Positions 1 to 64,000 of a DNA stretch of 64,000 nucleotides are shown one piece after another (the first letter of the stretch is position 1; every line of letters begins with the position of its first letter). Under the pieces are notes generated by a model. That model was given only the letters and a program-made list of their open reading frames with translations. It was not told where the DNA came from and ran no database searches. The DNA comes from an uncultured Fidelibacterota bacterium (GTDB lineage: Bacteria > Fidelibacterota > Marinisomatia > Marinisomatales > TCS55), in contig CACMQQ010000004.1 in the NCBI GenBank assembly GCA_902615915.1, positions 62,001 to 126,000 on the forward strand. Reading direction: 5' to 3'. The position numbers and the translations under genes are program-made.

Positions 1-3000
1 AGACCGACCGGACTAGTTGCCATTCCCGGTGACCGCAAAGTTACCCTTGGATGGAATCTCAGTAATGATCCTGATATTGCTAAATACTACATATATTACG
101 ATACTAACTCAGATCCCACAACTCTTCGTGATTCCACTTTGAGCGCTTTTCAATCGAACAAATTGATCACCCCGCTTATCAATGGAACTACTTATTACTT
201 TAAAGTTGCAGCTGTAGATAGTTCAAACAATATCAGCATTAAAACGCTTGGTGCAAGTGCTTCTCCTATCAAAGGTTCGGTATATACTGTCAAAACAGAC
301 ACTTCAGGAGGATTTGATTTCTCTAGAATTCAAGATGCGATCAATGTCAGTAAAGATATAGATACCGTTTTGATCTATCCAGGTAATTATAAGGGAGGAA
401 TTAATTTCACTGGAAAGAAAATTGTAGTGGGATCGTTGTTTCTTACAACTGGCGATACAGCTTATATCGATTCAACGGTCATTGATGGAGAAGAATCAAC
501 CAGCGCTGCAACGTTTATATCAGGGGAGGACTCTACCTCTGTTCTTATAGGATTATCGCTAACCAATGGATATACCACTATCAATGGTGGAGGTGGAATT
601 CGTATTGAAAATTCAGATCCTAGATTAAAAAATCTAAAGGTCTTTTCAAATTTTGCCAATATTGGAGGGGGGGGCATCAGCTGTGAAGCTTGTGATTCTA
701 GAATCACCAATGTTACAATAAACAATAACTCTTCATCTGGAAAAGGAGGTGGAATTAGAATTTTCAATGGATCAAACCCAGAACTAATTAATGTTGCTAT
801 TAATTCCAATTCTGCAACGGAACAAGGTGGTGGAATATCCATTGAAGGTCTACCTGGAAATAATATTGATCTTGAATTCAATAGATTAACTGTTCAAGAA
901 AATACTTCGGCAACGGTTGGTGGTGGAATATATCTTTATATATCTAAACTTAATCTATCAAAAGCATTCCTGATGAAGAATTCTGCCTCGACTAAAGGGG
1001 GAGGTATTTCGATAGAATGGGATTCAGATCTTACAATTGAGAATTCATTCATTTTAGGAAATACATTGACTGCAGGGGACCAGGGATCTAATATCTATAT
1101 AGGTAAATCAGATCAGATCATTGGCTCAACTGAGAAACTTCAAGCAATTAATATCAATGTAGTTGACACCGTTTCCTCAAATATTTCAATGTATTCCAAT
1201 GGTCTTATCAAGCCATTATTGATCAATTCTATTAATGTAGGAAAATTGGATGCAGCTGTTCCTACCTATAACTTTGATTTGAATTATAGTTATTGCGATG
1301 ACTGTACCAATCTCCTGACTTTCACGACCAATCCTGGAAACCTGACTGGAGATTTGCCGTTCATTGATATGGATAAAGAAAACTTTGAACTTACCGATGA
1401 TTCCCCTCTTTTAAGCGCTGCTGCCCTATCTTTCACCACTATTACAGGTAAAACATATAATGCTCCAAGCGTTGATCTAAACGGAAGATCTAGGCCTAAT
1501 CCCATTGGATCAATACTTGACATAGGCGCAATTGAAAGTGAATTTTCAGGCAAAACACTTGCTACGACCGGCATTACAGACGGCCTTTCGATTTCAAGTG
1601 AGCTTGATTTTAGCAATATCACTTCCACCCTATCCTCAAGATGGAATCCATATTTGAACGACTCTCTCAATACCTATACCTATGAATTTGCGATTGGCGA
1701 TAGTAGTTCTAGTAACAATGTAAAAGATTGGACCAATAATGGATTTAATACCCAAGTAACTGTATCAGGATTAAATCTGCAAAATAGTGTGACCTATTAT
1801 TTCAGTGTTCGGGTTTTAAATAAGAACGGAACAATTCTTTCTACTATGAGAACGGACGGTGTTCTCATTGATACACAAAAGCCAGTTATCAGCGGTATTC
1901 ATGATGGATCAGATAGCGACATTGATTGGTACGGATTAGATAGCGAAGGCACGGTCATTTTTAACGTTATCGATAATTCGGGTGTAAATATCTACGAATT
2001 CTCAATCGGTACGACTCCAGGAGAGCGAGACGTACTCAACTGGCAATTAGTCCAAGATAGTGTAGGTATATTCAGTACAAAAGATTTTGTTGAAGAAACG
2101 ACTTATTATGTGAATGGAAGGGTCACTGACCGGGTCGGATATGTATCAGACGTAGTTTCATCAGATGGATTTCAGATGGACTTTACAAACCCAATTGCCG
2201 GCAATGTTGCTATAGACAATCCATTTCAATCCAATATCAACACCTTATCATTTAGCTGGGATGGATTCAAGGATGGGCAAAGTGGGATGGATCGTTATGA
2301 TATCATAATAGGAACTGAAGCTGGAAAAAATGATATCTCTCCCAGAGTTTCAACCAACTCACTTACCAATGTAACTATTGATGGACTATCGCTTGAAAAT
2401 AACGTTAAATACTATGGAACAATCTTTGGTATCGATTCAGTTGGTAATGAATCTTCGTCTAGCTCTGAAAGTATTACTATCGATCTCATTCCCCCTACGG
2501 TTGGTACCGTAGCTGATGGATTAGATAGCGATGGTGACTGGTTCAATGACAATGCTAGCGCAAGTGCAAATTGGACCGGCTTTAGTGATTTCAATGGTAT
2601 TAAAGAATACTTTTTGTCGATCGGAACCGAAAAAGGGAATCCTAATATAAAAGAGTGGACCAGCACAGGCGCAGATACTAGTTTTACGTTTACAGAGCTT
2701 GGACTCACTAATAGTACTTTATATTACTTTAACGTCCGCGCTAGCGATCAATTAGGAAATGTTTCAGAAAGTATTTCTTCAGATGGATTTTATATAGATA
2801 CCGACAATCCTCAAATTTCCAGCTCCTCAGCAGATCCAAGCGTTCCCTTGACCATTATCGGTGACCTGAGTATAGATATGACTCTAACTGAAGAGATATT
2901 TAATTACAATGTTAATGTCTCTAGTCTCCACGGAGATATTGTAGCCATCGATCCAAAATCGTCTCTAAGAAACAACAATACTACCCTAAATATTATGCTA

Positions 3001-3978
3001 ACCTCCCCTTTTACAAGCGGAGATCAACTTACTATAGAAATTTCCCTCTCTGATAGTGCAGGAAATAGTAGCGCAAATATCAACTATATATACAATGTAG
3101 CATATCTATCTGATTTTGATCAGGACGGGCAGATAGATATTACCGATGTTAATAATTTTAGTACCGCCTGGAACGAAAAGGATTACTCCAAGGAGCTCGC
3201 ACCGGTGACCGGTAGTGCGCCTTACTTCACCCCTGCCCCAGATGGTGTCTTTGATGTACGCGATGGTATGGCCTTTGTACGAATGTGGCAGTGGAGTAAT
3301 AATAGCTCCAATAGAATGCTAGCTCGCCGTAGTAGCTTCAACAGTGGTGCTTCCTTAGATGTGGATGTAGAAAACGATCATCTTTTGATCACGCCACCTA
3401 AAAGCGTGCGTGCGGTCGAACTTATCGCTAACTACGCTCCTTACGATATCGCTCTTGCGATGTCGGATGAGAATGTGGTCTCTAGTGATGCCATCAGCCT
3501 CGTTAGCAGCGACACCCTATCTGGAAGCTTACTGATCCACACTGCTCGCTACGATCAAACAGCAGATCCGATCCGTATCGATGTTAAGCATCTACAAAAG
3601 GAGATGGACGTTCCAGTGACGCTATCCTACCGCTATCTAGGAGTGAATGGTGAGGAGATCGCAGCAGGATCAGAGACGATAGAGATCGTACCGGTACCGA
3701 CCGATTTTGCACTGCACAACAACTACCCCAATCCGTTCAATCCAGCCACATCGATCGATTTTGATCTACCGGAGGATGGCAATGTGGTGCTGATGATCTA
3801 CGATGTGATGGGACGAGAGGTCGCTACCTTGCAAAACAGTGAGATGAAAGCTGGTTATCATAGCGTACGCTGGGATGCCCGTAATCAAATGGGAAGAAAA
3901 GTAGCGGCTGGGGTCTACTTCTATCAGATCAAGACCGCTCGTTATCTTAAGACGCGCAAGATGGTGCTTTTGAAGTAA
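1..3978 (+). CDS. Multidomain secreted surface protein with C-terminal T9SS-type sorting domain (5' end outside window)
   Basis: The reading frame is open from base 1, so the gene starts to the left; the first internal start-like codon (TTG at 139) lies inside a fibronectin-III domain and is not the true start. Domains in order: Fn3 (nt 1-280, ending in a 'GTTYYFKVAAVD' strand); a right-handed beta-helix of pectate-lyase type with repeated GGGI turns (about nt 285-1300); a choice-of-anchor-Q-like segment ('SPLL...DLNGRSRPNP...DIGAIES', about 1375-1540); four Fn3-like modules with 'YEFAIG/YEFSIG' and 'TYY' strands (1560-2815); an Ig-like domain (2815-3100); a dockerin-like calcium-binding pair ('DFDQDGQIDITD' and 'APDGVFDVRDG', 3112-3290); and a FlgD-like sorting domain with 'NYPNPFNPATS' near 3721. 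I infer export through the outer membrane and anchoring or release at the surface. The ligand is unknown. The C-terminal half is collinear with the next gene. Confidence 0.85.
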   Translation, partial: RPTGLVAIPGDRKVTLGWNLSNDPDIAKYYIYYDTNSDPTTLRDSTLSAFQSNKLITPLINGTTYYFKVAAVDSSNNISIKTLGASASPIKGSVYTVKTDTSGGFDFSRIQDAINVSKDIDTVLIYPGNYKGGINFTGKKIVVGSLFLTTGDTAYIDSTVIDGEESTSAATFISGEDSTSVLIGLSLTNGYTTINGGGGIRIENSDPRLKNLKVFSNFANIGGGGISCEACDSRITNVTINNNSSSGKGGGIRIFNGSNPELINVAINSNSATEQGGGISIEGLPGNNIDLEFNRLTVQENTSATVGGGIYLYISKLNLSKAFLMKNSASTKGGGISIEWDSDLTIENSFILGNTLTAGDQGSNIYIGKSDQIIGSTEKLQAININVVDTVSSNISMYSNGLIKPLLINSINVGKLDAAVPTYNFDLNYSYCDDCTNLLTFTTNPGNLTGDLPFIDMDKENFELTDDSPLLSAAALSFTTITGKTYNAPSVDLNGRSRPNPIGSILDIGAIESEFSGKTLATTGITDGLSISSELDFSNITSTLSSRWNPYLNDSLNTYTYEFAIGDSSSSNNVKDWTNNGFNTQVTVSGLNLQNSVTYYFSVRVLNKNGTILSTMRTDGVLIDTQKPVISGIHDGSDSDIDWYGLDSEGTVIFNVIDNSGVNIYEFSIGTTPGERDVLNWQLVQDSVGIFSTKDFVEETTYYVNGRVTDRVGYVSDVVSSDGFQMDFTNPIAGNVAIDNPFQSNINTLSFSWDGFKDGQSGMDRYDIIIGTEAGKNDISPRVSTNSLTNVTIDGLSLENNVKYYGTIFGIDSVGNESSSSSESITIDLIPPTVGTVADGLDSDGDWFNDNASASANWTGFSDFNGIKEYFLSIGTEKGNPNIKEWTSTGADTSFTFTELGLTNSTLYYFNVRASDQLGNVSESISSDGFYIDTDNPQISSSSADPSVPLTIIGDLSIDMTLTEEIFNYNVNVSSLHGDIVAIDPKSSLRNNNTTLNIMLTSPFTSGDQLTIEISLSDSAGNSSANINYIYNVAYLSDFDQDGQIDITDVNNFSTAWNEKDYSKELAPVTGSAPYFTPAPDGVFDVRDGMAFVRMWQWSNNSSNRMLARRSSFNSGASLDVDVENDHLLITPPKSVRAVELIANYAPYDIALAMSDENVVSSDAISLVSSDTLSGSLLIHTARYDQTADPIRIDVKHLQKEMDVPVTLSYRYLGVNGEEIAAGSETIEIVPVPTDFALHNNYPNPFNPATSIDFDLPEDGNVVLMIYDVMGREVATLQNSEMKAGYHSVRWDARNQMGRKVAAGVYFYQIKTARYLKTRKMVLLK

Positions 3979-3984
3979 GGAATC
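3163..3984 (+). repeat. 822-bp near-identical C-terminal module, copy 1
   Basis: This stretch matches 16743-17564 with two visible differences: G/A at 3487 versus 17067 (Asp versus Asn) and the last base of the stop codon at 3978 versus 17558 (TAA versus TAG). Identity begins abruptly at 'ACCGCCTGG' inside the dockerin-like domain and stops just after the stop codon ('GGAATC'). It encodes the end of the dockerin-like region and the whole sorting domain. Its start is strikingly GC-rich (37 of 60 bases in 3181-3240) compared with the sequence just before it (17 of 60 in 3061-3120). Confidence 0.95.
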
Positions 3985-4142
3985 CCCCTTTTTACATAAT
4001 CAAATTAATGCGTACTTTTGCAGTAGTTTGAACCACTATTGTTTTTGATAATATTAAGTTGTGTAGTGACGGTAATCACTGCAAATTTTATTACTTTTAT
4101 TTAACTTTTTGTGATTTTTTGATCAAAATAGGAATTATAAAT
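3979..4142 (+). promoter_or_regulatory. Leader and probable promoter region of the giant gene
   Basis: A 164-base AT-rich gap between the two large surface-protein genes. A TTGAAC at 4028-4033 followed by GATAAT/TAATAT around 4047-4054 resembles promoter elements, although the spacing is shorter than the usual 17 bases. GGA at 4131-4133, nine bases before ATG 4143, is a plausible ribosome binding site and supports that start. No clear terminator follows the upstream stop codon, so read-through from the first gene is also possible. Confidence 0.3.
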
Positions 4143-7100
4143 ATGAATAGGAATGATCTTTTGAAAAGCGGAATCAAAAGAATGACCCAAATCTTACTTT
4201 CACTTTTGATGATTTCTGTACCCCTTTTGGGACAGTCCAAGCCAACCTTCATCAAACAATTTGAATACGACGATGAGAACGGGCAATGGGGTAACCCTAT
4301 GGTAGTCAATGATAGCATCTTGATAGTTGCTTATTCAGGCTATAAAGGATTTGGAAATGTGCAAACACTTAAAATTGCTGCAGATGGTAGCACTATCAGC
4401 AAAGTTGCACTACTGCGTTTTGATGATGATGATGCCTATGAGATCTCTATGGAAAAAGTCGCAAACGATATGTTCGTTGTTGCCTACAGAGGGCGAAGTC
4501 AAGATGGCTTTATTACAACCATTAAAGTTTCAGGGGACGGTCAAACACTCACACAAGTCAAAAAATTAGAACATGACACGGCCGATGGACGCAATAATGC
4601 CATAAGAAAAGTCGACAGTGATACCTATGCCTTAAGCTACATTGGAACCAATGGTAGCGGTGCTTTGAAACATCGTATCAAAACCTTTACTATCCCTGCA
4701 GATGGGTCCAATATCACTGAAGTTGCAGTGCTAGATCTTAATACCTCTTACATTGTAGGTAACAGCGCTGATATCATTGAAGCTGCTGCTAATATGTTCG
4801 TAGTAGCAAGCAGCTCAAACAACACCATCACACTAAAAACAATCTCTATTTCCAATGACGGCGCAACGATCACTGAAAAAACATCTAAAAATATTTCATC
4901 TTCTGGAAAACAGTTCTCTTTAGCTAAGATGACCAGCAATCTATACATCCTTGAATTCTATGGAAATCATAAGGGCCCAACTAGCAATAACTCCTCGAAT
5001 GGAGGAGTCGTAGCATCAATTGATATACCGGCAGATGGTTCCAGTATTACTCCCCTAACCTATCTAAGGCATACTTCATCCTCTGGCTTTGATCAAAATA
5101 CCGTCATAAAAATTGATAACAATACTTTTGCAGCGGCTTACAAGACAAGCAAAGGAATCCTAAGGACATTTAATATGTCTAACGATGGCAGAACATTGAC
5201 AAATGTGGGTTATGTCAATTTTTTCAATAGCGCCACAAAATTCAACAACATCATTCAGTGGAAGAACAATGTTTATTTGATAACCTATGCTGGAACAGGT
5301 GATAAAGGATATATCAACACCTACAAGATCGAAAGCGATAAGCCCTACATCAATTCTTACGTTTTAGCTGCTGATAACTCCACTGTTAAAGTAACTTTCA
5401 ATGAAGCAGTTTACAATGCAACGGGCGGAAGTGGCGCTTTAGAAGCATCCGATTTTACGATAGCAATGTCGGGAGGAAAAGCATCATTGACCAGCGCTAC
5501 CCCATCAGCTATTTCAGCTTCAGGAAACGAATATACCTTAAATATCCCCTATGACTTTGCGGACGATTATCCCAACGGAGAAGAAAAGATCACCATCGAC
5601 GTGGCATCAAATGCCATTTACGATGCTAATGATAATGTAGTTCCTGCTCAAACCATCTACGATGCGATATCCACTTCCTCTGACCCTACAACCATCGTTC
5701 AGCGAAACATCAAAACGTTAAGTGATAAAGAATTACCATATGTTACAAGCGTCACCACTGAGCTTGACGAGGATAATACCCCTATACAAGTAACTTTCAA
5801 TGAAGCGGTATTTAACACTAATAGTGGTAGTGGCGCTTTAGAAGCATCCGATTTTACTTTACGAATCGTTGAAAAGACGGAAGAGACTGTTGTCTCCTTC
5901 ACCGATGCAAGCGCGACAACCGGCTGGACCAATGCCTGGCAGAGCTTTACCACCGTCAAAAAAGGATCGCTTAATAAAATATCCCTAAGACTGCAAAACA
6001 CATCCTCGGTCGATGGCTATAGAATGGCTCTCTATCTTTACAACAATGACAGCAACAGTTCTAGTGCAAACCCCAATGATAAGTTCTCAAGCCCAATTTC
6101 GCGATCGCAATTGACCATTGTTCCCAAGAATTCCAATGGCGAGGTCCATTTCATCTTTCCACAAGGGATCCCCTTAGGTGCAAGCGCAAAGTATTACTTT
6201 TGGCTAAAGAATGAAGGAGTCAACCCCTCTGGAGCTGGCAAGGTATATGTAAATTCGTCGCATAATGACGGGGGAGCTGGAAATAGTGCGAGTAGGCTAT
6301 TTCATAAGGTCACTATGTTCACAGGAGAAGGTAGCGGTACCTTAGTCAGTGCTACTCCCTCCTCTATCTCCAAATCTAGCAATACCTATACCCTCGGGGT
6401 GAATTGGGACCTAGTGCCCAACGGAAAAGAAAAATTGGTGGTGCAACCAGCTAGCGGTGCGATATTTGATGCCAAAGGCAATATCGCCACTACCGCTCAA
6501 GCAAAGAACCGTGCTATTGTTAACGACCATCGCATTATATCGGTCAGTGATCTTCAGTATTATAGTAGTTCAAATTATTGGACCAATAATTTAGCGCTAG
6601 GCGATGATCTGGTATTGACCCAACGTAGGGACTATTTATATCTTAACCAAATAGCAAAAGACGGAAAGACTAAAACCCAAAAATCAACTTACCGCCATCA
6701 GCCTTCTGAACACAACAGAGATACCGATCTACTCAGAGTATCGCGCAACCTATTTATCACTAGCGCTTCAGCGTATGACTATGGCGTATCACAAACGCAC
6801 GGCAACATCATCAAAAGCATTACCTTAAGCAAGAACAACCAAATGATGGTCGTCGATACTTACAAACCCGACAACATCAATAATTCTAGTTTTGGTGGGG
6901 GTCCTTCTCTTTTGCAATTGAACGACAGTGTATTTGTTTCGGCCTATCAGGGAAATGGATACGATGGATACATCCATACCTTTAAAATGGACGAAATGGG
7001 TTATTTTACCAAACTGCAAATGCTGGAGCATTACAACGGAAATGTTGGAAAGAATATACTTCAAAAGATTGATGCCAATACCGTACTACTACTATATCAC

Positions 7101-10100
7101 AGAGGAACCAGTGCTGGTCAGGGGTATCTAACCACCTTTGATATTTCAGCGGATGGTAAAACGATCACCAAAGTAAAGGAGGTCTCCTTATCCTCCTATG
7201 TTCGATTTCCATCAATGGTTAAACGCGCTGATAGCGCTTTTGTAGCAGCCTACACCGGCCCGAGTAACGATGGATTCATCTCTACGATCACGACCACTGC
7301 CGATGGCAAAACGATCACAGTCAAAAAAACGGTCGAGCATGATACCGATAATGGGCAATACAATTCATTGTTAGGTCCTTATGATGAAAAATTCGGACTT
7401 GCCTATACCGGGCCTGGTAACGATGGATTCATTAAGATCTTTGAGATCCCTAATGATGATACCATAACTGAAGTGATCAACGTTGAACATGATAGAAATC
7501 AAAGCACCTATAATTCTGGCTTCATGCATGACTGGGATACCTATGGCATAACCCATCAGGATAGATACGGACGTGGCAATATGTCCTTTTTAGATATTAA
7601 TAGTAAATTACCTCTTAACCCGGGTATATCTAGAGTGTCCGTCAATACCGCCAACTCTGAGCTGTCGGTTACCTTTAATGAAGCGGTTTATAACGCAACG
7701 GGTGGAAGTGGCGCACTTGAAGCATCTGACTTTGCGTTATCGTTAGAGGGAGGAACAGCCAAGCTCGCTAGCGCAACCCCAACCAGCATTTCTTCCTCTG
7801 GAAACACATATACCCTAGCCTTTGGCATAACGGGCACACCTGACGGGCGTGAACGACTCACGGTAAGGCCTGCTGCTGCCAATGCGATCTATGATGCCAA
7901 CGATAACCCTGTCAAGGTCACTTCAGCAGATCTATATGCTACCTATCTTTACGATAAAAAGATACCGACCATTACTTCGATCAACAATGTATATAATGAA
8001 TATTTAGAGGTCAATTTTTCTGAACCCGTATACGGTGGAACCAATGGGAACGAAACCGTGGTAACCTCAGACTTTGTGTTAAGCTCAACGGGAGGTACTG
8101 CGACCGTTAATGCTACCCCAACCAGCGTAGTGGGTTTTGGCGGATATGGAAAAAATACTGCACTCGGGTCTAAATACAAGATTTATTTTTCATTTTCCGG
8201 TACTCCTGATGGAAATGAAAAGCTAACGCTAAGCGTAAAAGCGAACAGCATCTATGATGTTAATCTCAATCCGGTAGCTACCTCTCAACCTAAAGGAAAA
8301 GCCGATCTTTTCAAATCAAAGCTGTTAAGCGTTGGATCTATGGAGTATAATACCTCTGAGGGCCGTGATGCATCCGTGGTACATGTTGAAAATGATGTTT
8401 ATGCTATGGCCTACTCTGGGCCAAGTAAAGATGGTCATATACAAACCTTCAAAATGTCCAAAGATGGAAAGACCATTCAAAAGATCAAGGACATTGAACA
8501 TAATACTAATTATGCAGATATGCATGGGATGATCCGCCATAATGAAAACATATTCTTGGTGGTGTTTCGTGACGGCAGTAGCGATGGATGGTTAAAGACA
8601 TTCGCAATTAGCGCGGATGGATCCACTATTACTGAGGTAGCAAAATTAGAATACAACACGGCATATGGATATTGGCCTTCCATTAAACGCGTCGATCATG
8701 ACACCTACCTCCTTGCATATGCCTACGGAGGCAGTCAGGGGTATTTACAAACTTTTGACATCTCAGCAGATGGAAAGACCATAACCAAGATAAAAAGCTA
8801 TCGCCATGATAGCAATTGGATGGGGTATAATACGCTATTGCAACTATCACCCAATTACTTTGCACTTTCCAATCGCGGTGTTCGCAATCATTCAAACGGA
8901 GATTGGAAATATGGGAATTGGATCAAAACGTACAAGGTATCCGATGATGGAGCGACGATCACCCCTATCACTTCCCTAAATCATGCGCCATCCAGTAATA
9001 GCAACTACGGTTATTATAACCATTTTGCCAAACTCGATTCTGACAGCTACGCTTTGATGACCCATAGTTATGATTCACAAGAAACTGGCAATCAATGGAA
9101 AGGGATTCTAAAGACCTTCACCATTGCACAAGATGGGTCAAGCATTAAACAGGAATCGGTTCAAAAATTCTTCAATGAAGAGATAAACGGAAGCGATGGG
9201 GATCAGACCTATCTTCTTTTGGTCAATTCTGATAATCTAATGATCAAATCTCGTGACCGCAATCAAGATGGATGGATCAAGAATTACAAGATATCCAATA
9301 ATGGGAGCACGTTAACTGAAGATTGGAAATTTGAATTTGAAACCAATAGATATCGAAATCTACATAGACAAGATGACGAACTATTTCTTGTCGATAATAA
9401 CACATTAGGTATTACTTATAGTGATGCAAGTTACGATGGTCAGATAAGAGCGATCGATATGATATTGACCGATGCTCAAAAACCTATCATTGCCAGCACC
9501 AAGCTTTCTTATGACAATGCAGTGCTGATGGTTGATTTTAATGAACCTACCTTCAAGGATGCGAATGGAAGTGGATTCTTAGAAAAAACTGATTTTGAAT
9601 TAACGCTCACTGGAGGAGCTGCCACCCTCGCTAGTAAAACGCCTAGCAAGATCGTCAGAGATGGGAATATGTATCTACTGACTGTTTCATACAATGGCAT
9701 AGCAGATGGAAACGAGGTTTTAAAAGTTGCGCCTGTTGCAGATGCCATATTTGATGGAGGCGGCAACAAGGCAGAGGCAACGCAATCAAACAATACCGTC
9801 ACGTTAAATGAGAAGACACTGCCCAAGATCGCGTCTACTTCACTATCAGGAGATAACAAAACATTGACCGTTACGTTCAGTGAAGCCATATTCGATCAAG
9901 CATCCGGTTCAGGTGCGATTGAAAAAGGAGATTTTGTTCTTTCCGTTACAGGTGGGGCAGCAACACTGACCAATGCGACTCCAATTGCTATTTCCTCACT
10001 TGGAAGCAATGCCTATGCGCTCACGGTTGGCTATCAGGGTATGGCCAATGGTACCGAGGTCATCAAAGTAACGCCTGCCGCCAATGCGATCTTTGATAAA

Positions 10101-13100
10101 GCAGGAAACATAGCTAGCACTACGCAAACAAACAATCAACTTTCTTTGAACGAGGTCAAGATCCAGCAGATCGCAAGCGCTGAGCACAATACCTCCAACG
10201 GCACCTGGAATTCTCTTATTCGCGTAGATGATGATACTTACGCTTTAGCCTACGCTGCTAGTAGTAGTTATGGTAATGTCAAGACCTTTGCCATCTCAAA
10301 AGATGGGCTCACTATCACAACTGCTCAAAACAAGCAATACCAATCATCAAGCAGCCTTTATAATGATTTTACCCAGATTGATAACAATACATTTGCGGTA
10401 GTATACACTGGTCCCAGCAATGATGGATTTATTCGCACGATGGATATCTCTAGTTCTGGAGCTATAAGCTTAAAAAGTGTATTAGAATTTGATACTGGTC
10501 AAGCGACCTGGAATAGCATAGCCAAAGTGAAAGGCTCAGTTTATGCGGTAGCCTACTCAGGGCCAAACAGCGATGGGTATATTCGCACCTTGAATATTGC
10601 TGAGAATAGCGGATCAACGACCATCACCAACTTAGCATTCAAAGAACATCACACAGAGGATGCTGACCATCATGATCTAGTTAACCTCAATGACAGCACC
10701 TTAGTTCTAGCTTATAGAGGTGTGAAGTCTGGCAGTCGATTCCTAGCCTTAAAAACATTTCATATATCAACCGATGGTAAGACCATTACTGAGAAGAAAA
10801 AGCTAGAATTAGCCTTTGAGGGCTGGTGGCCATCTATCGCGGCTGTAGATAACAACACATTTATTATGGCCTATCAAAAAGCGGGAGGAACAGGCGAGAT
10901 AGCGACCTTTGATTATACTGCAGATGGTTCGTCCATTACCCAAGTAAAAAGTCTAAAATTCGAAGATAATAATACCAGACATCACAGTTTGGTCAATAGT
11001 GGTTCCAACACATTCACTCTCGCTTCCAATACCAATAACACCAACAACTATATGCGCATGTTTACGGTTCCTACGGATGGCAAGACCATTACCCTGACCT
11101 ATGCGACCACGTTTGATAATAATCAAAATAATAACACTGGCACTTATTATTCTCTTGTTAAGGTCGATTCAGATACCTACGCACTTGCCCATACTGGACA
11201 CCAGAACGATGGCTACATTAAGACCTTTGAGGTCATTGCGGGTGATAAGGTGCTTCCAGTTATTTCCTATGTTAAACTAAATGATAACAATGCAGCGATC
11301 GATGTTACTTTCAATGAAAATGTATTCAGTAGTGCAGGGGCAAGTGGCAACCTGGATGCAAATGATTTTGTTTTAACGATAACAGGAGGTTCGGCGAAAT
11401 TAGCTAGCGCCACCCCCACCAGCATTACCAACACCAGTAAGACCTACACACTTGGTTTTACCCTAAACGGCTCCCCTGATGGAAATGAAACATTAACTGT
11501 TAGCCCTGCTAATAACGCTATCTACGATGCAGGGGGTAATATTGCGAATACCACACAAAGCAACAATACCTCAAAGTTAAATGACAAAAGTGGACCAAAG
11601 ATCACCAAGACATTGCTTGCAGCCAACAACGCTTCGATCATAGTAACTCTTAATGAGGCTAGCTTTAATACATCTAGTGGGAGCGGAAAACTGGAGAAAG
11701 AGGACTTTGTACTTTCTTTATCAGGTGGTGCTGCGAAATTAGCTAGCGCCACTCCAACCAGCATCTCTGACTCTGCAACCGTATATACATTAGGTTTTTC
11801 TATTACCGGATCTCCCAATGGGTCAGAACTGCTAAAAGTTGTCCCAGCAAATAACGCTATCTACGATAGCAAAGGAAATGTCTCAAGCGCTGTTCAACTT
11901 AACAATTCCGTTAACTTGAAGGATATCGTTCCACCTGTTATCGATTCGGTTCGAGTTTCGAGTGATAACGATATTGCGTTGATATATTTCAATGAGAAAG
12001 TTGCCAGCAAGAACGATGGAACGGGTGCTCTTGATTCAGCGGATTTTGTCTTTTCCATTTCCGGTGGAACGGCAAAGCTTGCTAAAAGCTATCCTGTTAG
12101 CGTTTCTGCGTCAGATAACGTGATATCACTGGGTGTATTTTTGAATGGTACTCCAGATGGGTCAGAGACTATCACCATTTCTCCCAAAGATAGTTCTATT
12201 TATGATCTGAGAGGCAATCTTGCAAATGCATCTCAAAAGAACAATACCGTAAAGCTATTTGATAAGATCCTCCCCTTTATCACCAAATCTAGCCTCTTGC
12301 CAAGTAATGACTCGATTAGCATCACCTTTAATGAAAGCATTTTCGCTAAATCAGATGCCAGTGGATCTATTGACACCAGCGACTTCGCGTTCACACTCAG
12401 TGGGGGAGCTGCCACCCTGCAAAAGAATTATCCTTCAGGCATACGAAAAGACGGCAATACGTACCACCTTGCATTAAACTTAAAAGGTGTCCCCGATGGA
12501 AAAGAAAAACTGATCATTAACCCTAATGCAAATTCGGTATTTGACGCCAGTGGTAACAAAGCGAGCACATCGCAAAACAATAACAACCAAACACTGAATG
12601 ACAAGGCTCCACCTGAGATATCTAACATTTCTCTAGCAAGCGATAACAGCGCACTGACCATCACCTTCAATGAAGCTATCTTTAGTAACAGTGACGGAAA
12701 AGGAGATATTGAAAAAAGTGATTTTGTTATGGCTTTAGCTGGTGGAAGAGCAACTCTTGCTAGCCCCTTCCCTACCAGTCTATCCAAAAGCGGTAATACA
12801 TACAACTTAGGGATCGGATTGAATGGAGAACCTAACGGTTCAGAAGAGCTCACCCTTTTAATTGTGGATAGAGCCGTTTTTGATGCAGGTGGAAACTCTG
12901 CGGTATCGAATCAGACCAAATCTAAAGTTACCTTGAATGATAAGAATGCACCGATCATCACCAAATTATTACTTTCTGAAAACAATGAAACCGTTGAAGT
13001 TACCTTTAACGAAAAGATCTTTGGCACAATAGATGGTAATACCGCTATCGATAGCTCGGTTTTCAATCTTAGCATTAGCGGTGGAACGGCAAAGTTAACC

Positions 13101-16100
13101 CAAGCAGATCCTAAGAAACTGACCGCAAAAGATTCTGTAACGTATACCATTACCCTACCGCTTAGCGGGATACCAGATGGAAGTGAAACGGTTACCATAG
13201 CCTTAGAAAAAGAATCTGTCTATGATGCTTCAGGCTCAGAAGCTGCTACAACTCAAGCAGTTAATAAGATTACATTGAACGACCTTAGCGCCCCATTGAT
13301 CGTTTCTACTAAACTCAATAGCGATAATTCAAAGATCACCGTGCTATTCAATGTATCCGTTTATGGAACGACCAAGAATACAGGGGATCTGGAAACCGAT
13401 GACTTTGAGCTAACTATTGCTGGTGGTAGTGCAACCTTAAAGAATTCTACCCCAACCACCATTTCTTCAAGCAACAGTGCAAAGCAATATGAATTGACAT
13501 TTGAACTTTCAGGTGAAGCTGACGGAACTGAAAAACTTACTGTGAAACCGGTTAGTAATGGCATATTTGATTCCGCTGCAAACGCTGCATCCAAAACACA
13601 AACTAACAATACCGTCAATCTCTTTGATAAGAGAGCGCCACTGATCTCATCTACAAGTTTGAACACTTCCAATGATACACTCACCGTTGTTTTTAACGAA
13701 GCGGTCTCTAGTGGCGATGCTAGTAATCCTACAATAAAAAATGAAGGATTTGTTCTAAGTATCACTGGTGGATTAGCCACTCTAACCAGTCCTTATCCTA
13801 AAGAAATTATCGTATCAGGTAATACATACAAACTTCTTCCATCCATTACTGGAACACCAGATGGAAATGAATTGTTAACGGTCACCGCAAGCAATGGATC
13901 CATATTCGATGCAAGTGGTAACGATGCATCCCTAAAGAAACAGAGCAACAATTCTGTCTACTTGTTTGACCAAAAAGCGCCGAAAGCTCCAACGGGTCTT
14001 TATACCATCACTGGAAATGAGAGAATAACTCTTTCTTGGAAGACCAGTGACGAAAAAGATATTGATAAATACTACATTTTTCAGGGCACCTCCCCTACCT
14101 CAACCAGCAAGATAGATTCGGTTGGATACGGTATTAACTCATTACATATCTCAAGCTTGACCAATGGAACGCGTTATTATTTTAAAGTATCTGCATTAGA
14201 TAAAACAGGGTACGAAAGCACTAAGAGTGATACCACTTCCGGTATACCATCCACCACAATGTCTTACACTGTAAAATCAGATGGAACGGGAGATTTTACA
14301 TCTGCTCAAGATGCGATAGAAAAAGCTGTGAATGGTGATACCGTTTTTATTGCAACCGGTGTTTATGACTCTATAAGAGTAGATAGCAAGACCATCAATA
14401 TTATTGCAGGTGACGGCCCGGCCAATTCGATCATTGATGCAAAAGGAAAAACTACAGCTGTTAAATTATTAGGCTTTCCAAACCAAACAACTATTTCCGG
14501 CTTTACAATAAAAGGAGGGATAGGCGATAACAATGCAAATGAACTTGGTGGTGGCATTCGAGTTGAAGCGGGAGTAGATGCGAAGATCGAAAATTGTATT
14601 GTGACCGATAACAAAGATGGTGCGCTTTATTTTGCTGATAGCAGCTCTACAACTATATCCAATGTACTTGTTTATGGCAATGATCAAACCTTTAACATAG
14701 GTTCAGGTTCTGTTACTTTTCTCAATTGCACCTTTAGCGATCAAGAAAAGGATGCGACAGCAACGACTGGATCTAAGATGAACTTTATCAATACGATCTT
14801 TATGGATCATGTTTCAACGGAAGATAGCGTAATGAATGCAGAGCTATTCGCTGACCATTCTTTATTCACTTTTGGAGATAACACCTTTAATTCCAATCAT
14901 TATGGCGCTTTTAACTATGGGACGAATAATTTGGTTGATGATCCACTTTTTGCTGATACCTTGAATAATGATTACCATTTGAATCGTAAGTCTCCTGCGA
15001 TTGGTTTTGGAACTTTGTCCCTTGTAGTTGGGGGAGCTACCTACAAAGCTCCTGAAAAGGATCTTGACCTCAATGCAAGACCCGGTCCATCAGGTTCTGC
15101 TCCAGATCTTGGTGCTTTCGAAAGCCCTTACTCCAGCTCATTGCCCCGAGCTAACAATATTTCAGATGGATTAAGCGATACACTAGAACTTGATTTTACA
15201 AACTCAAGCACTACATTGAGTGCTCGATGGAAATCTTTCGGATCTGGCATTACCTATGATTATGCCATTGGTACCGGTAATTTAAAAAACAACATTGTTG
15301 ATTGGACCGCTAATAGCACTGATACTAGCGCAATAGTCACCTTGTCAGGTGCTGGACAGCTACAAAATAGCACTACTTATTTCTTTAGCGTAAGAGGTAG
15401 CAACGACCAAGGTTCGGTCACCATAACCACTGATGGAGTATTTGTCGACTTAGAAGAACCAATGATATCCTCCGTAACAGAATTTAAAACTGATCTCGAT
15501 TGGTTTGGCCCCACTATTGATGGGCACATCTTTGCCAATGCTTCCGATAATGGCGGAATTACCAAATATGAATTCTCTATCGGTTCAAGTGCCGGCTTGG
15601 ACGATATTTTGCCTTGGACTGTGAGCGATTCCAACTCATTCTTAGCGGATGTAAGCAGTTTGAGTGAAGATGTTACCTATTATTCGAATGCTAGGGTTAC
15701 TGATGTGGTAGGAAATATAGTAACTCAATCATCTGATGGATTTAAGATGGATGTAACCAATCCTATCTTAGGAAATATTTCCATTGGCAATGAATATCAA
15801 TCTGATACCAGCAAGGTCACTTATGTATGGTCCGATTTTGATGATCTTCATAGTGGAATAGCTGATTATCAATACAGCTTAGGAACTGAATCTGGGTTAA
15901 CGGATGTGATCCCAAGAACATCGTTTGGCTTGAATGCAGACTTTGCTTCCGTTTCCATCACTATTGGAGGTCTATCGCTTCAAAACGAGCAAACTTATTA
16001 TGGTACTATCTATGCGGTTGATAAGGTGGGCAATGAAACCTTAGCTTTCTCCGAAGGTGTGACCATTGACCGAAATGGACCTGAAGTTGGTCAAATCGTT

Positions 16101-17558
16101 GATGGGTTTGGTCCAGACCTAGATTTTCTCAAAGACACCACAAGCGCTACAGCAAGCTGGAGCGGATTTTATGATCTCAATAGAATAGATTACTACGAGC
16201 TAGCACTCGGATCATCTGAAGGGAAGACCGATATTGTTGATTGGACAGATGTTGGAACCAGCTCATCTTACTCATTCAATGGGCTTTCATTAAAACCAGG
16301 AAGTAGTTATTATTTCAGTATAAGAGCTTTTGACCGATTAGGAAATCCATCAGAAACAATATCAACCGATGGATTTTTGATTGATATGGTTGGGCCAAAT
16401 ATATTAGGCGTATCGGTACCAACAGACAAGATTTTAGCTATCTATGAGCCTATTTCAATAGATGTTTTCTTGTCAGAGATCGCAAAATCTGCTGAAGTCG
16501 AATTCAGAACTGAAAGGGCGAATATCTTCAATTTAGAACCAGATTATAAAGTGAACGGAGATACGGTAAATGTAACCTTTAAGCCGCCATTTACCAGTGG
16601 TGACAGAATCACATTCACTATTAGCGTAACCGATGTTGCTGGTAACGAGACAAAAGATCTATCCTACACTTACACCATAGCTCTGCTTTCTGATTTTGAT
16701 GAAGATGGTGAAATAGGGCTTGGAGATATTTACGGACTAATAACCGCCTGGAACGAAAAGGATTACTCCAAGGAGCTCGCACCGGTGACCGGTAGTGCGC
16801 CTTACTTCACCCCTGCCCCAGATGGTGTCTTTGATGTACGCGATGGTATGGCCTTTGTACGAATGTGGCAGTGGAGTAATAATAGCTCCAATAGAATGCT
16901 AGCTCGCCGTAGTAGCTTCAACAGTGGTGCTTCCTTAGATGTGGATGTAGAAAACGATCATCTTTTGATCACGCCACCTAAAAGCGTGCGTGCGGTCGAA
17001 CTTATCGCTAACTACGCTCCTTACGATATCGCTCTTGCGATGTCGGATGAGAATGTGGTCTCTAGTAATGCCATCAGCCTCGTTAGCAGCGACACCCTAT
17101 CTGGAAGCTTACTGATCCACACTGCTCGCTACGATCAAACAGCAGATCCGATCCGTATCGATGTTAAGCATCTACAAAAGGAGATGGACGTTCCAGTGAC
17201 GCTATCCTACCGCTATCTAGGAGTGAATGGTGAGGAGATCGCAGCAGGATCAGAGACGATAGAGATCGTACCGGTACCGACCGATTTTGCACTGCACAAC
17301 AACTACCCCAATCCGTTCAATCCAGCCACATCGATCGATTTTGATCTACCGGAGGATGGCAATGTGGTGCTGATGATCTACGATGTGATGGGACGAGAGG
17401 TCGCTACCTTGCAAAACAGTGAGATGAAAGCTGGTTATCATAGCGTACGCTGGGATGCCCGTAATCAAATGGGAAGAAAAGTAGCGGCTGGGGTCTACTT
17501 CTATCAGATCAAGACCGCTCGTTATCTTAAGACGCGCAAGATGGTGCTTTTGAAGTAG
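4143..17558 (+). CDS. Giant (4471-residue) secreted repeat protein with SWM/Ig-like repeats, propeller-like blocks and T9SS-type sorting domain
   Basis: The frame is open from TTG 4059, but ATG 4143 has a spaced GGA and is followed by a signal peptide ('ILLSLLMISVPLLGQ'), so I use 4143. Order of parts: propeller-like block A (to about nt 5335, motif 'AY-G---DG-I-T'); SWM repeats 1-2 (5340-6510, with a foreign-looking module inserted in repeat 2); block B (6525-7600); SWM 3-4 (7620-8285); block C (8300-9470); SWM 5-6 (9480-10150); block D (10155-11245); SWM 7-14 in tandem (11247-13975); Fn3 (13980-14260); beta-helix (14265-14930); choice-of-anchor-Q-like segment (14935-15130); four Fn3-like modules (15135-16400); an Ig-like domain; a dockerin-like domain ('DFDEDGEIGLGD'); and the sorting domain. 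SWM repeats carry 'VTFNEAVF' and 'IYDA-GN' signatures. I infer an adhesin or surface-fibre role; no catalytic motif is visible. It is followed 17 bases later by a MORN-repeat lipoprotein. Confidence 0.85.
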   Translation: MNRNDLLKSGIKRMTQILLSLLMISVPLLGQSKPTFIKQFEYDDENGQWGNPMVVNDSILIVAYSGYKGFGNVQTLKIAADGSTISKVALLRFDDDDAYEISMEKVANDMFVVAYRGRSQDGFITTIKVSGDGQTLTQVKKLEHDTADGRNNAIRKVDSDTYALSYIGTNGSGALKHRIKTFTIPADGSNITEVAVLDLNTSYIVGNSADIIEAAANMFVVASSSNNTITLKTISISNDGATITEKTSKNISSSGKQFSLAKMTSNLYILEFYGNHKGPTSNNSSNGGVVASIDIPADGSSITPLTYLRHTSSSGFDQNTVIKIDNNTFAAAYKTSKGILRTFNMSNDGRTLTNVGYVNFFNSATKFNNIIQWKNNVYLITYAGTGDKGYINTYKIESDKPYINSYVLAADNSTVKVTFNEAVYNATGGSGALEASDFTIAMSGGKASLTSATPSAISASGNEYTLNIPYDFADDYPNGEEKITIDVASNAIYDANDNVVPAQTIYDAISTSSDPTTIVQRNIKTLSDKELPYVTSVTTELDEDNTPIQVTFNEAVFNTNSGSGALEASDFTLRIVEKTEETVVSFTDASATTGWTNAWQSFTTVKKGSLNKISLRLQNTSSVDGYRMALYLYNNDSNSSSANPNDKFSSPISRSQLTIVPKNSNGEVHFIFPQGIPLGASAKYYFWLKNEGVNPSGAGKVYVNSSHNDGGAGNSASRLFHKVTMFTGEGSGTLVSATPSSISKSSNTYTLGVNWDLVPNGKEKLVVQPASGAIFDAKGNIATTAQAKNRAIVNDHRIISVSDLQYYSSSNYWTNNLALGDDLVLTQRRDYLYLNQIAKDGKTKTQKSTYRHQPSEHNRDTDLLRVSRNLFITSASAYDYGVSQTHGNIIKSITLSKNNQMMVVDTYKPDNINNSSFGGGPSLLQLNDSVFVSAYQGNGYDGYIHTFKMDEMGYFTKLQMLEHYNGNVGKNILQKIDANTVLLLYHRGTSAGQGYLTTFDISADGKTITKVKEVSLSSYVRFPSMVKRADSAFVAAYTGPSNDGFISTITTTADGKTITVKKTVEHDTDNGQYNSLLGPYDEKFGLAYTGPGNDGFIKIFEIPNDDTITEVINVEHDRNQSTYNSGFMHDWDTYGITHQDRYGRGNMSFLDINSKLPLNPGISRVSVNTANSELSVTFNEAVYNATGGSGALEASDFALSLEGGTAKLASATPTSISSSGNTYTLAFGITGTPDGRERLTVRPAAANAIYDANDNPVKVTSADLYATYLYDKKIPTITSINNVYNEYLEVNFSEPVYGGTNGNETVVTSDFVLSSTGGTATVNATPTSVVGFGGYGKNTALGSKYKIYFSFSGTPDGNEKLTLSVKANSIYDVNLNPVATSQPKGKADLFKSKLLSVGSMEYNTSEGRDASVVHVENDVYAMAYSGPSKDGHIQTFKMSKDGKTIQKIKDIEHNTNYADMHGMIRHNENIFLVVFRDGSSDGWLKTFAISADGSTITEVAKLEYNTAYGYWPSIKRVDHDTYLLAYAYGGSQGYLQTFDISADGKTITKIKSYRHDSNWMGYNTLLQLSPNYFALSNRGVRNHSNGDWKYGNWIKTYKVSDDGATITPITSLNHAPSSNSNYGYYNHFAKLDSDSYALMTHSYDSQETGNQWKGILKTFTIAQDGSSIKQESVQKFFNEEINGSDGDQTYLLLVNSDNLMIKSRDRNQDGWIKNYKISNNGSTLTEDWKFEFETNRYRNLHRQDDELFLVDNNTLGITYSDASYDGQIRAIDMILTDAQKPIIASTKLSYDNAVLMVDFNEPTFKDANGSGFLEKTDFELTLTGGAATLASKTPSKIVRDGNMYLLTVSYNGIADGNEVLKVAPVADAIFDGGGNKAEATQSNNTVTLNEKTLPKIASTSLSGDNKTLTVTFSEAIFDQASGSGAIEKGDFVLSVTGGAATLTNATPIAISSLGSNAYALTVGYQGMANGTEVIKVTPAANAIFDKAGNIASTTQTNNQLSLNEVKIQQIASAEHNTSNGTWNSLIRVDDDTYALAYAASSSYGNVKTFAISKDGLTITTAQNKQYQSSSSLYNDFTQIDNNTFAVVYTGPSNDGFIRTMDISSSGAISLKSVLEFDTGQATWNSIAKVKGSVYAVAYSGPNSDGYIRTLNIAENSGSTTITNLAFKEHHTEDADHHDLVNLNDSTLVLAYRGVKSGSRFLALKTFHISTDGKTITEKKKLELAFEGWWPSIAAVDNNTFIMAYQKAGGTGEIATFDYTADGSSITQVKSLKFEDNNTRHHSLVNSGSNTFTLASNTNNTNNYMRMFTVPTDGKTITLTYATTFDNNQNNNTGTYYSLVKVDSDTYALAHTGHQNDGYIKTFEVIAGDKVLPVISYVKLNDNNAAIDVTFNENVFSSAGASGNLDANDFVLTITGGSAKLASATPTSITNTSKTYTLGFTLNGSPDGNETLTVSPANNAIYDAGGNIANTTQSNNTSKLNDKSGPKITKTLLAANNASIIVTLNEASFNTSSGSGKLEKEDFVLSLSGGAAKLASATPTSISDSATVYTLGFSITGSPNGSELLKVVPANNAIYDSKGNVSSAVQLNNSVNLKDIVPPVIDSVRVSSDNDIALIYFNEKVASKNDGTGALDSADFVFSISGGTAKLAKSYPVSVSASDNVISLGVFLNGTPDGSETITISPKDSSIYDLRGNLANASQKNNTVKLFDKILPFITKSSLLPSNDSISITFNESIFAKSDASGSIDTSDFAFTLSGGAATLQKNYPSGIRKDGNTYHLALNLKGVPDGKEKLIINPNANSVFDASGNKASTSQNNNNQTLNDKAPPEISNISLASDNSALTITFNEAIFSNSDGKGDIEKSDFVMALAGGRATLASPFPTSLSKSGNTYNLGIGLNGEPNGSEELTLLIVDRAVFDAGGNSAVSNQTKSKVTLNDKNAPIITKLLLSENNETVEVTFNEKIFGTIDGNTAIDSSVFNLSISGGTAKLTQADPKKLTAKDSVTYTITLPLSGIPDGSETVTIALEKESVYDASGSEAATTQAVNKITLNDLSAPLIVSTKLNSDNSKITVLFNVSVYGTTKNTGDLETDDFELTIAGGSATLKNSTPTTISSSNSAKQYELTFELSGEADGTEKLTVKPVSNGIFDSAANAASKTQTNNTVNLFDKRAPLISSTSLNTSNDTLTVVFNEAVSSGDASNPTIKNEGFVLSITGGLATLTSPYPKEIIVSGNTYKLLPSITGTPDGNELLTVTASNGSIFDASGNDASLKKQSNNSVYLFDQKAPKAPTGLYTITGNERITLSWKTSDEKDIDKYYIFQGTSPTSTSKIDSVGYGINSLHISSLTNGTRYYFKVSALDKTGYESTKSDTTSGIPSTTMSYTVKSDGTGDFTSAQDAIEKAVNGDTVFIATGVYDSIRVDSKTINIIAGDGPANSIIDAKGKTTAVKLLGFPNQTTISGFTIKGGIGDNNANELGGGIRVEAGVDAKIENCIVTDNKDGALYFADSSSTTISNVLVYGNDQTFNIGSGSVTFLNCTFSDQEKDATATTGSKMNFINTIFMDHVSTEDSVMNAELFADHSLFTFGDNTFNSNHYGAFNYGTNNLVDDPLFADTLNNDYHLNRKSPAIGFGTLSLVVGGATYKAPEKDLDLNARPGPSGSAPDLGAFESPYSSSLPRANNISDGLSDTLELDFTNSSTTLSARWKSFGSGITYDYAIGTGNLKNNIVDWTANSTDTSAIVTLSGAGQLQNSTTYFFSVRGSNDQGSVTITTDGVFVDLEEPMISSVTEFKTDLDWFGPTIDGHIFANASDNGGITKYEFSIGSSAGLDDILPWTVSDSNSFLADVSSLSEDVTYYSNARVTDVVGNIVTQSSDGFKMDVTNPILGNISIGNEYQSDTSKVTYVWSDFDDLHSGIADYQYSLGTESGLTDVIPRTSFGLNADFASVSITIGGLSLQNEQTYYGTIYAVDKVGNETLAFSEGVTIDRNGPEVGQIVDGFGPDLDFLKDTTSATASWSGFYDLNRIDYYELALGSSEGKTDIVDWTDVGTSSSYSFNGLSLKPGSSYYFSIRAFDRLGNPSETISTDGFLIDMVGPNILGVSVPTDKILAIYEPISIDVFLSEIAKSAEVEFRTERANIFNLEPDYKVNGDTVNVTFKPPFTSGDRITFTISVTDVAGNETKDLSYTYTIALLSDFDEDGEIGLGDIYGLITAWNEKDYSKELAPVTGSAPYFTPAPDGVFDVRDGMAFVRMWQWSNNSSNRMLARRSSFNSGASLDVDVENDHLLITPPKSVRAVELIANYAPYDIALAMSDENVVSSNAISLVSSDTLSGSLLIHTARYDQTADPIRIDVKHLQKEMDVPVTLSYRYLGVNGEEIAAGSETIEIVPVPTDFALHNNYPNPFNPATSIDFDLPEDGNVVLMIYDVMGREVATLQNSEMKAGYHSVRWDARNQMGRKVAAGVYFYQIKTARYLKTRKMVLLK
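5880..6345 (+). other. Inserted ~150-residue module shared with the minus-strand envelope protein at 24293-27691
   Basis: Inside SWM repeat 2 of the giant protein the Ig-like pattern is interrupted after 'DFTLRIVEKTEE' by a module containing 'TTGWTNAWQSF', 'SSANPNDKF', 'YYFWLKNEGVNP' and 'NSSHNDGG'. The same landmarks ('VTGWTNGWQKF', 'SSANPNSKF', 'YYFWIKEEGVNP', 'NSSENDGG') occur in the same order at about 26851-26375 on the minus strand. After the module the SWM repeat resumes ('LVSATPSSISKSSNTY'). Aromatic-rich strands and Asn/Asp/Gly loops would suit a carbohydrate- or calcium-binding beta-sandwich, but that is inference. Confidence 0.8.
11247..13975 (+). repeat. Eight tandem SWM-type Ig-like repeats (about 113 residues each)
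   Basis: Repeat starts lie near 11247, 11590, 11933, 12268, 12606, 12948, 13290 and 13640. Each opens with a 'P-I-S--L--DN' strand, has 'V-FNE--F', a D/N-F strand, 'GG-A-LA---PT-IS', then '-G-PDG-E-L-V-P' and 'IFDA-GN', and ends 'TQ-NN-V-LND'. Most copies have diverged, but repeats 7 and 8 share exact DNA blocks (for example 'GCGAAATTAGCTAGCGCCAC' at about 11394 and 11733, and 'AATAACGCTATCTACGAT'). That suggests recent duplication or conversion. The family name (SwmA/SwmB-like, cyanobacterial long-protein repeats) is assigned from motif memory. Confidence 0.8.
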
Positions 17559-17564
17559 GGAATC
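16743..17564 (+). repeat. 822-bp near-identical C-terminal module, copy 2
   Basis: Second copy of 3163-3984, at an offset of 13580 bases. It provides the end of the dockerin-like domain and the entire sorting domain of the giant protein. The sequence immediately upstream is clearly paralogous at the protein level (Fn3-like and Ig-like modules) but strongly diverged in DNA, so the near-identity is confined to this module. Confidence 0.95.
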
Positions 17565-17574
17565 AATTAATGAA

Positions 17575-20361
17575 ATGAAAAAGAACCTGCTTTTATATTC
17601 CATTGTTTGGATTGTTCTACTGATCGGCTGTGGCCCTGAACTTCAAACTGTTATTAATCGAGACGCTCATAACCGAGTAATTTTAGAAGCCGAGGTAAAA
17701 GGGGAAGTTGACACCCTATGGAGTAAGGTTTACACTTATCACTTCGCTGGTGACCCTGCTTTGGCTGTCAATACAGATCCAGAACCACAAGAAACCCCTG
17801 AGGAAGAAACCCCTGAGGAAGAAACCCCTGAGGAAGAAACCCCTGAGGAACCAAAGGTTTATATCGTCACTGCGGATACCACAAAAAAGTCCTTTTCTAG
17901 CTATGCAAAAGGGAGAGCAGAGGGCGAGTGGAAAACCTGGTGGCCGAACGGCATTATTAAATCAGAGTTCACCTATGTTAAAAATGAGATCGAGGGCGTT
18001 TATTCCTATTTTGACAGTTTGGGCACCAAGATCAAGACTGAGACCTATAAAAAGAGCATATTGAATGGTGTATTATCTGAGTACAATGAAAATGGAACTC
18101 TTAGGAGTACGATAGATTATGTTAAAGGCAAGAAAACGGGTCTAGTAAAAGAATTCTTAGAGGGCATTGTCCTATTAGAGCAAAAAACCTTAAAGAAAGA
18201 TAGCCTTGATGGAGAATGGACCTCATGGCATGATAATGGCACCAAAAAAGTGGTTCGAGTCTACAAGAATGGTACTCCCGTTGGTAATTGGGTTTTTAAT
18301 GATGAAAAAGGTGAGTGGATGCGTGAAGAGCAATATAAAGGTGGACTAGCGCATGGAATTTGGTCATTCTACGATGAAGCCAGGGATAAAGTCTTTCAAT
18401 ACTACACCAAAGGCAAATTGATGGCTGAGTATACTGAAGCAAAATGGCCCAACGGGCAAATAAAAGAAGTGCCTTCATTCAAAAATGGTTTACCACATGG
18501 AACATGGACAGGTTATTGGCCTGATGGTTCCACTCGATACAAACTAGATTACAAAGAAGGTGAAAAAGACGGTGATGAGATGCGGTATGATTCTTTGGGC
18601 GTTCTGATCTATGAAGTAAGATATGCCAAAGGCATTCGAGATGGAGTTGAAAAGGAATTCTACTCCAATGGTAATCCTAAAAAAGAGGTCAGATATGCCA
18701 AAGGCATTCGAGATGGAGTTGAAAAGGAATTCTACTCCAATGGTAATCCTAAAAGAACTGCTAGATACAGCAACAATTTATTAGATGGCAAAACTGAGCT
18801 TTTTGATTCGCTCGGTGTCATAACTGAGACCATAACCTTTAAGGATAGTTTAAGAAACGGCAAAACAACCATTTGGTGGCCCAATGGAAAAGCATATCAA
18901 AGACTTACCTATCTGAATAATGTTTTAGAAGGGGAATACGAAGAATGGGATAGCTTAGGCAAGGATATTGTAAAAGGCGATTATGTCAATGGAACGCGTG
19001 ATAAGAAATGGCTTTATTATGATAGCGAAGGCAGAAGAGATAAATTCATATTTTTAGATATGGATTCAGTTATTACGGATTACAAATTTCGATATTACCC
19101 AAACTGGCAAATTGTTGAAGAACCAAGCTTTAACGATGAAGGATTGTACGATGGTAAATGGGAGTCTTTTTATTTAGACGGAACTAAAAAAAAGGATTAC
19201 GAATACGATATGGGCAAAAAAGACAAGATCTGGATGTCCTATTATCAAGACAAACGTCGCCAGAATTTCACCTTTTATAATCAAGATTCATTGGTCACTG
19301 ACTACGATTTTAAATATTATGATAACTTGCAGATAGCAGAAGAGCCAGAGTTTAATAAAGAGGGTCTTTTTGATGGAAAATGGGAAGCCTTCTATGAGGA
19401 TGGTGAAACGAAAAAGACCTTTGGTTATGATGCAGGCAAAAAAGACAAGATCTGGATGTCCTATTATCAAGACAAACGTCGCCAGAATTTCACCTTTTAT
19501 AATCAAGATTCATTGGTCACTGACTACGATTTTAAATATTATGATAACATAAGCTCAATTGAAGATTCTAATTATTATAACTATGATTTTTATATGAATC
19601 TTAAAGTTGACAATGCCCCAACTTTTGAGAATATGCAAATTGTAGAAGAGCCAAGTTTTGATAAAAATGGTTCATATGATGGTAAATGGGAAGCATTCTT
19701 TGAGGATGGTGAAATTTGGAGAACGTTCCATTATACAGAGGGAAAAAAAGATAAACTATGGACAGTGCTGTATGATTCAACGGGGGTCAAACAGTCCGAA
19801 ACAAACTTCGCAGATGATTTAAGAGAAGGTATGTATTTTGAGTGGTATGAGAGCATTAAAGTAAGACAAAAAGAAGAAGGTTTATGGGTTCAAGATAAAA
19901 AGCATGAGATCTGGACGTATTGGAACGAATTTCAAGAAAAGACTCTAGAAGTGTGGGATATGGGAAACCTGCTTCACACATATAAATATGAATATTATGA
20001 AAATGGCCAAGTCAAAGAAGAGCCTTCCTATAAGGACGGTAAAATGCATGGAGATTGGGTGCGATATTTTCCAAATGGCGACATCAAGGGAACTCGTGTC
20101 TTTAGGGAAGGTCTTAAAGAAGGCCTATGGGTTGAGTATCACAGGAACCCGCCAGGAGAACGAGATGATATTTTTGCCTGGAAGGGTAAATACGTGGAAG
20201 ATAAAAAAGAAGGTAGATGGGAATGGTACTGGCTTAATACCAATTTACAACGCGTTGAAGTTTTCAAGAATGATCAAATTCTTTCTCAAGATTGTTATGA
20301 AAGAGACGGAAGTGGGAGAAAGAGGGAGTGTATGGAAGTTAGAGGGCCAAGTAGCTATTAA
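17575..20361 (+). CDS. MORN/YwqK-repeat lipoprotein (928 residues)
   Basis: The N-terminus 'MKKNLLLYSIVWIVLLIGC' is a lipoprotein signal with the lipidated Cys near residue 19. An acidic linker of four ETPEE units (residues 73-92) follows, then about 800 residues of MORN_2/YwqK-type units of the form 'G-W--(W/Y)--NG--K---Y--G---G'. Family members called 'YwqK antitoxins' consist of such units, but the name says little about function here. I infer a periplasm- or surface-facing, membrane-anchored repeat scaffold. The gene begins 17 bases after the giant gene and shares its strand, so the two may be co-expressed. ATG 17575 opens the lipoprotein signal; an out-of-frame ATG lies at 17570. Two segments are exact internal DNA duplications. 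The 3' end overlaps the convergent symporter gene by four bases. Confidence 0.8.
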   Translation: MKKNLLLYSIVWIVLLIGCGPELQTVINRDAHNRVILEAEVKGEVDTLWSKVYTYHFAGDPALAVNTDPEPQETPEEETPEEETPEEETPEEPKVYIVTADTTKKSFSSYAKGRAEGEWKTWWPNGIIKSEFTYVKNEIEGVYSYFDSLGTKIKTETYKKSILNGVLSEYNENGTLRSTIDYVKGKKTGLVKEFLEGIVLLEQKTLKKDSLDGEWTSWHDNGTKKVVRVYKNGTPVGNWVFNDEKGEWMREEQYKGGLAHGIWSFYDEARDKVFQYYTKGKLMAEYTEAKWPNGQIKEVPSFKNGLPHGTWTGYWPDGSTRYKLDYKEGEKDGDEMRYDSLGVLIYEVRYAKGIRDGVEKEFYSNGNPKKEVRYAKGIRDGVEKEFYSNGNPKRTARYSNNLLDGKTELFDSLGVITETITFKDSLRNGKTTIWWPNGKAYQRLTYLNNVLEGEYEEWDSLGKDIVKGDYVNGTRDKKWLYYDSEGRRDKFIFLDMDSVITDYKFRYYPNWQIVEEPSFNDEGLYDGKWESFYLDGTKKKDYEYDMGKKDKIWMSYYQDKRRQNFTFYNQDSLVTDYDFKYYDNLQIAEEPEFNKEGLFDGKWEAFYEDGETKKTFGYDAGKKDKIWMSYYQDKRRQNFTFYNQDSLVTDYDFKYYDNISSIEDSNYYNYDFYMNLKVDNAPTFENMQIVEEPSFDKNGSYDGKWEAFFEDGEIWRTFHYTEGKKDKLWTVLYDSTGVKQSETNFADDLREGMYFEWYESIKVRQKEEGLWVQDKKHEIWTYWNEFQEKTLEVWDMGNLLHTYKYEYYENGQVKEEPSYKDGKMHGDWVRYFPNGDIKGTRVFREGLKEGLWVEYHRNPPGERDDIFAWKGKYVEDKKEGRWEWYWLNTNLQRVEVFKNDQILSQDCYERDGSGRKRECMEVRGPSSY
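17791..17850 (+). repeat. Four perfect 15-bp tandem repeats encoding an ETPEE linker
   Basis: The unit GAAACCCCTGAGGAA is repeated four times without mismatch and keeps the frame. Perfect short tandem copies are prone to slippage, so linker length between the lipid anchor and the MORN repeats may vary among strains. A fifth, degenerate unit ('EEPK') follows. Confidence 0.95.
18619..18754 (+). repeat. 72-bp tandem duplication inside the MORN-repeat gene
   Basis: Bases 18619-18682 recur exactly at 18691-18754 (period 72 bp, 24 residues, beginning 'RYAKGIRDGVEKEF'). This is one MORN_2 unit copied in frame, so the array appears to grow by unit duplication. Confidence 0.9.
19213..19548 (+). repeat. 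Exact 114-bp duplicated segment (19213-19326 and 19435-19548)
   Basis: The two copies lie 222 bp apart and are identical as far as I can read. They encode 'GKKDKIWMSYYQDKRRQNF' and the following strand up to 'KYYDN'. The intervening unit is a diverged MORN block, so the exact match indicates a recent two-unit duplication or local gene conversion rather than functional constraint. Confidence 0.9.
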
Positions 20362-21764
20362 ATTTCTTTCAGTTTAGCAAAATATTTTTTTGCTTCATCC
20401 ATTACTTTCCCAGATAATAAAACAGAGCCTATTACTGTTGGAATTGCCATTACCGCATACATACCATCGACTACACTTAATACAACTTCTATAGTTATCA
20501 TTGCCCCCACTATAATAGTAACAACGTAAAAACATCGATAATAAAAGATACTTTTAGTGCCAAAAAGATAGCCGCTACATTTGCTGCCATAATAGGAATA
20601 GCTCATCATTGTTGATAGACTAAAAGTCAACACGGCTGATAATAAGAGAAATTTTCCAAAGCTTCCAAGTTCAGTTATAAAAGCTGCAGTTGTCATCGTA
20701 ACTCCATTCAATCCTTCCTCTTGCCATACTCCTGATGATAAAATGACCAGAGCAGTAATAGTGCAAACTATAATCGTATCGATAAATGGCTCAATCATTG
20801 CTACTAGTCCTTCTCTAACAGGTTCATTGGTTTGTGCTGCTCCATGCGCCATATCTGAGGTACCTAGCCCTGCCTCATTTGAGAACAATGCTCTTCTCAC
20901 GCCTGCTATGATAACAGCGCCAACTGCACCACCCATTACAGCATCACCAGTGAATGCATCGTTTACAATTAAAGCAAAGAGTGATGGAATTTCAGTAATG
21001 TGTTTAAAGATAACGAGCAAACCAGATAAGAGATATAAGATCACCATAATTGGAACTAAATAGGAAGCTACTTTACCAATGCGTTGAATGCCGCCGAAGA
21101 TCACAATTCCTGTTAACGTTGCCATTATTAATCCTTGTAAAAAGTCACCTATCAACGCATTTTCAACAAACATATTGTTAGGTAAAAAAACCTGATCGCG
21201 AATGATGTCAGCTAACTGATTTGATTGAAACATAACTGTACAACCAATGAGCCCAGCAAGGCTAAAGAGAATCGATAAAGGCTTAAAACGTTTTCCGAGC
21301 CCATTTTCTATATAGTACATTGGACCGCCTTGAATCTGGCCTTGGTCATCTTTGCCTCTATACAATATTGATAATGTACATGAAAAGAATTTTGTCGACA
21401 TTCCAAGCAATGCACTTACCCACATCCAAAATAATGCACCCGGCCCTCCCATTTGTATTGCAATGGCAACACCACTTATATTGCCAAGGCCAACTGTACT
21501 TGCTAATGCGCTTGTCAGTGCTTGAAAGTGTGTGATCTCTCCAGGGTCGTTAGGGTCATTATATTTGCCCATCAAAATTTTTAGTCCATGAGAGAAGTAT
21601 TTGAAAGGAACAAATCGACTATAAATCGAAAAGAAAACACCTCCACCCAAAAGCAAAAATAATAAGAATGGAATTTCAACTGTACCCATGGTCAAGAAAG
21701 GCGCAGACCACATAAAGTCTGCGAAAGAGGAAACTGCTAATTCAATTGTTTTGAACAAATTCAT
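20358..21764 (-). CDS. Alanine/glycine:cation symporter, AGCS family (468 aa)
   Basis: An inner-membrane sodium- or proton-coupled amino acid importer. Many hydrophobic segments are visible, and the family signature region reads 'FQALTSALASTVGLGNISG' followed by 'AIQMGGPGALFWMW' (about residues 84-117). Another family hallmark is 'RRALFSNEAGLGTSDMAHG' near residue 290. Length matches the AGCS (AlsT/DagA) family. Start ATG 21764 precedes 'MNLFKTIEL'. The gene is convergent with the MORN lipoprotein (four-base overlap) and divergent from the LptF/G-type gene. Substrate specificity (alanine versus glycine) cannot be told from sequence. The 63 bases upstream are AT-rich and shared with the divergent gene. 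Confidence 0.93.
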   Translation of the reverse strand: MNLFKTIELAVSSFADFMWSAPFLTMGTVEIPFLLFLLLGGGVFFSIYSRFVPFKYFSHGLKILMGKYNDPNDPGEITHFQALTSALASTVGLGNISGVAIAIQMGGPGALFWMWVSALLGMSTKFFSCTLSILYRGKDDQGQIQGGPMYYIENGLGKRFKPLSILFSLAGLIGCTVMFQSNQLADIIRDQVFLPNNMFVENALIGDFLQGLIMATLTGIVIFGGIQRIGKVASYLVPIMVILYLLSGLLVIFKHITEIPSLFALIVNDAFTGDAVMGGAVGAVIIAGVRRALFSNEAGLGTSDMAHGAAQTNEPVREGLVAMIEPFIDTIIVCTITALVILSSGVWQEEGLNGVTMTTAAFITELGSFGKFLLLSAVLTFSLSTMMSYSYYGSKCSGYLFGTKSIFYYRCFYVVTIIVGAMITIEVVLSVVDGMYAVMAIPTVIGSVLLSGKVMDEAKKYFAKLKEI

Positions 21765-21827
21765 TTCATTATCATAAAAGTAATTAATTATAACGAAATT
21801 ATAAGGTTAATTACTAAAGCTATTTAC
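21765..21827. promoter_or_regulatory. AT-rich divergent promoter region
   Basis: A 63-base gap between divergently transcribed symporter and permease genes must hold start signals for both. TATAA-like stretches occur on the plus strand (near 21789-21804), but no convincing -35/-10 pair or operator can be singled out. No clear Shine-Dalgarno precedes ATG 21828. Confidence 0.3.
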
Positions 21828-22919
21828 ATGAAAAAGCTTGATATATATTTACTGCAAAAATTTATAGTCACACTCTTGATGACTCTTCTAGGCTTTATTT
21901 GCGTCATTCTCATAGTAGACTTGATTGAAAATCTTGATCGATTTATTGACAATGCAATTCCCTTTAATATAACCATGAAATATTATCTATATGCCATACC
22001 ATGGTTTATTAATATTGGCTTGCCAATGTCAATGCTTATTGCAACCGTATTCAGTATTGGCTTACTAGCAAAAAAAAATGAGCTGACAGCAATGAAATCA
22101 ACTGGAATTAGTGTATACCGAATCGCAATTCCTATTTTTACAACTAGTGTATTGACAAGTCTTATTTCATTTGAACTTGATAATAAATGGGTTAGCAAAG
22201 GGAATCAATTGCGGTATGATATTGAAAGAGAATACATGAAACGTAAATCAAGAGTTAAGGTCAAGAAAAATATGCGAGATATTTTTCTTCAGAAAAATGA
22301 AAAATCCCATTTATCAATTGATAGATACAGGACCGATACTAAAATTGGTAGAAATATAACAATGATCGCGCTTGAGGATGGAATTGTAAACAAAAGGCTA
22401 GATTCGAGAGGTATTAAGTGGCTCGACACATTAAATGTTTGGAACGTTACTAATTATTCAATTAGAGAATTTGATGAATTAGGGGCTGTAAAAGAAACTA
22501 TCATATCAAACTCAGATACCATTATGGATATTGGGTTCACACCTGACGATATCACTCAACAAACCAAAAGGCCGGATGAATTGAGTTACTCAGAACTAAC
22601 GGAGAGAATAAATCAATTAAAGAATAACGGGGTTGATACAATCAAATGGGAGGTCGATCGATCTTTTAAAATATCGTTTGCTTTTACAAATCTTATTGTT
22701 GTTCTTTTCGGTCTGCCGCTTGTTCTTATCAAGTCAAAAAACGGGCTCTCATTTGGCGCAGGGATGGGAATTCTGGTAATCTTTATTTATTATGTTTTTA
22801 TAAAGTTTGGTATGTCAATGGGGTATAGCGGAATTATGACTCCGAACGTAGCAGCATGGATGGGAAATGTTATATTTTCGATTGGTGGTATTTTATTGCT
22901 TTTGGTTATTAGGAAGTGA
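21828..22919 (+). CDS. LptF/LptG-family (YjgP/YjgQ) lipopolysaccharide export permease
   Basis: A 363-residue inner-membrane protein of the type that pairs with LptB to extract LPS and pass it to the periplasmic Lpt bridge. Visible are an N-terminal amphipathic 'MKKLDIYLLQKFI' followed by TM1, TM2-TM3 around 'INIGLPMSMLIATVFSIG', the family-typical 'KKNELTAMKSTGIS' cytoplasmic motif (residues 83-96), a large periplasmic middle domain (about 130-280), and three C-terminal TM segments including 'GLPLVLIKSKNGLSFGAG'. Only one such gene lies in the window; the partner and lptB must be elsewhere. I cannot decide between LptF and LptG. The 3' end overlaps the convergent barrel gene by 27 bases. Confidence 0.88.
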   Translation: MKKLDIYLLQKFIVTLLMTLLGFICVILIVDLIENLDRFIDNAIPFNITMKYYLYAIPWFINIGLPMSMLIATVFSIGLLAKKNELTAMKSTGISVYRIAIPIFTTSVLTSLISFELDNKWVSKGNQLRYDIEREYMKRKSRVKVKKNMRDIFLQKNEKSHLSIDRYRTDTKIGRNITMIALEDGIVNKRLDSRGIKWLDTLNVWNVTNYSIREFDELGAVKETIISNSDTIMDIGFTPDDITQQTKRPDELSYSELTERINQLKNNGVDTIKWEVDRSFKISFAFTNLIVVLFGLPLVLIKSKNGLSFGAGMGILVIFIYYVFIKFGMSMGYSGIMTPNVAAWMGNVIFSIGGILLLLVIRK

Positions 22920-24296
22920 GGTTTCCGGGACTGGGGATGGTCCCGAAGAAGCATCATCAGTTTTGTTATCTCTCCCCTTAAAGCTGGTCATTGTAAATCC
23001 CAATGAGAAATTCAATCCTTTCATAGTATGTATCCACATGCCACTTTTAAATGAAAACCCGACATCAATCATTACAGGGCCACCATGAAAACCTGCTCCC
23101 ATTCCAAACTCCGTTCTATCCATCCCTTCCCAAGAAAATCCTAATCTTAAGGGCAGGTTATCGAATCTATATAGCTCAGCTGCTATGGCCCATTTCCATC
23201 TGGCGCTAGAGAAAAATCTGTTTTCAAATCCAGTAGAAATATCTGAACTTATCAAAACCTCGTCCCCCCTATAAGACCCACCAATTCTAAAAATAGAAGG
23301 ATAAGTGATATTGAACTTTTTAACTTTGCCATTTTCATCCAAATTTTTTACAATTTGCGAAGAGCTAGTAAATAAGTTTCCAGACGAAAGATTATCAGCG
23401 CGTAACGAATCGATTTTGTAGGTGTATAATACCGCTACGCTATCAGAAAGTCTCTCACCTCCCCACTTCAGCGGGTATTCTTTCAACGCATCTTTTAATA
23501 ATGAGGGTTTGTTCCATCCTATGCTAGCTGATGCATTTATAATGGAGGCACCAAACCTCAGTCTATTAAATTCTTTTGTCGCCAAACCAATATCAATTCC
23601 GTAGCCACTCCCACCAAAACCTTGGCGAAGATAGTACGTCCCAGAACCATAAACTGCTTTGGGTGTAGTAATGAAATCAGCTTTACTGGAATCTGGATCA
23701 AGACCCATATAAAAGAGACCTTGTAAATATTTGACTGTTAAACCGACTGCATAAGATTCAAATGGAACCGCAAAGGAAAACCCAAATTCATTTACCCCTA
23801 TAACTTCAAGGCCAAAAGTCATATCAATGTTTGGGTTATTGGCATTGCCTTCCAAAATAAGCCTTACTAATCCTGAGGGTAAAGCATAGGTACTCAAATA
23901 ATTCATATTTGATGATAAGACCATATTTCCCAAAGAAAAATTAAGAAATGGTATAGCTAAATGACCATCAAGGTCAAATCGTAACCCCCCATTATTATCC
24001 AATCTATTTAGTATGAATGATTTCTCATCTTGCTCTAAGGTATCACCGTTTAACGCATTTAAGGTAGCTATAGATAAATAATTATTTTTCATACCAAAAT
24101 CCAAACCACCCAACTGCAACATAAACGGTTTTTCTTTTTGATAGGCAATTAGAGCGGGATTATAACCAACAGCATAAATACCATCAGCAATAGTTGTTGT
24201 TGCGCCAACTAACGCAACTGTTCTAGGGTCTCTTTTTTGTCCATAAAGAATTGAATTAAAAAAAATAATTAAAACTAATAATGATTTTGATCTCAT
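22893..24296 (-). CDS. FadL/PorV-like outer-membrane beta-barrel protein (DUF5723-like)
   Basis: I chose ATG 24296 because it overlaps the preceding gene's stop (ATGA, 24293-24296) and directly starts a signal peptide ('MRSKSLLVLIIFFNSILYG'); a longer frame to 24317 would bury the signal. The mature start has 'YAVGYNPALIA', the short 'NPA' motif common in FadL, PorV and PorQ-type barrels, followed by many alternating aromatic strands ending at about residue 440. The C-terminus is Ser/Pro-rich ('SSGPSPVPETS'). Translation is probably coupled to the upstream 1132-residue protein, suggesting a joint envelope function. A PorV-like shuttle role for sorting-domain proteins is possible but unproven; a plain porin or transport barrel fits equally well. 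Confidence 0.65.
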   Translation of the reverse strand: MRSKSLLVLIIFFNSILYGQKRDPRTVALVGATTTIADGIYAVGYNPALIAYQKEKPFMLQLGGLDFGMKNNYLSIATLNALNGDTLEQDEKSFILNRLDNNGGLRFDLDGHLAIPFLNFSLGNMVLSSNMNYLSTYALPSGLVRLILEGNANNPNIDMTFGLEVIGVNEFGFSFAVPFESYAVGLTVKYLQGLFYMGLDPDSSKADFITTPKAVYGSGTYYLRQGFGGSGYGIDIGLATKEFNRLRFGASIINASASIGWNKPSLLKDALKEYPLKWGGERLSDSVAVLYTYKIDSLRADNLSSGNLFTSSSQIVKNLDENGKVKKFNITYPSIFRIGGSYRGDEVLISSDISTGFENRFFSSARWKWAIAAELYRFDNLPLRLGFSWEGMDRTEFGMGAGFHGGPVMIDVGFSFKSGMWIHTMKGLNFSLGFTMTSFKGRDNKTDDASSGPSPVPETSLPNNQKQ

Positions 24297-27200
24297 TTTT
24301 TCAATAACCCATTCCAAATATTATCAATAGCAATATCTTCAATAGACTGTGAACCGCCACTGCCGCTAGTTAATGAAAAATACCAACCTGACATATCTCT
24401 AACTTTACCATCGGAAGATTTTATCCTGATGCGAATACTGTCTTTCAGGCTACTAGACAATGAACTAATACCATCTGTGCTTGTGGGGGTCCAATTATAG
24501 AAATTTTCATTGGTTAAATCTGTAATAATATTGACCCAGCCAACATCTGAATTCACATTTGGGTTACCTCCAGCATAATAGGCAAGATCTACTTTTGAAA
24601 CAGTGCCATATGTTTTCCAAGTAATTTTTATAGTCGAGCTCTCATTTAAACTTTGGCCTCCATTTGGAAACTTAACAACCAGCTCATTTGGAGGGGGGTC
24701 TGACATACCTGTGCTACTTATGCTAAAGGTTACAAAAGAATCAATATTTAGATAGTCACCTGTTGTCATATAAACTGATCTACCGTTTGAACCCTCCAAC
24801 CTGAACCTGGGAGCCATATAAGGTTGGCCTGGATCTGTCATTAATCTAACTCTCTCTTTTGGCAAAGGACTAGCATAAGTAGTAAGCCCTGCTTCCCGGA
24901 CTTGGCCTGCATGAACACCAGAATTTGTGACATTGTAAAAACTTTTTGGCTCAGGAAGAGGGATCTTTAAAAGAGTGTCTACATAGGAAAAAGCGGTATC
25001 CATTGAACTGCTTGTTGTTTTAATGATATATGACATGCCATTGATACAATCTGCAAAGTCATCCATAACATTAAATATATAAATATCGCTAAACTCTGGA
25101 TTTAAACTATCACAAGTTGATACTAAATATACACTATCAGTATTGGACCAATTTAATTTAACCACCATAGAATCCTTAAATGCGCGCAAAGCTACTACTG
25201 TTGTATCTAACGGAAAATACCCTGTATTTGACATTAGCATAGAAAGATCTCCTCCTGAGGGAATTTTATTTTCAACAGTAAATGTCATACTCGCAGACTG
25301 TAATGAAGAACGTATCCTGTTTCTATTGGAATGATCCATTTCTTGTAAAGGAGAATTGGTTGCTGATATAAATGTCATAGGAGCCATGATTATCTCAAAT
25401 GGGGCTAACATTCTATATTTTCCTCCTATGGTCATTCCCGATTCAAGCGTACCTCTACCGTCAATTCTTGCTCTAGAATTCACATTGAAGGTTGAAGGAT
25501 TTGATGACATTAACTCAACAATGGTTGTCTCATTCGTTTTAGGTGTTACGTTGGTGCTATCATAATAATTCAACGATCCTGGCGCTTGGTATTTTAAGGT
25601 TGTTGTTCCAATTGAGGATAATCTTACAATCGTTTTTGTGGTATCTTTAGCGGTTGATGGACTTGCAAGAGTGGATATGGCATTCACTTTTGAAGTATCA
25701 CCTGCTTGATTTATACCCACCATATCAAAATCAAGAACTACAGGCAATCTTATTCCATTATACATTTCAATTTCTAATTTAGTATCCACAAATTCCCAAC
25801 CAGAAAAACCGAGCGGCATCCCTGAAATAGCAAAGGAGGTTGGTGGAAATTCTTGAACTATATTTGCTTCCATGGATTCAAAGTGAAGTCCTTTTAGACC
25901 TATATCAAAAGATATCCCCCCAAAGTTTGATCCATCTAACGGAAATGAACTGTTCTGTGCTTTGATTGTAGCAGAAGCTTCTAAGGTAAGCTTTTTTAAA
26001 ACAGAGTCAGCTCCTTGAGGGTTATAAAACGTATATCCATCTAAGTCATAATTCTTTTTAATAGTCAAACCATTTTTTAATACTGTATCCAATTTTGTGG
26101 AATCTTTTCCTGCAGGCGGTGCAAAATTCTTAAAATTCATCAAAAAATTCACATCCATAGGATAACCGCTAGTAATACTATTTATCTTTATTTCATTGAT
26201 ATCAGCGGCGCTTGGAGATATTAATTTGCCAGAAAATATTTCAATGGAAGCTGGAAATTTAACTTCGGGTATACCGATAGGAATATTTGTCTCTGCAATG
26301 CTAACCAAAGCTGAATCAAAACCTGAAATTTTTAATTGATTTGATATGCCAATCTGCATCTTATCACCCGCACTGATTGTAATAAGGTCCCCTGTCAAAG
26401 TATTTATTTTATGATAAACTCGTCCAAAGCTATTATCCGAACCTCCATCGTTTTCAGAACTGTTTATATACAATTTTTGGCCCCCTGTGCCTGCTGGATT
26501 TACCCCTTCTTCTTTTATCCAAAAATAATAGTTGGTACTGGCATTATAAGTTTTGCCACTTGAAAAGGGAAATTCTACTTCTCCAGCTGCTGTATTTCTA
26601 TTAATTGTGACAGTATTCGATTTATCGTAAGGTGCGCTTATAAACTTAGAATTTGGGTTAGCGCTTGAGGGATCATTATCAGCTGTGTAGATATAAAGCG
26701 CCAAATTATAATCTGCTGCTGGTGCAGCATTACTTAATTTCAATATGATTTTGCTTAAAGCTCCGGTTTTTGACAAAGAGAATTTTTGCCAACCATTAGT
26801 CCATCCTGTCACTGAAGTCGCGCTAGTGTAACTAAACAAAGTTTCCTCTGAAGATCCAGCAGTCAAAGATTCAAGACCTAATGACAAATCCATAGTCATT
26901 GAATTGCCTATCGAAGCTTTACTTATAGAGCTTGCAGATGGTGAAAAGGTTTGCCCCTTTCCTATGCTCGCTTGAGTTTGATTTGCAAGTGTAATTGAGG
27001 CACTGTTAATACTTGTTTTTAAAGTTGAGGCAAAATTGGTTATTGATGATGGCAGGCCATCGTTCTCGATAGATGTTGTAAAATTACTAACTGCTCCACC
27101 AGCATCCTCTTTAACAACATATCCATTTATTGATTCAATGAATTCAAATTGATCCAGAGAGATGGATGGGATATTAATAGGTATCTGTATGCTCGGATTA

Positions 27201-27691
27201 AATGCAGATGCAATTGAATTCCAAGTAGCTTGAGTAATTTGCTGATCTGTGGTGGGTGGAATACTAAATGTAGCCCCAGAGCTATTTATGAGCGTCTTTG
27301 AGGGGATTATATCAATGGTTGTATCAAATGGTACGGTAATGCTTTGAGTGCTTGTAGGGGATGCGGTCGGATTTAAAGAAAAAGGAATTGAGGTGTCTAG
27401 GGTTATTTCCAAGATATCCGATCCAATGGAGGTGTCAGGCAAAATACCTTCAAACATCAACTGCATACCAAGAGAATCTGGAGTTGAAAAGATTTGCTTA
27501 TTGTCCATCATTCCCTCGAGAGAGAATTTATTTTGAACCAAAGGGAAAGTTATATCTACAAACCATGTTGGCACCTTAAATCCATTTAAAGTGCTTAAAT
27601 CACATTTAATGAGAGAAAACGGCATCAAAAGAAATAAAAACCATATTGACCATTTCTTATAAGTTGCGCTTTTGATTATAAACTTCTTCAT
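24293..27691 (-). CDS. Large envelope protein (1132 aa), probably a lipoprotein, with shared module and Ser/Thr-rich Ig-like C-terminus
   Basis: ATG 27691 is preferred over TTG 27694. The N-terminus has a hydrophobic signal ending 'MPFSLIKC'; the Lys before Cys is atypical for a lipobox, so lipidation is only probable. Most of the protein is beta-rich with no recognised fold. Residues roughly 280-440 (nt 26851-26375) form the module shared with the giant surface protein. The C-terminal ~110 residues ('VVKFPNGGQSLNESSTIKI' to 'WYFSLTSG') resemble the Kre9/KNH-like Ser/Thr-rich Ig domain. The next gene, coupled by ATGA, encodes an outer-membrane barrel. No catalytic motif is visible. Function unknown; a surface or periplasmic partner of the barrel is the natural guess. 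Confidence 0.7.
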   Translation of the reverse strand: MKKFIIKSATYKKWSIWFLFLLMPFSLIKCDLSTLNGFKVPTWFVDITFPLVQNKFSLEGMMDNKQIFSTPDSLGMQLMFEGILPDTSIGSDILEITLDTSIPFSLNPTASPTSTQSITVPFDTTIDIIPSKTLINSSGATFSIPPTTDQQITQATWNSIASAFNPSIQIPINIPSISLDQFEFIESINGYVVKEDAGGAVSNFTTSIENDGLPSSITNFASTLKTSINSASITLANQTQASIGKGQTFSPSASSISKASIGNSMTMDLSLGLESLTAGSSEETLFSYTSATSVTGWTNGWQKFSLSKTGALSKIILKLSNAAPAADYNLALYIYTADNDPSSANPNSKFISAPYDKSNTVTINRNTAAGEVEFPFSSGKTYNASTNYYFWIKEEGVNPAGTGGQKLYINSSENDGGSDNSFGRVYHKINTLTGDLITISAGDKMQIGISNQLKISGFDSALVSIAETNIPIGIPEVKFPASIEIFSGKLISPSAADINEIKINSITSGYPMDVNFLMNFKNFAPPAGKDSTKLDTVLKNGLTIKKNYDLDGYTFYNPQGADSVLKKLTLEASATIKAQNSSFPLDGSNFGGISFDIGLKGLHFESMEANIVQEFPPTSFAISGMPLGFSGWEFVDTKLEIEMYNGIRLPVVLDFDMVGINQAGDTSKVNAISTLASPSTAKDTTKTIVRLSSIGTTTLKYQAPGSLNYYDSTNVTPKTNETTIVELMSSNPSTFNVNSRARIDGRGTLESGMTIGGKYRMLAPFEIIMAPMTFISATNSPLQEMDHSNRNRIRSSLQSASMTFTVENKIPSGGDLSMLMSNTGYFPLDTTVVALRAFKDSMVVKLNWSNTDSVYLVSTCDSLNPEFSDIYIFNVMDDFADCINGMSYIIKTTSSSMDTAFSYVDTLLKIPLPEPKSFYNVTNSGVHAGQVREAGLTTYASPLPKERVRLMTDPGQPYMAPRFRLEGSNGRSVYMTTGDYLNIDSFVTFSISSTGMSDPPPNELVVKFPNGGQSLNESSTIKITWKTYGTVSKVDLAYYAGGNPNVNSDVGWVNIITDLTNENFYNWTPTSTDGISSLSSSLKDSIRIRIKSSDGKVRDMSGWYFSLTSGSGGSQSIEDIAIDNIWNGLLKK
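26375..26851 (-). other. Second copy of the ~150-residue shared module
   Basis: This segment encodes the 'VTGWTNGWQKF' to 'FGRVYHKINTLTGD' stretch. It aligns along its full length, with few gaps, to the insert at 5880-6345 in the giant protein. It is embedded between beta-rich regions lacking SWM repeats, so the module moves independently of its host domain. Confidence 0.8.
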
Positions 27692-27758
27692 CAAATAATA
27701 AAATAATTAGCTAAAAATAGCATTTAAATCAAAAAAATTCATTTTATTTATTTTTGAT

Positions 27759-27790
27759 AAAAAAAAAGCCTCACTTGGAGGCTTTTTTTG
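27759..27790 (-). terminator. Bidirectional intrinsic terminator after ahcY
   Basis: The stem GCCTC (27768-27772) pairs with GAGGC (27778-27782) around a five-base loop, flanked by a run of A on one side and T on the other; the stem extends through A-T pairs. In the minus direction it lies about 17 bases after the ahcY stop codon and ends the pckA-metK-ahcY run. The rest of the 27692-27806 gap is AT-rich leader for the envelope-protein gene. Confidence 0.85.
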
Positions 27791-27806
27791 TTTTATTAAC
27801 TCAGAG

Positions 27807-29129
27807 CTAATATCTGTATTCTTCAGATTTAAAGGGTCCCTCTACCTTTACTCCAATATAGTCAGCTTGTTCTTGATTCAACTGGGTCAGCTCAACACCT
27901 AGTTTTTCCAAATGTAAAATAGCTACCTTTTCATCTAAATGCTTTGGAAGAACATATACTTTATTTTCGTATTTATCACTGTTTTCCCACAATTCGATTT
28001 GCGCAAGAACCTGATTTGTAAAAGAATTGCTCATCACAAAAGAAGGGTGGCCTGTTGCGCAGCCAAGGTTAACCAATCTACCTTCAGCCAATACTATGAT
28101 ATCTTTTCCATTTAAAGTGTATTTATCAACTTGAGGTTTTATGGTATCTTTTGAATTTCCATGATTTTTTTCTAACCAAGCCATGTCAATCTCATTGTCA
28201 AAGTGACCAATATTACAAACTATGGCTTTATCTTTCATATTTTCAAAATGTTCTGCTCTAACAATATCTCTATTGCCCGTTGCAGTTACTACAATATCCA
28301 CATCACTGATTACGGTTTTCAGTCTTTTAACTTGAAAACCGTCCATTGATGCTTGCAAAGCGCAGATTGGATCGATTTCTGAAATAATAACTCTAGCGCC
28401 AGCACCCCTTAAAGATGCAGCGGAACCCTTCCCTACATCGCCATAACCTGCAACGACGGCAACTTTTCCTGCCATCATGATATCGGTAGATCTTCTGATA
28501 GCATCGACCAACGATTCCTGGCAGCCATATTTATTGTCAAATTTTGCTTTAGTTACTGAGTCATTTATGTTGATAGCAGGCAATGGTAAGGTACCATTTT
28601 TAACCCTTTCATGAAGCCTATGGACTCCAGTAGTAGTCTCCTCAGAAAGACCTTTAATCCCAGAAACAAGCTCGGGATAATGATCTAATACCATATTGGT
28701 GAGATCGCCCCCATCATCTAAAATCATATTAAGCGGTTTATCATCGTTAAAGGCAAATAGTGTTTGCTTTATACACCAATCAAATTCTTCCTCATTCATT
28801 CCTTTCCAAGCATAAACAGGTATGTCTTTTGCTGCAATGGCAGCTGCAGCATGATCCTGCGTTGAAAATATATTGCAAGATGACCAAGAAACTTCTGCTC
28901 CAAGATCAATCAACGTTTCTATCAAAACAGCAGTTTGAATTGTCATGTGCAAACATCCTGCTATTCTAGCACCTTGTAGGGGTTTTGAAGCAGAGAATTC
29001 TCTTTTTATTGACATTAAACCAGGCATTTCAGCTTCTGCTAAGGAAATTTCTTTTCTTCCCCAATTTGAAAGAGAGATATCTTTTACTTTGTAAGGCAAT
29101 CTCTCAACAATATTTTCAGTTAATTCCAT
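27807..29129 (-). CDS. ahcY: Adenosylhomocysteinase
   Basis: Cytosolic NAD-dependent enzyme that splits S-adenosylhomocysteine into adenosine and homocysteine, relieving methyltransferase product inhibition. The family start '[19 protein letters not shown]' (residues 20-38), '[16 protein letters not shown]', '[13 protein letters not shown]' (substrate Lys/Asp region) and the NAD-binding glycine motif '[10 protein letters not shown]' (about residues 221-230) are all present, and the protein ends in the expected 'YRY'. At 440 residues it lacks the ~40-residue insert of some bacterial forms. A strong AAGGAG precedes ATG 29129. It follows metK after 13 bases, so the pair makes and recycles SAM in one transcript; a terminator follows. 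Confidence 0.97.
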
Positions 29130-29142
29130 TATAACTCCTTAA

Positions 29143-30324
29143 TTAAATAGCCGATAATAATTCATCGACCATATCAGTTTTTTCCCAAGTAAAAGAATCT
29201 TCTGTCCTTCCAAAATGGCCATTAGAGGCAGTAATTCTGTATCTTGGGTGTTTTAAATTCAAATGATTTATAATCCCGCTTGGTTTTAAAGGAAACAATG
29301 TCTCCGCAATGTTTGTAAGCTTTTCATCAGAAATTGTTCCTGTGCCGAAGGTTTTTACATAAAACGATGTTGGCTTTGCAACACCGATACTGTATGAAAA
29401 TTGAACTTCACATTTGTCTGCTAATTTAGCAGCAACAATATTCTTAGCTATATATCTTGCCATATATGCTGCAGATCTATCAACTTTTGAAGGGTCTTTA
29501 CCAGAAAATGCTCCTCCGCCATGGGGCGCATATCCTCCATAAGTATCTACAATGATCTTTCTTCCGGTTAAACCGGTATCCGCTTCAGGCCCACCAAAAA
29601 CGAATCTACCAGTACCATTAACTATATAAGCATCATCATACGGAAGGTTCGATAAATCTAAAACTGGTTTAATAACTTTATCAATAACTTCGCTAGTAAT
29701 AAAATGATGCTCGTCTTTTTCGTTTGCAAATTGATCTAGCATATCGTCATGCTGAGTGGCTATGACTACTTTTGAAACTTTACGTGGTCTATTATTTTCA
29801 TATAAAATTGAAACCTGAGACTTATTATCAGGTCTTAGCCAATCCAAAGTACCATTTTTTCGAAGATTGGTTAACTTTTCAACCAACCTATGGGATAAAT
29901 GAATTGGAAGGGGCATTAATTCTTTTGTTTCATTGCAAGCAAAACCAAACATTAAGCCTTGGTCTCCTGCTCCTTGCTCATCAAATAAACCTGATCCTTC
30001 GTCAACTCCCTGAGCAATTTCAGGGCTTTGATTATCAAGAAAAGAGGTGATTTTTACTGAATTGCAATCCATTCCATACTGACTATCTACATAACCAATT
30101 TCTTTTAAAGTGTTCCTCACAACTTCTTCAACATTAACTGAAGCTTTTGAGGTTATTTCTCCTGAAACAAAAACATTTCCAGTAGTAGCCATTGTTTCAC
30201 ATGCTACGCGAGAATTAGGATCCTTCTCCAAGTATTTATCAAGTATAGCATCAGATATCGCATCGCAAACCTTATCGGGGTGACCCTCTGATACAGATTC
30301 TGATGTGAAAACAAATTTACTCAT
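29143..30324 (-). CDS. metK: S-adenosylmethionine synthetase
   Basis: Makes SAM from methionine and ATP in the cytosol. Signatures visible: '[18 protein letters not shown]' (residues 12-29), the '[12 protein letters not shown]' hexapeptide-containing loop (about 117-128), '[19 protein letters not shown]' (about 266-284) and '[11 protein letters not shown]'. Length 393 is standard. It lies 23 bases after pckA and 13 before ahcY on the same strand. The short spacer to pckA leaves no room for a SAM riboswitch, so regulation would have to act further upstream. Confidence 0.98.
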
Positions 30325-30347
30325 TTGATTACAAACCTCTCTAATTT

Positions 30348-31967
30348 CTAAGCTTTAATCCTTGGACCTGCGTTGATAATATCAACATCATCAATATTGT
30401 ATTTTGAAAAGTTCTCATTGAATTTTCCAACTAAAGTTTTCGCTATTTTATCGTATTCATTTTTATCTTTCCATGCATTAACAGGAATTAGCAAATCTTC
30501 ACTTATTTCATTCAAATTTTTTGGAACTTTTACACCAAAATAGGGATCTAATTCAAATTCAGATTCTTCTATTGTTCCGTCAAGTATAGAATGAATCATT
30601 TTGCGAGTCAATGGAAGAGATATTCTCTTTGCTCCAGACTGCGCTGAAGCCCCGACCCATCCAGTATTTACCAAATATGCCGGTACCTCAAAATTATTCA
30701 TTTTCTCCTTTAAAAGCTCAGCATATCTTAATGGATGTAATGTCAAAAAAGGACCTCCAAAACAAGGTGAAAATGTAGCTGTTGGCTCAGTAATGCCCCG
30801 CTCAGTTCCAGCTACTTTTGCTGTATATCCACTTATAAAGTGATACATCGCTTGCTCGGAAGTTAACTTTGATACGGGAGGTATTACTCCGTAAGCATCG
30901 CATGTCAAAAAAATTATGGTTTTTGGATGGTTTGACATTGCAGGCTTACCTTGTCCATAAATAGAGTTATCTATGAAATTTAAAGGATAAGATACCCTAG
31001 TATTTTCCGTTTTTGATCCATCTGAATAGTCAACTACCATGGTTTCTGGGTCATAGACTACATTCTCTAGCAATGCTCCTCTTTTAATAGCATTAAAAAT
31101 GTCGGGCTCATTCTCAGGGTTTAGATTTATTGTTTTGGCATAGCAGCCGCCTTCAAAATTGAATATGCCATCATTTGACCAACCATGCTCGTCATCTCCA
31201 ATTAATGGACGCTTTGGATCAGTAGAAAGTGTGGTTTTTCCAGTACCACTCAAACCAAAGAAAATTGCAGAGTTTTCTCCATCTTCAGCAACATTGGCAG
31301 AGCAATGCATGGAAAGCACTCCACTTTGTGGTAGAAGGTAATGCAATACTGAAAAGATTCCTTTTTTCATTTCACCAGCATATTCAGTGCCTCCAATAAT
31401 TGCAATTTTTTTAGCCATATGAAAAATAACAAATGATTCTGAATTCATACCATGCTCTTTAAAATTTTCATTTTTTACATCTGAAGCATTTATTATTGTA
31501 AAATCAGGAGAAAAATTATCTAGATCTTTTGATTCTGGTCTTATAAACATGTTGTGAACAAAGTGGGCCTGCCAAGCTCTTTTAGCCAAAATCCTTACGT
31601 TGATACTATACTTTGGATCAAAACCAGCATATCCATCGAACATATAAGTATCATTTTGGTCTGAATTATAATAATCAACTATCTTTGAGAAAAGCTCATC
31701 AAAGACTTTTTCATCAATTTTTTGATTAACTTGACCCCACCAAATTTGTGAATTTGAGGAGGGTTCATCGACTATGTACTTATCCTTAGGTGATCTCCCT
31801 GTAAATTTTCCAGTATCTACAATGGGAGCACCTGTAGAACTGATAACACCTTCTTTATTTTTTAAAATTTCATCAATTAAATTATCAACATTTAGATTTC
31901 TATGTATCTTAGATACGTTGTTTAGACCAATTTGATCTAAACCAAGGGTTTTGTTCAAATTTGACAT
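30348..31967 (-). CDS. pckA: Phosphoenolpyruvate carboxykinase (ATP)
   Basis: Converts oxaloacetate plus ATP to phosphoenolpyruvate, the entry step of gluconeogenesis. Seen: '[11 protein letters not shown]' (residues 53-63), the kinase P-loop '[11 protein letters not shown]' (about 236-246), metal-binding 'GDDEHGWS' (about 257), and '[14 protein letters not shown]'. Length 539 fits the ATP-dependent class. AGAGGA lies just before ATG 31967, inside the end of xerC, whose stop is only three bases upstream. Together with the two amino acid or dicarboxylate symporters in the window it suggests growth on amino or organic acids (inference). Confidence 0.97.
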
Positions 31968-31969
31968 AT

Positions 31970-32854
31970 TTATCCTCTTGGATGGGCTTGTTTGTATGTT
32001 TGTTTTATTTTTTCCGGTTGAATATGTGTATAAACTTGAGTTGAGGACAGATTACTATGACCTAACAGATCTTTCACAGTTCTTATACCTGCCCCATTTT
32101 CAATAAGATGTGTTGCAAAAGAATGTCTTAATATATGCGGACCTAATTGATTGCCATCTGCAACTAGCTTTATATACATAGATATTCTTCTTTGAACCGT
32201 TCTTTTTGAAATTCGCTTCTCTCTCTTAGTTATAAACAATGGTTTATTAAAATCTTTATTTTTTCTAGAAATAGTGTATTTCTCTAAGTACAATTTCGCT
32301 CTATTTCCAAAGGGAACCAAACGTTCTTTGCTTCCTTTACCAAAAAGTCTAATTAGATTATTTTTATAATCAACCGAACCGTGATTTAATGAAACTAATT
32401 CACTTAACCTCATACCTGTTGAATAAAAAAGCTCTAACATTGCTTTATCCCTTAATCCAATTGCAGTATTATCATTAGGAGAATCCATAAGTAAATCAAT
32501 AATTTTTTGATCTATGAAATTAGGTAATGATCTTGCTATTTTAGGGGATCTTATGTTTTCGGATGGATTGCTATATATTTGTTCAGACTTAACCATAAAT
32601 TTAAAATATGATTTTATAGAAGCAAGTCTTCTTGCAATTGTTCTATCTGAAAATTTTTTATCAAACTCCGAAGATAAAAAGGCTCTGATTTGTTTTCTTG
32701 ATATTTTATTAATATCATAATTATCGTCATTAAGAAACTTTTTAAATTTGTTTAGATCTGTCATGTAAGATTTAATAGTATTATTAGAAAAATTTCTTTC
32801 TTTTTTTAGAAAAAGATAAAAATCATTTAATGATTCGTACATTTCTATCATCAT
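31970..32854 (-). CDS. xerC: Tyrosine recombinase XerC/XerD
   Basis: A 294-residue site-specific recombinase with an N-terminal SAM-like core-binding domain ('[19 protein letters not shown]') and a C-terminal catalytic domain. Visible catalytic residues: Arg in '[10 protein letters not shown]' (about 145), 'HILRHSF' (about 239-245), His in 'LLGHSN', and Tyr in 'QVYTHI' (about 274). Length and the housekeeping setting point to a chromosome-dimer-resolving XerC/D rather than a phage integrase. Its ATG overlaps the rluD stop (ATGA, 32851-32854). Whether it is the C or D partner is not decidable; no dif-like site was recognised here. Confidence 0.9.
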
Positions 32855-33819
32855 GCATTAAATAAACTGAGTTGATTCAAAAGATCATTTAAATCTTCTG
32901 AAATTGGGGCTCTTAATGACATTTTTTTATTGGTAATAGGATGATTAAAAATAATCTCTTCAGCATGAAGTGCCTGCCTGTTCAAGTTTTTAGCAATTTT
33001 AGTAAAAATTTTAGTTACTTCTGGTAAAAAGCCTCGAGCTTTTTTTAAACCACCACCATATTTTTCATCACAAAAAATTGGACATCCTACAAATGAAGCA
33101 TGTACTCGGATTTGATGTGTTCTTCCAGTCTTAGGAAAAAAAAATACTTGATTTAGATACTTACCTCTTTCCAATAGCGAATACCCAGTGGTTGCACTTC
33201 TACCATTAATATTGACTTCAAAAATAGTTGGATCTTTTTTTGCTCTTTTAATAGGGCGGTCAATAAGACCCTGCTCTTCTTTCCAGCTTCCCCATGTGAT
33301 TGCAAAATATTTTTTTTCAATTAATCTTTTTTCAAACTGATAAGATAGATGCTTATGTGCTTGGTTTGTTTTCGCAATTAAGATTACACCAGAGGTATTT
33401 TTGTCCAGACGATGTACTATTCCAGGCCTATATTCGCCGTTAATATTAGATAATTTGTCAAAATAATGTAAAAGCCCATTTACCAGTGTACCATCTTCAT
33501 TTCCATTTCCTGGGTGTACAACTAAGCCCGAAGGTTTATTTATGGCAATAATCGATGCATCCTCATAAATAATATCCAAATCTATTTTTTGCGCTTTTAA
33601 TTTTGTATTATCATTTTGAGGTAACGAAATAAAATAGTCAATAGTTTCATTGCCATCTAGCTGATAACTTGGTTTTACAGTAAAGCTGTTTACTCTAATA
33701 TTTCCTGATTTTATCATTTTTTTAATTTGAGTCCTGCTAAAATCAGGAAAGTAATTGGATAGAAAGAGATCTATCCTCAAAGGTTTTATAGCATTAACTG
33801 GAATAGTCTCAAACTTCAA
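32851..33819 (-). CDS. rluD: 23S rRNA pseudouridine synthase, RluD/RluA family
   Basis: Isomerises specific uridines to pseudouridine in large-subunit rRNA. An N-terminal S4 RNA-binding domain ('[20 protein letters not shown]', residues 15-34) is followed by the catalytic domain with the hallmark '[14 protein letters not shown]' (Asp about 137) and 'GRTHQIRVH' (about 230). The length of 322 fits RluD. The 5' end overlaps lspA by 11 bases and the 3' end overlaps xerC by four. RluD versus another RluA-family member is inferred from S4 domain presence and the lspA-rluD neighbourhood, a common arrangement. Confidence 0.9.
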
Positions 33820-34279
33820 TCTTCGCTCTTTTTTTCTCTAAAAAAATTGAATCAAATAACATTATGACCATACCTACTGTGACACACGAGTCAGCTATAT
33901 TAAAGATATACCATCGAAAATTGCCAATCATAAAATCAAAAAAGTCGACAACCTCACCTAAGAAAATTCTATCTGTTAAATTGCCTAAGGCACCTGCAAT
34001 TATTAAGGAAATAGAAAATCTCAATATAAAAACGTCATTTTTAATTGTGTACAAATAATAAAATAGAAAAATTGTAAGAACTATTGATAGCGCTGAAAAT
34101 AAAAAAATACCAAAAGGAAAATCTATCCCAAAGGCCATGCCATCGTTTGTTATATAGGTCAAGTTAAAAAAATTAGGGATTATTTCAATTGATTGACCTA
34201 AAGACATGTTATGTCTTACAAGATATTTTGAGATTTGGTCTAACAAAAAAAGGAAAAGGCTCAAAAAGAGCACATTCAT
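33809..34279 (-). CDS. lspA: Lipoprotein signal peptidase (signal peptidase II)
   Basis: Inner-membrane aspartic protease that cleaves signal peptides of lipidated prolipoproteins; several of its likely substrates lie in this window. The frame extends to 34318, but ATG 34279 overlaps the dksA-like stop (ATGA) and gives the compact family N-terminus 'MNVLFLSLFLFLLDQISK', so I choose it (156 aa). Conserved 'NDGMAFGI', catalytic Asp in 'GALGNLTDRI' and 'NIADSCVTVG', and four TM segments are visible. Confidence 0.95.
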   Translation of the reverse strand: MNVLFLSLFLFLLDQISKYLVRHNMSLGQSIEIIPNFFNLTYITNDGMAFGIDFPFGIFLFSALSIVLTIFLFYYLYTIKNDVFILRFSISLIIAGALGNLTDRIFLGEVVDFFDFMIGNFRWYIFNIADSCVTVGMVIMLFDSIFLEKKRAKIEV

Positions 34280-34668
34280 ATTAAACCAAGCTTTCCCTTT
34301 TCCTTGCAATTCACGCATTTTGTTGCGTTGGGCACTTCCATCATTCTTTCAGCAGGTATTAATTCATTGCAAATTTTACAAACGCCAAAAGAGCCGTCAT
34401 TGATGCGCTCCAAAGCAATTTCTAAGTTTTTTAAATAGTCACTGCCCCTGTTCATTAACATGAAGTTCTTCTCCTGTTCATGAGAATCAGTTCCTGCATC
34501 AGCCATATGAACACTATAAATTGAGTCCGGAGTAAGACCTCCTTGCTTGTTCGAAGAACTCCCTAATCCTTCTTTTATTGTATCCACTTCGTTAGCTATT
34601 AAACTTATTTTGTGTTCAATAGATTTTTTAAATTTATTTAGCTCTGCTTTTGAATATTTGTTTAACAC
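34276..34668 (-). CDS. DksA/TraR-family zinc-finger regulator
   Basis: A 130-residue protein with a coiled-coil N-terminal part ('KSIEHKISLIANEVDTIKEG'), a central 'ADAGTDSHEQEKNF' stretch typical of DksA/YteA-like proteins, and a four-Cys zinc finger 'CKICNELI...TKCVNCKEKG' (about residues 97-125). Members bind the RNA polymerase secondary channel, or in some lineages act as short TraR-like homologues. The start is GTG 34668, with AGGA about seven bases upstream; an ATG two bases earlier is out of frame. It sits between ileS and lspA, coupled to lspA. I withhold the symbol dksA because the acidic coiled-coil tip differs from E. coli. Confidence 0.85.
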   Translation of the reverse strand: MLNKYSKAELNKFKKSIEHKISLIANEVDTIKEGLGSSSNKQGGLTPDSIYSVHMADAGTDSHEQEKNFMLMNRGSDYLKNLEIALERINDGSFGVCKICNELIPAERMMEVPNATKCVNCKEKGKLGLI

Positions 34669-34669
34669 A

Positions 34670-37600
34670 TTATATCCTTTCGCTTTTTGCTTTATTTAAT
34701 CCTATGTGAAGAATTTCATTATCAATTTCTATTCTAGAAGAATATTCAACTTCATCTTTTTTTTCAAAAATACTTAAAGCCAAAACCTCATTTTTAAACA
34801 AATCGATGTTTGCTTTTATAGCATTCCCTATTTTACCAGAAAGGTCAGAATAAATATTGATTCTATCTTCAACTGCGAAATTAGCATTTTTTCTCATGTT
34901 TTGCACCTGTCTAATTGCATCCCTTGCCATTCCTTCATTTTTCAAATCTTCATTAATATCTATTATAAGTCCCACTGTATGATTATCGTCACCAGAAGAG
35001 GAGAATTTCTCAGCAGATTCCTGCTCAAAAATCAACTCATCTCTAAAAATTGAAATTTCTTTACTTTGGATTAATAAATCTAATTTTTTATCAGATCTGA
35101 TTTTAGAGATTATCTTATCTGGAGTTATTTTTCTGATAGCCTCACTAATTATTTTAAGATTTTTTCCGTATTTAGCGCCCAAAATAGGTAAGTTCGGTTT
35201 TATGTTAAATTTAACTAATTTGTCTTCGGAATCTGCTTGTACAACCTTCTTTACATTTAATTCATCTTCAATAATTTTACTTTCGTTCAAGATAAAGTTT
35301 GCGACTTTTTTATCGGTTACATGAAAATGTAATTCCGAGAGAGGTTGTCTAATCTTGATTTTAGCTTTATTTCTTGCTGACCTGCCAAGCTCAACTACTT
35401 TCCTAAGGGAATCAATGTTCTTCATCAATTCAATGTCTATTTTTTTCAAATCTGAACTTGGATAGTCACACAAATGGATGCTTTCATGTTCATCTGAGTT
35501 AATATTTTTTACCAAATTTTGATATATTTCTTCTGTTACAAAAGGCAAAACAGGTGAAATTAATTTTATAATAGTAATGAGACATTCATAAAGAACTTGG
35601 TAAGCCGTTTGCTTATCAAGATCATCTTCGCTTTTCCAAAATCTTCGTCTACTTCTTCGTATATACCAATTCGATAAATCGTCTAAAAAAAGATCAAATT
35701 TTCTCATCATGATGTCAGATCTAAATTGTTCTAAACCAGAATTACAATCCCTAATAAAAACATTTAGTTTTGAAATTATCCATTTATCCATGATAGAGAA
35801 GTCAGCATAATTCACTTTATTTTTATGTGGATGGTAGCCATCAACAGAAGCGTAGGTTGCAAAAAAAGAATAGGAATTCCATAACTGAATTAGCTTTTTT
35901 CTTATTTCATTACCAATAGAATAACCGAATAATAGATTATGTTCAGGGTTTTGCAACGCATACATCCATCTCATTACATCTACTCCCATTTTTTCTGCCG
36001 CATCATCAAACCAAATTGCATTTCCCCAAGATTTATGCATTTCTCTTCCATCTTCTGCTCTGACAAGTGCATGACCTAAAAGATTTTTAAAAGGTGGCTT
36101 GTTTTCAAGCATAGTGGACATCGCCAATAGAGAATAGAACCAGTTTCTAAATTGACCTGGAAAGGATTCAACAACAAACTCAGCAGGAAACCATTCATCC
36201 CAATAGCTTTTATCTGAATTATATTTTAAAGTAGAGTATGGGACTATACCAGCGTCCAACCATGGATTGCCGACATCTTCAATTCTATTTCCAATAAGAC
36301 CTGTCTTAGGGTGCTTGATTTTAACTTTGTCAATCCATGGTCTATGTGGTGAGTGTCCATTAAACTCATTCCAGCCTTCAACTGCCAATTCTTTTAATTC
36401 TTCCCTTGACCCTACAACATAAAATGAACCATCATCAAAAGTCCATATAGGCAAAGCCAAGCCCCAAAATCGCTTTTTTGAGATCATCCAGTCACCCATG
36501 TTATCAAGCCACTCTATTTCTCTGTCTTCGCCCCAATCTGGTATCCAATTGATATCTCTGACTGTTTTTTTTATATCATCTCTCCAATCCATGTTAATAT
36601 ACCATTCATCGACCAATCTAAAAACAAGCTCATCACCAGACCTCCAGCAATGAGGATATACATGAGGATAGTCTTCTGCATAGAACAATAAGTTTCTTTC
36701 TTTGAGATCATTTATTATCAATTGAATTGTTTTTTTATCCGTTGCGCTTTTCCCTGCAAGCCAGCCGAATTTTTCAGTAAACTTAGATTCTTTATTTAAT
36801 GGAGCAATGCTGACAAATCCCAGCTTATTTCCAATTTTACTATCAATATCGCCACAACCAGGAGCCATGTGAACTATTCCTGTTCCTTCACCGGCAACCA
36901 CTATATCATTTCCGATATTATCTTTACCTGGATCGATGACCTGGTGCTGAGTACTGCTAGTTATGTTTTTTTTCTTTAATTTTTCATCTTTGTACGGATA
37001 ACCGCCAATTTCATTTTGAGCATCTAGATGGTCATATGGACCTATATATTTTAATCCAACTAGCTTACTACCTTTAATTGTTTCTAAAACCTCAAATCCA
37101 CCTCTTTCATTAAAAATTTGCGCTATGGTTTTTAACTTAGGCACTCCATCAATCCATTGTTTTTTTTCTTTGAACTGTTTTTCGAGTCTTTTAAAGTTGA
37201 GATTCTCTTCTGCAAAATAATATATTGAACCATCTGAGGCTTTCACTTTGACATAATTAATATTTGCATTAACTGCAGCGATGACATTTGATGTCAATGT
37301 CCATGGAGTAGTTGTCCAAACAAGGATATATTCATTTTCCTTATCAACTATTGGAAAACGAACGAACACAGCTTTGTGAGAGACAAGTTTTCTGCCTTCA
37401 ATTATTTCCATTTGAGAATAGGAAGTGCCAGATCTGCCAGACCAAGGTACAACATCAGAGCCTTTGTATATCTTGCCATTTTCAAACAATTTTTTCAAAA
37501 ATGACCAAATCGTAAAATTATTTTCATCGGACATGGTGAAGTAAGAATTTTCCCAGTCCATCCAATAGCCCAATCTTTTTGATTGCTCAGTTTGAATTTT

Positions 37601-37984
37601 TGAAAACTTTCTAACCCTTTCTTTGCACTTATTTACAAATCGTTCGATGCCATATTCTTCGATATCTTTTTTAGATTTAAACCCAAGCTCTTTTTCTACT
37701 TCAACTTCAACCCACAGACCTTGACAATCAAAACCCTGTTGGTATCTCAGCTCAAAGCCTTTCATTGCTTTATATCTATTGAAAATGTCTTTTAATGTTC
37801 TGCCCCAAGCATGGTGAACTCCCATGGGATTATTCGCAGTTATAGGACCATCAATGAATGACCATTTAGGCTTGCCTTGATTTAATTGACGTCGTTTTTC
37901 AAATATCTTTTCTTTAGTCCAAAAATCTAAAACTTTATGCTCAATAGAAACAAAGTCAACGTTAGTGTCGGGTTTTTTTATCAT
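34670..37984 (-). CDS. ileS: Isoleucyl-tRNA synthetase
   Basis: Charges tRNA-Ile in the cytosol. Residues 1-70 carry the class-I entry segment, but the 'HIGH' box reads 'NNPMGVHHAWGRTLKD' (about residues 52-67) and the 'KMSKS' loop reads 'DGREMHKSWGNAI'. The CP1 editing domain ('ILVWTTTPWTLTSNV', about residue 220), the catalytic 'FRNWFYSLLAMS' region and the anticodon-binding helical domain ('DLSNWYIRRSRRRFW') follow. A C-terminal extension to 1104 aa fits the large type-2 (eukaryote-like) IleRS group, which is often mupirocin-insensitive; that is family knowledge, not shown here. It begins six bases after the htrA stop, at ATG 37984. Confidence 0.93.
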   Translation of the reverse strand: MIKKPDTNVDFVSIEHKVLDFWTKEKIFEKRRQLNQGKPKWSFIDGPITANNPMGVHHAWGRTLKDIFNRYKAMKGFELRYQQGFDCQGLWVEVEVEKELGFKSKKDIEEYGIERFVNKCKERVRKFSKIQTEQSKRLGYWMDWENSYFTMSDENNFTIWSFLKKLFENGKIYKGSDVVPWSGRSGTSYSQMEIIEGRKLVSHKAVFVRFPIVDKENEYILVWTTTPWTLTSNVIAAVNANINYVKVKASDGSIYYFAEENLNFKRLEKQFKEKKQWIDGVPKLKTIAQIFNERGGFEVLETIKGSKLVGLKYIGPYDHLDAQNEIGGYPYKDEKLKKKNITSSTQHQVIDPGKDNIGNDIVVAGEGTGIVHMAPGCGDIDSKIGNKLGFVSIAPLNKESKFTEKFGWLAGKSATDKKTIQLIINDLKERNLLFYAEDYPHVYPHCWRSGDELVFRLVDEWYINMDWRDDIKKTVRDINWIPDWGEDREIEWLDNMGDWMISKKRFWGLALPIWTFDDGSFYVVGSREELKELAVEGWNEFNGHSPHRPWIDKVKIKHPKTGLIGNRIEDVGNPWLDAGIVPYSTLKYNSDKSYWDEWFPAEFVVESFPGQFRNWFYSLLAMSTMLENKPPFKNLLGHALVRAEDGREMHKSWGNAIWFDDAAEKMGVDVMRWMYALQNPEHNLLFGYSIGNEIRKKLIQLWNSYSFFATYASVDGYHPHKNKVNYADFSIMDKWIISKLNVFIRDCNSGLEQFRSDIMMRKFDLFLDDLSNWYIRRSRRRFWKSEDDLDKQTAYQVLYECLITIIKLISPVLPFVTEEIYQNLVKNINSDEHESIHLCDYPSSDLKKIDIELMKNIDSLRKVVELGRSARNKAKIKIRQPLSELHFHVTDKKVANFILNESKIIEDELNVKKVVQADSEDKLVKFNIKPNLPILGAKYGKNLKIISEAIRKITPDKIISKIRSDKKLDLLIQSKEISIFRDELIFEQESAEKFSSSGDDNHTVGLIIDINEDLKNEGMARDAIRQVQNMRKNANFAVEDRINIYSDLSGKIGNAIKANIDLFKNEVLALSIFEKKDEVEYSSRIEIDNEILHIGLNKAKSERI

Positions 37985-37990
37985 TTATTA

Positions 37991-39382
37991 TCAGTCAACT
38001 TCAAGAGTGAGGTATCTTGCAGCTCCATCTCTTTTTAAATGAAGCATCACCATATTTCTTTTTTTGGTGTCGTTCAATAATCTTTGAAATTGTTCTGGGT
38101 TGGTACATTTTTTTGTACCAACTCTCGTTATTATATCGCCTGGTTGAATACCTGCAACATCTGAAGGGCTATTTTCATCAACACTGACCACAACCACTCC
38201 TTCATCTTTTGCGTTTAAATCATACTGGTTGCGAAGAGATCTAGAAATGGAAGAGACCTTAATTCCGATCTCATTCGAGCTTTCTTCAACATTTGAACCA
38301 ATTAAAACCTCATCACTTGGCATTTCTTCCAGTTTTACTCTCATTGATTTTTTCTTACCATCTCGAATTAATAATAACTCATAACTTTTATTTGGTTTAG
38401 ATGCAGATACTTTATTTCTAAGATTGTCAACAGTTTTTACTTTCTGTGAATTGAACTCAATTATAACATCACCGGTCTCAATTCCTGCTTTGTCTGCTGG
38501 GCCATCAGCTACTACATCAGCAACTAAAGCACCATTTCTGGAATCGAGTCCCAATGCTTTTGCCTTTGACTCATCTAAAGCTTGAATTTGGACCCCTATC
38601 CAGGACCTGACTACTTTGCCATAAGCAACAAGATCATCCATAACCTGCTTAACCATGTTTGAAGGAATAGCAAATCCCACACCTTTATTGCTTGAATCGA
38701 AACTATTTGTATAAATAGCAGTGTTAATACCAATCAATGAACCAGATGAATTTAGAAGTGCTCCTCCACTATTTCCAGGGTTTATCGCTGCATCTGTTTG
38801 GATAAAATCTTCATACATATCACCTTGGATTATATTGCCTCTACCCTTAGCTGAAACTATGCCCGCAGTTACAGTATGGCTTAAATTTGCAGAAAAAGGA
38901 CTTCCAACTGCTATTACAAGCTCTCCTACTCTTAATTCATCTGAATCTCCAAATCGTATTTGAACCAAATTATCAGGTTCAATTTTCAGCACAGCAAGGT
39001 CTGACTTTGGGTCTCTGCCTATTATTTCAGCTTCAAATTCTCTATTATCCATTAATCTGATATTTATTTCATCAACATCATCAACCACATGATTATTAGT
39101 AATGACATAACCTTTATTGGAATCTATAATGACGCCAGAGCCTAATGCAGTAGATCTAAATTCTCTTTGACGGGGCTGATTAAAAAAATATCTAAAGAGA
39201 TCTTCCTGGGGAGCGCCCCTTTGGAAACGACTCATGTCTACGGTTTTTTCAGTAAGAATTGTTACAACAGCAGGGTTTGCATTTTCAGCAATTTCAGCAA
39301 ATTGATCGCTGAACTGTTTTAAGATTGAGTTTTGTGCAGATAATATTGCAAAAAGAAATATAATTAAAAATATTTTTTTCAT
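37991..39382 (-). CDS. Periplasmic serine protease, HtrA/DegP (Do) family
   Basis: Exported quality-control protease/chaperone. Signal peptide 'MKKIFLIIFLFAILSA' then a trypsin-like domain with the catalytic triad His in 'ITNNHVVDD' (about 97), Asp in 'DPKSDLAVLKI' (about 127) and Ser in 'NPGNSGGALLN' (about 204). Two PDZ domains follow (about 260-350 with 'DGPADKAGIETGDVI' and 370-460 with 'SPSDVAGIQPGDII'). Length 463 is standard for DegP/DegQ. It lies directly upstream of ileS (six-base gap). A 71-base leader separates it from the TlpA-like gene and contains an inverted repeat. Confidence 0.95.
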   Translation of the reverse strand: MKKIFLIIFLFAILSAQNSILKQFSDQFAEIAENANPAVVTILTEKTVDMSRFQRGAPQEDLFRYFFNQPRQREFRSTALGSGVIIDSNKGYVITNNHVVDDVDEINIRLMDNREFEAEIIGRDPKSDLAVLKIEPDNLVQIRFGDSDELRVGELVIAVGSPFSANLSHTVTAGIVSAKGRGNIIQGDMYEDFIQTDAAINPGNSGGALLNSSGSLIGINTAIYTNSFDSSNKGVGFAIPSNMVKQVMDDLVAYGKVVRSWIGVQIQALDESKAKALGLDSRNGALVADVVADGPADKAGIETGDVIIEFNSQKVKTVDNLRNKVSASKPNKSYELLLIRDGKKKSMRVKLEEMPSDEVLIGSNVEESSNEIGIKVSSISRSLRNQYDLNAKDEGVVVVSVDENSPSDVAGIQPGDIITRVGTKKCTNPEQFQRLLNDTKKRNMVMLHLKRDGAARYLTLEVD

Positions 39383-39407
39383 TTAAAATCCTAAAGTTTT
39401 TTGAATT

Positions 39408-39442
39408 AAATGAAAGAAACAATCATTGGTTCCATTTCATTT
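39408..39442 (-). other. Inverted repeat in the htrA leader
   Basis: AAATGAAA (39408-39415) and TTTCATTT (39435-39442) are perfect eight-base inverted copies with a 19-base loop. The hairpin sits between the TlpA-like stop and the htrA start on the minus strand. There is no U-tract directly after it, so it may be a processing site, weak attenuator or operator rather than a terminator; it may also be chance in AT-rich DNA. Confidence 0.35.
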
Positions 39443-39453
39443 TACAGTGATAG

Positions 39454-40038
39454 TTACAAATACGGTTTTAAATCTTGATAGAAAATGTCTTCAGTCCTTG
39501 GCCCAATATATCCCTTAACGATGTAACCATCCCTGTCAATTATAAGGGTAGTTGGTATACCTGTTATGGATTGCCCGATCGCTTTACCAAAATTATAAGT
39601 AACAACTTGCGTATCATTTTCTTCAATGTCTGTTAAAATTGTATAATTAATATCCCAATCGTCCATGAATGATTTGATATTATCTGGAGAGCCAGATGTT
39701 AATGTTATACCAACAATTTCTAATCCATTTTTTTTATATTTGGATTGAAGTTTGACAAAATCTGGTATTTCTCTTCGGCATGGCCCACACCAAGTTCCCC
39801 AAAAATTCAATAATAGAACTTTTCCTTTCATATCCTTTAAACGAAACTTTTCACCGTTTACTGTCATAAGCGTAAAGTCAGGTGCTTTTATTGCATATTC
39901 TGGTCTTTGGGGGTCATTCCTCTCCTGACTTCTAGATTCAATGCTAGAGGTATTGGTTTCTAGTTCTATTTTTTTGCTTTTTTCACAACCAATAGAGACT
40001 GAAAACATTAAGATAAAAATTATGTTTATTTTTTTCAT
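39454..40038 (-). CDS. TlpA-like thiol:disulfide oxidoreductase, lipoprotein
   Basis: The lipoprotein signal 'MKKINIIFILMFSVSIGC' places the Cys at residue 18, so the protein is tethered in the periplasm. A thioredoxin fold follows with the redox motif 'GTWCGPCRREIP' (about residues 82-93), 'FTLMTVNGEKFRLKDMKGK' upstream and the cis-Pro loop 'ITGIPTTLIID'. TlpA/ResA-like proteins keep periplasmic thiols reduced, for example for cytochrome c assembly. It begins three bases after the dsbD stop, and DsbD is the classic electron donor for such proteins, so the two very likely form one reducing pathway. Confidence 0.92.
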   Translation of the reverse strand: MKKINIIFILMFSVSIGCEKSKKIELETNTSSIESRSQERNDPQRPEYAIKAPDFTLMTVNGEKFRLKDMKGKVLLLNFWGTWCGPCRREIPDFVKLQSKYKKNGLEIVGITLTSGSPDNIKSFMDDWDINYTILTDIEENDTQVVTYNFGKAIGQSITGIPTTLIIDRDGYIVKGYIGPRTEDIFYQDLKPYL

Positions 40039-40040
40039 AT

Positions 40041-41900
40041 TTAACCTGCTAGTCCATTATCCAAAAAATCTAAAAAGTCGTCCACATTTCTTGACATTCC
40101 TGGAAATGTGCCTAGAACCTGATCATCTGGACTTAAAATTACATAAAAAGGCAATGCCGCCGTACCAAATCTTTCAATTTCATACTGTTGATTTTCCCGA
40201 TGATTTGGTCCTCCATCAGTATATAATTGAACTAGAACCATTTCAGAAAATCTTTCTTTCACGTCCTTTTGAACAAAAATATTAGCTTCCATCCATCTAC
40301 AATTAGTGCATGTATATCCAGTAAAATCAACAAAAATTGCTTTGCCAGTAGCCCTAGACTCTACAAAAGCATCATCAAGATTTTTTAACCAAGAAAGCTC
40401 AGAATCATTCATTGTTGATGAGCTAGAGGATACCTCGCTATCGACTTTGGGAGGAAGGTAGGAGTATATCAAGCCGCTAATTCTGTTGCCGAACATACCT
40501 GAAGTAAGGTACAATCCAAATGTTAAAAAGATCATGCTAAGCATCAACCTTGGAACTGAGATAAACTTTAATTCGCTATCATGAGGAAGTTGAATTTTTC
40601 CCAGCAAATACAAACCACACAACAACATCAGTATAGCCCACGAAGCCAAGACAACATTTTGAGTAAAAAATCCCCAATTCCATACAAGGTCGCTATTGCT
40701 GATAAATTTAAAAGCTGCGGCCATTTCCATGAAACCAAGAACTACTTTAACTGAATTTAACCAACTTCCTGATTTGGGCATTTTAGATAAATATTGAGGA
40801 AACAAAGCAAGGAAAAAGAATGGAGATGCAAAAGCAGTACTAAAGATAACCATTCCCAACATTGGCCAAAACCATTGTCCGTTAGAGGCAGCTACTAAAA
40901 GAAGCCCAACAAATTGTACGGTGCAGGTAAAACTAGTCAATGTGAACGTTACAGCCATAAATATTGTACCTAATGTTCCCCCTCTTCCTTCTTGCTTGAG
41001 GGATAAATTTGTAAGCCACTGAGGTAATTGAATATCATACATTCCAAAAAGTGATAGTGAAAAATAAACAAATAAAGATGCCAGAAAAAAATTTACCCAA
41101 GGATTAGAGGCTAATTGATTAGCGCCTGAAGCACCTAAGGTTAATGCCAATAGCAATCCAATGATTGAAAATGTTGCGATAATTCCAAACGTATATGTAA
41201 AAGCATTTTTAAGAGGACTACCCTCTTTTTTTTCTCCTTTATGGGTGAAAAAAGAAATGGTGATCGGTATCATGGGAAATACGCATGGTGTTAATAGTGC
41301 TAAGAAACCCATGCTTACCGATAATATAATAAATGAGAAAAGTCCGCTTCCGATTGCGGCTTCTAAATTTATGTTACCAGAGCTGTCGTAAATGGCTTTA
41401 TCGATAGTCACCATCTCACTACGATCAGGTCGTATGGACCCTTCCTCTACAGTGAATGCAACATCCATAAATTCTTCTTTGGGTGGATAGCAAACAGATG
41501 TATTACATACCTGGTAAAGAATAGAAGTTTTCACAATATAACTACCTGGCAAGATATCTTGCTTTAAACGAAAAGGTGCTATAAAGTTAGCTCCACCTTG
41601 ATGAATTCTAGTATTCGTAGCAAAATTCTCATCGTATTTAGATAGCGGATCTGATTCTATAACTTTACCTATTTCATCAATAAAATCCCCCGACAATGTA
41701 ACTCTAGAGGCAGTCGGACCCTGCCCCTGATCTCTTAAAGCATAGATATACCATTCTTCATCCATTTCTGCGGTTATAGAAATTTCAACTATTTCTCCAG
41801 CTCTCACATTCCCAATAACTTCAGAAGAAATCTCAACTGGCGTTTTAAATTGAGAAAAGATTATTGTAGAAAGCAGAAAGTAAAAAATGTATCGCTTCAT
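40041..41900 (-). CDS. dsbD: Thiol:disulfide interchange protein DsbD
   Basis: A 619-residue transmembrane electron conduit that carries reducing power from cytosolic thioredoxin to the periplasm. Signal peptide, then an alpha domain with its Cys pair in 'YQVCNTSVCYPP' (about residues 128-139); a multi-TM beta domain with conserved 'LTPCVFPMIPI' (about 205) and 'TSFTCTVQFVG' (about 325); and a C-terminal thioredoxin domain with 'FTGYTCTNCRWME' (CxxC about 533-536). All six functional Cys are present. Its likely client is the TlpA-like lipoprotein immediately downstream. Start ATG 41900. Confidence 0.95.
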   Translation of the reverse strand: MKRYIFYFLLSTIIFSQFKTPVEISSEVIGNVRAGEIVEISITAEMDEEWYIYALRDQGQGPTASRVTLSGDFIDEIGKVIESDPLSKYDENFATNTRIHQGGANFIAPFRLKQDILPGSYIVKTSILYQVCNTSVCYPPKEEFMDVAFTVEEGSIRPDRSEMVTIDKAIYDSSGNINLEAAIGSGLFSFIILSVSMGFLALLTPCVFPMIPITISFFTHKGEKKEGSPLKNAFTYTFGIIATFSIIGLLLALTLGASGANQLASNPWVNFFLASLFVYFSLSLFGMYDIQLPQWLTNLSLKQEGRGGTLGTIFMAVTFTLTSFTCTVQFVGLLLVAASNGQWFWPMLGMVIFSTAFASPFFFLALFPQYLSKMPKSGSWLNSVKVVLGFMEMAAAFKFISNSDLVWNWGFFTQNVVLASWAILMLLCGLYLLGKIQLPHDSELKFISVPRLMLSMIFLTFGLYLTSGMFGNRISGLIYSYLPPKVDSEVSSSSSTMNDSELSWLKNLDDAFVESRATGKAIFVDFTGYTCTNCRWMEANIFVQKDVKERFSEMVLVQLYTDGGPNHRENQQYEIERFGTAALPFYVILSPDDQVLGTFPGMSRNVDDFLDFLDNGLAG

Positions 41901-41956
41901 TGTAAAATCATCCCATTATATTCTGAATACAAATATTCCAAAGACTAAAATTAACG

Positions 41957-42568
41957 TCAATTGTTCTCATTTTTAATTGCTTCGGATTTATCAACTAAAG
42001 AAACGGTCATTTCTACTATATCAAGCGGATTATCTCTAGGGTCTCTTTCTGAATTAACGATCTCATCAACCACTTCAATGCCACTTATTAATTGCCCAAA
42101 AACTGTATACTGTCCATCTAAGAAGGGAGCATTGTCATGACAAATAAAGAATTGGCTTGAACCTGAATCAATATTTTGAGATCTTGCCATTGATAAGGTT
42201 CCGCGTTGATGAGGTGTATCATTAAATTCAGCTGGAACAGTCCATGATTCGGGATCATTTTCTCTGCCAATTCCAAAAAACTTTCCTGCTCTTCCACCAG
42301 TTCCATCATTCATCCTGTCTAGATCCTTAGAATTTGGATCTCCGCCCTGTATCATAAAACCAGGTATAACCCTGTGAAAAGTGGTGCCATTATAGTACCC
42401 TTCTTCTGCTAAAATTTGAAAATTTTCAACATGCATAGGTGCGACATCTGGAAAAAATTCTACTACCATATCCCCAAATTTTGTCGATATAACAGCTACT
42501 TTTTGATCTTTTGAACAACTCATCAATAACACTCCAATTAAAAAAATTAATATAAACGTTTTTCTCAT
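41957..42568 (-). CDS. Cyclophilin-type peptidyl-prolyl isomerase, lipoprotein
   Basis: 'MRKTFILIFLIGVLLMSC' is a lipoprotein signal (Cys 18). The cyclophilin fold follows with 'NFQILAEEGYYNGTTFHRVI' (catalytic Arg in FHRV), 'GFMIQGGDP', 'GTLSMARSQNIDSGSSQFFI' and 'LDGQYTVFGQLISG'. It should catalyse proline isomerisation in exported proteins. The start overlaps the pyrE stop by four bases (ATGA), so it is co-translated with the pyrimidine genes despite an unrelated function. Confidence 0.94.
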   Translation of the reverse strand: MRKTFILIFLIGVLLMSCSKDQKVAVISTKFGDMVVEFFPDVAPMHVENFQILAEEGYYNGTTFHRVIPGFMIQGGDPNSKDLDRMNDGTGGRAGKFFGIGRENDPESWTVPAEFNDTPHQRGTLSMARSQNIDSGSSQFFICHDNAPFLDGQYTVFGQLISGIEVVDEIVNSERDPRDNPLDIVEMTVSLVDKSEAIKNENN

Positions 42569-43146
42569 TTTAATAAACTCCGACTTCCAGGTTTCTGAAT
42601 GGGTATGGATTTTAATGAATCAGGAATGTCATGCTCTGAAAAACTTTCTACTTTTAGTGATACTAGTGATTTTTGATTCTCATGAATTTTTACCTGACCG
42701 TTGCTCCTATCAACTATGATACCTACCCCAACAACTTGACCATGATTCTTATGCGCAACATCAATTACCTCTTTTACTGAACCTCCAGTTGTAATTACAT
42801 CTTCAACTACTAAGATTTTTTCATTTTTGTCAATTTTAAATCCTCTTCTCAATGACATCTGTCCATTCATTCTTTCTGCAAAGATTGTAGGTTTATTTAA
42901 TAACCTACCAACCTCTGTACCTAATACGATACCTCCAACTGCGGGTGAAATTACTTTGTCTACTTCTAATTCTGTAGACAATTCTTTAATGATTTCTTTG
43001 GAAAATTGAGATAAGTATTGTGGGTATTGAAGAACCTTTGCGCACTGAAAATAAGATGAACTATGCCTACCTGAGGTTAAAACGAAGTGCCCCTCAAGCA
43101 AAGCTCCAGTTTTCTTAAATATTTCAATGTATTTATCTTTGTTCAT
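42565..43146 (-). CDS. pyrE: Orotate phosphoribosyltransferase
   Basis: Joins orotate to PRPP, giving OMP in pyrimidine synthesis. The 193-residue protein shows 'TSGRHSSSYFQCAKVLQYP' at the N-terminus, 'DKVISPAVGGIVLGTEVGR', the catalytic-loop region 'TIFAERMNGQMSLRRGFKI' and the PRPP motif 'ILVVEDVITTGGSVKEVID' (about 109-127). The 5' end overlaps pyrF by 14 bases, so the last two steps of UMP synthesis are encoded as a coupled pair. Confidence 0.96.
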   Translation of the reverse strand: MNKDKYIEIFKKTGALLEGHFVLTSGRHSSSYFQCAKVLQYPQYLSQFSKEIIKELSTELEVDKVISPAVGGIVLGTEVGRLLNKPTIFAERMNGQMSLRRGFKIDKNEKILVVEDVITTGGSVKEVIDVAHKNHGQVVGVGIIVDRSNGQVKIHENQKSLVSLKVESFSEHDIPDSLKSIPIQKPGSRSLLK

Positions 43147-43939
43147 CCATTAATTCTCTCATATTTTTATAGTATTCTTCTGCTTTTAACCTAATTGCAT
43201 TACTACTAAGGTCTCCAGCAAAACATATTCCCCTAGAAACATTTATAATTGCATCCCCGTTTGTATTGCCCTCAATCATACTAGTTTTTAAGTCACCACC
43301 TTGAGCGCCTACGCCTGGAATCAATAAAGGCATATTTTTAGCGTATTTTCTAATAACTCTTATTTCGTTACTTGCTGTTGCTCCAACAACCAGTCCAATG
43401 TTATTGGATGCATTCCATTTGGATGATCTTTGAGCTACTATCTCAAATAATTTTTCATTTTCAATTGACAGATTTTGGAAGTCCTTAGATGAGGCATTAG
43501 ACGTTTTACATAAAATAAAAGCGCCTTTTTTTTCATCAGCAACAAAAGGTGCAATTGAATCCCAGCCCATATAAGGGCTAAGCGTAACGGCATCAAATCC
43601 AAAGTGACCAAAAATGCTTTCAGCATATTGAGTTGCAGTATTGCCTATATCACCACGCTTTGCGTCGGCTATTTTAATAATATCATCACCGATAAAGTCA
43701 ACAATTTCTTCAAGCCATTGATAGCCTTTTGACCCCCATTTCTCAAAAAAAGCAAAGTTGGGCTTATATGCAACGACTAAATCTCTTGTTGATTCAACTA
43801 CTTTTTTTGCATGATCCTTAAGTTTCTTAAGTTCAGTATTAGAATTATTGAAATTGCTATTTGCAATGTCAAGCCCCACGCAAAGGTGGCTTTTGAGTGA
43901 AGTAATTCTCTCATTTAAGCGTAAATTAAAAGAACTCAT
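43133..43939 (-). CDS. pyrF: Orotidine 5'-phosphate decarboxylase (type 2 PyrF)
   Basis: Removes CO2 from OMP to make UMP. At 268 residues it belongs to the longer type-2 group, with 'CVGLDIANSNF', 'KPNFAFFEKWGSKGYQWLEE', the catalytic 'IADAKRGDIGNTATQYAES' (Lys/Asp network, about residues 88-106), 'TLSPYMGWDSIAPF', 'LCKTSNASSKDFQ' and 'IPGVGAQGGD'. First gene of the minus-strand run that continues to ahcY. The 67 bases to the divergent GNAT gene must contain its promoter. Confidence 0.96.
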   Translation of the reverse strand: MSSFNLRLNERITSLKSHLCVGLDIANSNFNNSNTELKKLKDHAKKVVESTRDLVVAYKPNFAFFEKWGSKGYQWLEEIVDFIGDDIIKIADAKRGDIGNTATQYAESIFGHFGFDAVTLSPYMGWDSIAPFVADEKKGAFILCKTSNASSKDFQNLSIENEKLFEIVAQRSSKWNASNNIGLVVGATASNEIRVIRKYAKNMPLLIPGVGAQGGDLKTSMIEGNTNGDAIINVSRGICFAGDLSSNAIRLKAEEYYKNMRELMDEQR

Positions 43940-44006
43940 GCTCTAATTTACAATGCAGAAACAAGAACGAAAAACAATGTATCAAAGAAAATATAATGGA
44001 TAGATA

Positions 44007-44549
44007 TTGAATCCTAATTCAACAACCAAAGAAATTGCTAAAAGTGGAGCATTCAAGATTGTTGAAATGTTAAAGGTTGGCGAAAATGATGTTGATGCCC
44101 TAATCGATGTGTCTATGGTTCTTTCAAAAAAATATGGTGACAAATCAATACTGACAAAATCAACGATTGAAAAATATTTCAATAGGTCTGGTTCTATCTC
44201 ATTTATTGCTATTTACCAACATGAAATTATTGGATATATCATTGGAATTCCAATTGAAAAATTAAGCAGAGAACCTTGGGCTAGAAAGGATGTTAATTTT
44301 GGCAAATCCAATACCTTGTATACCTATGCTTTTGTTATCAAAGAAACGTTCTTTGGAAATGGATATGCTAGAATGCTAAAAAAGGTTTTTTTAAGCAATA
44401 TTGGAAAGAGAAAGAATTTAAATTTTATAACAGGGCACGTTATTTCGGGCAGGACTGCAAAATTCAAAGGAAATATTTCACTTATAGAAAACGTTCATAA
44501 TTGGCAAGGAACCGGTTTGACATTTGAATACTACAGAAGAATATTGTAA
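44007..44549 (+). CDS. GNAT-family N-acetyltransferase
   Basis: A compact 160-180-residue acetyltransferase. TTG 44007 gives 180 aa; ATG 44067 ('MLKVGENDVDALIDVSMVLS') gives 160 aa and still retains the fold, and neither has a convincing ribosome site. The acetyl-CoA motif A region reads 'YTYAFVIKETFFGNGYARML' (about residues 110-129) with the G-x-G/A turn in 'FFGNGYA', and the C-terminal 'FEYYRRIL' strand is typical. The substrate is unknown. It stands alone on the plus strand between pyrF (divergent) and a symporter (convergent, three-base gap). Confidence 0.75.
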   Translation: MNPNSTTKEIAKSGAFKIVEMLKVGENDVDALIDVSMVLSKKYGDKSILTKSTIEKYFNRSGSISFIAIYQHEIIGYIIGIPIEKLSREPWARKDVNFGKSNTLYTYAFVIKETFFGNGYARMLKKVFLSNIGKRKNLNFITGHVISGRTAKFKGNISLIENVHNWQGTGLTFEYYRRIL

Positions 44550-44552
44550 AAA

Positions 44553-45992
44553 TTAATTTTTATTTGTTTTATCAGTTATAATACTAACCACAATCAATGA
44601 TACCATTGAAAGAGTGATAGCTGGAATAACTGCATCTACATTCGAGTGAATTGATGGTGAGATTATTTTTTCTAAAAACGTTGATTCTTTCCATAAAATT
44701 GTTGTGATAGTACCTAAAGCAATCGATGTAATGGCTCCCTCTTTTGTTGCTCTTTCCCAAAATAATGCTGCGACTAAACTAGGCGTAATTGCTGCACCAT
44801 AGATTGTGTATGCATACAATGAGCGTTCAAAGAAGCCTGATGATTTTGCAAAACCAAGTGACACAAAATATGCTATTACACCTAAAATCACCACTAAAAC
44901 TCGGCTTAGAAAAACAATTTTTGTTTCACTTGCATTACTGTCAATGTATTCCATGTAGACATCCCTCATCAAAGTCGTTGCGGGTACTAATAAAAAGCTA
45001 TCTGCTGTAGATATGATAATGCCAATGATTGTAGTCATCATAATTGCACCTATAAGAGGAGGTAAGAATTTATGAGATGCATAAATCAAAACATATTTTC
45101 CCACTTCAGCATCAGGAATCATGCTAGAAGCAACCCATGCAGCAAAGATTATCATTAGTTCAGCAATAGCAACAGCACCAATCAAAAATTTTGTTGCTGA
45201 TTTTGCCCCGTCTGCATCTTTGCTAGCAAAAAAACGTTGATACATATTGGCATCACCCATAATCAATAAAAACCCAGGTAAACAGAAATTAATTATATCG
45301 ATGAAAGAATAGACACCAAAAAACCGCATGTGTTCAGGCTTTCCCATTTCTGAAAAAGCTATTTGCATTCCGTCAAATCCACCAGCTTCGACTAAAAATA
45401 TTGGAATAGCTATCATAAAAGAAATAAGAATTATAATTCCGTTAGCTACATCAGTATACACAACGCTAAGCAAGCCTGCTAACATGGTATAAAGTATGAT
45501 AAATACTGCAGCAATAATGGTACCGGTTTCTACAGATATCGCCGAAACACCGCTATCATCAATAAATATTGTATGCAACACTGCACCGCCGGCATTATAC
45601 TGATAACTTACTATTACCATGTACGCTAAAACTAAAGCAATTACAGATAACAGTCTTGCGACTTGACCATACCTCTCACCAATGATCTCAGGGACCGTAA
45701 ACTTATTATATGACCTAACTTTTCCTGCAATCTGAGTTAAAATAATAATACCTAATACGCTACCAAGCGGAAGCCACAGACCAGCCATGCCAGACTGATA
45801 TGTCTTTCCAGCATTGCCCAAAATTGAACCTGTGCCCATCCAAGTGGCAAGCATGGTTCCCACTAAGACCCAAGGGGTTAGCGCTCTTCCTGCAACAGAA
45901 AAATCACTTTGTGTCTTTATTTGCTTTGCTTTAAAAAAGCCAATAATGACCAAGCCAATTAAATAAATAGCAATCGTTGTTACATAAATCAT
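44553..45992 (-). CDS. Sodium:solute symporter (SSS family)
   Basis: A 479-residue inner-membrane protein with about 13 TM segments. 'DFSVAGRALTPWVLVGTMLA' and 'GSILGNAGKTYQSGMAGLW' match TM2-TM3 of the SSS family, 'FTVPEIIGERYG' matches the conserved loop before TM4, and 'GIIISTADSFLLVPATTLMRD' the sodium-site Ser/Thr of TM8-like helix. It imports a small organic solute (amino acid, organic acid or pantothenate-like) with sodium; the substrate cannot be assigned. Start ATG 45992; the 48-base gap to the divergent DUF255 gene is the only promoter space. Confidence 0.92.
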   Translation of the reverse strand: MIYVTTIAIYLIGLVIIGFFKAKQIKTQSDFSVAGRALTPWVLVGTMLATWMGTGSILGNAGKTYQSGMAGLWLPLGSVLGIIILTQIAGKVRSYNKFTVPEIIGERYGQVARLLSVIALVLAYMVIVSYQYNAGGAVLHTIFIDDSGVSAISVETGTIIAAVFIILYTMLAGLLSVVYTDVANGIIILISFMIAIPIFLVEAGGFDGMQIAFSEMGKPEHMRFFGVYSFIDIINFCLPGFLLIMGDANMYQRFFASKDADGAKSATKFLIGAVAIAELMIIFAAWVASSMIPDAEVGKYVLIYASHKFLPPLIGAIMMTTIIGIIISTADSFLLVPATTLMRDVYMEYIDSNASETKIVFLSRVLVVILGVIAYFVSLGFAKSSGFFERSLYAYTIYGAAITPSLVAALFWERATKEGAITSIALGTITTILWKESTFLEKIISPSIHSNVDAVIPAITLSMVSLIVVSIITDKTNKN

Positions 45993-46040
45993 AATTCTTC
46001 TATCATTGTTTTGAAAAGCTTAATAAATTAATTTTCAACT

Positions 46041-48200
46041 ATGCTAAATACAAGCACAGTAAAAATTAATACAATTCGAAATTTATTTTTTTTAACAACA
46101 ATAGTTTTTTTCAGTTTTGCTTTAGGGCAAGAAAAAGCTGAACATAACAAGGAAGCAAAATTTGTGAACAGATTGGAAAAGGAATCAAGTCCCTATTTAT
46201 TGCAACATAAAAATAATCCTGTTGATTGGTATCCATGGTCTGAAGAGGCTTTTAAAAAAGCAAAAGAGCTAGATATTCCAATTTTCTTATCTATTGGCTA
46301 TTCAACATGTCACTGGTGCCATGTCATGGAAAAAGAATCATTTGAAGATGAAGAAGTTGCTAAGCTACTAAATGATAATTTCATATCCATTAAAGTTGAC
46401 AAAGAAGAGAGACCCGAGATCGATCATATTTATATGACTGTGTGCCAAGCAATGACAGGAAGAGGTGGATGGCCCTTAACCATTATCATGAGTCCTGATA
46501 AACAGCCTTTTTTTGCAGGTACTTATTTTCCAAAAAGAGGGCGCTTTGGTCGGCCCGGAATGATGGAACTAATACCGTCAATTTCTGAAGCATGGAAAAA
46601 CAAGAGAGATGAACTAATTGAATCTGCAGATAAAATTGAAAAATTTTTGATAGAATCCAACAAAAAAACCATTGGCAACAATCTTAATGAAAGTATTCTA
46701 GATGACACCTATTCTGTTTTTGTAGAAAGATATGATAATGAGAATGGTGGATTTAGCACTCAACCTAAATTCCCGTCACCTCAAAATATAATTTTTCTGC
46801 TTAGATATCACAAAATGACAGGAAATAAAACTGCGCTTGAAATGGCGGAAAAAACACTTATAAAGATGCGAATGGGTGGGATATATGATCAGTTGGGATT
46901 TGGTTTTCATAGATATTCTACTGATCAAGAATGGTTAGTTCCGCATTTTGAAAAAATGTTATACGATCAAGCAATGCTTTCAATAGCATACACAGAAGCA
47001 TATCATTTAACAAAAAAAAATGTTTATAAAAAAATTGCGATTGAAATTCTTACTTATATTAAAAGAGATCTAAAGGATAATAGAGGTGGATTTTATTCTG
47101 CAGAAGATGCAGACAGCGAAGGAGAAGAAGGTACATTTTACATTTGGTCGTTGGAAGAATTAAGCTTTCTTAAAAAGAGTGAAAAAGATTTATCAGTAGA
47201 ATATTTTAATTTGAAATATGAAGGAAATTATTTAGATGAGTCAACCAGAAAGAAAAATGGCAAAAATATTTTTCATATAAAAAGTTTAAATAACATTAGT
47301 GATAATAGATATGAAAAAATACGAACTAAACTTTTTGAGCAAAGAAAAAAGAGAATTCATCCTCTTAAAGATGATAAAATATTAACGGATTGGAATGGCC
47401 TTGCAATAGCAGCTTTTGCAAAAGCTGGTGACGTTTTTGACAACGAAGAATTTATCTTAATTGCAGAAAACAGTGCTGATTTTATTTCCAGAAATTTGAA
47501 AAATGGAGACGGTACTCTCTTAAAAAGATATAGAAATGGCAAATCTGGTATTAACGGGCACCTTGATGATTATGCATTTTATATATGGGGTCTTTTAGAA
47601 CTTTATGAAAGCACATTTAAAGTTGATTATTTGGAAGAAGCTATTGACCTAAGCGATATTGTTATTAAAAATTTTTCAAATGAAAATAATGCTGGCTTTT
47701 ACCTTAGCAGTAAAGATTCTGAAAAAATGATTGTCAGATCTATAACGGGTTATGATGGTGCAATACCTTCAGGAAATTCAATTATTGCAATGAACCTAGT
47801 AAGGTTATCCAAGATTACTGGAGAAATAAAGTGGATCGATATTGCTGAAAACTTATTTAAAACATTTTCTAATGAAATACAACGATCACCTTCTTCCTTC
47901 AGCTCAATGCTAAGCGCATACTTGTTTGAAATGGACTCACCCAAGGAAATTGTAATAGTCGGAGAACTTAATACTGAAACTAAAGGTCTAATTAAGAAAA
48001 TTAAGAAAAACTACAATCCATCTAAAGTCCTCATATTTAAAAATGTAAATGATACTAAAAGAAAATTATCCAAAATTGCGTCTTGGACCAATACTCAGTA
48101 TATGATTGATGAAAAACCAACATTTTATGTATGCAAGGATTTTGCCTGCAAAATTCCAACTAATGAAATCGATCAAGCTCTAAAATTCGTAAATGAATAA
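46041..48200 (+). CDS. DUF255 thioredoxin-fold / N-acylglucosamine epimerase-like protein (YyaL/SPATA20 family)
   Basis: A probable signal peptide ('[16 protein letters not shown]') precedes the conserved '[20 protein letters not shown]' opening. The DUF255 thioredoxin-like domain holds '[20 protein letters not shown]' (CxxC near residue 90) and '[14 protein letters not shown]'. The C-terminal half is an (alpha/alpha)6 barrel with '[15 protein letters not shown]', '[13 protein letters not shown]' and '[15 protein letters not shown]'. At 719 residues it matches the full-length family. The biochemical role of the family is poorly known; export is unusual compared with the many cytosolic homologues. 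Confidence 0.9.
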
Positions 48201-48292
48201 AATTGGTAATTATCTTTTATTATTTTAATCAGGGCTGTACTTTTTTTAATTAAAAATATTTTATCAATAATTACTAGCTCAAAAGGATCGCT

Positions 48293-49564
48293 ATGAAAAT
48301 ACCTCTTTATGGAAAAATTATAATCGGCCTAATACTTGGAATAGTATTTGGTATTTTTGCAGCATCGAATGGATGGAATCAATTCACAAATGAGTGGATT
48401 TCACCATTTGGGAAGATCTTTATTAGCTTACTAAAACTTATCGCTGTTCCGTTAGTACTTTCATCATTAATAACGGGCGTTGCATCGTTATCAGATCTTC
48501 AAAAACTATCTCGAATTGGCGGCAAAACTATAATGATCTATATTTCTACTACAGCAGTTGCTGCAACTATAGGCCTAGTTGCAGTAAATATCTTACAACC
48601 AGGAGATAAACTACCTGATGATATGAAGCAAAAGCTACAGTCTTCATATCAAGATACAGCTTCTGGAAAAATGGAGGCAGCTCAACAAATGAAGGAAAGA
48701 ACGGCATTACAACCTATTGTTGATATGGTTCCTCAAAATTTTTTCAATGCTGCCTCAAACAATCGCAATATGCTTCAGGTAGTTTTTGTTTCGATTATTG
48801 TCGGTATTTCTTTAATACAGATTGGTAAATCTAAATCTAAACCAATGCTTAATTTCTTTGAGAGCTTGAACGATGTCGTCATTAAACTGGTTGAAAATAT
48901 TATGATTTTGGCTCCTATTGGGGTCTTTTCCTTGATTGCTGATACAATAACAACAATTGCGGGAGATGACATTAATAAAGTCTTTGAACTTTTAGGAGCA
49001 CTGGGTTTTTACATGATAGCAGTGATAATTGGGTTGATCTTACAAACAACAATAACATATTCTGCAGTTTTAAAAATATTTTCAAAAATGTCATTAAAGA
49101 AATTTTATAAGGGCATCGCACCCGCTCAACTTCTTGCCTTCTCTACAAGCTCTAGCGGTGCAACACTTCCAGTAACAATGGATAGATGCGAAAAAGAACT
49201 TGGCGTTTCTGAAGAAGTCTCATCATTTGTTCTTCCGCTTGGAGCCACAATCAATATGGATGGTACTGCACTCTATCAAGCAATTGCGGCTGTTTTTATT
49301 GCACAAACTCTTGGTATGGATCTATCATTAGGAGCTCAATCTACAATTGTATTAACTGCGGTCTTAGCTTCTATTGGAACGGCTGCTGTTCCTGGAGCAG
49401 GTATAATTACACTTGTAATTATTTTAGAAGCAATTGGAGTCCCAAGTGTTGGGTTGGCATTAATTCTTGGTGTTGATAGAATTTTAGACATGCTAAGAAC
49501 AGTTACAAACGTAACTGGCGATGCAAGCGTTGCTGTTGCAATCGCCTCCTCAGAAAAAAACTGA
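48293..49564 (+). CDS. Dicarboxylate/amino acid:cation symporter (DAACS, GltP/GltT-like)
   Basis: A 423-residue sodium- or proton-coupled importer of glutamate, aspartate or C4-dicarboxylates. The re-entrant loop HP1 'AFSTSSSGATLPVTMDRCEK' (Ser-rich motif near residue 285), 'LPLGATINMDGTALYQAIAA' (sodium-site NMDGT) and the HP2 loop 'LASIGTAAVPGAGI' are all intact, as is 'RILDMLRTVTNVTGDASVAV'. AGGAT lies just before ATG 48293. Transcription is tandem with the DUF255 gene across a 92-base AT-rich gap. Next downstream is the putative 6S RNA gene. Confidence 0.94.
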   Translation: MKIPLYGKIIIGLILGIVFGIFAASNGWNQFTNEWISPFGKIFISLLKLIAVPLVLSSLITGVASLSDLQKLSRIGGKTIMIYISTTAVAATIGLVAVNILQPGDKLPDDMKQKLQSSYQDTASGKMEAAQQMKERTALQPIVDMVPQNFFNAASNNRNMLQVVFVSIIVGISLIQIGKSKSKPMLNFFESLNDVVIKLVENIMILAPIGVFSLIADTITTIAGDDINKVFELLGALGFYMIAVIIGLILQTTITYSAVLKIFSKMSLKKFYKGIAPAQLLAFSTSSSGATLPVTMDRCEKELGVSEEVSSFVLPLGATINMDGTALYQAIAAVFIAQTLGMDLSLGAQSTIVLTAVLASIGTAAVPGAGIITLVIILEAIGVPSVGLALILGVDRILDMLRTVTNVTGDASVAVAIASSEKN

Positions 49565-49593
49565 TTAACTCTAAAAAATATTTCTAATCAAAT

Positions 49594-49599
49594 TATAAT
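49594..49599 (+). promoter_or_regulatory. Perfect -10 box (TATAAT) for the putative 6S RNA
   Basis: TATAAT at 49594-49599 would start transcription near 49606, a few bases before the closing stem of the structured RNA. No good -35 hexamer stands 17 bases upstream, so the promoter may depend on a different sigma preference or the AT-rich upstream sequence. Confidence 0.5.
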
Positions 49600-49605
49600 T
49601 ATTTA

Positions 49606-49780
49606 AATTTGAAATGCTGTTTTAGTCTTTTGAATTTCAGGATCTTCAACCTTTTTTTCTTGAGGCTAACTTCTTGAGTTAAAAAACAGGCCTTTCCTTT
49701 CTGGATAAAGGAAGTTTGCTAGCAAAAGAGACCTCTATCGTGTTTACACGGATCCTTGAAATCGATTCTAAAGCAGCAAT
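49606..49780 (+). ncRNA. ssrS: Putative 6S RNA
   Basis: The 242-base gap after the DAACS gene has no credible ORF but folds as one long interrupted hairpin. The closing stem is 49615-49625 with 49768-49778 (11 pairs, one G-U). The second stem is 49635-49644 with 49751-49761 (one bulged T). An open bubble of about 17 and 15 bases follows (49645-49661 / 49736-49750), then GAGG 49662-49665 with CCTC 49732-49735, and an apical hairpin TTCCTTT/AAAGGAA (49694-49713). On the 3' side of the bubble 'CGTGTTTACACG' (49739-49750) can form a small hairpin, as known in 6S RNAs. Size, bubble, upstream TATAAT and immediate terminator all fit 6S RNA, which binds RNA polymerase. Base-level homology was not tested; a long 3' UTR or another structured RNA is the alternative. 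Confidence 0.6.
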
Positions 49781-49808
49781 AAAAAACCCTGCAAGACAGG
49801 GTTTTTTT
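49781..49808 (+). terminator. Intrinsic terminator, probably bidirectional
   Basis: CCCTG (49787-49791) pairs with CAGGG (49797-49801) around a five-base loop, with A6 before and T7 after. It ends the plus-strand 6S-like RNA and, read on the minus strand, the hflX transcript whose stop codon lies inside it. Confidence 0.9.
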
Positions 49809-51054
49809 ATTTACTTAACAGTTTTAACAAACTATCAATTTTACCTATTGGTCCTTTGGCTTTTATATGTAAGTATTCATCTTTATACTTTCTACTAATA
49901 ACAAAGGTAGAATTTTGAATCAATGAAATATTCTTAGAATTGCTATAAGGCAATTTAAGATTAACTGTTTTGTAATTTTTTTCCATAAATTCAACAATTT
50001 TTAGTTTCAATTCTTCAATTCTCAAACTGTTTAATGCGGATATAAATATTGCATTGGGAAATTCAAAATTTAACTTTTGTATTTTTTTATGATTTTCAGT
50101 TTGATCTATCTTATTTAAAACAACAATATAATCGTTTGTGTTGGCATTTAAATTATTTAGAACTTCTTTTATAACTTTATAGTGTTCAATCACCTGATCG
50201 GAGGAAGAATCCAATACAATTAATATCAAATCTGCATCAACCACTTCATTAAGTGTACTTTTGAAACTTGCAACCAAATGATGTGGTAATTTTCTGACAA
50301 ATCCAACAGTGTCACTGAGTAAAATAGTGTTATATTTATCTAAGTTTACTGATCTAACTGTTGTGTCGAGCGTTGCAAATAATTGATCTTTAATTAAAAC
50401 ATCGGCACCCGAAATTGATTTCATAAGGGTTGATTTTCCTGCATTTGTATACCCGACCAGAGCAACCTTATAACTATTAACTCTCTTTTTAGTTCGAGTA
50501 ATTCTATTTTTCTCAATTTTTGTTAATTCATTTCTAAGCTTTGATATTCTATCCCTAAGCAATCTTCTATCCACTTCAATTTGCGTCTCTCCAGCTCCTG
50601 CCCTTGAACCAATGCCCCCCATTTGCCTTTCAAGATGGGTCCATGCTCTTGTTAATCTTGGTAACAAATATTGTAATTGCGCTAATTCAACTTGAACTTT
50701 TGATTCTCTAGTTTTTGCGTGTTTCATAAAAATTTGCAAAATTAAATCAGCTCGATCAATAACCGTTATCTTCTTATATTTTTTATTTATGTTTTTTGAT
50801 TGTGCAGGAGTAAGCTCGTTGTCAAAAATTAAATATTTAACATTATGATATTTAGCTAGGTTTAGAATTTCATCAACTTTTCCTGAACCAAGGTATAAAG
50901 ATGAATTTATTTTCGAAACTTTTTGACTCAAAACTTTAACAATATCATACCCTGCAGTTTTTGATAAAAGCTCAAGCTCTTGCATATGATCAGAAAAATT
51001 TGCGCCACTCAGATTTCCAAGATCTGCACCTACTAAAAATGCTTTTTGATTCAC
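49807..51054 (-). CDS. hflX: Ribosome-associated GTPase HflX
   Basis: A 415-residue cytosolic GTPase that binds and can split stalled ribosomes. The N-terminal HflX domain ('SKINSSLYLGSGKVDEILNL', 'VKYLIFDNELTPAQSKNINK') and the 'RLTRAWTHLERQMGGIGSRA' linker are clear. The G domain shows G1 'GYTNAGKST' (about residue 200), the switch region 'LFATLDTTVRSV', G3 'DTVGFV', and G4 'NKID'. The start appears to be GTG 51054; no stronger ATG is nearby. It is last in a long minus-strand run, six bases after the BatA-type gene, and its stop lies in the shared terminator. Confidence 0.95.
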   Translation of the reverse strand: MNQKAFLVGADLGNLSGANFSDHMQELELLSKTAGYDIVKVLSQKVSKINSSLYLGSGKVDEILNLAKYHNVKYLIFDNELTPAQSKNINKKYKKITVIDRADLILQIFMKHAKTRESKVQVELAQLQYLLPRLTRAWTHLERQMGGIGSRAGAGETQIEVDRRLLRDRISKLRNELTKIEKNRITRTKKRVNSYKVALVGYTNAGKSTLMKSISGADVLIKDQLFATLDTTVRSVNLDKYNTILLSDTVGFVRKLPHHLVASFKSTLNEVVDADLILIVLDSSSDQVIEHYKVIKEVLNNLNANTNDYIVVLNKIDQTENHKKIQKLNFEFPNAIFISALNSLRIEELKLKIVEFMEKNYKTVNLKLPYSNSKNISLIQNSTFVISRKYKDEYLHIKAKGPIGKIDSLLKLLSK

Positions 51055-51060
51055 TGAGTA

Positions 51061-52923
51061 CTAATCTTTAGTTAGATTTTTTTTTGGTCTACTTAAGAAA
51101 GATTCAATAGTGTACAGTATTATTGCTATTAAAAGAAAAAATCTCCAAAGCGACATTCCATGTCTGTTCGATGATATGGTTTCTTCAATATTAGATTCTT
51201 TAGGAATCCATTTATAATTCAAATTAGAAATTTTTTCATTTATTTTTTTCTTAAAATTAAAACTGTTAGGATATTCTCTGGGAGACAATAAAGTTGAAAA
51301 AGATGTAAATAAGACATCATTTGAATAAACACTATAGGAACCTAGCTCATTCGTTTGATCAATGCTTAAAACTTGGTTTTTGTAATCAGGAACTAGTAAT
51401 ATTTTTTCTTGCGAAGGGGTTTTAAGTATCCAATTACTATTAAGATCCTGATTCTTTATTTTAATTAATTTTTTTTCATTTATAATGACAGGTGAAATAT
51501 TAGTTTCTTCATTTGATGAAATAGCAATCATTCTGTAAATAACTGGGATTAAAATTCCTTTTAATAAAAAATCGTTCCACGAAAGTTCAAGTGGAGAAGT
51601 GAATAGGTATATTGACCCTAATTTAGAATCAAGATTCAATAAAAATGGAATATTTTGGCCCATGCTAAGAATCATTTTATCATTAAAATTAAATTCTAGT
51701 GAATTATACTTAAATATTTTTGGAAAGTAGTCACTGATATCTCTCATGTTTAAGTTTTGAAAAATTTCATTTTCCCTATCTTCTATTTTTACATTAAGGA
51801 ATGACTTATTTGTTAAATCTACTGTTTCAATCAATTTAGGAAGAGATAAATTTGAGATAGTCTGATCCTTTAATTTTGCATAATTTTCTCCTGAAAACCA
51901 TATCATGCTACCACCTGCTTTTAAATATCTCTTTAGAGACTCTATTGCTCTTGGAGTAAAGTTTGTAGCATCTGCAACTAAGAGTACATCAGTATCATTT
52001 AGATCTATTCTGCTAAATCTATTTACTGTAAAAACATCGAATTCAATGAATGAAGAATTGCCATTGATAGAGTTTAATATTCTTTCATAAGTCTTTGAAT
52101 TTTTTCTAGAATTAGAAATTATTTTACAATTGATTTGTTCTGGGATACTTATTTCAAAGGTTTGATTATTATCTATTTTAAAAATATCTGAACCTATGCT
52201 CACATTTCCATTTAAGATTCCTGACTTAGGAGGTAAGATTCGAAATAAAAAATCTTTAACCTCTTTTTTTTCAAATGATGCTGCAATTTGGCCCATTCTT
52301 TTTTCATCCAGAGTTATTTCAATGGGAACATTCGTTATTTTATCATTTCCCATATTTTCAACTTTAATTACAAAATCAATATCTTGATTTTGTAATTTTA
52401 TTTGATTCTTGAATGCAACACTTTTTATTGAAATATTTTCATCCGATTTATCATTTTCAAAAAAATAAAATTGCCAATCATTTAGATCACTTTCAAATGA
52501 AGTGTCTGGGGAAGATGAAAAATCGCTCAAAATAAAACATTCCTTATTAGCTGATTCAGTTTTAACATTTTTTAAAATTGAATTAACATAAGTCCATATG
52601 CTATCCTGTCCATACGATTGCATTATTTTTATTTCATTAAAATCTGATAAATCTATATTTTTAACAAATTTTGAAAATATCATTTTTTGAGGATTTGTTT
52701 GAAAAATTTTAAGTTCGACAGCACCTGAATAAGATGAAATAATTTTTGAAACTTTTTTTAAAGATTGCTCCAATAATGATTCGCCATCAGTCTCAAGTGA
52801 CATACTAGCTGAATTATCAATAAAAACTACAGCTAGGGCTTCTTTTTTGCTTGGTATCCACAAGCTATTATTTTTTATTACTGGTGAAGCAAACATCATA
52901 ACCAAGCTAAAAATGATTGCCAT
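51061..52923 (-). CDS. BatA-type protein with von Willebrand factor A domain (main open frame; 5' end frameshifted)
   Basis: The open frame begins at an internal Met, but conserved sequence continues upstream in the same frame ('NRNIVKVDFSSIFYLTEL', then 'INWLLIFIRMAII') to about 53036, so 52923 is not the real start. Visible are the second TM of the aerotolerance-regulator N-terminal domain, a VWA domain with MIDAS 'VFIDNSASMS' (about residue 33), a long beta-rich periplasmic region, a 'GGSMIWFSGENY' segment and a C-terminal TM ('WRFFLLIAIILYTIESFL'). Bat proteins are membrane-anchored VWA proteins of unclear role, often near MoxR ATPases, which are absent here. With the frameshift undone the protein would be 682 aa from ATG 53110. 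Confidence 0.8.
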   Translation of the reverse strand: MAIIFSLVMMFASPVIKNNSLWIPSKKEALAVVFIDNSASMSLETDGESLLEQSLKKVSKIISSYSGAVELKIFQTNPQKMIFSKFVKNIDLSDFNEIKIMQSYGQDSIWTYVNSILKNVKTESANKECFILSDFSSSPDTSFESDLNDWQFYFFENDKSDENISIKSVAFKNQIKLQNQDIDFVIKVENMGNDKITNVPIEITLDEKRMGQIAASFEKKEVKDFLFRILPPKSGILNGNVSIGSDIFKIDNNQTFEISIPEQINCKIISNSRKNSKTYERILNSINGNSSFIEFDVFTVNRFSRIDLNDTDVLLVADATNFTPRAIESLKRYLKAGGSMIWFSGENYAKLKDQTISNLSLPKLIETVDLTNKSFLNVKIEDRENEIFQNLNMRDISDYFPKIFKYNSLEFNFNDKMILSMGQNIPFLLNLDSKLGSIYLFTSPLELSWNDFLLKGILIPVIYRMIAISSNEETNISPVIINEKKLIKIKNQDLNSNWILKTPSQEKILLVPDYKNQVLSIDQTNELGSYSVYSNDVLFTSFSTLLSPREYPNSFNFKKKINEKISNLNYKWIPKESNIEETISSNRHGMSLWRFFLLIAIILYTIESFLSRPKKNLTKD

Positions 52924-53110
52924 CCTTATGAAAATTAGCAGCCAATTAATTGTTTTTAATTTTTTTATTGAAGTATTTTTTAGCTCCGTTAAATAAAAAA
53001 TTGATGAAAAATCTACTTTAACAATATTCCTATTGTAAAAAAAAGTGTATTAACAAAGGTATGAAAACTGCGAATAAGCCCCACAACATTTTTGGATACA
53101 AAAAAGACAT
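52924..53110 (-). pseudogene. N-terminal segment of the BatA-type gene, separated by a +1 homopolymer frameshift
   Basis: ATG 53110-53108 shares one base with the stop of the preceding gene (TGATG), an expected coupled start. It encodes 'MSFLYPKMLWGLFAVFIPLL' then 'IHFF', the canonical first TM of the BatA N-terminal domain, but hits a stop four codons after the homopolymer begins. The shift occurs in a run of eight A (plus strand 53037-53044; U8 in mRNA). Removing one base gives 'IHFFYNRNIVKVDFSS' and joins the downstream frame perfectly. It may be a sequencing or assembly error, a true mutation, phase variation, or slippage-corrected expression. Confidence 0.85.
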
Positions 53111-53697
53111 CAGATTAAATAATACTCGATTATATACATAATAGAAGCTGAAGAAATTGGAATTTTTAAATTATCATCTAAAGGTAGAGGTAAAACTTCA
53201 AAGATCATACCAACTAGGGATCCATAAATTGATATAGAAAAGGATAATAGTTTATAATTATAGGATATTAAAGCGCAGGCCAAAAAACCCATCAAGAATC
53301 CTTCTAAAGTTTTTTCGCCGATTTTTAACTTACCTATTCCACGTCCAGCTAAACCAGCTACTGTATCACCAATGCTCATAAAGATTAATGATAAAATTGC
53401 AATATTTTTTGGGAAAATGAGAATAGTAACAAAAGCAGAAATCATTACCCATGATGCACCAGTTAATGCACCATCTAGTTCATGTTTTCTCATCATTCTA
53501 TTAAAAAATAAATTAAAGAAAATTTTAATATATTTATTTTTTTCTCTAAGTAAATCAATAGAGATAAAAATTAATACTAAAAAAAATAAACATAATAAAA
53601 AAAATGTTTTATCTTGGAAAACATAATAATATGAAATTGGGATAGTCAGATTAGATAAATGAATTAATTTCCTTATATATTCTGACTTGGATATCAT
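53110..53697 (-). CDS. DGK1/SEC59/VTE5-family CTP-dependent lipid (prenol or diacylglycerol) kinase-like membrane protein
   Basis: A 195-residue polytopic membrane protein. 'SEYIRKLIHLSNLTIPISYY' at the start, 'FFNRMMRKHELDGALTGASW' in the middle, and 'MSIGDTVAGLAGRGIGK' with 'IGEKTLEGFLMGFLACALIS' (about residues 108-145) are the signatures of the dolichol kinase/phytol kinase group related to CdsA. It probably phosphorylates an isoprenoid alcohol or diacylglycerol using CTP, linking it to lipid-carrier recycling for the glycan genes upstream (inference). It overlaps the PASTA gene by four bases and its stop overlaps the true start of the BatA-type gene. Confidence 0.82.
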   Translation of the reverse strand: MISKSEYIRKLIHLSNLTIPISYYYVFQDKTFFLLCLFFLVLIFISIDLLREKNKYIKIFFNLFFNRMMRKHELDGALTGASWVMISAFVTILIFPKNIAILSLIFMSIGDTVAGLAGRGIGKLKIGEKTLEGFLMGFLACALISYNYKLLSFSISIYGSLVGMIFEVLPLPLDDNLKIPISSASIMYIIEYYLI

Positions 53698-54455
53698 TTT
53701 TGATTTTGAATAGAATCAAAAATGTCTTGTAGATTTAGCACGCTAACTATTAGGTTTATTTGGGAAGACTTGTTGAGAACTGTTCCTGGCGATACAGATT
53801 GATCCAATACTGTGTATGGAACTAAATCTTCATTTTGCTGGTAAGTTACTTTACCCAATTTTAATCTTGAATTATCAAGTTTTTTCTTTGCACTATTTAA
53901 ACTTAGTCCAAATAGCTGTGGAACCTGATAAAAATCAGGAGGAAGACCTTCGCTGATGGTAATTTGCAAACCAAAGCCTTTTCTTATCTGGTCTCCAGAT
54001 TTTGGAAATTGCCATGCGACTGTTCCTTTAGGATAGTCAGGATTATATTCTAAGTATATAGTATCAATTCTTAGTCCCAACTGCTGTATTTTAATTTCAG
54101 CACTCCTCTTTGATTGGCCTACTAGACTAGGAACATCAATCATTTTCTCTGGTCTTGCAATTTTTAGCCTTATTGTTCTACCTTTTTTAACCTTTTGACC
54201 AGATGGAGGATATTGATCTATTATAGTTTGAGGTTCAATATTTGAAGTATAAACAGTATCAAATACGACCCCATTAAAACCAGAAATTTTTAACTCATTA
54301 ATTCCCCTGTCAAGAATTTTATCTCTAACATTTATTAATCTAATTGAATTTCCTTTTCTTATATAAATTGGCATTGCAATTTTTTCAAAAAAAAGAAAGA
54401 TCAAAATGGATACAATAAAAAGAGCTATTAAAAAGTTTAAAATTCTATGTTTCAT
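53694..54455 (-). CDS. Membrane-anchored triple-PASTA-domain protein
   Basis: A single N-terminal TM ('FLIALFIVSILIFLFFE') leads to an extracytoplasmic part made of three PASTA domains (about residues 36-103, 106-173 and 178-245). Each ends with the 'G---KG--I-L-IS' strand, for example 'PSGQKVKKGRTIRLKIA' and 'KSGDQIRKGFGLQITIS'. PASTA domains in Ser/Thr kinases and PBP2x bind muropeptides or peptidoglycan. Here no kinase or transpeptidase domain is attached, so it may be a cell-wall sensor or scaffold. It overlaps rsmB by 11 bases and the lipid-kinase gene by four. 253 aa. Confidence 0.9.
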   Translation of the reverse strand: MKHRILNFLIALFIVSILIFLFFEKIAMPIYIRKGNSIRLINVRDKILDRGINELKISGFNGVVFDTVYTSNIEPQTIIDQYPPSGQKVKKGRTIRLKIARPEKMIDVPSLVGQSKRSAEIKIQQLGLRIDTIYLEYNPDYPKGTVAWQFPKSGDQIRKGFGLQITISEGLPPDFYQVPQLFGLSLNSAKKKLDNSRLKLGKVTYQQNEDLVPYTVLDQSVSPGTVLNKSSQINLIVSVLNLQDIFDSIQNQK

Positions 54456-55746
54456 TTTTTACCAATCTTGCTGCAAAAATACCATCAACTTTATGCTTGT
54501 AGGGAATTGTTTGCATACAATTTTTATCATTAATCCACTCATTAGGTATTAAGCCAATTGGTGAATCTATAGTAAAGCTGTTATCGAATTTAAGAAATTG
54601 AGAGACCACATCCCAATTTTCTTCATTCTCCAATGAACAAGTAGCATAAACAAGAATACCGTCATTTTTTACAAATTTAGATATATTTTTGAGAATATTT
54701 AACTGTAATGAAGCAAATGACTTGATGTCACTTTTTTTTCTTCTCCATCTAATATCTAATTTTTTCCCTAATACACCTGTACCAGAACATGGTGCATCAA
54801 TAATTACATAATCTGATTTTAAAAAAAGATCCTTTGTAGCATTTTTATTTGACCAATTTATATTTAAAGATAAGCTCTCAGACCTAGAAACTCCCAATTT
54901 CATTCTAATTGGATCTATGTCGGAAGCATGAATTTCTCCCTCTCCATTTAAAAAATCTGAAATGTAATTAGCTTTTGTGCCTGGAGCTGCGCACACATCT
55001 AAAACCGTACTACCGGGCTTTGGATTAAGAATCTCAACTACTGCTCCAGATGCTCTGTCCTGTATACTGCAATTATTTTTTTTAAAAAAATCATTTTCTA
55101 AAATATCACTGAGTCCACTTTCTACTCTAAAAAAATTACTTTCCTTATTTTGTATTTTTAAATTTTTGTAAATAATTAGAGAAGAAGAGATTTTTTTATT
55201 TTTCGGTATTCGAAGAAAGTATCTTGGAGGAAGATTGAAATACTTTAAAAGTTTTATTGTTTGTTCCACCCCAAATTGATTTTCCCATTTTTGAACTAAC
55301 CATTCTGGGTATGAAAAAAAAATCGATAAATTTTTAAAATTTTTATTAGAATTTATTTTAACTTTTCTAGCTTTTCGTAGTATCGCATTACAAAATCCCG
55401 CTTTTAATCTTCCAAACCTAATTTTTGTAAATTGTACCCAATAATCTACTGAAGCATAAATTGGAATTTTAGCGTCAAATAAAATTTCGTAATAGCCGAT
55501 TCTTAAAACATTTAAAATTCTTTTGTCTAGCTTACTTATCGATTTTTTTAAATTAATAGAAATGTAATAATCTATTTTTTTTCTCCATTTAACAACTTCA
55601 TTTGTAAAAACAGTAATTCTAGATTTATCTTTAGAGGATAATTCTGCTTTATTAATGATCTTATCTCTAGTTAATTTTAATTGGCTTTTATTTTTTTCAA
55701 ATTCAGAAATTATTTTATATGTTATTTTTCTTAAATCATGATTCAT
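54445..55746 (-). CDS. rsmB: 16S rRNA (cytosine-967-C5)-methyltransferase
   Basis: A SAM-dependent m5C methyltransferase acting on 16S rRNA. An N-terminal NusB-like RNA-binding domain ('DKRILNVLRIGYYEILFDA', residues 73-91) precedes a Rossmann methyltransferase domain with 'VLDVCAAPGTKANYIS' (about 250-265), 'YVIIDAPCSGTGVLGK' (Cys about 314) and the catalytic 'YATCSLENEEN' (Cys about 364). Length 433 is typical of RsmB/Sun. It overlaps fmt by 11 bases; fmt-rsmB adjacency is common in bacteria and supports the assignment. Confidence 0.95.
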   Translation of the reverse strand: MNHDLRKITYKIISEFEKNKSQLKLTRDKIINKAELSSKDKSRITVFTNEVVKWRKKIDYYISINLKKSISKLDKRILNVLRIGYYEILFDAKIPIYASVDYWVQFTKIRFGRLKAGFCNAILRKARKVKINSNKNFKNLSIFFSYPEWLVQKWENQFGVEQTIKLLKYFNLPPRYFLRIPKNKKISSSLIIYKNLKIQNKESNFFRVESGLSDILENDFFKKNNCSIQDRASGAVVEILNPKPGSTVLDVCAAPGTKANYISDFLNGEGEIHASDIDPIRMKLGVSRSESLSLNINWSNKNATKDLFLKSDYVIIDAPCSGTGVLGKKLDIRWRRKKSDIKSFASLQLNILKNISKFVKNDGILVYATCSLENEENWDVVSQFLKFDNSFTIDSPIGLIPNEWINDKNCMQTIPYKHKVDGIFAARLVKNET

Positions 55747-56668
55747 TTAAGATAACTCCCTTTGAACCAATTATTTGACCCCTGGCCCAACTTAAGGCAT
55801 TCATTTTTTTTTTGCCCTCAAATTGAACCTCTAGTAATTCTAAAAGGCGTTCTGAACAGCCAATAAAAACTTTATTTTTTTTGATAAATATCTTTGAAAT
55901 GTTCTCCTTAAGTGAACTTATTGAAGTTTTTCTTGTTTTAAGAATTTTTAATCTCTTGTTGTTAATTTTTACAAATGCACCTGGTATTGGTGCAAATGCT
56001 CTAACTTTATTGTGATTTGTATTGGAATTTTCAAAACAATTTATCAATAACATTTCTTTTTGAATTTTAGGGGCATAAGAAATATTACTTTCATCTTGTT
56101 GTTGATATTTTGCGTTGTTAGCAATGTTGTCAATTGTTTTAATTACTATATCCGAACCATGGCTTTCAACTTTTTTCATCAAAGATGCATAATTGTCATT
56201 ATCATTTATTTTAAACTCTTTTTGCATAATAATTTTTCCATTATCAATTTTATCATCCATAAAGAAAGTTGTGACACCGGTTTTCTTATCACCATTGAGT
56301 AATGCATATTGAATTGGCGATGCACCTCTATAGTTTGGCAACAAAGATGCATGAAGATTTATAGCTCCAAGTTTTGGAATATTTAAGAACTTTTGAGGAA
56401 TTATTTTAAAAGCAACAACTATAAATAAATCAGGATTTAGTTTTTTTAAAGCTCTATAAAGCTTTTCATCCTTAAAAGAGCTTAAGCATAGTAATTTTAA
56501 TTTTTTATTTATAGCGTAAAGACCTAAAGGGGTATATCTTTTTTTTAAACCCCTTCCTGATATTTTAGGTGAATTACTCACAACACCCACTATATCATTT
56601 TCAGTTTTCAGCAAAGAACTTAAAATAGAAACAGATACATTTGGATTGCCTAAAAAAACAATTTTCAT
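55736..56668 (-). CDS. fmt: Methionyl-tRNA formyltransferase
   Basis: Formylates initiator Met-tRNA using 10-formyltetrahydrofolate. The 310-residue protein shows 'MKIVFLGNPNVSVSILSSLL' at the N-terminus, the catalytic 'AINLHASLLPNYRGASPIQY' (about 98-117, Asn/His) with 'GVTTFFMDDKIDNGKI', and the C-terminal tRNA-binding domain ('VRAFAPIPGAFVKI', 'LSWARGQIIGSKG'). A PDF (def) gene, frequent next to fmt, is not present here. It is followed with overlap by rsmB and preceded by yajC after 21 bases. Confidence 0.96.
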   Translation of the reverse strand: MKIVFLGNPNVSVSILSSLLKTENDIVGVVSNSPKISGRGLKKRYTPLGLYAINKKLKLLCLSSFKDEKLYRALKKLNPDLFIVVAFKIIPQKFLNIPKLGAINLHASLLPNYRGASPIQYALLNGDKKTGVTTFFMDDKIDNGKIIMQKEFKINDNDNYASLMKKVESHGSDIVIKTIDNIANNAKYQQQDESNISYAPKIQKEMLLINCFENSNTNHNKVRAFAPIPGAFVKINNKRLKILKTRKTSISSLKENISKIFIKKNKVFIGCSERLLELLEVQFEGKKKMNALSWARGQIIGSKGVILNES

Positions 56669-56689
56669 GTAAAAAATCTAAATTTAATT

Positions 56690-57037
56690 CTAAGCTTCCT
56701 GTTGCAAGTCTTCAGTTTGACTCTGATCATCATTTTTTGATAAAGATGAGATAGCTGACCTGTTAACAGTCAAATTATTATTTTTATCTAATTTTAATAT
56801 AACCAGATTTGAATCTTTTCCTTTAAAACCAGCTACCGTTCCGTGAATTCCTCCGATTGTAACAACTTTATCTCCCTTTTTTAAAGAGTTAAGCATTAAT
56901 TGCTTTTCTTTTTGTCTTTTTGCCTGAGGTCTAATCATCATAAAGTACATTATTGCTAGTATTAAGAAAAAAGGAAGATAAGCCATAATTCCTGACGATT
57001 GGCCAGCTGGATTAGCTGAAAACAAGAATATATTCAT
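56690..57037 (-). CDS. yajC: Preprotein translocase subunit YajC
   Basis: A 115-residue single-TM protein with the family pattern: a TM 'MAYLPFFLILAIMYFMMIRP' directly followed by 'QAKRQKEKQLMLNSLKKGD' and the small beta domain 'KVVTIGGIHGTVAGFK'. It is an accessory of the SecDF complex in the inner membrane. secD/secF, the usual neighbours, are not in the window. A 30-base gap separates it from the histidine kinase gene upstream. Confidence 0.95.
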   Translation of the reverse strand: MNIFLFSANPAGQSSGIMAYLPFFLILAIMYFMMIRPQAKRQKEKQLMLNSLKKGDKVVTIGGIHGTVAGFKGKDSNLVILKLDKNNNLTVNRSAISSLSKNDDQSQTEDLQQEA

Positions 57038-57067
57038 TTTTTACTCCTGTGTAGTGAATATTCGATT

Positions 57068-58234
57068 TTACTTTTTATTTAAAATAATTTTAAAAGCTGT
57101 ACCTTTATTATTCTGACTTTTAAAAACTGAAATTTTGCCATAGTGTAGTTCCTCAATAATTCTTTTCACTAATGATAGTCCAATTCCCCAGCCTCTTAGT
57201 TTAGTAGTAAATCCAGGTTTGAATATATTGTTCCAATTATGTCTTTCAATTCCTTTACCATTATCCTCAATGAAAATGATGCCGCTTTTATCATTTTCAT
57301 CAATTATAACTTTAATGATTCTTTTATCAATTTCAATAGAATCAATAGAATTTTTTATCATATTTTCGATTGCCCATCCAATCAAGGTATAATCGCCAAC
57401 AATAACGGGAGACGCTATCTCTTCAATAGATATTTTTAATGAATCATCATTAAAAGAAAATCGTTTTTTAAGATATTTAATATTTTCTTTAACTAATTGA
57501 CTCAAGTTTACTTCCGTTAGCTTCACACTTGAACCTATTTTGCTAAATCTATCTGAGATCTCAGTCAATCTATTGATATCAATTTCCATTTCATTTATAA
57601 TAGAAGTTGATTTATTAGGGTTATTTTTCATTCTTTGAACCCAACCCATCAATGCTGAAATTGGAGTTCCAAGCTGGTGAGCGGTTTCTTTTGCCATTCC
57701 ATTCCAAATATTTGATTTTTCAATTTTATTTACCGAATTAAAACTTATTGTAAACATGATTATAAACAATAATAAGATCAATAACTCAATCATTGGAAGC
57801 CACTTCAATGACATGATGATGCTTGACTCACCATAGTGAAGAAAGCCAAGCAAGATTTTTTCTCCCTGCAAAGTATATGTAATTGGTATTGGTTCATTTA
57901 AGTCATCCATTGATTGAATAATATTTTTCAATTCAATCTCAGAAAGTCCTTCAACTAAATTTTTGTAATAATTAGGGTTTTTTTCACTATCAGAATAAAT
58001 GATTGGAAATTGTACTTTCTGAATAATTTCATTAAATACAAAACCAAGGTCTGAAGATGAAGTTTCATTCAATGATTTCGCAATGATTTCTGAATAAATT
58101 TTTACGATCTCTCTATTATCTTCTCTTAATTTATTTACAATCCAATTAGAATACATCAATAGAGAAAATACAAGAAACAAGCCTAAAAGAAATAAACCTG
58201 CTTTTTGATAAGTTTGATTGATTTTGAAAATCAC
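57068..58234 (-). CDS. Orphan membrane sensor histidine kinase
   Basis: A 388-residue kinase starting at GTG 58234, which overlaps the YfhO stop (GTGA). Two TM segments (about 12-31 and 145-165) flank an extracytoplasmic sensor region of ~110 residues with no recognised fold. The H-box is 'GMAKETAHQLGTPISALMGW' (His about 184), the N-box 'ENMIKNSIDSI', the G1 box 'IEDNGKGIE' and the G2 box 'GWGIGLSLVKRI'. No response regulator is adjacent, so its partner is elsewhere. Location after surface-glycan genes suggests envelope sensing (inference). There is no HAMP or PAS domain visible. Confidence 0.92.
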   Translation of the reverse strand: MIFKINQTYQKAGLFLLGLFLVFSLLMYSNWIVNKLREDNREIVKIYSEIIAKSLNETSSSDLGFVFNEIIQKVQFPIIYSDSEKNPNYYKNLVEGLSEIELKNIIQSMDDLNEPIPITYTLQGEKILLGFLHYGESSIIMSLKWLPMIELLILLLFIIMFTISFNSVNKIEKSNIWNGMAKETAHQLGTPISALMGWVQRMKNNPNKSTSIINEMEIDINRLTEISDRFSKIGSSVKLTEVNLSQLVKENIKYLKKRFSFNDDSLKISIEEIASPVIVGDYTLIGWAIENMIKNSIDSIEIDKRIIKVIIDENDKSGIIFIEDNGKGIERHNWNNIFKPGFTTKLRGWGIGLSLVKRIIEELHYGKISVFKSQNNKGTAFKIILNKK

Positions 58235-60588
58235 TTCTTTCTTATTATAAGTTTGCCATATAAAATAAAGATGAAACTGATTATAAAAGCAATAATTGAG
58301 ATAATAAGACCCATATTGAAACTTGATTTATCATAGTAGAAATTTATATTATTTTCACCATCATTTAGAATAACACCTCTAATAACGTTATTAACTTTTA
58401 GGGTTTTTGATTCATTTCCATTTATCTTTACTTTCCATCTTAAAGGATAGAAAACTTCACTCAAAACTAAAAAGCTTGAACCGCTAGATTTGGCTTTAAT
58501 GGAAATTTCATCATTTAAAAAATTTATACTTTCTATTTTTGCATTATTTGAAATTTCATTATCAATTTTATCTTCAACATATGCAATATTTGATGGGTCA
58601 AAACTTGAGTCCAGCATTTTTTTCCAAATATCGTTTTCATCACTTTGTATGACTTTATTAACAAACCATGCTCGAGGCATATGATTCCTAAGCATATAAA
58701 TATTAACATCAATTAAAGAGCGTGATTGTTTCAAACTTAATGTATTTAGAAATTGCAAATCAGGATGGTTTATTTTTTGAGAGCTGATTAAATATTTTAC
58801 ATTCATCATTCTTAGAATAGGTATTGAAGCCAAGTTGCCCGTTTTTTCCAAGAGTTCATTATAATTTTTAAGCTTTGCGGGGTGATATCCTCCAACGGAC
58901 TCAATTCCAAATGCAGCAAAACGAGTCTCACCAAACAGTGCTCCTACAGGATAAATTCTATTCTTTTGCGATTCATTTAATAAAAAATCGATTACATCAT
59001 CTTTTGAGAAAAAATTATCTACTGCCGTATTTGACATAAGCTGATTCGCTCTTAAGCTGTTTTTATTAGGTGAAATTATTTTTCTATCAACAATAAATAA
59101 ATCTGCAAGGCTAAGGAAAAGAATAGTGATTGTAAAAATCACTTTAGAAACTTTATTATTTTTATAAAGCCAAAATAAAACTAAAAAAGAAATTGCAAAA
59201 GCCAGCATTATCCATAAATCATTTTCCCACATTTCCCATCTCAGGTTTTGAATAAATTGACCAGCTCTTGCATCCTGTGTCATAGGTGGAGGTAAAAAAT
59301 CTGTTACAATACTTTTTAATGAATCACCAAAAAGTACTATGCTAGAAAAAATTATTCCAAAAAATCCTACAAAATACCAATAGTAAGATGGAATTTTATT
59401 TTGATGTGATTTAATTATATTATCTAAACCAAAAGATGCTAAAACGCTTACATTGAATTGTAACAAGATTAGGATCATTGATGGGACTCTAAATTTATTA
59501 AAAAAGGGAAAAAAAGAGTAAAAAATATCGTACACAAAACTAAAATGTTTGCCAAAAGAGATTGAAAGAGCCAGTAAAGAGGTTATAATCAAGTACCATT
59601 GTAAAAAATTTTTCTTTTGCAAAGTTGCAATTAGCGCAAGCAATAATACGATAATGCCCATATAATTCGGATAATCGGTAAATGGCATATAGCCCCAATA
59701 CGCTTGCCCTCCAAATCCAAACGCAGATGGTAACAAAAATGTTAATATCTCTTTTGGATGAAAAGACCAACTAGTGGCGTAATTATATTTAGCGCCCCCG
59801 CTAGATGATGCGCCCCTTATAGAAAAGTCTGAATATTCTATTGATGGCAAATAAATTACAAATGATATTGCAAGGCCTAGGATGCATGCTAGCGCAAAAA
59901 ATGCCAATTTTCTTAAAACGATGTTGTCTAGCTTTTTACTTTCATAGGCAATATTTGTTATTTTAAAAAAGAAAAAAGCACCAATAAGTAGCCATGTATA
60001 ATAAGCAATTTGCACATGGCTTCTTTGGAGCTGAAAACCCAAGAGTAAAGATAGTATACCAATATTTAATATCTTTGGATCATTCCATAATTTAATAGCA
60101 AACATAACAATCCAGGGAATATATGCAGCCGTCATGATTTGACTACCGTGTCCAAATACAAGCATTGTCACCATATAGGGAGTAATCATAAAACCAATTG
60201 ACCCTAGAAGAGATGACCAATAACTGCATCCAAGATACCGTAATAAAAGGACCATTCCAATTCCACAAAATAGGAAATGAGAAATTTGAATGAACATACC
60301 TGGAACAGAGAAAATTTTAAACAGATATTCTGGAAAATATAATTGCGATATATTGGTAAAAGCCTCAGCTGTAGGCATTCCGCTAAAAACCCATGGCTGC
60401 CAATGTGGATAACCTCCCTCTTTTTCCATAACTTCATTTAAAGCAAGACCCACAGCTTTAGGGCTTAGATTATCTGAAGAACCAAACGTTTTGTTGTCAA
60501 AAAAAATTTCATTAAAAATGACAAGCAAGACAATACTCAGAAAGATTCCAACGCAAACAAAATAATTTTTTTTGATAAGTTCAATCAT
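58231..60588 (-). CDS. YfhO-family large membrane protein (GT-C-like glycosyltransferase fold)
   Basis: A 785-residue protein with about a dozen TM segments and a C-terminal extracytoplasmic beta domain ('FLVLSEVFYPLRWKVKINGN', about residues 685-705). YfhO proteins are thought to be lipid-linked-sugar-using glycosyltransferases of GT-C type that decorate teichoic acids or surface glycans. The first loop has 'PWVFSGMPTAEAF', consistent with the family's conserved N-terminal loop. It overlaps the flippase gene by eight bases and the histidine kinase by four. The sugar and acceptor are unknown. Confidence 0.85.
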   Translation of the reverse strand: MIELIKKNYFVCVGIFLSIVLLVIFNEIFFDNKTFGSSDNLSPKAVGLALNEVMEKEGGYPHWQPWVFSGMPTAEAFTNISQLYFPEYLFKIFSVPGMFIQISHFLFCGIGMVLLLRYLGCSYWSSLLGSIGFMITPYMVTMLVFGHGSQIMTAAYIPWIVMFAIKLWNDPKILNIGILSLLLGFQLQRSHVQIAYYTWLLIGAFFFFKITNIAYESKKLDNIVLRKLAFFALACILGLAISFVIYLPSIEYSDFSIRGASSSGGAKYNYATSWSFHPKEILTFLLPSAFGFGGQAYWGYMPFTDYPNYMGIIVLLLALIATLQKKNFLQWYLIITSLLALSISFGKHFSFVYDIFYSFFPFFNKFRVPSMILILLQFNVSVLASFGLDNIIKSHQNKIPSYYWYFVGFFGIIFSSIVLFGDSLKSIVTDFLPPPMTQDARAGQFIQNLRWEMWENDLWIMLAFAISFLVLFWLYKNNKVSKVIFTITILFLSLADLFIVDRKIISPNKNSLRANQLMSNTAVDNFFSKDDVIDFLLNESQKNRIYPVGALFGETRFAAFGIESVGGYHPAKLKNYNELLEKTGNLASIPILRMMNVKYLISSQKINHPDLQFLNTLSLKQSRSLIDVNIYMLRNHMPRAWFVNKVIQSDENDIWKKMLDSSFDPSNIAYVEDKIDNEISNNAKIESINFLNDEISIKAKSSGSSFLVLSEVFYPLRWKVKINGNESKTLKVNNVIRGVILNDGENNINFYYDKSSFNMGLIISIIAFIISFIFILYGKLIIRKK

Positions 60589-62083
60589 TGAATAAGTTTT
60601 TCCTAATAATTTTTAAACCTTTGAGAAATTCTTTATCTTCGTTTTCTAATCGAAGAACCCACATCAAAATTAGATATGTTCCCAGACAAATTAAAGTTGC
60701 TAGAAGCAAGGTCAATACTACATTAAAATTTACAATGTAAAACTTAACAATCAACAAGAGGGTTGTTGTGATACCTGAAGCAACAAATGGCTTGATAAGT
60801 TTTATACTAAAGAAATTTATTTTTAAAATATACTGGACTTGGATAACCCTTACAATTCCAATTAGAATTAAAGAAATCAATGTTGAGAATGCTGCACCTA
60901 CAGGGCCCATCATTGGGATTAAAAAAGAATTTAATAAAAGATTAATAATAAATACTGATAAGGTGTTGTAAAGAACTAATTTAGTATGACCAGTCATACT
61001 TAAAGTTGGAGCAGCAACTCCAAAGACAGCTTGAAAAAAAGTCGCTATAGTTAAGATAGCTAAAATATCTGATGACGCAACATATTGAGACCCAAACAAA
61101 GCCATTAAATTTTCAGAAAACATCAGAAAGATTATTGCAATAGGCAAACTACTTAATATAAGCCATCTAGTAACCATTTTATAAATTTTTGACATTTTTT
61201 CAATATTTTGCTCTTTAAAAAATTGTGAAATCATTGGAGTATATATACTCAAAAAGGACAACAATAATGCTTGCAATAACCCGGCAGTCCTTACTGCTGG
61301 TTGATAATATCCAACTGCTTCAGCATCTAAGAAATAGCCTATCATCAAGATATCCATCCAATGCATAAATGTTTGTAATATTGAAACAAACATTAGAGGT
61401 GACGAAAATTTTAATAAATCGTAATTAAATGATCCTTGCAGGTAAATAGTTGGTTTAATTTGTATAATTTTATTTAAAAAATAAGACATGCACAAAAATC
61501 CAACTAAAGAGGTTGCAACCATAGGAACTAAAATGGTTAAATCTTTTGAAAAAAAATGGATCATGAAAAAAGCTGAAGCAAACAATACTGTTGGTTTAAT
61601 AAACTGAGTTACAAAAGTTTTATATTTTAAAAGCTTAAAGCCTTGGGTAGCGTGAGCAGAAATCAAAGTCAAGGAATTAAATGGAATAGTTAAAGAAAAA
61701 ACTATGATTGCTTGTTTTAATAATATATTTCCATTAAAAATTGTCAAGGCTACATAGTCAGATAACAGCAAGCTTATGATCATGATAAAAATTGAAAAGA
61801 TAAATACCATCTTAAATGCGGACAAGATAATGTCTTTAATTTTCTCATAATCATCTTCAAGGCTAAGCATACCGATATATCGAACAACACCCGTTTCGAT
61901 ACCCATTTTTGCAATAACCTCAGATAATAGAACAACAGCATTAGCAAGTGAATAAATACCTAAAAATTCAGGTCCTACCCATCTTGCAAGCATCGCCGTA
62001 TATATATATCTGTTGAGGTTCCCGTACAAAAGACCAGAAAAAGTAATTGAGGATTCTTTACCTATTTTTGATGCTATTTTCAC
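60581..62083 (-). CDS. Polysaccharide flippase (Wzx/MVF-type, oligosaccharide transporter)
   Basis: A 500-residue membrane protein with about 14 TM segments. The N-terminus 'SSITFSGLLYGNLNRYIYTA' followed by 'ARWVGPEFLGIYSLANAVVL' is the family pattern of polysaccharide-biosynthesis transporters, and 'GAAFSTLISLILIGIVRVI' lies in the C-terminal half. It moves undecaprenyl-linked saccharide units across the inner membrane. GTG 62083 overlaps the stop of the glycosyltransferase (GTGA). Together with the two glycosyltransferases and YfhO it forms a surface-glycan module; no Wzy polymerase or ABC exporter is seen in the window. Confidence 0.9.
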   Translation of the reverse strand: MKIASKIGKESSITFSGLLYGNLNRYIYTAMLARWVGPEFLGIYSLANAVVLLSEVIAKMGIETGVVRYIGMLSLEDDYEKIKDIILSAFKMVFIFSIFIMIISLLLSDYVALTIFNGNILLKQAIIVFSLTIPFNSLTLISAHATQGFKLLKYKTFVTQFIKPTVLFASAFFMIHFFSKDLTILVPMVATSLVGFLCMSYFLNKIIQIKPTIYLQGSFNYDLLKFSSPLMFVSILQTFMHWMDILMIGYFLDAEAVGYYQPAVRTAGLLQALLLSFLSIYTPMISQFFKEQNIEKMSKIYKMVTRWLILSSLPIAIIFLMFSENLMALFGSQYVASSDILAILTIATFFQAVFGVAAPTLSMTGHTKLVLYNTLSVFIINLLLNSFLIPMMGPVGAAFSTLISLILIGIVRVIQVQYILKINFFSIKLIKPFVASGITTTLLLIVKFYIVNFNVVLTLLLATLICLGTYLILMWVLRLENEDKEFLKGLKIIRKNLFND

Positions 62084-62961
62084 AATAGAATTTTTCTTTT
62101 AAAACCATCCAAAAAACCTTTCCAACACCAAATAAAAGCAAAAAGAGAATGTTTTTTTTGTAAAAGATCTTTCAAAGCAACGGCATTTAGATATAAAAAA
62201 GCAGGAAAAATATTAAAAGATCTATGATGTTTCCTTAAAAAATAAACGGTATTATGAGATCTATAGTACATACTTTTATCAGCAGATTCATCTCGGGTTC
62301 CTCCAATAGGTATTCTTAGGTGTTGGATTGTGGGGTTTGGATCATATCTTACTTGACCTCCGCTTTTGTTGATTGAAAATCCAAAATCAACATCTTCAAG
62401 CATTGCATTGCCAATATAATTTGTATCAAAACCATTTACTTTTAAGAATTTATTTCTTAAAACGGCAAAATTTCCTCCAGGGGCCCATTCGCATTGACCA
62501 TTGAGGTCTGTGTCAAAATTTTTAAGAGTTTTGCCATACCATGTAAAATATCCTCCAATAATTTTATTATTTTGCTTAAACATTGTTGTATTATCCTCAT
62601 TAACTCTTCCTCCCACGCACCAAACTTTTTTGTCAAAATTAGAAAAAATAGAAATATACGAACTAATGAGTCTTGAATTTGGAATACAATCATCATCAAT
62701 AAATATCAATAATTCAGATTTTGACGATTGGGCACCGATATTTCTAGCATTTGGCAAACCTACTTTTGAGATCTTAACATAATTAAATTTTAGATTTGGA
62801 TTTTTAAATTTAAAATTCAATAAATCATCAAACTTATGAGGAGATTGATCAACGACAATAACCTCGGCTTCGTTTATTTTTTGATCATTTAAGTGATTGA
62901 GAGTTTCTAAAACAATATTCTGACGCTTGAAAGTTGGTATTATTAATGAGCAGCTAAGCAT
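62080..62961 (-). CDS. Family 2 glycosyltransferase
   Basis: A 293-residue GT-A fold enzyme with 'LIIPTFKRQNIVLETLNHL' at the start, 'EVIVVDQSP' (nucleotide-binding Asp), the metal-binding DxD variant 'LIFIDDDCIPNSRL' (about residues 90-103), and 'GGNFAVLRNKFLKVNGFDTN' with 'EDVDFGFSINKSGG' (catalytic ED). A C-terminal hydrophobic stretch suggests membrane association. It transfers a sugar to a lipid-linked or protein acceptor; the donor cannot be told. Four bases separate it from the upstream transferase. Confidence 0.92.
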   Translation of the reverse strand: MLSCSLIIPTFKRQNIVLETLNHLNDQKINEAEVIVVDQSPHKFDDLLNFKFKNPNLKFNYVKISKVGLPNARNIGAQSSKSELLIFIDDDCIPNSRLISSYISIFSNFDKKVWCVGGRVNEDNTTMFKQNNKIIGGYFTWYGKTLKNFDTDLNGQCEWAPGGNFAVLRNKFLKVNGFDTNYIGNAMLEDVDFGFSINKSGGQVRYDPNPTIQHLRIPIGGTRDESADKSMYYRSHNTVYFLRKHHRSFNIFPAFLYLNAVALKDLLQKKHSLFAFIWCWKGFLDGFKRKILL

Positions 62962-62964
62962 TGG

Positions 62965-63960
62965 CTAATTTATGTTTATTTTCTTTTTCTCTTTGATTGT
63001 AAACCATATTTTTCCCAAAAAATTTCTTAAATTTTTTGGGAAAATTGTTAAAAATATGAATATAATTTTTACTATATTTATATTTCTTAATGATAATGAT
63101 TTTAAAAAAAACTCTCTAGATTTACTCATTTCTCCAGATGCATACAGCCTTCTACCGCAATAAAAGTTATAATCGTAGTCATTTTTACTACTAGGCGCAA
63201 AGCTTAAACTTTGTTCTTTTAAAATATTTTTTGGCATATCTGGCTCTGACAAATTCCTTTTTCTAGCAAAAAAACATTCCAAAGCATAATCAGCAAACCT
63301 TTTTTGAGTGTCCTTATTTTTAAAACTAATGCTGTCAGATGAAATGATTCTTTGATACAATGGTAAATCAATATTTTCAACACTATATTTTTCAATTAAC
63401 CTGAGCCACAAATCATAATCCTGTGAAGTGTAAAATTTTTCCCTATAACCTTTAAGAGAAGTAATTACTTTTTTAACAATCATAACTGAGCCATGGCAAA
63501 ATGTATTTTGGAGAATAATTTTTTTTTTAATTAAATCATTTTTTAGAGGATACTTTACAATACCCAATTCAATACCATCGATAGATAGCTCGCTAACAAA
63601 AGTGCCACACATTGCTATTGATGGATTATTTGATAAAAAACTAACTTGCTTGGCAATTCTATTTTTTAAGGAAAAATCGCCTGCATCATGGCGAGCAATA
63701 TAATGACCTTTAGCATTCTTTAATCCGAGATTTAATGCTTTAGTCAATCCAATTTTTGCTGATTCAATAAGGTCAATTCTGCTGTCATTAAAAGAATTAA
63801 TTATATTGCTAACATTTTTGCATGAACCATCATTGACAATAATTATTTGTAAATTTTTGTAGGTTTGGCTTGTAATACTTTTAATTGATTCTTTTAAAGA
63901 TCCATCGTCGCGATTTACTCCAATTAAAACGCTAACCAAAGAAATTGATTTATTTATCAT
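62965..63960 (-). CDS. Family 2 glycosyltransferase
   Basis: A 331-residue GT2 enzyme. The N-terminal 'VSVLIGVNRDDGSLKESIKS' and 'LQIIIVNDGSCKNVSNII' form the nucleotide-binding fold. 'ARHDAGDFSLKNRIAKQ' (about residues 90-106) replaces the usual DxD with 'HDAGD', similar to many bacterial GT2 proteins that read 'MDADD'. 'YTSQDYDLWLRLIEKYSVEN' holds the catalytic Asp. A basic C-terminal tail ('IKEKKKININ') follows. It is the first gene of the minus-strand run here, and its leader begins near the right edge, so the operon may extend beyond the window. Confidence 0.9.
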   Translation of the reverse strand: MINKSISLVSVLIGVNRDDGSLKESIKSITSQTYKNLQIIIVNDGSCKNVSNIINSFNDSRIDLIESAKIGLTKALNLGLKNAKGHYIARHDAGDFSLKNRIAKQVSFLSNNPSIAMCGTFVSELSIDGIELGIVKYPLKNDLIKKKIILQNTFCHGSVMIVKKVITSLKGYREKFYTSQDYDLWLRLIEKYSVENIDLPLYQRIISSDSISFKNKDTQKRFADYALECFFARKRNLSEPDMPKNILKEQSLSFAPSSKNDYDYNFYCGRRLYASGEMSKSREFFLKSLSLRNINIVKIIFIFLTIFPKNLRNFLGKIWFTIKEKKKININ

Positions 63961-64000
63961 TTAACCAACCTATCGAAGGGAGACCCCTAAATTTAAAATT

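Follow-up and report, generated by a model that had tools for sequence, protein, structure and literature searches.

The 3′ ends of two neighbouring genes for giant secreted proteins in an uncultured Fidelibacterota bacterium are nearly identical in DNA, and this 3′-restricted concerted evolution is very probably the work of intragenomic gene conversion between the two genes. Both genes were encountered in the window, the 64,000-nucleotide stretch of DNA that was analysed (G000:C4:62001-126000), which belongs to a metagenome-type assembly of 1.8 Mb in 40 contigs (genome G000; 86.7% complete). The genes are adjacent and arranged head to tail. Gene 1 as a whole (G000:C4:52815-65978; 4,387 aa) starts 9.2 kb before the window, with its last 1,325 aa inside it, and gene 2 is its tandem paralogue (Table 1). 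The sister genome is TMED144 (G001), and the close relatives in the public collection are mostly recorded as Marinimicrobia.

Table 1. Features of the tandem locus and its surroundings (window positions unless a contig is named)
Feature	Position	Strand	Description
Cohesin-domain protein gene	G000:C4:52211-52750 (L145:7211-7753)		180 aa; 61 bp upstream of gene 1; PF00963, E 1.9e-10
Gene 1, 3′ part	1..3978	+	Giant secreted protein: FN3/Ig-like domains, beta-helix-like stretch, dockerin-like repeats, T9SS tail
First dockerin-like repeat DFDQDGQIDITD			Outside the homogenised unit
Homogenised unit, copy 1	3163..3984	+	Starts within the dockerin-like domain, ends 6 bp beyond the stop codon; GC3 0.53
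Second dockerin-like repeat PDGVFDVRDGMAF	3244..3285	+	From alignment; copy 2 equivalent at about 16824-16865
Tail beta-sandwich domain	3358..3687	+	About residues 112-221 of the structure model; predicted fold like that of cohesin-type modules
T9SS type A sorting domain (TIGR04183)	3724..3975	+	37 bits against a cut-off of 23; pLDDT mostly 82-92; corresponding stretch of copy 2, about 17304-17555
Gene 2, tandem paralogue of gene 1	4143..17558	+	4,471 aa (start codon ATG at 4143); architecture as gene 1
Homogenised unit, copy 2	16743..17564	+	Two differences from copy 1
MORN-repeat protein gene	17575..20361	+	Lipoprotein-like signal at start; syntenic, downstream of gene 2; marks the locus in relatives

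The two copies of the unit, 822 bp each, lie in direct orientation 13,580 bp apart. Direct comparison bore out the preliminary description, which had counted two differing sites with one of them in the stop codon: the copies differ at 3487/17067 (G/A, Asp to Asn) and at 3978/17558 (TAA/TAG), that is, by 0.24% in the assembled sequence, of which the true figure might be slightly higher. Identity ends abruptly on both sides, 6 bp beyond the stop and, as had also been described, inside the dockerin-like domain, where the boundary falls after the first of two dockerin-like repeats. Upstream of the unit, the paralogy of strongly diverged DNA that had been proposed was equally evident, with the full-length genes sharing about 38% identity in protein and 35-58% (about 48-50%) in DNA. 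The two genes are thus old paralogues and not the product of a recent duplication, under which the flanks would be as similar as the tails. Moreover, the tandem pair is common to genera g1 (the present genome and TMED144) and g7 (SAT170), and in genus g8 the species G015 has gene 2 together with the final part of a gene-1 tail; a pair that spans genera likewise does not fit a simple recent duplication. The MORN gene is syntenic 3′ of gene 2 in g1, g7 and g8, and has no close homologue in most other genera of the family.

None of the 116 four-fold degenerate sites differs between the two tails of the present genome, while 20 of them (17%) differ between its tails and the gene-1 tail of the sister; the last homogenisation is therefore very recent, later than the split of these two genomes. 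Over the tail as a whole, the two copies in the present genome differ by 0.24%, whereas the distance to the gene-1 tail of the sister is 6.1%, so that paralogues are closer than orthologues. The four-fold sites refute the reading that the tails stay similar through strong purifying selection, acting on protein or codon usage and with no exchange of DNA, an alternative that retains hardly any probability even though the functions of the tail are conserved and its T9SS domain is the best conserved part: non-coding bases are identical as well, the two tails of SAT170 have diverged to 69%, and GC3 is low in highly expressed genes.

Trees of the two parts of the genes are in conflict. Upstream sequences (500 aa) grouped by gene (gene-1 orthologues, 100/100; gene-2 orthologues, 99 in a 43-row tree), whereas tails grouped by lineage, the two present tails with that of TMED144 (100/100) and both SAT170 tails with SAT206 and ERR598968 (97/97). 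By AU test, a single clade of gene-1 tails was rejected for the tails (p=2.8e-8; ΔlnL 113), and a single clade of the two present genes was rejected for the upstream part (p=4e-55). Homogenisation has therefore taken place independently in g1 and g7 at the least, and g8 adds a further case on a shorter stretch of sequence. In g7 the homogenisation has stopped, the SAT170 tails being assembled and distinct at the identity given above. The assembled 51 nt of the G015 gene-1 tail, which run through the stop, match its gene-2 tail without a difference, and the similarity carries on for another 18 nt with 2 mismatches. Second tails are mostly unassembled in the sister and in g8, and homogenisation there is read from stretches of 73 nt and 51 nt together with contig breaks. 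Conservation is not the default state of these tails, since in the tandem pairs of g4 and g5 they cluster by orthology like the upstream parts, and in g5 the tails resemble each other less than the bodies do. Concerted evolution by gene conversion, one of two readings offered in the preliminary description, is therefore strongly supported by the tree conflict, by its occurrence in more than one genus and by the four-fold identity within the genome, with recombination as the copying process that we infer. A tail pair in genus g6 (G033:C10:2146-2946 and G033:C105:5568-6368; L186 and L187) is 80% identical, against 61% upstream, and has a mild GC3 excess; the same homogenising process may have acted here longer ago or more weakly.

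Contigs break inside the tail in TMED144, G015, G025, G029 and G008, as is expected of a near-identical repeat in short-read assembly, and no break occurs in SAT170, where the tails are distinct. As the result rests on assembled contigs and the same repeat breaks other assemblies, one tail consensus might have been written at both places, yet such an artefact is highly improbable: the copies differ in the stop and at one internal site, the independent assembly of the sister has the matching order gene 1, gene 2, MORN gene and the same gene-specific stops, collapse is not expected for copies several percent apart, and clustering by lineage holds in SAT170 too, with both its tails assembled. As the TAA and TAG stops are gene-specific in both genomes alike, the last converted tract may have ended before the stop. 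Some irregularities were noted in related assemblies. Gene 2 of SAT170 (G007:C23; L141 and L142; PASX01000035.1) is split over three reading frames, by assembly errors or as a decaying gene, and two contigs labelled Chloroflexi (L060; PAOV01000038.1) and Opitutia (L066; PAZC01000015.1) carry Marinimicrobia-type giant genes with T9SS tails, so that their bin labels look wrong.

Since the direct repeats flank the body of gene 2, a crossover between them would excise gene 2 and leave gene 1 intact, and the tails might serve programmed recombination that generates presence/absence variation. This is very unlikely, as no relative was seen with gene 1 directly before the MORN gene, within a view limited by contig breaks.

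The other reading of the preliminary description was a portable secretion-tail cassette, a single DNA module copied onto many passenger genes to build new surface proteins. The abrupt boundary, the generic export function of the tail and the 23 T9SS tails found at protein level in the present genome (E < 1e-5) would fit it. However, a DNA search of the genome and its relatives returned two copies only in the present genome, which refutes the cassette there at 86.7% completeness, and nothing above 92% elsewhere among 61 genomes (92% in the sister; 73% for the next match). The genes that carry the copies are not different passengers but the two members of a single old, syntenic tandem pair, and just one other tail of the genome is full length, at 43% protein identity, in a gene related vertically to that of the sister. 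Several DNA-identical copies on unrelated genes, as expected of a portable cassette or mobile element, were thus not found in the genome, the two copies being on paralogues, and such a cassette has a very slight chance of being the explanation. The gene with the only other full-length tail (G000:C9:1-5010; L146) has a GC3 of about 0.45 in tail and upstream part alike, where ordinary genes of the window have about 0.25.

The unit also stands apart in base composition. Its GC is 0.495, compared with 0.38-0.40 just upstream and 0.353 in the whole window, and its GC3 is 0.53 versus a maximum of 0.40 in other genes of the window (61 windows of 272 codons). At the boundary GC3 steps from 0.31 upstream to 0.53 in the tail; at a finer scale, the 30 codons that precede the boundary have 0.23-0.30 and the first 30 inside the unit 0.63, after which the value stays near 0.5. 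The step lies at about the same codon in four species (the present one, TMED144, G015 and G029). The GC3 excess of tail over upstream part is +0.21 and +0.19 in the present genes, +0.18 in the sister, +0.31 in G015 and +0.32 in G029 (classed as homogenised from a contig break), compared with a mean of 0.016 (sd 0.048, maximum 0.109) in 38 other full-length tails of the family (Mann-Whitney p=1.7e-4, uncorrected for phylogeny) and a mean of −0.01 (maximum 0.13) in 22 other T9SS tails of the present genome. Partly homogenised pairs are intermediate, with +0.07 and +0.10 in G033 and +0.06 and +0.03 in SAT170. Across genomes, tail identity within a genome correlated with GC excess (rho 0.36, p 0.04), but no conclusion is drawn from this, since the tails that truly pair with those of G015 and TMED144 are unassembled, which weakens the correlation. 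GC3 is low (0.23-0.35) in orthologous tails of the g7 type, in which homogenisation has stopped, and GC1 and GC2 of homogenised tails are 0.56 and 0.40, versus 0.50 and 0.34 in non-homogenised orthologues. The differences between the present genome and the sister at four-fold sites, left unpolarised as outgroups are too distant, are balanced by direction (9 versus 9). The GC elevation was seen in two genera only (g1 and g8), and may have a single origin there.

Codon optimality does not explain this composition: GC3 is 0.23 in EF-Tu and EF-G (and 0.20 in PorU), so there is no translational selection for G/C-ending codons. Alternatively, both genes could have acquired a GC-rich tail horizontally from a donor of higher GC. 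This would account for GC3 and GC1 that exceed those of the flanks, but is unlikely. No DNA relative closer than the sister was found among the 61 genomes, and viral contigs gave one weak relative only; the tail and body of gene 2 are similarly diverged from relatives in protein (about 50-56% versus about 49-52%); and the tree places the tails with the expected Marinimicrobia lineages. Furthermore, the high GC3 is kept across genera beyond synonymous saturation, so that something must maintain it; as the present genome and G015 are far beyond that saturation, an ancient import is expected to have decayed. Carriage of the tail by viruses was considered separately and rejected on the single weak viral relative. 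The contrast between unit and flank reported in the preliminary description is real, and GC-biased conversion accounts for it better than import does. GC-biased gene conversion is, with moderate confidence, the best explanation of the composition of the tract, in view of its location, sharp edge and lineage distribution. On balance, ectopic conversion between the paralogous tails appears to have raised the GC3 of the tract 20-30 points over that of its own gene and genome, with a step at the edge of conversion and low GC3 in the related lineage where conversion stopped.

Encoded in the unit are the second of the two dockerin-like repeats, a beta-sandwich and the T9SS sorting domain. TIGR04183 scored 33 and 31 bits on the whole proteins and 37 bits on the tail (curated cut-off, 23), and the dockerin profile NF041540 (dockerin_GC) scored 22 bits, under its cut-off of 29; the first dockerin-like repeat fits the F-hand pattern and the second is degenerate. 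In an AlphaFold model of the tail, two helices (low confidence) and two beta-sandwiches (good confidence) are predicted, for which Foldseek returned cohesin-type modules and PorU among the top matches, at low TM-scores. The T9SS machinery is represented in the genome by PorU (528 bits; cut-off, 420) and by SprA, which is over its cut-off in two pieces on two contigs; the tail therefore has its machinery, and as in T9SS type A proteins (TIGR04183/PF18962) the domain lies in the tail with PorU and SprA in the genome. From sequence, the tail is a T9SS type A cargo signal, predicted to be recognized and cleaved by PorU. The tails of genes 1 and 2 would possibly, perhaps probably, also dock to the single cohesin protein encoded upstream of gene 1. 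Homologues of this cohesin gene were observed immediately upstream of giant dockerin/T9SS-tail genes in G012, G018, G008, G028 and G019, mostly with an overlap of a few bases, which suggests a conserved cohesin-dockerin surface system in this family.

A course of events can be proposed on these data. The two giant genes derive from an old tandem duplication that predates the split of the genera sharing the pair. Their bodies have since evolved independently, and the last ~272 codons have very probably been overwritten repeatedly by non-reciprocal homologous recombination (gene conversion). Such conversion would be confined to the tail, with the tract stopping at the dockerin linker, because only the tail is similar enough to recombine, the ~50% identity upstream being too low. 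The shared function of the tails (one secretion machinery and possibly one cohesin protein) probably keeps them alike, so that homogenised versions would be tolerated or favoured, and repair of heteroduplexes in favour of G:C would have raised the GC of the converted tract.

A comparable pattern is on record for babA/babB and homA/homB of Helicobacter pylori, of which 5′ parts group by gene and 3′ segments by strain through intragenomic conversion (PMC2795765 and PMC3960876, citing Pride and Blaser 2002). As in the present case, these are surface-protein paralogues with concerted 3′ segments and diverging 5′ parts; they encode outer-membrane proteins, with the pattern described within one species. 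The genes studied here differ in that the tail is a T9SS sorting tail, the bodies share ~50% DNA identity, the pattern extends across genera and the GC step is marked. Rates of intragenomic conversion have been given for tuf genes and rRNA operons (PMC8022953), where conversion likewise homogenises paralogues faster than mutation separates them; there, however, nearly whole genes are homogenised, and here one 3′ domain only. In the open literature (most subscription journals lie outside this coverage), we found no precedent for T9SS tails homogenised at the DNA level, and nothing on T9SS with gene conversion or on Marinimicrobia with dockerin. What is new relative to the known cases is the restriction to a T9SS tail, in genes otherwise of ~50% DNA identity, the recurrence across genera and the sharp compositional step.

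Under the hypothesis of GC-biased gene conversion in bacteria, GC is higher where recombination is more intense, irrespective of optimal codons (Lassalle et al. 2015, PMC4450053). That study rests on broad correlations of gene GC with evidence of recombination, as has most of the argument for bacteria so far, whereas here one sharply bounded tract is seen that brings its own unconverted controls. The locus is a natural test of whether gene conversion in bacteria favours G and C: within one gene, the tract that is converted and the body that is not have expression, strand, replication position and mutation environment in common, and related genera supply unconverted controls. The tail repeat also accounts for the breaks at this point in metagenome assemblies of the clade. 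In addition, the locus shows that in huge secreted proteins the tail for export and docking can undergo concerted evolution, with the binding regions diverging freely.

Follow-up and report, generated by a model that had tools for sequence, protein, structure and literature searches.

An overlapping lipoprotein–barrel gene pair of Marinimicrobia and its possible place in the outer membrane

A conserved gene pair

The stretch of DNA analysed here ('the window', 64 000 nucleotides) encodes, on its minus strand, a large lipoprotein of 1132 amino acids (aa) that we call ENV (24293–27691; ATG at 27691, stop codon TGA at 24295–24293) and a predicted outer-membrane barrel of the FadL fold and the DUF5723 family, BAR (22893–24296; 467 aa; ATG at 24296, stop codon at 22895–22893). 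A preliminary description of this DNA had the stop of the one overlapping the start of the other, and so it is: the sequence reads ATGA at 24296–24293, minus strand. When start/stop junctions were read by eye in 33 genomes with both genes, ATGA was found in 21 and T(A/G)ATG in five; four others may overlap by way of a TTG or GTG start, two have the start at +7, and one is ambiguous. Because overlapping starts and stops recur across these genomes, the arrangement is more than chance.

A convergent gene of the LptF/LptG family (21828–22919, plus strand) overlaps BAR by 27 nt at its 3′ end, and ahcY (27807–29129, minus strand) lies upstream of ENV; both are conserved neighbors. Between ahcY and ENV is a hairpin resembling an intrinsic terminator (27761–27789, minus strand), which the program lists on the plus strand only, but whose stem and T run can also be read on the minus strand. 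Since it stands ahead of ENV, ENV and BAR may form a transcription unit of their own; terminator-like sites are not enriched in the window (three found, 4.1 expected from shuffles). In all 21 regions that we read—the window, and 20 picked because a profile matched one gene or the pair there—ENV and BAR are adjacent and on the same strand, mostly between metK–ahcY and the convergent lptG (metK in 20 regions, ahcY and lptG in 17 each). These neighbors are housekeeping genes in a long run of synteny, and we abandoned the neighborhood as a guide to function.

Marinimicrobia are largely uncultured, and literature searches that paired their name with outer membrane protein and lipoprotein, or with type IX secretion, returned nothing on topic. 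Homologues of ENV occur in 171 of 245 genomes of the phylum and homologues of BAR in 170. Both genes are found in 160 genomes, one alone in 21 and neither in 64 (phi 0.80), with the proviso that weak hits underlie part of the 160, and that the hits in one genome (G059) belong to the paralogous pair described below. A tree-distance ('mirror-tree') test supports co-evolution of ENV and BAR (partial r 0.48; 1 of 5000 permutations). The signal is not specific to the pair, however, since ENV correlates equally well with lptG (0.844, versus 0.841 with BAR).

The barrel, the lipoprotein and the inserted module

The barrel had been likened to FadL and PorV on account of an 'NPA' start, and the likeness holds. 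BAR scores 42.8 bits against Pfam DUF5723 (PF18990), above the gathering cut-off of 26.8, and the same family is matched by 28 of 28 members of the BAR family; a literature search for DUF5723 by name found no paper. The NPA motif occupies residues 46–48, and the N-terminal tail leading to it from the presumed signal peptide spans 24153–24239 on the minus strand, if the mature N-terminus is near residue 20, as we assume. By its AlphaFold model (pLDDT 70, pTM 0.71), the fold class of BAR is FadL-like. The highest fold scores are to the channels CymD, TbuX, FadL and TodX (Z 19.7–22.8); PorV, the comparison suggested at the outset, scores 19.8–19.9; and three chains from Bacteroidota BAM complexes, 9n2d_B (18.2), 9hjm_F (18.1) and 9hiv_F (17.1), fall below the FadL-type channels and PorV alike. 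We take these three chains to be BamG, the FadL-family subunit of BAM.

ENV matches no family in Pfam or NCBIfam; three of 26 homologues match Kre9_KNH, and the window ENV does not. That it is a lipoprotein, as had been thought probable, is borne out by a cysteine that closes the signal peptide in the manner of signal peptidase II substrates, and whose position is conserved in 26 of 26 aligned relatives (family A1). The residue before it (−1) is Lys in the window species, which is atypical, and Ser, Ala or Gly in most relatives. Next comes the anchor tail (residues 30–51; 27539–27604, minus strand), with Cys30, Trp43 and Pro50-Leu51. Counted from the lipid-bearing Cys, Trp is at +13 in 18 of 21 tails and Pro-Leu at +20 in 20 of 21, after re-reading by eye of three rows (L095, L109 and L113) for which the script had picked an earlier Cys or none.

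At the other end of ENV is an Ig-like domain (residues 999–1113; 24353–24697, minus strand; fold matches with Z 7–8.6), and the model of the whole protein suggests a jelly roll built from both chain ends. The best match of that model is 4h3w_B (Z 11.0, rmsd 8.4, 272 residues aligned); PNGase F also matches through its first domain (Z 9.6, 128 aligned). With a pTM of 0.40, we draw no function from these. No BamH chain was among the matches of this fold search, which does not mean that the folds differ. The core of the A1 profile lies at about residues 530–860. ENV is probably located at the cell surface.

Residues 280–436 of ENV (26384–26854, minus strand) form a module of ~150 residues that is also present in a 4499-aa 'giant' with a sorting domain (module at 5874–6332, plus strand; sorting domain at about 17304–17546). 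The two copies are identical at 76 of 155 positions (49%; E 3e-46). The preliminary description saw in this a connection between ENV and the giant; the sharing is real, but a functional link does not follow, for the module is an insertion carried by few homologues. By alignment it sits in a single loop, and in 21 of 26 aligned ENV homologues a turn of 2–5 residues takes its place. Two kinds of insert occur there among the homologues, this module and FG-GAP repeats, and both are of sorts usual in extracellular settings. We infer that the loop is a site where some species add extra surface-type domains. A common module, the case cautions, need not mean a common pathway.

The pair has a remote paralogous counterpart, also a lipoprotein and a barrel (profile comparisons: E 4e-45 for the barrel, 1e-18 for the lipoprotein). 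All 14 regions retrieved around hits to the barrel show the same gene order, and the paralogous lipoproteins keep the spacing of the anchor tail in seven of 12 scored tails. In family f13, all hits observed were of the paralogous type.

Secretion, uptake or assembly

A secretion or surface pair, perhaps a dedicated system for display or attachment of type IX secretion (T9SS) cargo, was the original proposal, with a search for sov (sprA) as a check and absence of the T9SS core as grounds for rejection. The genome does have a T9SS: pieces of SprA, 26 sorting-domain hits and, besides BAR, four PorV-family barrels above cut-off. The proposal thus survives in part, as a coupled FadL/PorV-like barrel and lipoprotein in a T9SS genome, but not in the T9SS-type role assigned to them. 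In that role, BAR would act as a shuttle or anchor in the way of PorV, and its surface partner ENV would attach or display a group of sorted proteins. Apart from the T9SS itself and the module common to ENV and one giant, it is favored by a remote resemblance of BAR to the PorV/PorQ family (NF033709), its sub-threshold kin in 28 of 28 members (best E 2e-10). Two PorV-family barrels of the same genome, moreover, overlap by ATGA with the gene upstream, whose product has an end resembling that of sorted proteins (L115 scores 20.9 bits with the sorting model and L117 18.8 bits with CHU_C, both below cut-off). Against it, BAR scores 28.7 bits where the curated cut-off for PorV/PorQ is 90, and four other barrels of the genome exceed it; no sorting-domain model is matched by any of 26 ENV members at E up to 1; the module is missing from most homologues; and of the 64 genomes that gave no hit to either gene, 57 have SprA. 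On these four grounds we set the T9SS role aside as the main reading and consider it unlikely. SprA is present in 226 of the 245 genomes (E 1e-20) and the sorting domain in 243 (E 1e-6); since T9SS is nearly universal in the phylum, the pair could hardly be observed in lineages that have no sorting-domain proteins.

BAR might instead be a channel of the FadL type that admits lipids or other hydrophobic compounds, with ENV as a surface receptor or lid that passes substrate to it. The highest fold scores point that way, as does the short N-terminal tail, which lacks the extension of BamG; patchy absence fits an uptake system more easily, and a gene of a lipid-export family is often next door (17 of 21 regions). 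That gene is weak evidence, however, in a long conserved run of unrelated housekeeping genes, and the 28 BAR members, which match two families at E up to 0.01, include none with a match to FadL/Toluene_X (PF03349). We regard the channel, too, as doubtful.

Quite improbable, in our estimation, is that the two proteins are genuine BamG and BamH, bound to BamA, which have diverged greatly in this phylum. The main text of one report has BamG and BamH in six of seven other FCB phyla, and does not name Marinimicrobia (PMC12611786). The fold match to BAM barrel chains, and a genome with no Toluene_X match above cut-off, are in keeping with this identity. The N-terminal extension of BamG, described as residues 23–37 in the Bacteroides thetaiotaomicron protein (PMC12578637), is not. 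BAR lacks this extension (about 10–12 residues beyond FadL), given a mature N-terminus near residue 20: a FadL-type barrel of the same genome has a tail longer by 12 residues, and residue 27 of BAR pairs in structural alignment with residue 45 of the B. thetaiotaomicron chain. Nor is there a match in sequence: profiles of ENV and BAR found no BamH or BamG chain among PDB sequences at E up to 10, although they may be too insensitive. Identification of BamG by sequence failed likewise, as PDB searches with profiles A1, A2 and A4 and with the single barrel returned no BAM chain (A2 gave five weak, unrelated hits). BamG and BamH would also be expected in the 57 SprA-bearing genomes where the pair went undetected, though strongly diverged copies could escape. 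Family f15 (24 genomes, 19 with SprA) and genera g63 and g64 (13 genomes, 12 with SprA) gave no hit to either gene, and the pair is therefore unlikely to be an essential part of BAM there. Finally, the genome has another FadL-type barrel, L120, whose family has some match in 60 of 61 relatives (long in 32; most others short and near the N-terminus). The profile of this family (A3) finds FadL-type channels (CymD, E 4e-6) among PDB sequences, and no BAM chain; L120, which we tried as the true BamG of the genome, is no more than a candidate for that part. In view of the missing extension, and of SprA-bearing lineages that gave no hit to the pair, we do not file ENV and BAR as BamH and BamG proper.

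A possible resident complex and its relatives

The reading that we tentatively prefer, at somewhat less than even chances, is that ENV and BAR form a resident outer-membrane complex like that of BamG and BamH, probably in envelope assembly rather than transport of T9SS cargo. Produced together from overlapping genes, BAR would sit in the outer membrane, and the short, lipid-bearing tail of ENV, fixed in length, would dock on it. The stack of beta-sandwiches in ENV would then form a canopy or scaffold on the outer face of the cell. By analogy with BamG–BamH, the pair may help outer-membrane proteins or surface lipoproteins to assemble; T9SS cargo would not be carried. More speculatively, and with the odds clearly against us, Marinimicrobia might own an assembly accessory in two paralogous forms, in which a surface lipoprotein and the DUF5723 barrel coupled to it do the work of BamG–BamH with parts that are neither. 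The ENV loop would be an open socket that receives unrelated surface modules species by species, among them the one found also in a T9SS giant.

Whatever its role, ENV represents a lipoprotein family that matches nothing in Pfam or NCBIfam, is widespread in a marine phylum and is tied to a DUF5723 barrel. Should the pair work like BamG–BamH, the FCB group has seen the extracellular part of outer-membrane assembly arise or diverge more than once. DUF5723 (PF18990), the family of BAR, has no assigned function and would in that case gain a testable role.

Among known systems, the PorV/PorQ barrels of T9SS share with BAR the FadL fold, the NPA motif, remote sequence similarity and, in two cases, ATGA coupling to the gene upstream; BAR falls far below the cut-off of that family, of which the genome has four other members, and its partner is a lipoprotein without a sorting domain. 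FadL and TodX, channels for hydrophobic compounds, give BAR its highest fold scores, but BAR has no Toluene_X match and is partnered by a large lipoprotein. In the BAM of Bacteroidota, BamG is described as a FadL-family barrel and BamH as a surface lipoprotein, and BamG2–BamH2 as a putative operon of B. thetaiotaomicron (PMC12611786, PMC12578637). Our pair resembles that unit in combining a FadL-fold barrel with a large lipoprotein of conserved, lipidated N-terminus, in having its genes paired, as in BamG2–BamH2, and in the existence of a second, paralogous pair. It differs in that BAR has no N-terminal extension, our profiles detect no sequence similarity, the pair is not universal, and ENV accepts inserts in a loop.

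The ENV–BAR pair and its distribution

ENV, the gene for a large lipoprotein of 1132 residues, lies on the minus strand at 27691–24293, and BAR, the gene for a 467-residue barrel, follows it on the same strand at 24296–22893. The TGA that ends ENV overlaps the ATG that begins BAR, as ATGA, just as the preliminary description had read it. At its 3' end BAR overlaps a convergent LptF/LptG-family gene by 27 nt. Between ENV and ahcY lies a terminator-like hairpin (27761–27789; 12-pair stem, 4 G-C), which the scan reported on the plus strand although the minus strand also has a T run; it is one of three such sites in the region against 4.1 expected in shuffled sequences, which is no excess. The source assembly is 1.8 Mb in 40 contigs, and 87% complete. 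BAR is 98% identical to a barrel of bacterium TMED144, and its best segments are 65% and 42% identical to barrels in two Candidatus Neomarinimicrobiota records; on these matches we assign the source to the phylum Marinimicrobia.

The coupling is common. Among the ENV–BAR junctions of 33 genomes, read by eye, an ATG start overlaps the stop in 26 (21 ATGA and 5 T(A/G)ATG); four more may overlap through a TTG or GTG start, two have the start at +7, and one is ambiguous. The genes are adjacent and on one strand in all 21 regions compared—that of the window and 20 from other genomes, picked for having a profile match—and their neighbors include metK (20/21), ahcY (17/21) and convergent lptG (17/21). 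L111 and L112, regions from families f26 and f28, have a barrel–lipoprotein–barrel triplet rather than a pair, and the positions of profile matches suggest the same in f29 (G206, G207).

Profile searches of 245 genomes of the phylum detected ENV in 171 (threshold 1e-3) and BAR in 170 (1e-10); absence here means below these thresholds, in genomes often incomplete, and some matches belong to remote paralogues, for instance in family f13 (G048, G059). Both genes were detected in 160 genomes, one in 21 and neither in 64, giving a phi of 0.80 that serves as a description and not as a test, given the relatedness of the genomes and the incompleteness of many. Small genomes of family f15 (24 genomes: G050, G060, G086–G107; 0.4–1.0 Mb) have no detected ENV or BAR, and nor do the 13 genomes of genera g63 and g64 (1.2–2.5 Mb). 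Tree distances of ENV and BAR correlate at 0.84 across the 21 regions; the partial correlation, with metK and lptG removed, is 0.48 over 17 taxa, a value reached by one permutation in 5000. ENV and lptG also correlate at 0.84, so the test is not specific for the pair. On contig 68 of genome G158, a BAR match agrees in both position on the contig and score with that of G044, and is probably contamination. This contig, and contig 9 of G164, where a SprA match of 2361.6 bits stands far above the next (685.2), look like contaminants.

A FadL-fold barrel and a lipoprotein with a fixed tail

The FadL fold of BAR, though not its family within that fold, is well supported by its predicted model (pLDDT 70, pTM 0.71; residues 12–44 of low confidence). 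The model matches CymD, TbuX, FadL and TodX (Z 19.7–22.8) and PorV (Z 19.8–19.9), in keeping with the FadL/PorV-like barrel named at the outset. At Z 17.1–18.2 it also matches the FadL-like chains, taken here to be BamG, in the BAM complexes of three Bacteroidota. All 28 BAR proteins match DUF5723, all 28 match the PorV/PorQ model below threshold, and 15 match TraF_2.

Beta structure makes up almost the whole ENV model (pLDDT 73.5, pTM 0.40). It shows a jelly roll, seemingly joined from both ends of the chain and matching 4h3w_B at Z 11.0 and PNGase F at Z 9.6, and an Ig-like domain at the C-terminus (Z 7–8.6). Distant homologues (L109–L112) are shorter, 728–781 aa. In an alignment of 26 ENV proteins, Cys30 and Asp31 are invariant, and Trp stands at +13 from the Cys in 23 by script and in all 26 once three rows are counted from the correct Cys. 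Across the 21 regions, Trp occurs at +13 in 18 and at +12 in one, Phe at +13 in two, and Pro at +20 in 20, within Pro-Leu or Pro-Ile; for these tail counts rows L095, L109 and L113 were re-read by eye.

A second pair repeats the arrangement. In all 14 regions fetched, a remote homologue of BAR (BAR2) lies directly downstream of a gene from a second lipoprotein family (ENV2); two of these ENV2 genes are incomplete. Profile comparison joins BAR to BAR2 (E 4e-45) and ENV to ENV2 over the core (E 1e-18). Of 12 ENV2 tails scored, seven have Trp exactly at +13 (by script) and another three, one of them checked again by eye, have it at +11; of the other two, L158 was misread by the script and L169 lacks the Trp. 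Two related lipoprotein-then-barrel pairs, most with tails of fixed length, argue that the lipid tail would meet the barrel. In five regions (L157, L160, L162, L164, L167) ENV2–BAR2 lies near trpS-, scpA-, scpB- and cmk-like genes, named by eye.

Type IX secretion and the shared module

The preliminary description linked the pair to a T9SS-type cargo and suggested a possible dedicated display or attachment system. T9SS components are present: in the window genome SprA is found in pieces on two contigs, along with 26 sorting-domain matches and four PorV/PorQ-family barrels above cut-off, one of which (L115) matches Flavobacterium johnsoniae PorV by sequence (E 1e-15). A T9SS role for the pair was not borne out. 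BAR scores 28.7 bits against the PorV/PorQ model, whose cut-off is 90; none of the 26 aligned ENV proteins searched has a sorting-domain match; and SprA occurs in 152 of the 160 genomes with both genes, but also in 57 of the 64 that lack a detected copy of either, including 19/24 of f15 and 12/13 of g63 and g64. Neither outcome named beforehand as refuting came up: T9SS genes are there, and pairs in lineages free of sorting-domain proteins were not found, though they hardly could be, since 243 of the 245 genomes have a sorting domain (1e-6), and 226 have SprA (1e-20). The g63 and g64 genomes have at least 21 sorting-domain matches each. Those of f15 have 0–3 each at 1e-6; where SprA is kept, this family has a T9SS with almost no recognized cargo.

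ENV also shares a module with a sorting-domain giant of 4499 aa: residues 280–436 are identical to the giant's stretch at 5874–6332 at 76 of 155 positions (49%, E 3e-46). The sharing is thus real, but no tie to the giant's pathway follows from it. At this site 21 of the 26 aligned ENV proteins have only 2–5 residues; four have the module (the window, L013, L014 and L015, the last three 92%, 51% and 33% identical to the window's); and L010 (G008; ENV gene 3877–7965) has an unrelated insert with FG-GAP repeats (77.7 bits), at least 245 residues long in the aligned stretch. The module is therefore an insertion, in an ENV loop that accepts different, unrelated domains. A search with ENV in 61 genomes found other module matches at two places, both in sister species G001. 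Of the copies at 5874–6332 and 26384–26854, the giant's appears by eye to be nested inside one repeat, and the module may be a mobile, loop-inserting domain. The two neighboring sorting-domain giants (139–3978 and 4059–17558) differ at one position in their last 270 residues, suggesting a recent event of duplication or gene conversion. Beyond them, at 17575–20361, a 928-residue protein resembling a lipoprotein carries many short repeats (LIC20035 adhesin model, 81.4 bits; cut-off 250).

Candidate functions and the BamG–BamH comparison

An accessory role in T9SS draws some encouragement from the window genome, where the genes of two PorV-family barrels on contig 6 (L115, L117) each overlap the gene before them as ATGA, and the products of those upstream genes have ends resembling that of a sorted protein, with sorting-model scores below cut-off; the layout of exported protein plus FadL-fold barrel thus occurs here with T9SS partners too. 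The module, a loop insertion, does not tie the pair to the giant's pathway. We regard this role as unlikely. Uptake of hydrophobic compounds we consider equally doubtful.

Envelope assembly by a resident complex of barrel and surface lipoprotein is our own, tentative choice. According to two 2025 papers, the BAM of Bacteroidota contains BamG, a barrel of the FadL family, together with the surface lipoprotein BamH. The conserved, lipidated N-terminus of BamH is gripped by BamG, and BamH makes a canopy above the folding site; BamG2 and BamH2 form a putative operon (PMC12611786, PMC12578637). BamG's hallmark is a conserved N-terminal extension of about 10–12 residues (23–37 in B. theta; PMC12578637). 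BAR lacks it: its tail, which runs from near residue 20 up to the NPA motif (46–48), is short, with a 12-column gap against another FadL-type barrel family of the phylum (L120), and its residue 27 aligns with residue 45 in the BAM-complex chain of B. theta. By that test BAR is not BamG. Three things count against the proposal: the missing extension, the want of a sequence match to BamG or BamH chains at E up to 10 in profile searches that may be too insensitive, and the lineages where no pair was detected (f15, g63, g64). PMC12578637 reports no BamG matches in Bacteroidota that are endosymbionts, so loss from the small genomes of f15 is less telling, but g63 and g64 are not small. What ENV–BAR does have in common with BamG–BamH is its plan, a FadL-fold barrel with a lipoprotein, and it is from this plan that we propose an envelope-assembly role: ENV and BAR would form a resident outer-membrane complex, with ENV borne on the surface, and that complex would serve the assembly of the envelope.

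Follow-up and report, generated by a model that had tools for sequence, protein, structure and literature searches.

The window considered here, a stretch of 64,000 nucleotides of a Neomarinimicrobiota bacterium, contains a conserved, structured and standalone RNA of about 180 nt in the gap between two protein-coding genes. The upstream neighbor encodes a DAACS-type dicarboxylate/amino-acid:cation symporter (48293..49564, forward strand; NCBIfam GltP/DctA, E-values of 1e-78 to 1e-64, below the cut-offs), and the convergent neighbor encodes the GTPase HflX (49807..51054, reverse strand; TIGR03156, 415.8 bits versus a cut-off of 216.75). These family models support both neighbors named in a preliminary description of the locus, which had placed a candidate 6S RNA gene between a DAACS symporter gene and hflX. 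Its view of the gap as non-coding also holds, given that the interval from the symporter stop codon (49564) to that of hflX (49807) holds no plausible gene.

The transcript body extends over 49604..49783 on the forward strand and would measure approximately 178 nt if transcription starts near 49606. Of the two covariance models described below, R2 matches it at 49604-49782 with 138 bits, and R1 recovers it in the genome of origin with an E-value of 9e-29. A -10-like TATAAT at 49594..49599 (forward strand), read from the sequence, is presumed to belong to the RNA's own promoter. The hexamer is perfect, as previously described, with the minor qualification that no good -35 box precedes it in the window; at the same upstream place, the sequences of close relatives read TTGAAA, 18 nt and TAAACT.

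Directly after the RNA, where the preliminary description had put a terminator, lies an intrinsic terminator hairpin (stem 49781..49807), located by a search of the forward strand and predicted from its symmetric A/T tracts to be usable from both strands. It is the sole terminator found in 550 bases, against a chance expectation of 0.2. The symmetric element (49781-49809) appears to be common to the RNA and hflX, the convergent gene, which has its stop codon inside the T tract, and the A and T tracts on either side indicate that it should serve hflX too.

Secondary structure and covariation

The predicted fold of the RNA has a z-score of -5.3, equaled by none of 200 shuffled sequences, although the terminator supplies part of that energy. 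A closing stem (P1) pairs 49615..49625 with 49768-49778 in 11 pairs, and is followed by P2, the downstream helix, whose 5′ strand (49630..49644, with one bulged A) is supported by both fold and covariation and whose 3′ strand lies at 49751-49765. The 3′ strands of both helices, together spanning 49751..49778, are supported by covariation. Within P2, 49635-49644 and 49751-49761 form 10 pairs, the 3′ side carrying a single bulged U. The central bubble comprises a 5′ side (49645..49661), delimited through the RF00013 alignment in relatives, and a 3′ side (49736..49750) that is the counterpart of the CCCACC segment of RF00013 and in which the fold places a small hairpin, CGTG-TTTA-CACG, at 49739-49750. 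Between the two sides extends the apical arm (49662..49735), supported by alignments and covariation, which includes the near-invariant AAAAAACAGGCCTT ... AAGGAAGTTTGC. The 11-pair closing stem, the 10-pair second stem and the bubble hairpin of the preliminary description are accordingly all recovered, the last as a predicted fold. The RNA combines a closing stem, an open central bubble and an apical arm within about 160-200 nt, as is characteristic of 6S RNA.

Covariation was assessed on 69 sequences aligned by R1, an alignment that is thus fitted to the structure. In this set, pairing holds in 91.3% of cells, both sides change in 48 of 53 pairs, and double-change cells number 829, versus 255 ± 16 in shuffled data and no more than 189 when partners are slid; in P1, all 11 pairs covary on both sides. 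Because the R1 alignment is fitted to the structure, counts were also taken on a structure-blind MAFFT alignment. In 15 close relatives aligned in this manner, 10 of the 11 P1 pairs have changes in both strands, and 95.7% of cells pair, versus 38-51% when partners are slid. The least supported helix is the 3′-bubble hairpin, with 77% pairing among the 69 sequences in the R1 alignment and 54%, no better than slid, when all 69 are aligned with MAFFT. Owing to misalignment of the P1 arm, the closing stem was absent from an RNAalifold consensus computed on the first MAFFT alignment, and the structure was then set by hand from one family member. The preliminary description had made its reading depend on covariation of the stems in the hflX-side gaps of relatives, and in those gaps the structure is indeed conserved and strongly covarying.

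The UUUCAGG of the P2 5′ strand could instead pair with CCUUGAG/CUUGAG where the 5′ bubble ends (49635-49665; columns 36-65 of alignment A1). Such an alternative pairing, if formed, might act as a refolding switch upon release.

Homology to Rfam-recognized 6S RNAs

A scan of the whole window against Rfam at gathering thresholds returned no match, and the 6S model RF00013, proposed in the preliminary description as a direct check, proved negative on the gap and anywhere in the same genome at E-values up to 10. Other matches in a permissive Rfam scan of the gap were driven by the terminator and rejected as chance. Taken alone, the RF00013 result would leave a 6S reading undecided, and homology rests instead on intermediates.

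Of 61 relatives, 35 carry the RNA by plain DNA similarity to the window. We built covariance model R1 from 27 of these 35 relatives only, without RF00013 loci, and R2 from a wider set of 69 homologues that excluded locus L045. Of the 245 genomes that represent the phylum, 143 have an R1 match, and the named genomes carrying the RNA in an exact-motif scan are Candidatus Neomarinimicrobiota (Marinimicrobia) or FCB-group bacteria. RF00013 itself, whose curated cut-off is 46.4 bits, detects 6S RNA in further families of this phylum: 19 of the 245 genomes exceed the cut-off, and 63 have a match with an E-value no higher than 1. R1 recovers 19 of the 20 RF00013 loci that were fetched, with E-values of 4e-19 to 4e-4; these include L050 (RF00013 46.3 bits; R1 E 4e-19), L048 (46.7 bits; 2e-14), L049 (46.7 bits; 4e-14) and L031 (85.3 bits; 5e-9). 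The only fetched locus without an R1 match, L045 (RF00013 56.4 bits), is matched by R2 with an E-value of 2e-8 in spite of having been left out of the R2 set. In genomes with both kinds of match, 36 of 37 RF00013 places coincide with the R1 place within 25 nt, and the sole exception is a second RF00013 match of 15 bits. Locus L029 links the two groups directly, as it shows DNA similarity to the window (E 5e-7) and also matches RF00013 with 39.5 bits (E 5e-5).

Through the R1 and R2 matches, the coinciding places and L029, the window's RNA is homologous over its entire length to 6S RNAs that Rfam recognizes in other families of this phylum. Since R2 finds no match to Escherichia coli ssrS at E up to 10 and RF00013 misses the window, it is these Rfam intermediates that connect the RNA with the type members. 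We conclude, with a probability of roughly 0.93, that the gap encodes the 6S RNA (SsrS) of this bacterium. The candidacy put forward in the preliminary description is therefore upheld, through covariation and through homologues in other families of the phylum that exceed the curated RF00013 cut-off. The missing RF00013 match is a detection limit of the library model and no biological feature of the 6S family. The kind of gene is already known; what is new is a divergent, fast-evolved 6S RNA that Rfam misses throughout the family of the window's genome.

Directly upstream of the 6S gene in L050, positions 1702-1806 (reverse strand) match the Francisella sRNA FtrB with 39.3 bits against a cut-off of 66; this is probably a dispersed palindromic repeat.

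Gene neighborhoods and alternative explanations

Divergence beyond RF00013 detection would also suit a 6S-derived RNA with a different mode of binding to RNA polymerase, in the manner of Actinobacteria Ms1, which binds the core enzyme and not the sigma-bound holoenzyme; Ms1 is structurally related to 6S RNA (PMC9130861). We consider this explanation very unlikely: the gap has no match to the Ms1 family with an E-value of 10 or less, a continuous gradation connects the lineage with RF00013-positive 6S RNAs whose bubble segments align, and the template position in the bubble is kept, with a C in 55 of 69 homologues.

The neighborhoods of the homologues bear on a second explanation, that the structure is merely the 3′ UTR of the symporter mRNA with its terminator, the outcome that the preliminary description had named as fatal to its reading. 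In the window, the RNA begins about 40 nt past the symporter stop and the -35 box is weak, as a 3′ UTR would have it. Across homologues, hflX lies convergently downstream of the RNA in 52 of 69 cases, as it does at the over-cut-off 6S loci L045, L048 and L049, but the upstream gene varies among the symporter, an inverted symporter, DUF255 and others. L045 sits between symporter and hflX, and L048 and L049 between DUF255 and hflX, both of which occur at this locus in the window's genome. The RNA is kept where the symporter is inverted (L010), in L019-L022, where no symporter was found in the stretch examined, and in L048 and L049 with DUF255 in its stead. Because the upstream genes change and the RNA does not, this gene-context test rules out a symporter 3′ UTR, to which we assign only a minimal residual probability. 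6S RNA is a standalone gene, usually present in one or two copies per genome, and the RNA studied here conforms to this pattern, with one match in its own genome and variable neighbors.

Least probable of all, to the point of being negligible, is a cis-regulatory element or a new class of trans-acting RNA unrelated to 6S, for which the near-invariant apical AAAAAACAGGCCTT ... AAGGAAGTTTGC might speak, given that homologues of the RNA match RF00013 above its curated cut-off and that the terminator and convergent gene after it leave no downstream cis target, which excludes a cis-regulatory leader.

Sequence divergence and comparison with known 6S RNAs

The 6S RNA of the window shares with the RF00013-positive 6S RNAs of other phylum families its length, order of helices, open central bubble, 3′-bubble segment, apical arm, single copy and, in part, its hflX-side position. 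It differs from them in that its branch has replaced CCCACC with CUCUAUC, is AU-rich, carries a fixed apical sequence and falls below RF00013 detection. The change in the 3′ bubble is gradual, from TGCCCACCGT, the form of RF00013 (consensus CCCACC) that some homologues retain, through CCTCTACCGT to the CCTCTATCGT of the window. Judging from the sequences, this change and the AU enrichment elsewhere in the window's RNA would help to explain why Rfam misses it.

Near-invariant alignment blocks are found at the border of P2 and the bubble (TTTCAGGATCT) and in the apical arm, where AAAAAACAGGCCTT ... AAGGAAGTTTGC (49681-49721 in the window) is almost invariant over many genera in alignments A1 and A2. 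The apical arm seems to be conserved in sequence beyond what is expected for 6S RNA, which would count against a plain 6S reading. It is conceivable, though we think it unlikely, that the nearly fixed apical AAAAAACAGGCCUU/AAGGAAGUUUGC constitutes an added lineage-specific contact, for instance with a protein partner or as an altered -35-like element; if true, this contact would go beyond ordinary promoter mimicry.

Bacillus subtilis 6S-1 is reported to form a small 3′-bubble hairpin already in its free state (PMC8876501); the RNA described here resembles it in this hairpin, as predicted by the fold, and in a predicted pRNA that begins with G. The likeness to E. coli 6S RNA (ssrS) lies in the general architecture (PMC8876501), whereas the 9-pair 3′-bubble hairpin that the E. 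coli RNA forms on release is without a clear counterpart here. The partial match of the window to 6S-Flavo (RF01685) is at chance level (17.4 bits, E 7.4, cut-off 85), so that by this test the RNA is no member of that family.

Predicted interaction with RNA polymerase

6S RNA mimics an open promoter and thereby blocks bacterial RNA polymerase. In this imitation, the 3′ bubble supplies the -10-like part and the apical arm the -35-like part; release is triggered by the pRNA that polymerase transcribes from the 5′ bubble and the P2 strand (PMC8876501). By analogy, we infer that the window's RNA would bind the polymerase holoenzyme and act as a pRNA template. Its closing stem, open bubble and apical arm would mimic a melted promoter, and at low nutrient levels the RNA would fill the active site of the holoenzyme carrying the housekeeping sigma factor. 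Upon a nutrient upshift, polymerase would use the 5′ bubble side and the P2 strand as template for a short pRNA, and this synthesis would unwind P2 and set the enzyme free.

Homology with 6S RNA predicts a pRNA template made up of the P2 5′ strand (49630..49644) and 49645-49647. In the RF00013 register, the GGAUC of the window is the end of P2, and pRNA synthesis is predicted to start opposite C 49647, at about the third bubble base, a position occupied by C in 55 of the 69 homologues. Read from 49647 downward, the template would yield a pRNA beginning 5′-GAAGAUCCUGAAA, with GTP-initiated GAAGAUCC as the predicted products.

Distribution across the phylum

Among the Neomarinimicrobiota, an uncultured marine phylum, R2 recovers the RNA in 187 of 245 genomes, representing 78 of 84 genera, nearly always as a single copy, and thus fills the detection gap left by RF00013, which exceeds its cut-off in 19 of the 245. 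Within the literature library that was searched, no paper pairs 6S RNA with Marinimicrobia or SAR406. With an updated family model, ocean metatranscriptomes could be mined for 6S RNA as a marker of growth state in these bacteria.

The lineage model also reveals a clade of small genomes without detectable 6S RNA. In the 24 genomes of genus g22 (G050, G060 and G086-G107; family f15, 0.4-1.0 Mb), which belong to the same order as the window's genome and of which eight are at least 90% complete, R2 has no match at E up to 0.1 and RF00013 finds nothing. R2 matches at E-values of 0.13-10 were discarded as chance, since the best of those inspected have no apical arm and are mostly unrelated to each other. 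This absence suggests loss or extreme divergence, and 6S RNA may have been lost in this clade in the course of genome reduction. At the other end of the range, G132 carries two strong matches on separate contigs (G132:C43:335-522 and G132:C4:2969-3155); the genome has two 6S copies, or else its assembly (contamination 4) is mixed.
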